Shown in pieces: positions 1-33,092 of a DNA stretch of 33,092 bases. The DNA is from Candidatus Nealsoniibacteriota bacterium (lineage in GTDB: Bacteria; Planctomycetota; Planctomycetia; Pirellulales; Thermoguttaceae). The stretch is taken from assembly GCA_013202865.1 (NCBI GenBank), contig JABMRB010001231.1, positions 1-33,092 on the forward strand, given 5' to 3'. A program made the position numbers and the translations under genes. The notes beneath the pieces were generated by a model. The model did no database searches and was not told where the DNA came from. It was given only the letters and a program-made list of their open reading frames with translations. The first letter of the stretch is position 1. Each line of letters starts with the position of its first letter.

Positions 1-124
1 ATCGATCATTCGATAAATGCAAGTCTTGCTCAAAATCAACGAGCAAGGGTTATGAGCACGGGACTCTCACGCCTGTGAGTCGGCCCCGATGAGCGCTGCA
101 CTTTCACGCCGGTGTTTACAGGAA

Positions 125-307
125 GGCCCCGGCTCGGGCTCAACAACAGCAGGGCCGCCCTGCCTTACGTCTCACCGTCGCCGTACACCCTCAGGACTTA
201 GGCGAAGGGCGTACGGCGACGGCGAGACGACGGCGAGACGACGGCAGGGCTAATCCAGGGTGGTCCACTTCGGTGCCGGTGCCTGGTCCCATTTGCGAGC
301 CGATCTC
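125..307. repeat. Direct repeat A, copy 1 (with long internal hairpin)
   Basis: This 183-bp stretch matches 11402-11573 base for base with few differences, in the same orientation, and the two copies bracket the minus-strand operon. The match ends abruptly after the shared gcgagccgatctc. Inside is a nested inverted repeat: outer arms GCCCTGCC (157-164) and GGCAGGGC (243-250), and inner arms of the type cgtctcaccgtcgccgtac pairing with gtacggcgacggcgagacg around a loop near ctcaggactta. The copy is 11 bp longer than copy 2 because GAGACGACGGC is doubled. I infer a dispersed structured element or recombination site. It carries no convincing ORF. The repeat itself is certain; its role is not. 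Confidence 0.9.
224..245. repeat. 11-bp tandem duplication inside repeat A1
   Basis: The unit GAGACGACGGC occurs twice in a row (224-234 and 235-245). The corresponding place in repeat A2 has a single unit, GAGATGACGGC. This one event accounts for the whole length difference between the copies. It lies in the 3' arm of the hairpin, so the extra unit would form a bulge. Confidence 0.9.
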
Positions 308-617
308 CAGCGGAGTAGTCCAACAAACGGATTCACGGAGCGATCCGTGCGACGGCGGACGTTCTATCAATTATTCGCGAGAAGAAAGCGAGCGGCTGAA
401 ACCCGCTGATCAAGAAATGCGTGAAGGTATACGCGACGCCGTTGGCGGTTGTCGATCGGCCGTGTGGCAATGGAACCGCCCAACGCTATGATCACCTGTA
501 GATCGGACACGCATTGCCCCATTATCATGTACTCTCTTGGGCCCAGATTTCCTGAAAACGGCTGAAAGTCGTTCTGCCGCATTTGATGAAATTGCGGAAA
601 CCGCAGCAACGATTGAC
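308..617. other. Gene-poor stretch left of cassette 1
   Basis: No convincing gene is visible. The only ORF of note is 367-621 on the minus strand (84 aa, starting MSQSLLRFPQF). Its ATG overlaps the stop of the 63-aa ORF at 618-809 in an ATGA arrangement, which would fit coupling but could be chance. It has no recognisable motif. Bases 1-124 hold only small stem-loops, such as CTTGCTC (25-31) facing GAGCAAG (41-47). Confidence 0.4.
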
Positions 618-809
618 TCATAGCCCCCCGTCTGGCGAGTATTCCAAAATCGCCTGCTTGATTTCCTCGGGCAAGAGCGGAAGTTTGGCAAGCCTCACCA
701 GCTCACCGGGAATGGCGTAATACTGGCGCGCCTTCTTAACGCGATGCATCAGCGGGACCGTTCCTTGATGAATCACGATTCCACCGGCTCGATGTCGTTT
801 TGCGGGCAT
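618..809 (-). CDS. Small hypothetical protein, 63 aa
   Basis: I do not recognise this protein. It lies 51 bp downstream of the sigma-factor gene on the same strand and could be the last gene of the operon. The N-terminus is basic (MPAKRHRAGG). The second half reads as amphipathic helix with the pattern ELVRLAKLPLLPEEIKQAIL, which loosely resembles the helical tails of ParB-like or serine-recombinase proteins; that resemblance is too short to name a family. No clear Shine-Dalgarno site precedes the ATG. It may be a real microprotein, a remnant of an older gene, or a chance ORF. Confidence 0.35.
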   Translation of the reverse strand: MPAKRHRAGGIVIHQGTVPLMHRVKKARQYYAIPGELVRLAKLPLLPEEIKQAILEYSPDGGL

Positions 810-860
810 GGGTTTATTCTTTGCGAGGGACAGAGTGATGATTGTGGGCGTCCGTTTGAT

Positions 861-1529
861 TCAGAGACACGGCTGTGCCTGCGAGCCCAATTGTTTCCAC
901 AGACGTCTCCGCGCGTAAACACCAAGATCCGATGCATCCATATCCGCGTTACTTATCGGTGGCACCATGCCATTGGCCAGATTAGAAAACAGGAACCGTC
1001 GCTCACACGGTGCCCCGCCGCCTGCTGTCCACGCATCAACCAACTCAGTATATCCACCGAAACCGTCAAGCCAAAAGGCGAGAATATCGGAGCCCAACTC
1101 GGTCAGCTCACCCCCGAGCAATATTCCATCTGGAGGCAGCTGTTCCGAACGTAAACCACGTCGATCGGAGTCCGATTGGACACCATTGATATCAACGACG
1201 GAATCCTTATCCTTGACTAGGATGGCCTCTCGTCGTTTCTTCTTCCTGTACCAATCCACTGTGCAGTTACTCCAGCATGTCTTTAGGAAGGCTCGGCACG
1301 ACCTTCTTTTCGGGTCACAGTTAGGAAGAAATGTCTCATGCGTGGCCAGGAGCACTTCCTGGCCCATGTCCTGCCGGTCCGCCTTGCAAAGGCTGCTCCA
1401 CTTCCCTGCAATGTAACGCTCGATCTCCTCGTTTACTTCTTCAAACAATCGTTTATAAGAAGTGTCGCGTTCATCATCAGCAGCCGTAACAAATTCGAGA
1501 TACAGTGTATCAAGCGTCGACTGGTTCAT
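861..1529 (-). CDS. ECF-like RNA polymerase sigma factor, 222 aa
   Basis: The protein fits a divergent group of extracytoplasmic-function sigma factors, which direct RNA polymerase to a small set of promoters. Region 2 is visible at about residues 45-105: an acidic DMGQEVLLATHE helix that normally contacts the polymerase clamp, followed by the -10-recognition helix FLKTCWSNCTVDWYRKKKRR. A linker follows, and the C-terminus (DLGVYARRRLWKQLG) looks like the recognition end of a weak region 4. The start ATG overlaps the stop of the 604-aa gene (ATGA), so translation is coupled. It is the last well-supported gene of the operon, downstream of a GHKL ATPase and a receiver-like protein. I infer that it is the output of that signalling pair and may control the operon itself. 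Region 4 is poorly conserved, so promoter recognition is uncertain. Confidence 0.72.
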   Translation of the reverse strand: MNQSTLDTLYLEFVTAADDERDTSYKRLFEEVNEEIERYIAGKWSSLCKADRQDMGQEVLLATHETFLPNCDPKRRSCRAFLKTCWSNCTVDWYRKKKRREAILVKDKDSVVDINGVQSDSDRRGLRSEQLPPDGILLGGELTELGSDILAFWLDGFGGYTELVDAWTAGGGAPCERRFLFSNLANGMVPPISNADMDASDLGVYARRRLWKQLGSQAQPCL

Positions 1530-3340
1530 CGTAGCACTTTCTCCTTCTCTTCGCCGTTCAGTATGCTCCTGGCTTGAACGTGCCCTTGCCAGTCTTCTTC
1601 TTCCTTCATCACGAGCCCCCGCAAGAAGTGGCGTTCAATCGGCCTTAGTCCAAAAGTACCGGCCTCCTCGTTCCAACCTCTGCCGGCAAGCACGTCAGAT
1701 ATCCGCAAAGCAAGATTTCCACGCTTCTTGCCTCCGGTTGACAGCGGGAGCGACTCGTCATTGAGTGCCAGCAGATTTTTCATCCAATTGTGTGAAGTGT
1801 CGATGTTCTCTCCTCCATGCCAAGCAAACACAGAAGGACTCTCTGGAATCGGATACAGAGCCAGATACACATCATTCGACATAATCGTGGGGTTTATCTC
1901 GCTGCCGTCTTCCCCTGTGAGATCATGGAAGCGGCGCTCCAAGTGCTTCTTGGCATTGAGCACCCTTTCAACAAGACGTTTGATAATCAGAATAGCCGCC
2001 CACCGTCGCACAAGGTCAGAATATTCGCCCGCAAATAGATCACAACACTTGTCAGTTCCGCAATGTCCGTGCAAACCGTTCGGCGTCGCAAACGTCTTAC
2101 ACCGATCCTTTAGCTTGTGTACCTTGTCGACCTCCACGAGTGCCACAAGTTCACGATGAACCATGCCGGAGATCTTGTCAGCCAGCAACGCCGGCGTATT
2201 GGCGGCATGCTCCAATCGAAATACCTCGGCTGCTTGTTCTTTGATTCCCAAAAGTCTTTCCGCCACGCTTGTGGTGTTGTCGCCATCGCTGCAAGGCTCA
2301 CACGCCTTGACTTGCGTTATCAACGGCCCCAATCTCTTGATTTTTTCGCAAACTGCCTTGTAGGACTTCGGATTTGCGTCTTTCAACGACGGTTCCAAGT
2401 TGGACACGACGCTCAACCAGTCTCGTAATGGAGCGAGCAACGCGGACAGTTGCCCACGTTCCTCAATGAGTTGCGTGTTGTTGTAAGCATCCCACACCGT
2501 CTTAGCCAGTTCATTGGCTGCGACATAGCCCTCTTTAGAAATCACATGATTCTGCAGGTCGTCCACCCAGGCCTGGATTGCCTTGGAACGCTCCTGTTCC
2601 GGCACGTCGATAAAGAGCCCCTGAACAGGTAATCGCCGCGTGCCGAAACGGGATTGGATTGTCACAACTTCGTGGTCGGGATTGGCAGCAAGCGCAATAA
2701 GGTCGCCAATGGAAATTACAATGCGATGGTCGTAGTACAGGCACTCGATGCGTGATCGAAGTCTGCGCACTCCTGCTTCTAGGATGTTCTTCCAGGTTCG
2801 TTTCTTTCCGGCAAACTCGATATCGACGTCATAGCACATCTTGAGCGTGCTTTCCAACTGTCGCACGGTGGGCCCCATGCGTTTCGACTGATAGGTTGTT
2901 GCGACCATGCCAGCCGGATGAAGCCGGAAGTGAGCAGCGTAGATCGAGCCTATCAAGAATCCGTCAAAATCCACCGCCTCATACTTTGCGGATAGGAAAC
3001 TCAATTGCGGGCCACTTTCCCCTGAATCGCCCTCATCCGCGTCCGACGCATCGTGAACATCGAATTGTCCTGCCGTCTTTCCCGAAGGATTGTATGTTGA
3101 GAGGTCGTAATCGATGGCAACTAGTTCGACAGGGAACACTGAGTCATTAGCATTTGAAGACAAATAGGCCTTCAGTAGTTGATTGAAGTCCTCGATGCTC
3201 TTGAGAGAGTCATTCTTGCCAGCGTCATCTTTGCAGACCACCTCGAAGAAGGGATCATACACACCGAGCCCACGTTCCGGGTGTCCGCTCTCCGGAATGT
3301 CATCAATCCAAAGGATTGCTATTTTGTCAAAGCTGGTCAT
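1526..3340 (-). CDS. Large protein with N-terminal receiver-like domain, 604 aa
   Basis: No overall family is recognised. The N-terminus has the hallmarks of a response-regulator receiver fold: a hydrophobic strand ending in two acids (IAILWIDD, residues 7-14) and a second strand ending in candidate phospho-acceptor aspartates (ELVAIDYDL, D77 or D79). The spacing is looser than in classical receivers (about 64 residues between the acids). The rest, about 480 residues, is mostly helical, with one cysteine-containing stretch near residue 430 (HGHCGTDKCCD) that might bind metal. There is no DNA-binding domain I can identify. The gene starts 5 bp after the stop of the GHKL ATPase gene, with AAGGAA in front of its ATG, and overlaps the sigma-factor gene by ATGA. 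I infer that it links the ATPase/kinase-like protein to the sigma factor, possibly as an anti-sigma or adaptor. Confidence 0.6.
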   Translation of the reverse strand: MTSFDKIAILWIDDIPESGHPERGLGVYDPFFEVVCKDDAGKNDSLKSIEDFNQLLKAYLSSNANDSVFPVELVAIDYDLSTYNPSGKTAGQFDVHDASDADEGDSGESGPQLSFLSAKYEAVDFDGFLIGSIYAAHFRLHPAGMVATTYQSKRMGPTVRQLESTLKMCYDVDIEFAGKKRTWKNILEAGVRRLRSRIECLYYDHRIVISIGDLIALAANPDHEVVTIQSRFGTRRLPVQGLFIDVPEQERSKAIQAWVDDLQNHVISKEGYVAANELAKTVWDAYNNTQLIEERGQLSALLAPLRDWLSVVSNLEPSLKDANPKSYKAVCEKIKRLGPLITQVKACEPCSDGDNTTSVAERLLGIKEQAAEVFRLEHAANTPALLADKISGMVHRELVALVEVDKVHKLKDRCKTFATPNGLHGHCGTDKCCDLFAGEYSDLVRRWAAILIIKRLVERVLNAKKHLERRFHDLTGEDGSEINPTIMSNDVYLALYPIPESPSVFAWHGGENIDTSHNWMKNLLALNDESLPLSTGGKKRGNLALRISDVLAGRGWNEEAGTFGLRPIERHFLRGLVMKEEEDWQGHVQARSILNGEEKEKVLR

Positions 3341-3345
3341 GCTTG

Positions 3346-5226
3346 CTATTCCTTACTTTGTTCCATGCCAGATAAATGGATGGCCACGCCATAAAACGGG
3401 ACGCCCTTTGTGTTCTTGTAGCGGCGGTGCCAAACAGAGCCAACATCCAGATTGTGAAGTATGCCGGCCACCATCCCGAGCCCCTTGCCAGCGGAGTCGT
3501 CCACTCGCGTATACGCGTCCGGTAGGCTTCGCCACTTAAGAAAGCCGAGGTCGCGGTCATCATTTTGCACGTCGACCCAGTTGCACAACAGCATTGCGGG
3601 CAAACCGTCGACTAAGTCTGATTTGACAATCAATGATACCGTCGCGAGGTTGTGAGCGACAGTGTTATTGATCCCCCCGTGTCGAATTGCGTTTAGGAGC
3701 ACCTCATAGAAGACGGCGGACAGCACTTCATCGCCAAGCCGACAGCGAGCATTCTCATCATCCACAATTTCCGGAGACAATCGCAACGAACAGTTGTTGT
3801 CCACGATTACTCTCAATTCCAGGGAGCATTCCCCGAAGCCGTCGATGCACCGAGAAGACAAAACATTGGCCGCCCATTTCCTAACCTGATGCACCAGATC
3901 AAGGGGACTTCGATCGTAGGAAACGAAGCGTTCCCTTTTCGCCTTTTCTTTCTTGTAGTACTCCCAGAAGCTGTCGATCCGGTCGAATCCCCACAACTGA
4001 AGCGTTTGATAGGTGTTGGACAGCGTTCGTGCGCTTCGCATTGCGAGGTAGGTGCCACGAGAGACGTCATCAAGAGCATGAATTCCCGTGCCCGCGTTTT
4101 CCATCTCGCGCTGGTAATCCGTTAGATGTTTACCTTGAATATCCACGAGCTGCCGTTCGACGTCGTCACAGCGATTGCGCATGATATGGCCTGAGTTGCG
4201 GAATGCCGATTCCATGACTCTCAATACTTCTGAATGCCGTTGTGTCTCAGCCATCGCCTGCAGGACCGGCGAAGCGTTGAGTCCCAGGAGCATTCGCAGA
4301 ATATGGTGGAACGCCCTGTCCGGCTCCTCATGATCCATCGTCGGCCAATAGATCACCATCGTGGAATCGAATCTGTTCTGAGCTGTTGGTGAATGGAAGT
4401 AGGAGACGCTGGAGTGGCCCATTCCCTCGCAGTAGATTGCCATCAGTGCGAAGTGTTGCACGGCGTTCTGGCATTCCTTACACAGTTTCTTCTGCATGTC
4501 CTCTGCGACTCCCTTTTCTGCCAGTTGTTCTCCGAGTGAAGAAGTGGAATGCTCCCACGCTTTTATATGACTGGCAAGCTGCTCTTTTGCAATGTCATAA
4601 TATCCCTTTGCCGAACGCGACTGTCCGAATTCCCTCCAAATATCACGAACGGTGTTGATGATCGCGTTCGGCGTTGCGCCAGGTGGACGAAGGAACTGGA
4701 CTGTGATATCCCTTGCATTATCCCACTCTTCTCGCTCATTCGCATCGACGCGGTGTTCCAGGTTGTCAGGGAAGAACGCTCGAAATTGAATTCCAACGCT
4801 ATTTGGACGCAATGTGAAAATATGGGCCAGGGCGAGGCCAGATTCTTTTCTCGCTAACATCTGAAGGAATGGCAACGAATGGTAGGAATCGTTGAGAAGA
4901 AGAACAATCTCGCGAAAGAAGTCCGAGAATTTCCCGCCCCCCTCCAACTGTCCTCGCCCTCCCGTGGGAGCCACTCCTTTGAGTCGTTCACGCTCAGCCT
5001 TCTCCTTTCCTGGTGTCCAAAACACTTCCGTTCCAGGATAGATTGGCCTAAGACACTCTTCGAGATCCCCTGAGAAACGCATCTCTAACTGTTCGCGGTT
5101 ATGGTCGTAGGAGGCGACTCGCAACAAGAGTGAATTGCACAACCAAATCGCGTGTTCCGTAGGGCATTCATTCCCCTGGCGGCGGTCTGGATAGTTGCAT
5201 TTGTGGCCGGTTGTTGTTTCAGTCAT
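3346..5226 (-). CDS. GHKL ATPase (histidine-kinase-like) protein, 626 aa
   Basis: The last 130 residues form a HATPase_c (GHKL) domain: N-box FYEVLLNAIRHGG near residue 512 and G-box GKGLGMVAGIL near 577, followed by the usual final strands. This fold binds ATP in histidine kinases, Hsp90, MutL and gyrase. The 450-residue N-terminal part is soluble and mainly helical, with no transmembrane segment and no PAS, GAF or HAMP unit that I can recognise. A classical HisKA phospho-acceptor motif is not evident; LDLVHQVRKW near residue 445 sits where one would be expected but is atypical. The start ATG overlaps the radical SAM stop (ATGA). I infer a cytoplasmic sensor paired with the receiver-like protein encoded next. 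It could be a kinase, or an ATPase switch without phosphotransfer. Confidence 0.68.
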   Translation of the reverse strand: MTETTTGHKCNYPDRRQGNECPTEHAIWLCNSLLLRVASYDHNREQLEMRFSGDLEECLRPIYPGTEVFWTPGKEKAERERLKGVAPTGGRGQLEGGGKFSDFFREIVLLLNDSYHSLPFLQMLARKESGLALAHIFTLRPNSVGIQFRAFFPDNLEHRVDANEREEWDNARDITVQFLRPPGATPNAIINTVRDIWREFGQSRSAKGYYDIAKEQLASHIKAWEHSTSSLGEQLAEKGVAEDMQKKLCKECQNAVQHFALMAIYCEGMGHSSVSYFHSPTAQNRFDSTMVIYWPTMDHEEPDRAFHHILRMLLGLNASPVLQAMAETQRHSEVLRVMESAFRNSGHIMRNRCDDVERQLVDIQGKHLTDYQREMENAGTGIHALDDVSRGTYLAMRSARTLSNTYQTLQLWGFDRIDSFWEYYKKEKAKRERFVSYDRSPLDLVHQVRKWAANVLSSRCIDGFGECSLELRVIVDNNCSLRLSPEIVDDENARCRLGDEVLSAVFYEVLLNAIRHGGINNTVAHNLATVSLIVKSDLVDGLPAMLLCNWVDVQNDDRDLGFLKWRSLPDAYTRVDDSAGKGLGMVAGILHNLDVGSVWHRRYKNTKGVPFYGVAIHLSGMEQSKE

Positions 5227-6527
5227 GCATCACCATAGAACTCTTGGTAGAATCCGTTTCGCAGTTCGACTAGTTTCTCCATCGGACATTCACAGCGAAC
5301 AATGACATGTTCTCCGTCATAGTGGTCCCAATTCTCGTCTTGAATGAGCCCGCGTCTATGATACTCCTTGTGAATCGGAGTGCCTGGGAAGGGCACCAGG
5401 AAGGAGACATAGGGGAAATCGATCGCAATGCCGCTCTCTCGCAGCATCAGGAGGCGATTCAGCCCGTACTGGATTAGGCCATAATTCTCGTGAGGCTCAC
5501 CGATTATATACGACGGGCACACACGAATACCATGATCGCAGAGAATTTGCAGGCTTTCCTCCACGTTCGGGCCGCCGGCCTTATGGTAATGTCGAAGTGT
5601 CGCCGGGATAAACGACTCCAGGCCAATCACGGATCGACTATATCCCGACTGGCGGAGCAACGGCAGAAGACGATGGACTTTTGGATTCTTTAGATCGGTA
5701 AGCTTCATGTATGTGTGCCACTTGACGGGACTGCCGCGATCGACCAACCCTTGGGCAATCGCCCGCACGCGACGCGGATTGGAGAAGAAATCCTCGTCCC
5801 AGATAGCCAGCGTCTCAACTCCGTAGCGTGTTGTGAGATGGTCGACTTCTTCAAGAATCTGTTTAACAGACCTCGACAGGGGACGCTCGTAGCGGCACGC
5901 AGTATGGCAGAACGTGCATTTGTAGCGGCAACCTCGCTGGGCATGGATTGTTGCATAACGCTTGCCCGGAAAAGCTTCGGCCGAGTATTCATCCATGGGA
6001 AGCCCTTCTCGTTCCATCATCGGCAGTTCGGCCGGATACACGCGTTGGGCGGCGGAAGTCGACATTGCATGGACCCCATCACTTCCTCGGTAGGCGATGC
6101 CGGGAATGTCGGCGGGCGAAGCTCCCTCCAGGTAGGTGAGAAAGGCTTGCTCACCATCGCTAATCACTGCCATATCTGCGTCAGCCGTTTCCGCAAGGCG
6201 TACGGCATTCTCTGAAGTGACGCACTCGCCACCGATTGCTATTCTAGCATTCGGGATCACTTCGCGAACCAGTCGAACGCTATCGCAACTTCTATTGAAA
6301 TTGAAGTTTCGTACGGAGAAGCCGACGACCGTGGGCTGGTAGTCGGCGAGCACATTTCGAAGATCATCTTCGACGGAAGTTCGGAGTAAGTGCAGTAACC
6401 GACAATCAATTGCACGTTTCTTGAGCAACGCGGCCAGATAGCACAAGCCGATGGGCTCGGAATGCGAGAGACGCTGCAGCCCGCCAGCCGGCTTATCGAT
6501 TTTGACCAAGAGGACCCTTTCGTTCAC
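5223..6527 (-). CDS. B12-binding-domain radical SAM protein, 434 aa
   Basis: Radical SAM enzymes of this class use a [4Fe-4S] cluster and S-adenosylmethionine, often with cobalamin, for difficult methylations or rearrangements. The cluster motif is CRYKCTFC (C200, C204, C207 with the start used here). The first 140 residues form the Rossmann-like B12-binding domain (PTVVGFSVRNFN, then RIAIGGECVTSEN); the DxHxxG cobalt-ligand motif is not seen, so any cobalamin would bind base-off. Later parts of the barrel include LAIWDEDFF and SVIGLES. The ORF track starts at 6686, but that extension lies wholly inside the ABC ATPase gene. I choose the GTG at 6527 because AAGGAGG lies just upstream and the GTGA overlap matches the other junctions. 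The substrate is unknown; the two methyltransferases upstream suggest a shared small-molecule pathway. Confidence 0.85.
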   Translation of the reverse strand: MNERVLLVKIDKPAGGLQRLSHSEPIGLCYLAALLKKRAIDCRLLHLLRTSVEDDLRNVLADYQPTVVGFSVRNFNFNRSCDSVRLVREVIPNARIAIGGECVTSENAVRLAETADADMAVISDGEQAFLTYLEGASPADIPGIAYRGSDGVHAMSTSAAQRVYPAELPMMEREGLPMDEYSAEAFPGKRYATIHAQRGCRYKCTFCHTACRYERPLSRSVKQILEEVDHLTTRYGVETLAIWDEDFFSNPRRVRAIAQGLVDRGSPVKWHTYMKLTDLKNPKVHRLLPLLRQSGYSRSVIGLESFIPATLRHYHKAGGPNVEESLQILCDHGIRVCPSYIIGEPHENYGLIQYGLNRLLMLRESGIAIDFPYVSFLVPFPGTPIHKEYHRRGLIQDENWDHYDGEHVIVRCECPMEKLVELRNGFYQEFYGDA

Positions 6528-7246
6528 GCCGGTCCTCCTTCCGGTGCGTGCTTGGTCTTCTCGAATCGTACGAGATGTCCGTCGGAGAGTTCCAGAACGT
6601 GGTCCCCCCACGATTCCGCAAGTTCGTGGTCGTGGGTGACCATGACGGTGGTTATGCGATGCTCGCGAATCCATGCCCGAGTCCACCGCAGAAGATTCTC
6701 TCGGACTGTCGGGTCCAAGTTGGCCACAAACTCGTCCAAGAGCAGGATAGATGGACTTCGCATCATTGCCATGATGATTGCCACCTGCTGGCGTTCCCCT
6801 CCCGAAAGCTCCGAGACTGGCGTATTCTCGAACGATTCAAACCGCTCCTGCAACCCGGCCCTTTTCAGAAAAGCATGGATGTCATGCTGAAAACGGTGTT
6901 CAGGAAATGTCAAGAGATACGAGGGACGCCGGGAAAACACGAGGCTCAGGTTTTCGAGCGGCGTCATGGAACCGACAACGCCAAGCCCAACGTCCTGAAA
7001 AACGCTGACTACTTCACTTCGCATGTTGGTGACCGGAGTATCGTCGACGAGTATTTCACCTTGGTCCCAGGGAAAAGCGCGCCGCAAACAATTCAACAGA
7101 GTTGTCTTCCCGGAACCGTTGTGGCCGATTACCGACAATATCTGGCCACTTTGGAGCGAAAACGAAATGTCCCTAAGCGCTGGAACTTCCCGTCCGCCCG
7201 GGGTGATGAAGGTCTTCGACAGACTATCTACTTGCAGATGCGACAT
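6524..7246 (-). CDS. ABC transporter ATP-binding protein, 240 aa
   Basis: This is a complete nucleotide-binding subunit that powers import through the permease encoded just upstream. All key motifs are present: Walker A GHNGSGKT (residues 41-48), Q-loop VFQDVGLG, signature LSGGERQQ, Walker B ILLLDE and H-loop THDH. Its length is normal for the family. The ATG is 2 bp after the permease stop, and the gene's own TGA overlaps the GTG of the radical SAM gene. Together with the permease and binding protein it forms a TrpXYZ-type importer; members of that family have been tied to aromatic amino-acid uptake, but the substrate here cannot be read from sequence. Confidence 0.93.
   Translation of the reverse strand: MSHLQVDSLSKTFITPGGREVPALRDISFSLQSGQILSVIGHNGSGKTTLLNCLRRAFPWDQGEILVDDTPVTNMRSEVVSVFQDVGLGVVGSMTPLENLSLVFSRRPSYLLTFPEHRFQHDIHAFLKRAGLQERFESFENTPVSELSGGERQQVAIIMAMMRSPSILLLDEFVANLDPTVRENLLRWTRAWIREHRITTVMVTHDHELAESWGDHVLELSDGHLVRFEKTKHAPEGGPA
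6534..6540 (-). promoter_or_regulatory. Shine-Dalgarno site setting the radical SAM start
   Basis: On the minus strand AAGGAGG stands seven bases before the GTG at 6527. It is the strongest ribosome-binding site in the operon. It lies inside the end of the ABC ATPase gene and decides against the longer ORF beginning at 6686. Confidence 0.75.
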
Positions 7247-7248
7247 TG

Positions 7249-8145
7249 CTATATTCGTATCTTTTCGAGCACATTATGGCCAAAGAAGCCGTTGCTTCGC
7301 GCGAGCCAGCAAAACGCTATCACCATTAGCGAAGTCACTAGGTCCAAACCGCCATCGGGCATGCCGAGATTCAATGCCAGGAGACGCACTAATTGCATAA
7401 CCAAAGTACCGCCAATACAGGCGAGGAAAGCCGGCGCTAGTCTTCTGGTTGGGAAGATGGCCTCGCCCAACATGATCGCAGCTAGCGCCGAGATGGCCAT
7501 GCCACGTCCCATGTTTATGCTCGCGTAGCCCGATCGCTGTGAGAGCAGGGCCGCAGCCAGGCCAATGACCCCATTAGCAATTGCCAGGCCGACCATATCC
7601 CAGACAAGCAACGAGTGGCCTAATTCTCGTGCAAGATTGGGGTTCTCGCCACGTATGCGTAGCATGAAACCACTACCCGTTCGTAACAAGCTTACAACCC
7701 CGACGACAATCACGGCGAGTGACAACGCCATGCCCACAATTCCCACTGCTAGTGGATTATCGAGAAAACCAAGCACAGAGCCTAGTACCCAATCATCCGG
7801 AAGTGTTCGGCTCGGCTGGCCCGCAACAAGAAGGCCAACAGAGAAGCACATCATCATTGTAAGGATCGAAGCCAGAATCGTTGGCAACTTCACTAAATTG
7901 GCCAACGCGGCAGTCGTCAACCCAGCAGCGACTCCCGCCAAAACGCTGACTATCAGGGCGATCCAAGGCGAGCCCGTGCTGACATACGCCATGCCGCCAA
8001 GAATGGCTGAAAGCCCGAAACCACCCTCTGCCGTCAAGTCGGGAAACCGCAAAACGCGGAACGACAGGTATACGCCAATCGTGACGACCGAGAACAACAG
8101 AGTTGTTTCCAGGGTGTACAGCAATTGTACGACGGTGGAGTTCAT
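7249..8145 (-). CDS. ABC transporter permease (BPD_transp_2 type), 298 aa
   Basis: A polytopic inner-membrane protein with about eight hydrophobic segments, beginning with LLFSVVTIGVYLSFRVL. The stretch PDLTAEGGFGLSAILGG is typical of the branched-chain-amino-acid/TrpY-like permease family. It should form the membrane channel for the neighbouring ATPase and binding protein. The ORF track begins at 8175, but the ATG at 8145 gives the ATGA overlap with the binding-protein stop and removes a charged 10-residue extension, so I prefer it. Confidence 0.9.
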   Translation of the reverse strand: MNSTVVQLLYTLETTLLFSVVTIGVYLSFRVLRFPDLTAEGGFGLSAILGGMAYVSTGSPWIALIVSVLAGVAAGLTTAALANLVKLPTILASILTMMMCFSVGLLVAGQPSRTLPDDWVLGSVLGFLDNPLAVGIVGMALSLAVIVVGVVSLLRTGSGFMLRIRGENPNLARELGHSLLVWDMVGLAIANGVIGLAAALLSQRSGYASINMGRGMAISALAAIMLGEAIFPTRRLAPAFLACIGGTLVMQLVRLLALNLGMPDGGLDLVTSLMVIAFCWLARSNGFFGHNVLEKIRI

Positions 8146-9131
8146 TCCCCGACCTGCTTTCCTTCTTGTTTCCACGTTTCGGGAACTGCAAGGCCCAACT
8201 CGTCAATCTGGCTGCTGTTATAGTAGAGTTCAAAACGATCCGCTTGACGAATGGGCATTTCGGCCGGTCTCTTCTTGCCGTTTAGGATAACGGCGGCCAT
8301 TTCGGCGGATATCCTGCCCAAGTCATCGTAATTGAAGCCCACGGAAAAGATCGCCCCTTGCTTCGCCGTTCCTTCATCGCAGTTGAAGACGGGGATTTCG
8401 ACCTCATTTGCCGTTCGAACCAAGAGCGGAAACGCGCTCTGAATGGTCGCGTCGGTTGGAGCGTATAACGCGTCGACTTTACCGACGAGTGAAACCAACG
8501 TTTGCTTGATTTCGTTCTGATTCGAGATGGTTGCCGCAACTGGCGTTAGGCCGCGTTCTTGACATTCGATCTTGAAGCGACCCGCGATGATCTCGGAGTT
8601 GTCTTCCGATGGGTTGTAAATGATGCCAATTCGCTTTGCATTTGGCAGCATCTCGGCAAGTCGGTCCAATTGGGCGCTAATGGGGCTGAGATCGCTCGTG
8701 CCTGTGACGTTGTGTCCCGGTTGCTCCCATGAATCTACCAGCCCGGCAGATTGAGGATCGGTGGCTGCCCCAAGTACGATCGGCAGGCTATCGGCCTTCT
8801 TCATCAGGGATTGGGCTTGGTTTGTACCAATGACGAACACGAGATCGTATCCCTCCGTGGCAAATTTCCGAGCCATCTGCTCTGTCTTGGCCGCGTCGCC
8901 CTCGGGCACCATCGTTACAAACTCCACTCTGCCGGGAAATTCTCTCTCCAGAGTCTCGCGAAAGGCGTCGGCCATCCCGTCGAGAACCGGATGCCGCACC
9001 ACTTCGAAAACGCCTACCTTGAAGTGCTTCTCACCCGGAGTCGGCGGCCCGCCGTCCTGGTTTAGGCAAAAGATCAAGGCGATCAGGACGATCACAAGGC
9101 CGATCCCAACATACCACCTTCTGTTTCTCAT
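8142..9131 (-). CDS. ABC transporter substrate-binding protein (ABC_sub_bind / TrpX-like), 329 aa
   Basis: The N-terminus is a membrane-targeting segment (positively charged MRNRRW, then a hydrophobic run ending LIALIFC). The cysteine might be lipidated, but phenylalanine at -1 is atypical, so it may simply be a membrane anchor. The mature part has the two-lobed periplasmic-binding fold of PF04392: YDLVFVIGTNQAQSL, IVLGAATDPQSAGLV, RIGIIYNPSEDNS and ALYAPTDATIQSA are characteristic. It should capture a ligand outside the membrane and deliver it to the permease. Both ends overlap neighbours by ATGA. Being in one operon with methyltransferases and a radical SAM enzyme, its ligand is likely either the precursor or the product of that chemistry. 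Confidence 0.9.
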   Translation of the reverse strand: MRNRRWYVGIGLVIVLIALIFCLNQDGGPPTPGEKHFKVGVFEVVRHPVLDGMADAFRETLEREFPGRVEFVTMVPEGDAAKTEQMARKFATEGYDLVFVIGTNQAQSLMKKADSLPIVLGAATDPQSAGLVDSWEQPGHNVTGTSDLSPISAQLDRLAEMLPNAKRIGIIYNPSEDNSEIIAGRFKIECQERGLTPVAATISNQNEIKQTLVSLVGKVDALYAPTDATIQSAFPLLVRTANEVEIPVFNCDEGTAKQGAIFSVGFNYDDLGRISAEMAAVILNGKKRPAEMPIRQADRFELYYNSSQIDELGLAVPETWKQEGKQVGE

Positions 9132-10126
9132 GACAGAGATCCCTTATTTGCGGGTTTTTCGCAGACAATCAAGTGTTCGTTGTATGAAGGCCCTGTGGGG
9201 AACGGTCGCGACCGTGTCTCCACAAAGCCCGCGCGATGCAGAGCATCGCTCAGTTCCTGCTCTGTATGACATCGTCCGAGCGAGTCTCCGTTCACACCTG
9301 TACTTAGCTCGAACATGTCGAGTTCGACTTGCAATTGCCCGTCATCGGACCGCAAGAAAGTGACAAAAACCGCCTTTCCGCCAGGTTGGAGGTACTCGCA
9401 CACTCGCTTGAGCCATGTGTCGAGTCGGTCCGCCGAGCAGTATTCTAGCAAATGGCTGCAAAACACCGCATCAAATGGTGATTCCGGTGTCCAGGCCGGA
9501 AAATCGCCCGGCACCCAGTGGAAATACTCCGTTTCTCCGTAAAGTGATCTCGCCGTTTCCACCACTGACGTGAGGTCCACCGCAGTCACATCAAGTTGCC
9601 CATCCTCGGCAAGACCTCGACATAGGGTGGCGGGACCAGCCCCCAGGTCAAGAACGCGTCCTAGCAGATGCTCCCTGCACTCCCCCTTGAGGAAGTCAAG
9701 ATTGGATTGGGCGATCACATCCATCGATTTGAGATACGAACGGCAGAAATCGGAATTCTGTATCCGCTGACGGTGAAAGCCCCCACCAGTCTTCATCGAC
9801 ACGACATCGGGCAGCGCAAGCCATGCCTCGAAGCAATGAAGGTGATACCCGGCGAACGCATCGAGGGTTGTGTCGCATTTCGCCGTGGCACCATCGGCAG
9901 TCAATCGATATTGATCATTGTCGCATTCCGCCAACTGAAGCTCGACGAGCAAATTGAGGACTGGTTGGATCCAAGTTCCTTCATAACCGACCCTATTTGC
10001 AACGGAGGTGGACGTTTGCGGTTCGAGTTCAAGCGATCGGAGAATCCCACTGCGCACGGCGAACGCCAAGACGCGCGAGCGCTTGTAGGCACGAAGTTCG
10101 TCGTAAAGTACTGTCAATCCGCTCAT
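9128..10126 (-). CDS. O-methyltransferase-like SAM-dependent methyltransferase, 332 aa
   Basis: The architecture resembles plant/bacterial small-molecule O-methyltransferases (Methyltransf_2 / HIOMT type). Residues 1-90 form a winged-helix dimerisation domain (SGILRSLELEPQTSTSVANR, ending in YRLTADG). A Rossmann domain follows with SAM motif I VLDLGAGPATL (158-168), the acidic residue in VTAVDL, and FDAVFCSHLLEY. The catalytic histidine of classical O-methyltransferases is not obvious, although SHLLEY is near the right place. The start at 10126 is chosen over 10162 because it gives the ATGA overlap with the previous gene. The acceptor is unknown; a hydroxylated or carboxylated small molecule is more likely than nucleic acid or protein. 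Confidence 0.82.
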   Translation of the reverse strand: MSGLTVLYDELRAYKRSRVLAFAVRSGILRSLELEPQTSTSVANRVGYEGTWIQPVLNLLVELQLAECDNDQYRLTADGATAKCDTTLDAFAGYHLHCFEAWLALPDVVSMKTGGGFHRQRIQNSDFCRSYLKSMDVIAQSNLDFLKGECREHLLGRVLDLGAGPATLCRGLAEDGQLDVTAVDLTSVVETARSLYGETEYFHWVPGDFPAWTPESPFDAVFCSHLLEYCSADRLDTWLKRVCEYLQPGGKAVFVTFLRSDDGQLQVELDMFELSTGVNGDSLGRCHTEQELSDALHRAGFVETRSRPFPTGPSYNEHLIVCEKPANKGSLS

Positions 10127-11100
10127 GTAGGTCGATCTCCCCACGCGTACAATAGCCTCCAACCGATTAGCGTGCCCGCCTTAGTTTGGCATGAGCCAAG
10201 ATAGCGGTCAATGGCGTCGCCAACGAAGCCAGCCTTCTGGCACGGCAACACCAGTGGTTCTGAAATCGACTCTCCGCCTATGCCAAAAAGCTCATGGAGA
10301 AACCAAGTCGCGTCACCAACGGTTGGGAAACACCACGGCGTTATCCTAACCGCAGTCTGCACATTCGTGAATCCCGCTTCTCGCATGATTTGGGCGACGT
10401 GGTTCGCCGTCTCAAAACACGCTGCATGGCCACTCGGGCACTCCGACGCCACGAACTCGTCAAAGAATGCTGCTGGCTCTGGTGCTATGGGGAACGCGGG
10501 GATTTCGAGTGTGGGTCCTGCTGCTCGTCCCAATGCGGCCTTCAGGTTCGGAAGGTTGGCAACATAATCTCGCCCCCTCCCGTTTTCCGAAGAAGTCACT
10601 TCACCGGTTTGCGGCACGTCTGCGAGAATCAATCGCCCCCCCGGGCGCAGCAAGGCTCGCCATCGCCTCAATACTCCCAGCCTGACACGTTCGGTATCTA
10701 AAGCCGAAAGGGAACTGTCTCGTTCAGCCTCTTCGGCAAGGATGTGATGAAAACCCGCCAAGCAAACCGCGACGTCATATTCCCCGGGCAATTGGCGCAG
10801 TCCCGATTCCCGGCATGCATCGCCTTCGTACACCTTGCGTTTGGTCGATGGGGCGGGCAGCAGGCTTGCTGTTTCATCGATCAGGTCAATCCGTCGAAAC
10901 ACTGGTGCCAGCCAATCCGACGCGAAACCCGCCCCCCCAAAGATGTCGAGCATAACGCCATTCCTACCTGCGGCAAGCTCGCATATATGTGCAAGTTCCG
11001 CCACCCGAGCTTCCGGAAATCGCTGCATAGCGGCCACATAGCGTACGGCTCTAGCTCGAAACGCCTCGCGACAATTGAGCTTCGTCGTAATTCGTGTCAT
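10123..11100 (-). CDS. Class I SAM-dependent methyltransferase, 325 aa
   Basis: A single Rossmann methyltransferase domain with motif I MLDIFGGAGF (50-59), the acidic post-I loop IDLIDETASL, motif II-like YDVAVCLAGFHHIL, and WRALLRPGGRLILADVPQ, where LRPGGRL is the common post-motif strand. The C-terminal 120 residues (EFVASECPSGHAACF onwards) probably cap the substrate pocket. It is the first gene of the nine-gene operon. No strong Shine-Dalgarno site precedes the ATG. Its stop overlaps the start of the next methyltransferase, so the two may act in sequence on one substrate. Which atom is methylated cannot be told. Confidence 0.82.
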   Translation of the reverse strand: MTRITTKLNCREAFRARAVRYVAAMQRFPEARVAELAHICELAAGRNGVMLDIFGGAGFASDWLAPVFRRIDLIDETASLLPAPSTKRKVYEGDACRESGLRQLPGEYDVAVCLAGFHHILAEEAERDSSLSALDTERVRLGVLRRWRALLRPGGRLILADVPQTGEVTSSENGRGRDYVANLPNLKAALGRAAGPTLEIPAFPIAPEPAAFFDEFVASECPSGHAACFETANHVAQIMREAGFTNVQTAVRITPWCFPTVGDATWFLHELFGIGGESISEPLVLPCQKAGFVGDAIDRYLGSCQTKAGTLIGWRLLYAWGDRPT

Positions 11101-11161
11101 GGCAAGTAGTTAGATGATGTCGTCTGGTGGAAGGTGGGTTGCTGACACAACCTCTCACTGT

Positions 11162-11195
11162 ACTATAGGAAAATCGATTTGACTCATCCTGTCAA
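11162..11195 (-). promoter_or_regulatory. Possible promoter of the cassette 1 operon
   Basis: On the minus strand TTGACA (11195-11190) and TATAGT (11167-11162) lie about 60 bp before the first gene's ATG. The boxes match consensus well but the spacer is 22 bp instead of about 17. Only one of the two may therefore be used, or an ECF-type promoter that I cannot recognise may drive the operon. Bases 11101-11401 otherwise hold no gene. Confidence 0.3.
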
Positions 11196-11401
11196 TCGCT
11201 GCCAAACGACATCTGCGATTGGTAAAGCACGTCGTAGCAGAATGTTACGTCGATGTCGTCATTTCTCTATCCCGGAGATCTACCCCCGAGCATCCCGAAG
11301 TGAGCATGCACGAAGGAACCTCGAACGCAGGATTGCTTCAAGCAGTGGAGATCGATGCGCAAATTGACCCGGCACAAGCCGAATTACTGGCAATGTCGGG
11401 A

Positions 11402-11573
11402 GGCCCCAGTTCGGGCTCAACAACAGCAGGGCCGCCCTGCTTTACGTCTCACCATCGCCGTACACCCTCAGGACTTCGGCGAAGGGCGTACGGCGACGGC
11501 GAGATGACGGCAGGGCTAATCGAGGGTGGTCCACTTCGGTGTCGATGTCTGGTCTCATTTGCGAGCCGATCTC
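11402..11573. repeat. Direct repeat A, copy 2 (with long internal hairpin)
   Basis: This is the second copy of the repeat at 125-307, in the same orientation. The outer hairpin arms are GCCCTGC (11434-11440) and GCAGGGC (11510-11516). Compared with copy 1 it lacks the doubled 11-bp unit. Of the substitutions in the arms, two (gcctt to gcttt, gagacg to gagatg) keep pairing by G-T wobble and one (ccgtcg to ccatcg) does not. It marks the promoter-proximal edge of cassette 1. Confidence 0.9.
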
Positions 11574-11951
11574 GAAACCAGCAAGCACGTCGCCGTATCT
11601 GAAAAGCTCTTGCCGTCCAACATGCAGTCGTCACCCGAAGTCGGTTCGGACCGGCCGAGGAAATTTGCCTTGCCAGGCGGTCAAATTGAGAACGTCGCCC
11701 CGCTCTGGAATCAAACCGACCAAGGTTGCGTCGATTCACTCATGCGCCGCCGCGACGATCAACCGCCGGAACTGCCCATGCAGCAAGACTCGATAGCCGA
11801 TGAGGTCGAGTTGCTGGGCGTGGAGGGTTCCTTTGAGCTTCATGGAAGGTGACCTTCGCGAACTCGGCGCGTACTGTTGAGCTTTCGTACAATGGATGGA
11901 GATACGGCCGTGCGGACGTGACAGGGTCCGCCGTGCCAGCGAGCCCGGCGG
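11574..11951. other. Spacer between the two cassettes, no supported gene
   Basis: Short ORFs exist on both strands but none has a motif, good start site or stable extent. On the minus strand a broken reading frame runs into repeat A2 (fragments such as FRYGDVLAGFEIGSQM), which may be the remnant of an older gene that once carried the repeat in its 3' end. I cannot name it. Confidence 0.4.
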
Positions 11952-12109
11952 AGAACTCATGTCGTCAATCTACGCGCCGAGAACCCGTGGGCGGCCAGGT
12001 AGATGACAGAGCCTCGCAATCGATGGCCACCCCCCACCGGGTGAGTATTGGGCCCGTTGTGAATGCTCCGCAGCCGGTCTGAGCGTTAGACCGCTCTCCG
12101 GAAATCTTC
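11952..12109. repeat. Direct repeat C, copy 1
   Basis: This 158-bp segment matches 29939-30096 in the same orientation, from agaactcat to ccggaaatcttc. The first 55 bp and the part around tgtgaatgctccgcag are almost identical, with more drift between. It contains an imperfect stem-loop: GTCaATCTAC and GCCG pair with CGGC and GTAGATGAC around agaacccgtggg, with one bulged A. Read on the minus strand, both copies keep similar peptides in one frame (for example ALSSTWPPTGSRRVD), so they may derive from coding sequence. The two copies bracket the 17-kb defence cassette, and each is next to tyrosine-recombinase sequence. Confidence 0.88.
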
Positions 12110-12110
12110 A

Positions 12111-12260
12111 CCGGTGCTGGTGGCAGCCTACATTGAGGAACTGGGGCTCTACCGCGCTCCGCCCACCGTGCAGCAGCATCTCGCCGCAATTCGCACACTG
12201 TTTGATTTCCTGGTCATTGGGCAGGTCGTCCCCTTCAACCCGGCCGCATCCGTGGCCTAG
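12111..12260 (+). pseudogene. Tyrosine recombinase fragment (N-terminal core-binding part)
   Basis: Translation of this strand gives PVLVAAYIEELG, then PPTVQQHLAAIRTLFDFL and NPAASVA, ending at TAG. This aligns without gaps larger than one or two residues to residues 78-125 of the intact recombinase at 30142-31125 (VAAYVESLSS, PTVKLHLAAIRMLFDYL, NPAASVRG). The catalytic domain is absent, so it is non-functional. It lies directly after repeat C1 and points into the defence cassette. Confidence 0.82.
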
Positions 12261-12380
12261 CAAGCTACGGATTTACGCTCGTGGACTCTCCACCGCTCAT
12301 GCCCATATGTGTTTGGCTGAGACAACTGGCCGGCGTACCCACATTCCACACTGAACAGCGTGCGATGTAGGTCGACGATG

Positions 12381-12441
12381 CCACCCCCCCTGCAGAGTGC
12401 AGGGTGGCTGGGCGACGAAGTCGCTTTCTGACGGGGGGTGG
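12381..12441. repeat. GC-rich inverted repeat before the defence operon
   Basis: The arms CCACCCCCC (12381-12389) and GGGGGGTGG (12433-12441) face each other across 43 bp, and a tight inner hairpin CCCTGCA-gag-TGCAGGG (12388-12404) shares the left arm. The two structures exclude each other in part, so a regulatory switch is conceivable. There is no T-run, so a simple terminator is not supported. The rest of 12261-12528 holds no gene that I can see. Confidence 0.55.
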
Positions 12442-12516
12442 CGCTTCCTTTCCCGTTCCGAGTTTGGTAATGTTTGCAGGTGTTCATGAGTCCGTTCCGC
12501 CAGAGATTTGGCAGGC

Positions 12517-12525
12517 GAGGTGAGA
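12517..12525 (+). promoter_or_regulatory. Shine-Dalgarno site of the MerR-like gene
   Basis: GAGGTGAGA ends three bases before the ATG at 12529. It supports that ATG rather than the TTG at 12508 used in the ORF track. Confidence 0.6.
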
Positions 12526-12528
12526 TCC

Positions 12529-12759
12529 ATGCCGAAACTAAGCGAGTATTTGACGATCAAGGACGCCGCCGAGTTCTTGGCTGTGTCCCAGAATACCCTG
12601 AGAAACTGGGAGGCGAGCGGCAAGATTGCCGTTCATCGAAACCCAATGAATGGCTATCGCCTTTTCAAGACCCAAGACCTGCAGAACTTGCTGGAAGAGA
12701 TCGAAAAGTCAGCCGCCCCGGCGAACCCGAAATCCCGGCGTCCAAGGCAAGCGAAGTAG
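12529..12759 (+). CDS. MerR/excisionase-like helix-turn-helix protein, 76 aa
   Basis: The protein is a minimal DNA-binding domain: YLTIKDAAEFLAVSQNTLRN forms the helix-turn-helix (about residues 7-26), followed by the wing GYRLFKTQDLQNLLEEIEK typical of MerR and excisionase folds, and a short basic tail (KSRRPRQAK). There is no effector-binding domain. It is the first gene of the defence operon and ends 40 bp before the giant helicase gene. I infer a local regulator of the operon, or a directionality factor for the mobile unit. The HTH assignment is firm and the role is not. Confidence 0.85.
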   Translation: MPKLSEYLTIKDAAEFLAVSQNTLRNWEASGKIAVHRNPMNGYRLFKTQDLQNLLEEIEKSAAPANPKSRRPRQAK

Positions 12760-12799
12760 ACCGCCAGCACTGTCCTCACAACCTTGTGGCAATCCGACG

Positions 12800-15700
12800 A
12801 TGGACATCTTTCAGCTGCATTCGGAAATCGTCCGCGATTACCGGTCGTACATCGAGAGTTTCATCAACATTCGTGACGATAAGATCCGCGAGGTTGTTGA
12901 GCGTTCTCTCCTTGGGGGGCGTCTCTGGCCGGAGCCAATGCTCCAATTCAACCCGGCATTCGAGACCGTTGCCGACATATCAGAGGTTATCGATCAAGGA
13001 CTGCTTTCCAAGGAGCTCAAGGACATTTTTTGGGACATGCGCTCTGGTGAACCCTATCGTTTGTATCAGCACCAGCTAAAAGCGTTGAAGCTTGGTGCTG
13101 CCGAGCGAGATTTTATTGTGACGTCTGGGACGGGGTCAGGGAAATCACTAACGTTCATCGGCACGGTTTTCAACCATCTTTTCAAAACGAATAGCTTTGG
13201 TAGCGGTGTTCAAGCGGTGTTCGTATACCCAATGAATGCGCTGATCAATTCGCAAGTTGACGAGCTTGATAGATACGCGGCGGCGTTTGAGAAGCGTACT
13301 GGCACACCGTTTCCCGTGCGATACGCGTCCTACACCGGCCAGCTAAGAGAAGACGACCGCGAACCATTGCGTGAATCCCCTCCGGATATTTTCTTGACGA
13401 ACTACATGATGCTGGAACTCATCCTGACCCGGCATCGTGAACACGTCATCCGAGACTCGATCTTTGAGCATCTCCGGTTTCTTGTGTTCGACGAATTGCA
13501 CACGTACCGGGGGCGTCAGGGGGCTGACGTTGGGATGCTCGTGCGCCGCATTCGCGCCAAGAGCACACACCAACCGGTCTGCATCGGCACATCGGCTACG
13601 ATGGTGTCTGGTGACAGTTCCGTCGAAGAACAAAAGCAGGAGGTGGCAAACGTCGCATCACAGATCTTCGGGGCTCAGTTTGAGTCGGAGCAAATCATAA
13701 ATGAAACGCTGACGAAGTCATTCTCTCCCGAGTCGCCGCTTCCCTCACGAGAAGAACTTACCAAGTCCGTCGAAACCAGTGTTGACTTTGATGCTGGTCC
13801 AGAACACCTTTCTTCCAATCCCGGTGCAATATGGCTTGAAAGTCGCATTGCCTTGACCGAGAAGGACGGTGATCTTGTTCGTAACGTACCAAGGACTTTC
13901 CTTGAAATCGCCAATTCGCTTTCCGAGGACACCGGCCACTCGGTTGATCACTGCTCAACACACCTACGTGATCTTATGCAGTGGATTAACCTTGTAAATG
14001 AGCGCAATCCTGACTCTCGCTACACCTATCTTCCATTCAAGCTCCACCAATTCTTCGCACAAACCGGTTCAGTCTACACCTCGCTTTCGCAGGCTGATGA
14101 TCGCATCATCACGATGGAACCCGGTATTTTTAAGACAGACGATCGGGGTAAGACACCGATTTTCCCCAACGCGTTCAGCCGCGGATCTGGTCACGCATTC
14201 ATTTGCGTCTACATGGACACCAGAGAACGGCAATTGCTGCCTCGCGAATTCAACGACACGGAGCTGGAAAGTGCGTCACGCATCCCCGGATATGTCATCG
14301 TTGGAGAGGATGTCTGGAACCCCGCGGAAGACCGTGAATCGATGCCCGAGTCATGGTTCAAGGTAAGCAAGTCTGGGGAAGTTTCTATTGTCAAGAAATA
14401 CGAAGACCGGATTCCGCAACCCGTCTCCTTTGATGAATCGGGGAACTACTCGGTATCCCACGCCATGGATTACACAGGCTGGTTCATGTCCTGCCCTCTC
14501 CTGTTCGATCCAACTAGCGGGCAGTTTTTCGATCCACAGACGAATGAGTCGACGAAGTTGACACGCTTGGGAAATGAGGGACGAAGCACATCTACCACGA
14601 TTACGGCATTCTCCATCTTGTCTCGTCTCAGTGAACACGGCTATCTCCCACAGGATCAGAAGCTCCTCAGCTTCACGGATAATCGACAGGACGCGGCGTT
14701 GCAGTCTGGTCATTTCAATGACTTTATCAAGGTCGTCCAGCTTCGTTCAGCGATATGCAACGCCGTCGAGACGGCACCTGACGGACAGCTCACCTACACG
14801 AACCTTGGTGACGCGATCTTCAATGCACTGAAACTGGATTTTCGTGAATACGCCAACTACAAGAGCGACATCCAAGCCGCTCCACCACCGCCGGTTCTCC
14901 ACGCATATCATGAGTCACTAAAGAAGTACCTCGTATATCTCGCATTGTACGATCTCCGGCGAGGCTGGCGGGTAGTACTGCCCAACCTTGAGCAATGTGC
15001 CCTCCTGAAGATCGACTACGCACACCTCGACGACATCGCCGCTTGGGACGAAGGCTGGGCCACAGTACCACCGTTCAATTCACTGCCGGTGTCTGAGCGA
15101 CGGCAGTTGCTCTTCAATGTGCTGGATTTGTTTCGTCTCGAATATGCAATCTACAGTGAAAACTATCTCACCGAGGAGCGAATTCGCCAGAACAAGAAGG
15201 AGATTGAGGAGAAGCTCATTCCTCCATGGAAGTTCGAGGAAGCCGATCGGATCGATCCGTATTACCTTCGATATGACACGCTGGCTCCACGTACCAAGCT
15301 GTACACGAAGAGCGTCGGTCTGACCAGTGCCTTGGGTAAATTTATCCGGCAGAGGATACGGCAGATTGATCCGGACTTCGAACTAAAACGAGATTCCTAC
15401 TTAGAACTTATCGTGGCTTTGCTGGACATGTTGGAGGCAGCCACCTATCTCACGTCACGAACAGCGCAAAATCGCGAGAACAAAGAAGTCAAGGTCTACC
15501 AGCTAAGATTGGACAAGATCATATGGCTGCGAGGGGATCGCGAGACCGTGGCTCCTGATGTAGTGAAGCGGCGAACGTACAAGGCCATCACACCCCAGCC
15601 GAACCGCTTCTTTCAGCAAGTCTATCTGCGTGACTTTTCCGAGATCAAACGGTTAATTGGCGGCGACCACACCGGGCAACTGAGCAACGAACAGCGAATC

Positions 15701-17977
15701 GATCGGGAGGAGCGTTTTCGAGCTGACTTCCGAGACTCGGATGGCAAGCCCGACCTCGATCGAATCATGCGTGAGTCCGTCAGTGCTCTATTCTGTTCTC
15801 CGACGATGGAGTTGGGAATCGACATTCGGAATCTGAATGTTGTCCATATGCGGAATGCGCCACCAAACCCAGCCAATTATGCACAGCGCGGTGGCCGAGC
15901 TGGACGAGGCGGTCAGGCTGCTCTCGTGTTCACCTACTGCTCTAGCTTCTCAAACCACGATCGTCATTACTTTCGCAATCAACAGAAGATGGTTGCGGGA
16001 ACCGTGCTGCCACCACGAATCGACCTCTGCAACAAGGAATTGCTCACGTCCCATCTGCACGCTGTGTTCTTGTCCGAGGTCGGCCTCAAGGGCCTCGACT
16101 ACTCACTGCTCGATATCATTGACGAAGGCGAAGCTGGGCTGCCGCTGACGATGCCAACGCAGGCACAGTTGCAGGTCGATCAACTTGCATACGCGAAGAT
16201 ACGTGCAACGTTCCAACGGGTCATAAGGAACTTCGAGGCAACGTTGACGACGGACCATGGACACTGGTATAGCGAGCAGTGGATCGACAAGACCTTGGCA
16301 AACATCGGAAGAAGCCTAGATTCCATTATGGACCGTTGGCGACGGCTGTACCGGCAAGCGAAAGCCACTTTGTCCCGCGCCACGCAAGAAATCGAAAGTG
16401 GCACGTACAGTCTTGGCAGCAAAGAGTACAAGCAGGCGAAACGCAATCAGGATCAGGCGACTAGGCAGTTGGATCTACTCAAGAACGATGTCCGAGGCCG
16501 ATCCAATCAGCTCTCCGAGTTCTACCCGTACCGTTTTTTGGCCTCTGAGGGATTCCTGCCCGGTTATAACTTCACACGATTACCACTTCGTGTGTTCATT
16601 CCGATGGGCGACGCGGGTGAGTACATCTCCCGACCCCGTTTCATGGCGCTGCGAGAGTTCGGGCCCGGCAATGTCATCTATTACAATGGGCAGAAATATG
16701 AGATCCGGCAACTCATCGTCCAAGATGCCGAGAACCATCTGCAGGAAGCGAAGATCAGCCTGAACGCCGGGTACTTTCTTCGTGACAATCAGAAAGATCT
16801 TGAACTATGTCCTTTCACAGGGGTCAGTTTGTCGGACAACCAGCAGGTCGAGTACCTGCATGACTTGCTCGAAATGTGCGAGACCCGAGCAGCGCCACGT
16901 GCCCGCATCTCGTGTGAAGAGGAGGAACGCCTCAACAAGGGATTCCAAATCGACACCTATTTTTCCGTCGCAGACGGAGCGATGAACCGTGTGCAAAAGG
17001 CGGTTCTGAAGAGCGGCGAAGACGAGTTCCTTCATCTCCACTTCATCCCCGCGGCGAATCTGATTCAGGTGAACCGAAAGTGGAAGAGCAGCGAGAAAGA
17101 TGGCTTCACGCTTGGAATGATGTCCGGATTTTGGAAGACGGGCAACCTCGATGATCGGGGGCCGGATGCCGAGAGCATTAGGAACGTAAAGCTCATCACC
17201 ACCGATACAGCCGATGCACTGTACATTGAGCCGATTGAGCCGCTCGGACTGGACCGAGCCGGCGTGATCACGCTGCAATACGCCCTGAAGCGAGCCATAG
17301 AACGCATATTCCTCATTGAGTCATCCGAACTCGCAGTCGTTTCCATGGGGCGAGCGGATCTCCCCAATATCTTTCTGTACGAAGCAGCCGAGGGCAGTCT
17401 GGGAATTCTGTCTCAGTTCGTAAAGAACGTTGATACATTTCAACGTGTCGTCAACGAAGCCATCAGTCTACTGAGATACGACGATCCCGCGTACCGCGAT
17501 CCCGCATCGTACGATGACTTGCTCAGCTACTACAATCAGCGAGATCATCCGATCATCGATCGCTTTCTAATTCAGGACGCACTTGGCAAACTCAGGGGAT
17601 GCAAGCTCGAACGGCAAACCAGCGGCAGCCACAGCGATTATGACTCACACTACCAGACTCTGCGGCGTCAAGTCGATCCGAACTCTAGCACGGAAGTTGA
17701 ATTCCTCGACTATCTCTACCAGAACGATCTGCGTCTACCGGACGCGGCCCAGAGGACGGTTGATGGAATTTACGTCCAGCCGGATTTTTTCTACGAGCCG
17801 GATGTCTGGGTGTTTTGCGATGGCACGCCGCATGACAAGCCAGACGTTCGCTTGGATGACGAAGCCAAACGACAAGCTATCCTGAATCGTGGCGAACAGG
17901 TTTTCGTTTACTATTACAAGGATGATCTGGCAACGAAAGTCGCCAGCCGTCTGGACATTTTCACCAAGGTGCGCTGA
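12800..17977 (+). CDS. Giant DExH helicase with DUF1998 region and nuclease-like tail (DISARM DrmA-DrmB / Druantia DruE-like), 1725 aa
   Basis: A superfamily 2 helicase predicted to move on DNA in an anti-phage complex. Motifs: Walker A TSGTGSGKS (108-116), DELH (231-234), GTSAT (263-267), the stretch LLSFTDNRQDAALQSGHF typical of DUF1998-linked helicases (near 623), and motif VI QRGGRAGRGGQ (near 1029). A DUF1998-like region follows (ALKRAIERIFLIE, LYEAAEGSLGIL near 1494-1530) without the cysteine cluster often seen there. The last 70 residues (QPDFFYEPDVWVFCDG, HD, then a helix and strand) resemble a Vsr/DUF559 endonuclease fold. In class 1 DISARM the helicase (DrmA) and DUF1998 protein (DrmB) are separate; here they are one chain as in DruE. 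The start at 12800 replaces 12650, which overlaps the HTH gene. The stop is 3 bp before the SNF2 gene. Confidence 0.85.
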   Translation: MDIFQLHSEIVRDYRSYIESFINIRDDKIREVVERSLLGGRLWPEPMLQFNPAFETVADISEVIDQGLLSKELKDIFWDMRSGEPYRLYQHQLKALKLGAAERDFIVTSGTGSGKSLTFIGTVFNHLFKTNSFGSGVQAVFVYPMNALINSQVDELDRYAAAFEKRTGTPFPVRYASYTGQLREDDREPLRESPPDIFLTNYMMLELILTRHREHVIRDSIFEHLRFLVFDELHTYRGRQGADVGMLVRRIRAKSTHQPVCIGTSATMVSGDSSVEEQKQEVANVASQIFGAQFESEQIINETLTKSFSPESPLPSREELTKSVETSVDFDAGPEHLSSNPGAIWLESRIALTEKDGDLVRNVPRTFLEIANSLSEDTGHSVDHCSTHLRDLMQWINLVNERNPDSRYTYLPFKLHQFFAQTGSVYTSLSQADDRIITMEPGIFKTDDRGKTPIFPNAFSRGSGHAFICVYMDTRERQLLPREFNDTELESASRIPGYVIVGEDVWNPAEDRESMPESWFKVSKSGEVSIVKKYEDRIPQPVSFDESGNYSVSHAMDYTGWFMSCPLLFDPTSGQFFDPQTNESTKLTRLGNEGRSTSTTITAFSILSRLSEHGYLPQDQKLLSFTDNRQDAALQSGHFNDFIKVVQLRSAICNAVETAPDGQLTYTNLGDAIFNALKLDFREYANYKSDIQAAPPPPVLHAYHESLKKYLVYLALYDLRRGWRVVLPNLEQCALLKIDYAHLDDIAAWDEGWATVPPFNSLPVSERRQLLFNVLDLFRLEYAIYSENYLTEERIRQNKKEIEEKLIPPWKFEEADRIDPYYLRYDTLAPRTKLYTKSVGLTSALGKFIRQRIRQIDPDFELKRDSYLELIVALLDMLEAATYLTSRTAQNRENKEVKVYQLRLDKIIWLRGDRETVAPDVVKRRTYKAITPQPNRFFQQVYLRDFSEIKRLIGGDHTGQLSNEQRIDREERFRADFRDSDGKPDLDRIMRESVSALFCSPTMELGIDIRNLNVVHMRNAPPNPANYAQRGGRAGRGGQAALVFTYCSSFSNHDRHYFRNQQKMVAGTVLPPRIDLCNKELLTSHLHAVFLSEVGLKGLDYSLLDIIDEGEAGLPLTMPTQAQLQVDQLAYAKIRATFQRVIRNFEATLTTDHGHWYSEQWIDKTLANIGRSLDSIMDRWRRLYRQAKATLSRATQEIESGTYSLGSKEYKQAKRNQDQATRQLDLLKNDVRGRSNQLSEFYPYRFLASEGFLPGYNFTRLPLRVFIPMGDAGEYISRPRFMALREFGPGNVIYYNGQKYEIRQLIVQDAENHLQEAKISLNAGYFLRDNQKDLELCPFTGVSLSDNQQVEYLHDLLEMCETRAAPRARISCEEEERLNKGFQIDTYFSVADGAMNRVQKAVLKSGEDEFLHLHFIPAANLIQVNRKWKSSEKDGFTLGMMSGFWKTGNLDDRGPDAESIRNVKLITTDTADALYIEPIEPLGLDRAGVITLQYALKRAIERIFLIESSELAVVSMGRADLPNIFLYEAAEGSLGILSQFVKNVDTFQRVVNEAISLLRYDDPAYRDPASYDDLLSYYNQRDHPIIDRFLIQDALGKLRGCKLERQTSGSHSDYDSHYQTLRRQVDPNSSTEVEFLDYLYQNDLRLPDAAQRTVDGIYVQPDFFYEPDVWVFCDGTPHDKPDVRLDDEAKRQAILNRGEQVFVYYYKDDLATKVASRLDIFTKVR

Positions 17978-17980
17978 GAC

Positions 17981-20827
17981 ATGACGTTTACCCCCGGATC
18001 ATTGGTGACTCTGCGTGATCGTGATTGGGTCGTTATGCCCTCCAACGACCCAGATCTGCTCGTCGTCAAACCACTGGGCGGCTCTGAGGAGGAGATCACT
18101 GGAATCTATCTCCCGCTCGGATTTGAGGACGACAAACCGGCTACCGCAACGTTCCCCCGCCCGACAGTCGACGACCTCGGTGACATTTCCACCAGCCGGC
18201 TGCTGTACGATGCCGCACGGCTTTCTTTTCGAAATGGTGCCGGTCCATTCCGCTCGTTGGCGCGTCTCTCGTTCCGCCCTCGCTCCTACCAAATGGTCCC
18301 CTTAATCATGGCATTGCGGCAGGAACAGGTGCGATTGCTGGTTGCAGATGACGTCGGCGTCGGAAAGACGATCGAGGCACTGCTCGTAGCCAAGGAGATG
18401 CTTGAGCGGCGTTCAATTCGCCGATTTGCCGTCGTGTGCTTGCCTCATCTGTGTGACCAGTGGCAAACAGAAATCAAGGACAAACTGGGACTTGACGCCG
18501 TTGTTATTCGTACGAACACGCAGGCGAGGCTAGATCGGGAAATACAGGGAGATGTGAGCGTCTACCGGTACTATCCCTACCAGATCATCTCCATCGATTT
18601 TATCAAATCCGATCTTCGGCGGCAGGTTTTCATCAACGAGTGTCCGGAACTGATCATCGTCGACGAGGTGCATACCTGTGCTCGACCGGTGGGTGCTACC
18701 AAGAACCAACAACGGCGTCACGCTCTGATTTCGGACATCGCCAGCAAGGCCGATCAGCATTTGGTCATGCTGACGGCCACACCGCACAGCGGAAAGCCAG
18801 CCGAGTTCCATTCCCTCCTTGGAATCCTGAAACCGGAGTTTGAAGAACTGGACGTTGCCACGTCAAGTCAGGCCCAAAGGCGAGAACTTGCCCGGTACTT
18901 CGTTCAGCGGAAACGGGCAGACGTCGAAAAGTGGATGGGCGAAGACACGCCATTTCCACAGCGAGATCCGGGTGAGATCGACTATCGCCTCTCGAAGAAA
19001 TATGCCGCATTGTTTGATCGCATCCTCGATTTCGCTAGGAAACTCGTTGCTGGCAGAACGGGCGGACAGCGTCAAAAACGATTGCACTACTGGACTGCAT
19101 TGGGACTTCTTCGCGGTGTCATGTCCAGTCCGGCTGCTGGAGTCGCCATGCTTCAAAACCGCATGAGCAAACTGGATCCTGCAGCCGGCCAGACATCCGA
19201 TGACGATGAAGAGAATCCAGTTCACGACGTCGATTACGGCTACGAAACGGATCTCCCCCCCGGACAGCTCTTCGGACAGGCAGATTGGTCCAAATACCAG
19301 CGACAACAACTTCGCGAGTTCGCTCGCGAACTGGAAGGTCTCGGCGGTGAAGATGACGACCAGAAGTTGGCCTACGCTGCCACCATCGTCGAGGACTGGC
19401 TCAAAGGTGGTTTCAATACGGTGGTCTTCTGTCGATTCATTCCGACGGCCAAGTACGTCGGAGAGTATCTGCTGCCACTTCTGCAGAAGAAATTTCCAAA
19501 GGTCGACCTCCAGGTAATAACCAGCGAAGACCCCGATGACGTTCGAAAGCAGCGAATTGACGCCATGGAAGGTTCAAAGCAACGAGTTCTCGTATGCACA
19601 GACTGTCTGAGCGAAGGGATCAATCTGCAAGAGTATTTCACCGCTGTCCTACATTACGATCTCCCGTGGAATCCGAATCGGCTGGAGCAACGAGAAGGGC
19701 GTGTCGACCGATTCGGCCAAACCGCACCGATTGTGAAAGCTTACTTGCTCTACGGATCAGACAATCCGATCGACGGTATCGTGTTGGACGTGATTCTGCG
19801 GAAGGTGCGGGAAATCAAACGCGCGATTGGCATCAACGTCCCGTTCCCGGAAGATAGCAAGAGCATCATTGACACAATCGCCCAAGCCTTGCTGGTGAAC
19901 CCCGACCGCAAGATCTCAACACGAAAGGTCGACAACCAGATGGCCTTTGACTTCGCCGATTTCGACGAAGCCGAGCAGGCGAAGATACAGGCCAGCGACA
20001 AGATGGATCGTATGGCCGAACAGGAGAAGACTTCTCGAAGCGTCTTTGCCCAGAATGCGATCAAAGCCCATGAGATTGAGGCCGACCTCAAGGAAACTGA
20101 CGAAGCCATCGGTGCTCCGAAAGCTGTCGAAGAGTTCGTCTTCACCGCGCTCAACAACCTCCTTGGGGCTCAGATGGTCGAATTCAAGAATGGGTATAAG
20201 GTATTCACAATCAACCTTCCGTCAGCGCTAGGCTCGGCGCTGTCAACGGACTCTGAAGTGCTCGTAAGTTTTGAATCACCCACGCCGGCGGACTACATCT
20301 ACCTCGGGCGCAATCACCCGTTCGTCGAGCAGCTTTGTCAACTTGTCATGGCAAATACGTTCAATCGGCGAGGCAAGCACGCGGCCCGGTTGGCTGTGGT
20401 ACGTACGGATACGGTCACGATCAAAACAACCATCTTGCTGTTTCGAGTTCGGAACGTCATCGAATCACGCAAGCGAGATCATCAGATTGTGGCTGAGGAG
20501 ATGTTGGTGTGGGGCTACCGAGGGACAGCGACCGATGGCGACTTCCTTACAGGGACCGAGGCAAGCGAACTCCTCGCCAAAGCCCGTCCGACATCCGACC
20601 TCACACCCCAAGCGAGAGCCGGTTTTCTCGATAACGAGCTCCAGCAAATCGACAACTTGCAGGGAGAATTCGACGAGTTGGCAGAGACGCGTTCGGAGCA
20701 CCTTGCGGACGCCCACGAACGGTTCAGTAAGCTAATGGACCGAAAGCGATATCAGGTCGTCCATCCGGTGCTTCCGATGGATGTACTCGGACTTTACGTG
20801 TTACTACCTGATTCAGGCGACAAGTGA
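17981..20827 (+). CDS. SNF2/RapA-family helicase (DISARM DrmD-like), 948 aa
   Basis: A double-stranded-DNA translocase of the SWI2/SNF2 group. Lobe 1 has Walker A-like DDVGVGKT (123-130), DEVH (228-231) and LTATPHSG (264-271). Lobe 2 has VVFCRFIPTAKY, CLSEGINLQ and QREGRVDRFGQ (near 572). The N-terminus (FTPGSLVTLRDRDWVVMP) is a small beta-rich domain that precedes the helicase lobes in DrmD-type proteins, and the C-terminal 300 residues are helical with charged coiled-coil-like stretches. Class 1 DISARM combines such a helicase with an N6-adenine methylase, which is exactly the next gene. I infer that it tracks or remodels incoming DNA together with the giant helicase. The ATG follows the previous stop by 3 bp. 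Confidence 0.88.
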   Translation: MTFTPGSLVTLRDRDWVVMPSNDPDLLVVKPLGGSEEEITGIYLPLGFEDDKPATATFPRPTVDDLGDISTSRLLYDAARLSFRNGAGPFRSLARLSFRPRSYQMVPLIMALRQEQVRLLVADDVGVGKTIEALLVAKEMLERRSIRRFAVVCLPHLCDQWQTEIKDKLGLDAVVIRTNTQARLDREIQGDVSVYRYYPYQIISIDFIKSDLRRQVFINECPELIIVDEVHTCARPVGATKNQQRRHALISDIASKADQHLVMLTATPHSGKPAEFHSLLGILKPEFEELDVATSSQAQRRELARYFVQRKRADVEKWMGEDTPFPQRDPGEIDYRLSKKYAALFDRILDFARKLVAGRTGGQRQKRLHYWTALGLLRGVMSSPAAGVAMLQNRMSKLDPAAGQTSDDDEENPVHDVDYGYETDLPPGQLFGQADWSKYQRQQLREFARELEGLGGEDDDQKLAYAATIVEDWLKGGFNTVVFCRFIPTAKYVGEYLLPLLQKKFPKVDLQVITSEDPDDVRKQRIDAMEGSKQRVLVCTDCLSEGINLQEYFTAVLHYDLPWNPNRLEQREGRVDRFGQTAPIVKAYLLYGSDNPIDGIVLDVILRKVREIKRAIGINVPFPEDSKSIIDTIAQALLVNPDRKISTRKVDNQMAFDFADFDEAEQAKIQASDKMDRMAEQEKTSRSVFAQNAIKAHEIEADLKETDEAIGAPKAVEEFVFTALNNLLGAQMVEFKNGYKVFTINLPSALGSALSTDSEVLVSFESPTPADYIYLGRNHPFVEQLCQLVMANTFNRRGKHAARLAVVRTDTVTIKTTILLFRVRNVIESRKRDHQIVAEEMLVWGYRGTATDGDFLTGTEASELLAKARPTSDLTPQARAGFLDNELQQIDNLQGEFDELAETRSEHLADAHERFSKLMDRKRYQVVHPVLPMDVLGLYVLLPDSGDK

Positions 20828-20897
20828 CCAGAGTTTGGGAAACGTCGGCACAATGAAGACATCCGACATGGGATAGGAGCGGCAACCGCCGTAGGCA

Positions 20898-23800
20898 ATG
20901 CAGTACCCCAGCATCCGGATAGAAGGGGCGATTCTGTCTGGAGACATAATCGACGCAATCGAGCGTGGCGAGAAAGGCTTTCAGAAAGCCGACGACTTCG
21001 ACCTTGATCCGACATCGAAGGTCAAAGCCGAAATCGCCAGTGCGTGGGCCGATGCACGGGACCAGTGGCGGATATTCCGCCGAAAGGCCGACGCGTTGAA
21101 AGAGGGGGCGACCGGTACGACCGAGACGCGGAATCTCTGGATGACACCTCTGCTCGGACTGCTTGGCTATCAGGTCGAATTTGCTGCCAAAGGTGAGGAA
21201 GTCAACGGTCGCAATTACGCCATCAGCCACCGTGACACATCCCGTGATGGTTTCCCGGTCCACATCGTCGGCTGTAACGACAGTCTGGATTGCCGCCGCA
21301 CAGAGGGCGGAACTCGCATGTCTCCCCACGCGCTCGTTCAGGAGTACCTGAACCTGACCGAGCACCTCTTCGCCGTGGTCACCAACGGTGGGTTCCTTCG
21401 GTTGCTGCGAGACAGCACACGGCTGGTCAAGCTCAGCTTCTTGGAATTCGACCTTGATCGCATGTTCGAGGAGGAGCTTTTTGCCGACTTCGCCATCCTG
21501 TTCCGGCTGGTCCATGTGTCGCGAATGCCACGCACGCAGGAATCGGCAGCCGAAAGCATTATCGAGAACTACCATCAAGATGCCCTTGACTCCGGCTCAC
21601 GCATCCGTGACGGCCTCAGCGACGCGGTAGAGAGGTCCATCAAGTCGTTGGCGAACGGGTTCCTCAAACACCCAGCGAACGACATCTTACGTCAGTCGAT
21701 CATCTCGGGTGAGACGGATCACAAGACCTTCTACCAGTGGCAGCTCAGACTGATCTACCGCTTGCTCTTCCTGATGGTGATCGAGGAACGCGATCTGATC
21801 TTTTCAAGAGACGCTGATCGCCGTTACCGGGAGGTCTACTACGACTACTACAGCATCGGTCGGCTGAGACGACTATCCGTACACCGCCACTTTGCGGATC
21901 GCGCTTATCAGGATGCATGGACCGGTCTGCGAAATACGTTCCAGTTGTTCGAAGACATTGGGTACGGGAAGAAGCTGGGGATCGCCCCTTTGGCCGGCGA
22001 TTTGTTCGACGGTCGGGCCATCGGACTTCTGAACGACTGCCGGCTCGACAACGAAATCCTGCTCACTTGTCTGAAGAACCTCAGCTTGTTTACCAACCCC
22101 ATCACCCATCAGGTGATGCGAGTGAACTACGCGGCGCTCAACGTTGAGGAATTCGGCTCCGTCTATGAAGGATTGCTGGAATACGATCCCACAATTCAGG
22201 AAATGGATGGCCGGCTCGAATTCTCCTTTGTGGGGGGTGACGACCGCGCGGCGTCCGGCTCACACTACACGCCCGACGAACTCGTGCAACCGCTGATCAA
22301 GCATTCGCTGGACTACATCATCGCCGGCAAGCTGAAAGAGCCTGATCCCGAGAAAGCCCTGCTTGGCATCAATATTTGCGACGTGGCTTGCGGATCGGGC
22401 CACATCCTGCTAAATGCCGCACGCCGGATCGCCACGGAGCTTGCCGTTCTGAGAACGGGTGAAGACCAACCGTCGCCGCCCGCCTTCCGCGCCGCGGTTC
22501 GCGACGTCATTCGCAACTGCATTTACGGTGTAGATCTCAACCCTCTTGCCGTCGAACTCTGCAAGGTAAGCCTTTGGCTGGAGGCCCATGTGCCTGGCGA
22601 GCCGCTGAACTTCCTGGATCACCACATCAAATGCGGCAACGCCATCGTGGGGCTTGCCAACCGCGAAGAACTACAGCGAGGCATTCCGGATGAAGCGTTC
22701 AAGACCCTTCCGGATGACGACAAGAGGGTCGCCGCCGCGTTCCGCAAGCAGAACAAGGAAGAACGGAGAGGATATCAGACGCTTGACTTCAGCGGGCGGC
22801 CAGCAGGCGATCTGGACGCTCTGTGCGGCGACTTCACCAGCGTAGCCAACCTGCCCGAACAAACCACGGAAGAGATCCGGAAGAAGCAGGAAGCCTATGC
22901 TGAGTTCCGTCGAGGCATCCATCTCAGAAACTTGAAGACGCTCGCTGACATTCAGGTTGCTCAGTTCTACATCCCTAAGACCGAAGAGACGCGTCGGAAA
23001 GCTACGACGCACGACCAGTACAGACGCTATCTGAAAGGCGAGAATCCACACCCAGAGCCAACGGCTTTCGCTCAGGCGATTGCTTATCGGAAACGGTTCT
23101 TCCACTGGTTCTTGGAGTTCCCCGAGATTATGTCACAGGGTGGATTTGACTGCATCTTGGGCAATCCCCCATATCTAGGAGGGCAGGCGCTTAGCGGCAC
23201 ATATGGTTATCCGTTTTGCGAATATGTCAAATGGCAGTATGTGCCCATTGGTCTCAGCGATCTGGTGGTTTTCTTCGTTCGCCGTATCTACAAGTTACTC
23301 AAGCCGAACGGGATCACAGCGTTTATCACGACGAACTCAATTAAAGACGGCGATATTCGCCGCGAAGGCCTTGAGAAGATTCTCGACGACGGCGGCGTGA
23401 TTATGATGGCTGTCCGAGCCATCAAGTGGCCTGGGCGGGCCAATCTCACGATTTCGCTCGTTGCCATCTCAAGAGGCAATGTGCCTCACCCCCGATTCCT
23501 CAACGGACGCCAAGTTGATTGTATCAGCGCGTACTTGGAAGACGAGCAGCGGTCACCGGAGCCGAATCGACTACACGAGTCATTTTCGAAGGTTTTAGTT
23601 GGTACACACTATCTTGGGGACGGCTTCGTTATTCCCGCAGAGCAGGCACAGAGAATGCTCATGGAAAACGCAGATAACTCTGATGTGCTTTTTCCGTTGT
23701 TTAACTGCCAGGAATTGAACAACTTGCCAGACCATCTCGCCAAAAGGTATATCATCAACTTCCACACCTGGGACGAAGAGAAGGCTTCTCAGTACGCTGA

Positions 23801-24683
23801 TGCTTTCGCCATTGCAAAGGAACACGTGTGGCCGGAACGCCAGAAAAAGGCTGGCCGTCTAAGAGACCGATGGTGGTTGTTCAAAAGACCATACGTCGAG
23901 ATTTCTAACCGTAGCAGAACACTCGACAGGTTCTTCGCGTGTGGCATCACGACAAAACACATGAGCTTTTCCGCAATGAGTCCGAATCACGTCTTCTCTC
24001 ACGCGGTATGTGTCCTAGTCTCTGATCGTTGGGATCACTTCTCCGTAGTGCAGTCGTCGTTGCATGAGTGTTGGGCCCGCAAACTGAGTGGTGCCCACGA
24101 ACTGCGACTACGATACTCACCATCAAACTGCTTTGAGACTTTTCCCTTTCCAGAACACCTTTGGCAGATGGAGAATCCCGAGTTGGGCTTGGTAGGCAAA
24201 GAGTATCACGAGCGTCGCCGGTCGCTCATGCGCTTGCTCTGGATTGGGCTTACCGGTATCTACAACCTTTTCCACACCCGCGACCTTACTCGCGATATTG
24301 TTGCAGCTGCCTCGAAGAAGGATACGGAAATTGCGGTGTCGGGCTACGATGGCCTGCTCGAACTTCGCCGCAAGCACGTAGAGCTCGACACAGCTGTCCT
24401 ATGCGCCTACGGCTGGCACGAGCCCACCGACGACGGCCCGCCCATCGACCTACGGCACGACTTCCACGAAGTCGACTACCTCCCCGAAAACGACCGAATC
24501 CGCTACACCATCCACCCCGACGCCCGCCGCGAAATCCTCAAACGCCTCCTCCTGCTCAACCACCGCCGCCACGCCGAAGAAGAGGCTGCAGCCAAGAAGA
24601 CGAAGTCCGAGAAAGGCAGCCGAGCCGACAAGAGCGACGCTGACGACGGGAAGGAACCAGAGAAACTGCCCTTGTTCGATTAG
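20898..24683 (+). CDS. N6-adenine DNA methyltransferase (Eco57I/PglX type, DISARM DrmMI-like), 1261 aa
   Basis: The enzyme should methylate adenine in a specific DNA site so that host DNA is distinguished from phage DNA. SAM motif I is CDVACGSGHILL (near 493-505), followed by VDLNPLAVELCKVSLWLE; the catalytic motif is NPPY (near 756) in GNPPYLGGQALSG. A long helical N-terminal region (1-400) precedes the catalytic core and a target-recognition region follows, as in type IIG and BREX PglX enzymes. No D-x(n)-ExK nuclease motif was found in the N-terminus, so it is probably methylase-only. The C-terminus is a low-complexity charged tail (KKTKSEKGSRADKSDADDGK). The start is not certain: TAGGAG lies 24 bp upstream, rather far. 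A 70-bp gap separates it from the SNF2 gene. Confidence 0.88.
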   Translation: MQYPSIRIEGAILSGDIIDAIERGEKGFQKADDFDLDPTSKVKAEIASAWADARDQWRIFRRKADALKEGATGTTETRNLWMTPLLGLLGYQVEFAAKGEEVNGRNYAISHRDTSRDGFPVHIVGCNDSLDCRRTEGGTRMSPHALVQEYLNLTEHLFAVVTNGGFLRLLRDSTRLVKLSFLEFDLDRMFEEELFADFAILFRLVHVSRMPRTQESAAESIIENYHQDALDSGSRIRDGLSDAVERSIKSLANGFLKHPANDILRQSIISGETDHKTFYQWQLRLIYRLLFLMVIEERDLIFSRDADRRYREVYYDYYSIGRLRRLSVHRHFADRAYQDAWTGLRNTFQLFEDIGYGKKLGIAPLAGDLFDGRAIGLLNDCRLDNEILLTCLKNLSLFTNPITHQVMRVNYAALNVEEFGSVYEGLLEYDPTIQEMDGRLEFSFVGGDDRAASGSHYTPDELVQPLIKHSLDYIIAGKLKEPDPEKALLGINICDVACGSGHILLNAARRIATELAVLRTGEDQPSPPAFRAAVRDVIRNCIYGVDLNPLAVELCKVSLWLEAHVPGEPLNFLDHHIKCGNAIVGLANREELQRGIPDEAFKTLPDDDKRVAAAFRKQNKEERRGYQTLDFSGRPAGDLDALCGDFTSVANLPEQTTEEIRKKQEAYAEFRRGIHLRNLKTLADIQVAQFYIPKTEETRRKATTHDQYRRYLKGENPHPEPTAFAQAIAYRKRFFHWFLEFPEIMSQGGFDCILGNPPYLGGQALSGTYGYPFCEYVKWQYVPIGLSDLVVFFVRRIYKLLKPNGITAFITTNSIKDGDIRREGLEKILDDGGVIMMAVRAIKWPGRANLTISLVAISRGNVPHPRFLNGRQVDCISAYLEDEQRSPEPNRLHESFSKVLVGTHYLGDGFVIPAEQAQRMLMENADNSDVLFPLFNCQELNNLPDHLAKRYIINFHTWDEEKASQYADAFAIAKEHVWPERQKKAGRLRDRWWLFKRPYVEISNRSRTLDRFFACGITTKHMSFSAMSPNHVFSHAVCVLVSDRWDHFSVVQSSLHECWARKLSGAHELRLRYSPSNCFETFPFPEHLWQMENPELGLVGKEYHERRRSLMRLLWIGLTGIYNLFHTRDLTRDIVAAASKKDTEIAVSGYDGLLELRRKHVELDTAVLCAYGWHEPTDDGPPIDLRHDFHEVDYLPENDRIRYTIHPDARREILKRLLLLNHRRHAEEEAAAKKTKSEKGSRADKSDADDGKEPEKLPLFD

Positions 24684-24693
24684 GTACGCGACG

Positions 24694-26670
24694 ATGAATG
24701 ATCCAGAGTCAAACGCCAACGATGAGCCCGATGAGGCGTATCCAGACGCTGACGTCGCGGAGATCTTGAAGGACTTCGGCGTTCTAAAGCGAAGCCCGTC
24801 GGACGAGTTGCCGGCGGACAGGACGGCAGCAGAGATCCTCTTGGATGCCATCACTGATCGTGAGAATGCCGGACGCTTCCTCGACAGCCTTCTTCCCGAT
24901 GGCATCCCAGTTGGCACAGCATTCTATGACCGCTTAGATTCCCTGCGACGTTGGATTAGCATAGGAGATAGTGCAGGTGAAGCGATTGGCATCCTTTGGT
25001 CCGAAGCAATTGGGCGCTTGGACTCCGACCTGCGGGAAGAGCTTCTAAACATCTTCGTCTCGCAGTCAGGAGGGCACTTCTTCGAAAACCTCGAAGGGCT
25101 ACGCGTCGTTCTCGCCGATCACGACTTTCCAGTTGGCTACCTCGCCGAATGGCTCCCCAAGGTGGGCAAAGCCGTTCAGCGCGACATGATGCAAGACGGC
25201 TTCTGGAATGCTGTCGAAGCGTACTGTGCGGCACACGTGTCGAATGCCCTGAAAGTGATCTGGGTTTTGGTGAATACCCCGGAGCATGTGCGGCTCAATC
25301 TTGCTGGTGTCATGCTTGGGACAATCCGCCCGATGGAGATGGACAAGCCTCAGAACGAGGACTTCGAACGGGTCGAGGCGTTTCTGAAACTGCACGAAGA
25401 TTCCCAACTTCGTTCTGTCTTCGATTGGTCATGGGTGACCATGTCTCGTAAAACGGGCATCACCAAGCCACAACTTGATTCGCTTCTGACACGTGGTGAT
25501 GGAGGCCGAGAGGATGACCGTTGCAGTGTCGTAAGCGTCGTCTGCTGCATCCTCCGGAACAAAAGTCTGTCCCCCGAACTCTTCGACATCGGAAACGGAT
25601 GGATCGAAAAGAACCTCGGCCCTTCCCTGTCGTCCGTAGCCAAGTACCACGTGGCCAATACGGCGGCCATTTTGAATCGATCCTCTGACGACCCCAATCG
25701 CGGAGAAGTCGATTGCACATCATGGGTCACGGCCATTCAGCCGGTCTCTGCCGAGGATATGGGCACATGGGAGCAAATCGAGCGATTCTTGTACAACCTT
25801 TTGAAGACTAACTCGGCAAGGTTCTGCGATGTCTTTGAGCAGCTCTGCTCTCTGGCCGCTGACACCCTACATCAACTGATGTCGAAGCCCCGCACGTTCG
25901 AGTTGCTTCTCCGCGAGATGAACGACGCCGACTTGGCGAACCTCGTCGGACGACTGGCGCTGTCTTGGGATACTCCGACTCGCTGCCTCGGAGTGTTCCT
26001 CTTCGACCAGCTCGATGTCGAAGAGATTCCAGAATCGTCTCTTGCTGCAATCGAAGACCTTGATCCCCGGCTACTTTTCTATGAGCTGCAGAGATCGGCA
26101 CCTAAGCCGGAAGCCAACGCAAGGATGTTGGTCTCACTGATACCACATCTTGACGAAGCGGATACAGACTTCTGCACGGAATTCTACGATGAAGTGAAAT
26201 TGCAGGCACAGAACTTCGCTGGTGCCTTTCGATCCGAACTTGAGAAGCGAGTCAGTGGACTACCGGCAGTCACGAAGGTGCTGGAGGAAGTGGCCGCACA
26301 TTTCGATGAGCTTCAGCGTGTACACGAGGCTGGAATGAATGCAATGGAGGTTACTGGTCACCGGCGCGGGATCGTTTTGCATCATAGGCGATTCAGTCAA
26401 GAAGCCAGTGAGAGCATGAAGGAGTATTCGCCATTTCTCGGGATGATCAAGCAAGTTCAGCAACTCTATGGTCGCTCTGCCAGTACCTTCATCGATGGTA
26501 GGCTTCAAGACTCCATTCCGTTGGTCCCGATCTCCTCGTCATTTGAGATGCCCATGGTCGAGCTCTGTGACCCGGAGCACATGGTGATGCGACGAATACG
26601 TGCCGCAAACGTCATCTCATCTCTCCTCGAAGAGCATTCTGGTAATATGACGGAGGCAGGGAATGAGTGA
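24694..26670 (+). CDS. Uncharacterised helical defence-cassette protein, 658 aa
   Basis: I do not recognise this protein. It is acidic at the N-terminus (DEPDEAYPDADVAE) and otherwise an almost continuous series of amphipathic helices (LREELLNIFVSQ, CDVFEQLCSLAADTLHQLM), which suggests an alpha-solenoid or scaffold. No nucleotide-binding, nuclease or membrane motif is visible. It begins 10 bp after the methylase stop and ends in an 8-bp overlap (ATGAGTGA) with the next gene, so it is produced together with it. I infer a structural or sensing partner of the 618-aa protein. Alternatives include a phage-protein sensor. Confidence 0.75.
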   Translation: MNDPESNANDEPDEAYPDADVAEILKDFGVLKRSPSDELPADRTAAEILLDAITDRENAGRFLDSLLPDGIPVGTAFYDRLDSLRRWISIGDSAGEAIGILWSEAIGRLDSDLREELLNIFVSQSGGHFFENLEGLRVVLADHDFPVGYLAEWLPKVGKAVQRDMMQDGFWNAVEAYCAAHVSNALKVIWVLVNTPEHVRLNLAGVMLGTIRPMEMDKPQNEDFERVEAFLKLHEDSQLRSVFDWSWVTMSRKTGITKPQLDSLLTRGDGGREDDRCSVVSVVCCILRNKSLSPELFDIGNGWIEKNLGPSLSSVAKYHVANTAAILNRSSDDPNRGEVDCTSWVTAIQPVSAEDMGTWEQIERFLYNLLKTNSARFCDVFEQLCSLAADTLHQLMSKPRTFELLLREMNDADLANLVGRLALSWDTPTRCLGVFLFDQLDVEEIPESSLAAIEDLDPRLLFYELQRSAPKPEANARMLVSLIPHLDEADTDFCTEFYDEVKLQAQNFAGAFRSELEKRVSGLPAVTKVLEEVAAHFDELQRVHEAGMNAMEVTGHRRGIVLHHRRFSQEASESMKEYSPFLGMIKQVQQLYGRSASTFIDGRLQDSIPLVPISSSFEMPMVELCDPEHMVMRRIRAANVISSLLEEHSGNMTEAGNE

Positions 26671-28519
26671 AGACTTGAAGACATCCTTCTTGACGTACTA
26701 CATCAGAAGCCTTGCGGAACGTACTCGCGATGAGAAGACGGGAACCAAGTTCGGCTTCGATTGGGTGATCTACAACATCGGCTTGGCAGCGGATTGGAGC
26801 CCACACCGTCTTCCCTTTTTGCGTGGTGCTGCGGACGAGACATCAAAGACGAAGAGCGAGGCTGAATTTGGCGTTGATATTGCCTTCCTCTCACCAGACC
26901 GACGCACCTTGCGAATCTTCGTTCTAAAGGATGAAGTCCTCAACAACGCAAACTGGGGAAGGCACAGTTTCGATGTGGACCTTCGAAGTGCCTGCGCCCC
27001 CGATATATCTTCCCCCGAGTTGGCTGAAGTCTCGGAGGTCCATGTTATACTGGCCTACAACAAGGACGAGGATCGGAATGGTGTTGAGCATTTCGACCGG
27101 CTGACTGCTTCGATGCCGACACGGATTGCGGACGACGTCGCCTTGAGCCTTGATCGGTGGAACCTAACGACAATTGTCGACAAGGTCAAAGCTTCACTGC
27201 TTTCGCCGTCACTGCTGCCCCAGAAGTTCTTCAGTCAGTTCTCCTACATCTGTGCTCAGTTCGCTGACTTCCGGCACGGTTCGGATGAGTGGACTGACCA
27301 GCTAGTGCCGAACTGGCGACGATTTCTGGAGGAGCTGCTCTCGGAGCTTGCCGACGAGCGTTGCGTCCGTCTACTCCCTGTTGCCCTTCTCATCCTGCAG
27401 GAACACGGAAAGGCGAACCAGACCTCCGAGACCGGTTGGATCGACCTGATGGAATGGGGAATGCTTTCTGCGTGGAATGTTGCCAAGAACACGGAGAAAA
27501 AGGAGATCTCTAACGCCGTTGCGCAGATATGGATCTCCTTCTACGTGGCTGAGTTGGATCGATACTATCGCAGCCACGCCGCCGATTTGGCGGTAGGCTT
27601 CAGTGTACACAAACGGCTCTCCGACAGTCTTGTTGATACTGTGGCAGCGGCTATGATTGCCCACTGGCACACAGCACGACTTGGGATTCTCGGCGCAGCG
27701 TACGCCGAACTTCTGCCACGGAATTCTGATGAAGCTACGGACGCACGAGAACAGGCATTGACAGAAGTGTCGAATTGGTTTGCTGGTCACTTGATTGCCA
27801 ATCCAGCTGCCATGCGACCTGTTCTCGACATCCATCACATCGAGTTGTTTTTAGCGTGGGCAGTGTTCATGCAGATTGGCCGCGACGAGGATGTCTACCG
27901 ATGGCTGCTTATGTTGATTAACAGATTGTCCGTACGACGAGCGGGGCTAGCAGAGATACCGTTTATCGAAGGCTCTAACGGGATTGAACTGGTGTTCGAG
28001 TGTGTCGCCGTGAGCAAGCAGCCACCTGAGTTCTGCGATGGAAGCTCAGTCTACATGATATGCCTGATGGAGTTGCTCTGTGCTCTGCCGGAGCAGCAAC
28101 GTGACGAGTTGCTGGAAAAGGCATATCTGCTCCTCGCATTGGGCAAAGACAGCGCTGGCGAAATAATGGAGGGCGTCGAACCACTGGATCTGATGCTCTG
28201 GATTCCGCCTGCTGACTGGTCAGATCGCGTTCTGACGAAGACACTCGCTGATGAAGGCGAATGTGCTGGAATACATCTGGGATCACCCGGCGAAGCAGTG
28301 CCGCTGACAGGTGCTGAAGTCGCTGCCTCGATAGAGAACTCGGTCAGGGAGACGCGAGAGAAGCGAGAGTTCAAGTATCTCTCGGGATTGCCACTCTCGG
28401 TCGTTGTCCTCGCGTGCCTCAAGCACCGGTCTCCCTTACCACCTGAACTCTGGCGGCGAGCGATATTTGAAAACGATGATAGAGACACTGAGACCACAAC
28501 CGGAGAAGCAGTATCATGA
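26663..28519 (+). CDS. Uncharacterised protein with nuclease-like N-terminal domain, 618 aa
   Basis: No named family is recognised. Residues 60-140 look like a restriction-endonuclease-type core: EAEFGVDIAF (E68, D72), a turn, then a strand IFVLKDE (K89, D90, E91) and later VHVILAYNKDED. In PD-(D/E)xK enzymes an acid precedes the lysine by two; here that position is valine (V87), so either the acids have migrated or the site is inactive. A conserved-looking segment follows (RWNLTTIVDK, SLLSPSLLPQKFF, HGSDEWTDQLVPNW). The last 400 residues are helical repeats similar in style to the preceding gene. It overlaps the 658-aa gene by 8 bp and the 255-aa gene by ATGA. I infer the effector or DNA-binding arm of the accessory module. 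Confidence 0.72.
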   Translation: MSEDLKTSFLTYYIRSLAERTRDEKTGTKFGFDWVIYNIGLAADWSPHRLPFLRGAADETSKTKSEAEFGVDIAFLSPDRRTLRIFVLKDEVLNNANWGRHSFDVDLRSACAPDISSPELAEVSEVHVILAYNKDEDRNGVEHFDRLTASMPTRIADDVALSLDRWNLTTIVDKVKASLLSPSLLPQKFFSQFSYICAQFADFRHGSDEWTDQLVPNWRRFLEELLSELADERCVRLLPVALLILQEHGKANQTSETGWIDLMEWGMLSAWNVAKNTEKKEISNAVAQIWISFYVAELDRYYRSHAADLAVGFSVHKRLSDSLVDTVAAAMIAHWHTARLGILGAAYAELLPRNSDEATDAREQALTEVSNWFAGHLIANPAAMRPVLDIHHIELFLAWAVFMQIGRDEDVYRWLLMLINRLSVRRAGLAEIPFIEGSNGIELVFECVAVSKQPPEFCDGSSVYMICLMELLCALPEQQRDELLEKAYLLLALGKDSAGEIMEGVEPLDLMLWIPPADWSDRVLTKTLADEGECAGIHLGSPGEAVPLTGAEVAASIENSVRETREKREFKYLSGLPLSVVVLACLKHRSPLPPELWRRAIFENDDRDTETTTGEAVS

Positions 28520-29283
28520 GCCTGTTCACTGACCCGCAAGGTATTGATGCGTACGGGCATCGGCTTGCGCAACTGCTCATCGTCGGCGGTTACCAACTGG
28601 AATCACGTGCCGCGTGTGGCAAACGTGTCCTTTTTGACACATGGGCAAAGGCCGTCAGGTCCGAGGCTCGGAAACGCGGCATTGAAGCATCGCCCGATCA
28701 ACTGCGCTGGCTGTGGGATTCCCTCAAGGTTGAGCCTGAAACCAAGAAGGCCCTTGGTAAGCTGATGGTCGACGGTGCGGAGGTGAAGCCCGTTAAGGTC
28801 CTGCCGAAGGGCTGCACGTTTTCCATAGACCTGAAGAACATCTCGACGGGGTATGGCAGAAAGGGCGATGCCTTCGGTCCAAAGCTCAAACCGACCGCAA
28901 AGGTCACGATTGATAACGATTTGTACATGAAACGTGGCAAGAAGAACCATCTCGAATGTCAGCCGCTAAAAGCGACTTTGTGCATGACGATCCACAGCGA
29001 TGTGGACTCCGAGGAAGCCGAAGCGGCCAAGATGAAGGCAAAGCCAACCAATGTGTCAGTCGCTGGGAGCGAGGTGACGGTACAGGTTGGCAGCCTTAAC
29101 CAAGCTTACACGAAGGCAAGCCTACGGCTCGAACCAGATCGACAAAGCCACGGTGGTCGCACGTACGACGCTCTCTTTTGGATCGCCCCTCCGGGAGAAC
29201 AGGTGTCACTCGGAGAGATTCGAGACGATGTCGAATGCGGAAAATGGACCTTCCCCGACCTGTCACTCTCTGAAGAGGAGTAG
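28516..29283 (+). CDS. Uncharacterised protein, 255 aa
   Basis: I do not recognise this protein. The N-terminal third is helical and basic (TWAKAVRSEARKRGIEASPDQLRW). The rest is predicted beta-rich with alternating hydrophobics (CTFSIDLKNIS, AKVTIDNDLYMKRGKK, SEVTVQVGSL), ending in an acidic tail (LSLSEEE). No catalytic motif is seen. The ATG overlaps the 618-aa stop (ATGA), so it belongs to the same translational unit. It could be a small adaptor that bridges the helical accessory proteins. Confidence 0.72.
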   Translation: MSLFTDPQGIDAYGHRLAQLLIVGGYQLESRAACGKRVLFDTWAKAVRSEARKRGIEASPDQLRWLWDSLKVEPETKKALGKLMVDGAEVKPVKVLPKGCTFSIDLKNISTGYGRKGDAFGPKLKPTAKVTIDNDLYMKRGKKNHLECQPLKATLCMTIHSDVDSEEAEAAKMKAKPTNVSVAGSEVTVQVGSLNQAYTKASLRLEPDRQSHGGRTYDALFWIAPPGEQVSLGEIRDDVECGKWTFPDLSLSEEE

Positions 29284-29294
29284 AGAGGTAGCTC

Positions 29295-29888
29295 ATGAGC
29301 AGATCTGGAAGACCGCCGACAACCATCGCCAGTGATTCACCGTCCGTCACGGAGTTATTCCATCGCGTCAATAGCGTGATTCCGGACGAGCAGGAACTTG
29401 TCACTGTCGATCTAGAAATGGCTGTTGCTGATGCACTGGATTTGCTTGAGAAACACGGCTTCTCACAAGTGCCGGTGGTCGTGGGCCGTGAAGTGCTTGG
29501 TTTGTTCTCCCATCAGACCTTCTCGCGAGCGGTGATTACGCATAGTCGAGCAGCCTCAAAGAACAGGAAGTTTGAACCGCTTGCGCTTACTGTCGAAGAG
29601 TGCACGTAACCGAAGCCACATTTCGCCCGCGTTACAGACGAATTTATTGAGTGGTTTGATGTTATTGACCGCTGTGACGCCGTGCTTGTTGGTTCGCCTG
29701 ATCGACTGCAAGCCATCGTAACGGCCATGGACATACTGCGATATCTTTATCGTGTTGCAAGCCCATTCGTCTTGATTGGTGAGGCCGAGCTCGCGCTGCG
29801 TGCTCTCATGCAAATGGCCGTCGACAGGGCCTGCGCCGGCCCAAGTGCCCCAGGAACCGACAGTCGATGCCCCCCCGAAAGAATGTGA
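29295..29888 (+). pseudogene. CBS-domain protein gene interrupted by an in-frame stop
   Basis: The first 104 codons encode a CBS-like half (VDLEMAVADALDLLEKHGFS, QVPVVVGREVLGLF) and stop at TAA (29607-29609). In the same frame, with no stop for 92 codons, the sequence continues HFARVTDEF, DAVLVGSPDRLQAIVTAMDILRY and PFVLIGEAELALRALM, which is the natural second half of the domain. A nonsense change therefore splits one gene. The C-terminus after MAVDRAC runs into unrelated sequence just before repeat C2, so the end also seems truncated at the cassette border. CBS domains bind adenosyl ligands such as AMP, ATP or SAM, so the intact ancestor may have been a regulator. The first half could still be made as a short protein. 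Confidence 0.8.
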
Positions 29889-29938
29889 CGCACATGTACC
29901 TTCAGGGTGTGCAACCCGAAGAGTCTGGGCCGCAGCTA

Positions 29939-30096
29939 AGAACTCATCTCGTCAATCTACGCGCCGAGAACCCGTGGGCGGCCAGGTAGATGACAAAGCT
30001 CTCCCAATCGACATCCACCCCCCCATGGGGGAATACTGGCCGGCTGTGAATGCTCCGCAGCCATTCTGAGCGTTGACGCACTTTCCGGAAATCTTC
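29939..30096. repeat. Direct repeat C, copy 2
   Basis: The second copy of 11952-12109 has the same orientation and the same 158-bp length. The stem-loop GTCaATCTAC...GTAGATGAC is fully preserved. It lies between the end of the defence cassette and the 3' end of the intact tyrosine recombinase, 45 bp from its stop, as expected for an attachment-site region next to an integrase. Confidence 0.88.
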
Positions 30097-30141
30097 GCCT
30101 CGGAAGAAGGAACGCGTCCTCGTTGTTGTCGGGGCGGTCGA

Positions 30142-31125
30142 TCAAATCAGGATTCTCTCGATTTCGTCCAAACTGATGGCGTCGCCGGTGCGGTCGTAGA
30201 GCTTGGTCGTTCGGGCCGATTCGTGGCAAGCAATTCTTTGAGCATGCTCCAGTCGGCCGTCCGAGGATAAGTATGCCGTTATCCCTGTGGCTCGGAACGT
30301 GTGGCAAGAGGTCGACTCCGGTAGATCGGCCTGGCAAGCCCGGCGTTTGACCATTCGCAAGACGTCCGATCGATGCATGCGGCGGTCGGTCAACCGGCGT
30401 CGTCGGTCGAGCGTGCGAAACAGGGGTAGTCGCTTTTCTTCGGCGATTCCGGCCGCTTGCAGATATTTGTCCATGTACAGCTCGGCGTTATGATGTGAGG
30501 GAACCTCGTGCCTCTTTCCGCCCTTTTCATGAAGCCGAAACCACATCCGTCGGCCTTGCGGAAAGTAGTCCTCGACGTTCATGCCCACGGCCGCCGATAC
30601 GCGAGCGAAGCTGTACACCATTAGCCCAATCAAGGCCCGGTCGCGGAGGCCCGCGATGGTGCGGGTGTCGATCGAATCCAGCAGCAGCCGAGCTTCCTCG
30701 GCAGTGAGTACCGGCGTTTTGCCTTTCTTAACCACATGCTTTGGCCCTCGGACCGAGGCGGCCGGGTTGACCGCGACCACGTGTCCCGTCACCAAGTAGT
30801 CGAAAAGCATACGGATAGCCGCCAGGTGGAGCTTGACCGTGGGCCGACTGAGTTCTGACGACAAACTTTCGACGTAAGCCGCAACGACAATTGGTTCGAC
30901 ATCTTCCAGGCCGATTCCACGCTGTTCACACCAGCGGCAGAATCGCCCCACAGCCCGAGCATAAACTTCTCGGGTGCCGCGATTGCGGATGTTCGCGGTG
31001 AAGAATTCGACGAAGCGCTTCGCGGCAGACGATCCGGCATGACGAATCAAGTCGGGAACCAGCGGCAACTCGGTTGCCAGAAGAAAGCCTGATTTCTGAG
31101 TGATAAGGTCGTATTCCGTGTTCAT
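30142..31125 (-). CDS. Tyrosine recombinase / phage-type integrase, 327 aa
   Basis: A complete XerC/D-like site-specific recombinase. The N-terminal SAM-like core-binding domain spans about 35-125 (REVYARAVGRFCRWC, HLAAIRMLFDYL). Catalytic residues are all visible: R175 in YSFARVSAAVGM, K in the beta-hairpin KGGKRHEV (201-204), HTFR (H275, R278), H301 in ACHESARTTKLY and nucleophile Y310. The ORF track starts at 31362; I prefer the ATG at 31125, which has GGAG just upstream and removes an unrelated extension. It sits beside repeat C2 and transcribes toward it. I infer that it moves, or once moved, the neighbouring cassette. It lacks the extra integron-integrase insert as far as I can tell. 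Confidence 0.92.
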   Translation of the reverse strand: MNTEYDLITQKSGFLLATELPLVPDLIRHAGSSAAKRFVEFFTANIRNRGTREVYARAVGRFCRWCEQRGIGLEDVEPIVVAAYVESLSSELSRPTVKLHLAAIRMLFDYLVTGHVVAVNPAASVRGPKHVVKKGKTPVLTAEEARLLLDSIDTRTIAGLRDRALIGLMVYSFARVSAAVGMNVEDYFPQGRRMWFRLHEKGGKRHEVPSHHNAELYMDKYLQAAGIAEEKRLPLFRTLDRRRRLTDRRMHRSDVLRMVKRRACQADLPESTSCHTFRATGITAYLSSDGRLEHAQRIACHESARTTKLYDRTGDAISLDEIERILI

Positions 31126-31146
31126 GGCGCTCCATGTGTTCACCCT

Positions 31147-31175
31147 AGTATACCACATCGAGACCGTTCCAAAAA
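31147..31175 (-). promoter_or_regulatory. Candidate promoter of the recombinase gene
   Basis: On the minus strand TTTTTG (31175-31170), a 17-bp spacer and TATACT (31152-31147) stand about 20 bp before the ATG at 31125. The -10 box is preceded by TGG, giving an extended -10 form. Its closeness to the start also favours the ATG at 31125. Confidence 0.42.
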
Positions 31176-31356
31176 GGACGTTTTGCAGCACATTCCTTTG
31201 TCCACCCACCAATGCCCCAACGGCTTCGATTTTCCACACGCAGCTCGTCAGGAATTGCCCTAGTCTGGATTTGCAGATCAATCGATGGGCGACCGCGATG
31301 CACCTTGCGTGAATAGCCGCCCAACGCGAGCCATTGACATCACTTCCGGGGGCTGC

Positions 31357-31518
31357 TGTCACAGGTTTCGTGTTACCAGGACTGGCGTCAACCTACAAGA
31401 TGATGGTTCGCTGCACACGTCCCAAGCGGTCGTACCCCTCAAGTTACCCCGGACTACGAAGCTCTATGATCGGCGGCAGGATCGGCTAACCCTCGACGAA
31501 GTCGAACGAATTCCCATC
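31357..31518 (+). pseudogene. Tyrosine recombinase fragment (C-terminal catalytic end)
   Basis: The plus strand encodes CHRFRVTRTGVNLQDDGSLH followed by RTTKLYDRRQDRLTLDEVER. This aligns with residues 274-327 of the intact recombinase (CHTFRATGI, RTTKLYDRTGDAISLDEIERILI), including the HxFR and the nucleophilic tyrosine, although the second histidine region has decayed. The upstream body of the gene is missing. It faces the intact gene head to head, so the locus holds parts of at least three recombinase copies. Confidence 0.8.
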
Positions 31519-31569
31519 TGCTGCATGCGAGAGCGGTCCTTTCCAGCATTGCCGGAATGCCCGCATTGC

Positions 31570-31587
31570 CAGAATGCCGGCATTCTG
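31570..31587. repeat. Perfect 18-bp palindrome in a repeat cluster
   Basis: CAGAATGCCGGCATTCTG is its own reverse complement. Around it (about 31550-31618) the words gaatgcc, gcattgcc and ttctggc recur in both orientations, giving further pairing possibilities such as gccagaa with ttctggc. It lies about 50 bp after the recombinase C-terminal fragment. It may be a recombination or binding site, or a transcription-termination structure. Bases 31519-31857 hold no supported gene. Confidence 0.7.
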
Positions 31588-31857
31588 CCGTTCTGGCGAT
31601 TCAAGGAAGCCAGAACGCTGCTCAAAAACTCTCAGCACGTGCGGCGACGGTCTTGAATTCGACGTGACCATGCTTGGAGACGGTTGAGGCGACTCGACGG
31701 GACGTTCCGATTTCCTGACGATAGTGGTCGTCAATTCGCGGCCCATGGCGCCTTTCATACCAATTCACACGGCGCCAAACCCGGTCCAAAAGTCTAACCC
31801 GATCTGGACTATGCCCTATGGATTTGCCTCGTCTGAATCGGTGACTCTGCCCGCGTC

Positions 31858-32694
31858 CTAACGACAGGCAGTTCGTCCAGATCCCGAACTGCCATTCAGT
31901 CGTCGGGCATGATTGAAATACGTTGCCCTGCAGCCGCCGCCCAGTCTGCAAAAGGCTTCCACTCGTTGCCGTTCATTGGCGTATTTCGAGTCCGCCTTGA
32001 TTCGTGCGACCAACAGCGTCTTCTCCGAGAGCGCATCCGAAAGGATCGCCTGCATCCAGTTCAAGCCGGCCTTCTTCAGTTCGGCTGCTCGCACGTAGTG
32101 TCGCATTGAGGGCCGGTGTACCAGATGCAAGTGTCCCTCGAACCATTCCAGTATCTCCGTGTCGCGGAACCACTGAATCACCTTTCGATGAACCTCTTCC
32201 GCCGTAGGCTCGAAGACGATCACATGGCCTCGGTCTTGAACGGCCTCCACATTGCCATTGAGCGTCTTCCAGTCATTGGCGATCAACACCACTCGACTCT
32301 GCGTTTCAAAGGACCGCGGCACGCCCTCACGCTCCAATCGACTCGACCCAGACTGCCAGGCAATCTGCTTGACCGGATCGGTCTGACATAGACACTTCAA
32401 GAGTCTCACCGCGCATCGGTCGCTATAGAGATTGTCCACGTCGTCGATGACTACCAGTTCGTCTTTGTGACGCCACAGCGCCCCGTACATGCCGAACGCA
32501 GTGGCGTTGCCTTCGATCCAACACGCTCGCTCACCTGTGAGCCGCCGCACAGTTTGGCTCTTAGCCAGCCCGGGACCGCCCACAACAATCAGCAGGTTCA
32601 GATGCCTGGCAGCAAACGCTTCAACGTATCGCTCCAGTTTGTCGTACGTCCGGACCGGTATGGCTCGCTCAGGTGTTGTTTTCGGTTTGCTCAT
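31858..32694 (-). CDS. AAA-type P-loop ATPase of a mobile element, 278 aa
   Basis: A single P-loop ATPase domain: Walker A VGGPGLAKS (38-46), Walker B ELVVIDDVD (79-87), and the sensor-1-like strand RVVLIANDW. The C-terminal part has an arginine-containing segment (HRPSMRHYVRAAELKKAG) and ends near CRATYFNHARRLN. It resembles small stand-alone ATPases carried on plasmids and integrative elements, which may act in replication or DNA loading; this is inference. It lies upstream of the recombinase locus on the same strand but is separated by the decayed fragment. Its Shine-Dalgarno site is weak. Confidence 0.75.
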   Translation of the reverse strand: MSKPKTTPERAIPVRTYDKLERYVEAFAARHLNLLIVVGGPGLAKSQTVRRLTGERACWIEGNATAFGMYGALWRHKDELVVIDDVDNLYSDRCAVRLLKCLCQTDPVKQIAWQSGSSRLEREGVPRSFETQSRVVLIANDWKTLNGNVEAVQDRGHVIVFEPTAEEVHRKVIQWFRDTEILEWFEGHLHLVHRPSMRHYVRAAELKKAGLNWMQAILSDALSEKTLLVARIKADSKYANERQRVEAFCRLGGGCRATYFNHARRLNGSSGSGRTACR

Positions 32695-32708
32695 CTAGGG
32701 TTTCTTAC

Positions 32709-32873
32709 TCACGAAAGCCCGCGGGAGGGCAGGTGTCTTGTTCTTCTTCGGTCCAGCAGTAGCACGATATGGCGTCTGTGGTCCAGCCGCAATTCCCACA
32801 CGTGGACCGGGATAACTTCCATATCTGCACAGCAATACACTCGACAATTCAGACGAAATGACGCGGGATTCAT
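32709..32873 (-). CDS. Small hypothetical protein, 54 aa
   Basis: I do not recognise this ORF. It ends 14 bp before the AAA ATPase gene. The frame is open up to 33017, but the part from the ATG at 32873 (MNPASFRLNCRVYCC) reads most like protein: strand-like VIPVHVWELRL followed by a basic tail. It could be an element-encoded small protein or chance. Nothing else is supported in 32874-33092 apart from a short inverted repeat, GCGACAC (33019-33025) facing GTGTCGC (33073-33079). Confidence 0.35.
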   Translation of the reverse strand: MNPASFRLNCRVYCCADMEVIPVHVWELRLDHRRHIVLLLDRRRTRHLPSRGLS

Positions 32874-33092
32874 CTCCCTTTCCACAAGAAGGTGGCGGAT
32901 TGGGAAACCTTTCCCAAGGGGCCTTCGTTCCACGGAGTGGCGCTGGAGAATCGCTATGAGCCCCGCCGAATCGGCACCTACAACGGCCTGGCCCGGATGT
33001 AGGTGAGGGCCGGGCATCGCGACACGCAGATTTCTTAGACTATCGCCAAGGGCAGCCCTCTCACTAACGTGTGTGTCGCACCTATCTCGTTC

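Follow-up and report, generated by a model that had tools for sequence, protein, structure and literature searches.

What kind of regulatory system is encoded by three consecutive genes near one end of a planctomycete contig was the question raised by the 33,092-nucleotide stretch of DNA analyzed here (the window). A preliminary description had presented them as an unusual three-gene relay made of a GHKL ATPase, a receiver-like protein, and an ECF-like sigma factor. The three open reading frames lie on the minus strand between positions 861 and 5226, code for 626, 604, and 222 amino acids, and keep their order in another phylum. A relay that ends in a sigma-like protein is still the best reading of these genes, but the unit to which they belong consists of nine genes rather than three. 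The interpretation that we favor, and which we hold to have about an even chance of being right, is that the trio is the regulatory module of an apparently mobile nine-gene sense-and-respond cassette in which a two-component-like relay leads to an ECF-like sigma factor, and this factor in turn activates the operon that encodes it.

The nine-gene cassette and its relatives

The nine tightly coupled genes form a minus-strand operon that runs from window position 11100 to 861, with the regulatory trio as its 3′ third. The features are as follows:

11161 to 11205, minus strand: candidate cassette promoter, TTGGCAGCGATTGACAGG-N18-CCTATAGTA, some 60 nt ahead of the MTase A start codon; closest fit within the window to the motif derived from the Desulfobacteraceae locus L008
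10123 to 11100, minus strand: MTase A, methyltransferase-like protein, first gene of the cassette, ATG at 11100
9128 to 10162, minus strand: MTase B, O-methyltransferase-like protein
8142 to 9131, minus strand: TrpX-like substrate-binding protein (ABC_sub_bind, E = 9e-68; under the NCBIfam TrpX cut-off)
7249 to 8175, minus strand: ABC transporter permease (BPD_transp_2)
6524 to 7246, minus strand: ABC transporter ATPase
5223 to 6527, minus strand: B12-binding/radical-SAM protein
3346 to 5226, minus strand: P0001, 626-aa GHKL-like soluble kinase candidate, assigned at the level of motifs
1526 to 3340, minus strand: P0002, 604-aa receiver-like protein, assigned at the level of motifs
861 to 1529, minus strand: P0003, 222-aa sigma-like protein with a sigma region 2

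At most junctions the genes overlap at their start and stop codons or lie only a few bases apart, which indicates that the cassette is expressed as one transcript. The true start of the radical-SAM gene is probably the GTG at 6527, which agrees with the relatives and overlaps the stop of the ABC ATPase gene, and not position 6686 as in the open-frame listing. No convincing gene was found downstream of the sigma gene in the 860 nt up to the contig end. A 63-aa ORF in this segment (618-809, minus strand) looks by eye like what is left of a small protein of the recombinase-associated kind and has no Pfam match.

A pattern scan over 84,980 species genomes using the radical-SAM alignment as bait returned two loci. 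One of them, L008, from a Desulfobacteraceae MAG, includes all nine genes in identical order and orientation (coordinates 5384-15474), while the other, L009/L007 from a Planctomycetaceae MAG, includes the first seven, its contig stopping within the GHKL-like gene. The radical-SAM protein of the window is 61% identical to that of L008 and 53% identical to that of L009/L007, and the nearest known relative is therefore found in another phylum. The identities between window and L008 are 37% for the receiver-like, 28% for the GHKL-like, and 19% for the sigma-like protein; only these two relatives of the cassette were found. Plasmids, viral contigs, and additional sampled genomes of both phyla yielded no further carriers, and no published description of such a cassette was found in the portion of the literature that was searched. 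The nine genes are flanked by a 187-bp direct repeat with an internal hairpin (121-307 and 11398-11573, about 88-94% identical), of which no further copy was detected in 260 kb of other loci from the same genome. The patchy distribution together with the flanking repeat suggests that the cassette, which is rare, has moved horizontally.

The window also includes a large defence-like island (12650-29283, plus strand) with Druantia DruE-like and DpdE/DrmD-like helicases, a DrmMI-like methyltransferase, OloA/OloB (Olokun) homologues, and then a 255-aa protein of unknown nature. A second direct repeat flanks this island (11952-12112 and 29939-30099, 86% over 163 bp), and each copy is adjoined by tyrosine-recombinase sequence: at about 12120-12260 there is a fragment recognized by eye, and 30142-31362 is a complete integrase-like ORF. 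A role of the regulatory trio in the island was set aside, as PADLOC, in a search that covered the window, matched none of the three proteins and defence genes were not recognized beside the cassette in either relative. In L007 the cassette diverges from a gene for a TauD-like dioxygenase, which is followed by an M20-type peptidase gene (7511-10318), and in L008 the segment directly downstream (16597-20651) includes a radical SAM plus Nudix fusion, a U32-peptidase-like gene, and another radical SAM gene.

The three regulatory proteins

The presence of a sigma region 2 in P0003, proposed in the preliminary description, is supported by three controlled methods. An hmmsearch that used 23 ECF-type sigma factors from this genome gave 21.4 bits for approximately residues 14-115 (shuffled sequences, at most 1.7), and hhalign to sigma reached 65.6% (controls, at most 0.4-1%); the matches to Pfam Sigma70_r2 (E = 0.013) and to an NCBIfam sigma model (E = 2e-4) were weak. 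The C-terminal half compared with region 4 of the ECF proteins of its own genome gave an hhalign probability of at most 0.7%, and no known C-terminal extension family was matched. A C-terminal stretch common to the window and L008, D-S-x3-YxRRxLWK, corresponds to no recognizable region 4. The L008 homologue taken alone had no significant sigma match.

P0001 had been described as an ATPase without membrane segments and without a clear phospho-acceptor histidine. The first statement holds, as the highest 19-residue Kyte-Doolittle mean is 1.46, but the second does not: H347 lies within an H-box-like motif, GHIMRNR, that is conserved between phyla, aligning with GHTLKHR in L008. By reading, this stretch, located about 160 residues ahead of the N-box, looks like the H-boxes of soluble or AgrC-like kinases, and H347 can be considered a candidate phospho-acceptor at the motif level. 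An N-box (EVLLNAIRHGG, residues 508-518) and a G2 box (GKGLGM, residues 580-585) were also identified by reading; the usual DxGxG G1 box was not.

In P0002 the CheY-type set D13, D14, D77, T149, and K167 is conserved between the window and L008. Either D77 or D79 had been suggested as the conserved aspartate; D77 is kept between phyla and D79 is replaced by N in L008, which favors D77 as the candidate phospho-acceptor. A poorly conserved acidic insertion occupies approximately residues 80-123, and when it is discounted the distance from D77 to T149 is close to that of CheY. A scan of 1605 open frames with the receiver pattern returned only P0002, its homologue, and five typical receivers, three of which are PF00072 loci. 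The receiver-like part is followed by a long body of 480 residues, helical in a low-confidence model, with no recognizable DNA-binding domain.

Neither a GHKL profile for P0001 nor a receiver profile for P0002 gave a match above shuffled controls (Pfam, NCBIfam, hhalign, hmmsearch), and Pfam, NCBIfam, PADLOC, PHROGs, and PDB sequences contributed nothing usable for either protein. AlphaFold models built from two-row alignments were uninformative as to fold (pLDDT 36 for P0001 and 38 for P0002). A GHKL regular-expression scan modelled on P0001 and its homologue misses ordinary kinases and is not evidence for the fold. Because no profile rose above the shuffles and the models were uninformative, both assignments are motif-level only. 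The same results speak for a rival explanation in which the two readings are wrong and P0001 and P0002 are proteins of unknown fold with chance motif-like stretches beside a sigma-like gene. We consider this improbable, since the motif residues are in register between phyla in proteins that are just 28-37% identical, and the receiver pattern is as rare as the scan of open frames indicates.

The preliminary description had also likened the locus to partner-switching logic. P0001 would then be a serine kinase/anti-sigma factor in the style of RsbW or SpoIIAB that sequesters the sigma factor, and P0002 its antagonist. A GHKL-like protein does share an operon with a sigma gene here, and P0001 without its DxGxG box is, by reading, unusual as a GHKL protein. 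Against this, P0001 has 626 amino acids, with an N-terminal region of sensor size and the conserved H-box-like motif, in contrast to the single-domain RsbW-type kinases; no STAS-like antagonist was found, and the receiver residues sit on the middle protein. Since H347 is conserved and the cassette includes no anti-sigma-like gene, two-component-like phosphotransfer is the more economical reading, and we regard a partner switch as quite improbable.

Candidate cassette promoter and proposed relay

In L008, MTase A and a small gene located after the sigma gene are preceded by the same 44-bp block. The motif TGTCAGA-N17-YGTATANTA was matched perfectly exactly three times in the 434-kb contig, always around the cassette:

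L008 site 1: upstream of MTase A
L008 site 2: upstream of the gene for a 67-aa four-repeat protein
L008 site 3: divergent, ahead of a 127-aa gene, the first in a set with lipoprotein-like, ExbB, and ExbD members

This number is partly circular, because the consensus was derived from those sites; the 33-base core had zero matches in 2.6 Mb of Markov sequence. The window served as an independent test of a 26-position motif learned only from the three perfect L008 sites. The closest match in all 33 kb (11205→11161) precedes MTase A in the correct orientation and has mismatches at 5 of the 26 positions, while the second-best match in the window and the best in 260 kb of other DNA from the same genome have 7 each. 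None of 100 random 33-kb windows, and none of 1000 random stretches of 300 nt, contained a match as good. The sequence ahead of the L007 cassette did not match the motif (best, 9 mismatches). A promoter that two phyla share only alongside the cassette implies that the cassette encodes its reader, and P0003 would be the obvious candidate.

The L008 genes behind sites 2 and 3 deserve a separate comment. The 67-aa protein (15848-16051), which has its own cassette-type promoter, consists of four 17-residue repeats (KGYIDNFGNIRDNSNNP) and shows a weak match, below cut-off, to the Pfam 5-fold beta-flower family (E = 4e-6), on which its consideration as a RiPP precursor was dropped; no repeat peptide of this type was found in the window. 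The divergent set (1-4718, minus strand), with genes for the 127-aa protein of unknown nature and for lipoprotein-like, ExbB-like, and ExbD-like proteins behind a perfect cassette-type promoter, is a possible target of the cassette sigma factor.

Several points speak against the favored relay. Besides the missing profile and fold support for kinase and receiver, the absent G1 box, and the small number of relatives, these are the lack of a region 4, which ECF sigma factors use for the −35 element, the L008 homologue with its 19% identity, and the missing motif in L007. The lack of a region 4 and the divergence of the L008 homologue also fit a different explanation, in which the motif combines a sigma-70 −10 element (TATANT) and an activator site made of a 10-bp tandem repeat, and P0003 is not a working sigma factor but a degenerate sigma mimic that binds protein, like the sigma-like part of PhyR. 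TATANT suits sigma-70, and each of the three L008 sites has a 10-bp tandem direct repeat, TTKTCAGGRRWTGTCAGA, which is recognizable in the window as well. On the other hand, the 21-22 bp that by reading separate a TTGTCA-like hexamer from TATANT are unfavorable for a sigma-70 −35 element, both halves of the motif and the distance between them resemble an ECF promoter, the cassette encodes no other transcription factor, and residues 14-115 of P0003 resemble an intact sigma region 2. This explanation is in our opinion unlikely, although it deserves to be kept in mind. Less likely than that, yet conceivable, is a phosphorylation-gated composite sigma factor in which P0003 contributes only region 2, reading YGTATANTA, and the −35 recognition of the 10-bp repeat comes either from the new C-terminal domain of P0003 or from dimeric phosphorylated P0002, so that promoter recognition would depend on the relay as the cassette moves between phyla.

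For the two-component-like relay with an ECF-like output, which we prefer, we infer the following sequence of events. The ABC importer together with the methyltransferases and the B12-radical-SAM enzyme would either handle some small molecule or produce it, and the TrpX-like binding protein points to a possibly amino-acid-like one. P0001 would sense the presence or flux of this molecule in the cytosol, autophosphorylate on H347, and hand the phosphate to D77 of P0002, and phosphorylated P0002 would free or recruit P0003. Since there is no anti-sigma gene in the cassette, either P0002 itself would hold the sigma factor or the latter would be active only with P0002. P0003 and core RNA polymerase would then transcribe the cassette from its own promoter, TTKTCAGGRRWTGTCAGA-N17/18-YGTATANTA, in a positive feedback, and in L008 the P0003 homologue would also transcribe the flanking beta-flower repeat protein gene and the divergent gene set. 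The relay proposed earlier gains support from the conserved upstream promoter, but two of its three domain calls are motif-level only.

If this reading is true, the cassette is a compact transferable unit whose two-component-like relay leads straight to a sigma factor that has a promoter of its own, with no visible anti-sigma factor. The conserved promoter and the conserved D77 and H347 make the relay directly testable in vitro. The cassette could provide an orthogonal ligand-inducible sigma/promoter pair, and it could also hint at what an uncharacterised B12-radical-SAM enzyme tied to a TrpX-type importer acts on.

Comparison with known systems

As in canonical two-component systems, the cassette shows, at the level of motifs, a candidate phospho-acceptor histidine with N and G boxes, and a partner protein with the receiver residue set. 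Unlike them, its proteins have no profile match, the kinase candidate is soluble, the receiver-like part is joined to a 480-residue body without a DNA-binding domain, and the output is sigma-like. Co-encoding of an ABC transporter with a regulatory module is a feature that the cassette presumably shares with transporter-coupled sensing of the Pst-PhoR and BceAB-BceRS kinds, from which it presumably differs by its TrpX-type importer, cytosolic kinase, and sigma output. As had been proposed, the locus also differs from RseA-type anti-sigma systems: P0002, encoded beside the sigma gene, has no hydrophobic segment (19-residue maximum, 1.12), and no convincing gene follows the sigma gene. The SigO-RsoA split sigma factor is similar in that P0003 is a region-2 protein without recognizable region 4 and has an uncharacterised partner in its operon, but the P0001 and P0002 families compared with region 4 by hhalign were negative.

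The general stress response PhyR-NepR-EcfG joins a histidine kinase, a receiver-bearing protein, and an ECF sigma factor in one self-driving circuit (PMC8103513). The cassette likewise unites kinase-like, receiver-like, and sigma-like proteins with an apparent drive of its own genes. It differs in that there is no NepR-like anti-sigma gene and the conserved genes leave no space for one, in that neither P0002 nor its homologue has a sigma-like domain when compared with an ECF sigma profile, and in that it occurs in other phyla, next to genes for transport, methyltransferases, and a radical-SAM enzyme. With ECF sigma factors the cassette shares region 2 of P0003 and apparent autoregulation, and its motif, TGTCAGA-N17-YGTA, resembles the ECF41 promoter, TGTCACA-n16-CGTC (PMC3426412), with similar spacing, although a sigma-70 −10 element plus an activator site might account for it as well; the cassette departs from them in the lack of a recognizable region 4, in a −10 element extended to YGTATANTA, and in the extra upstream tandem repeat. 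With two of its domain assignments made from motifs, the cassette may be considered a variant of two-component/ECF signalling.
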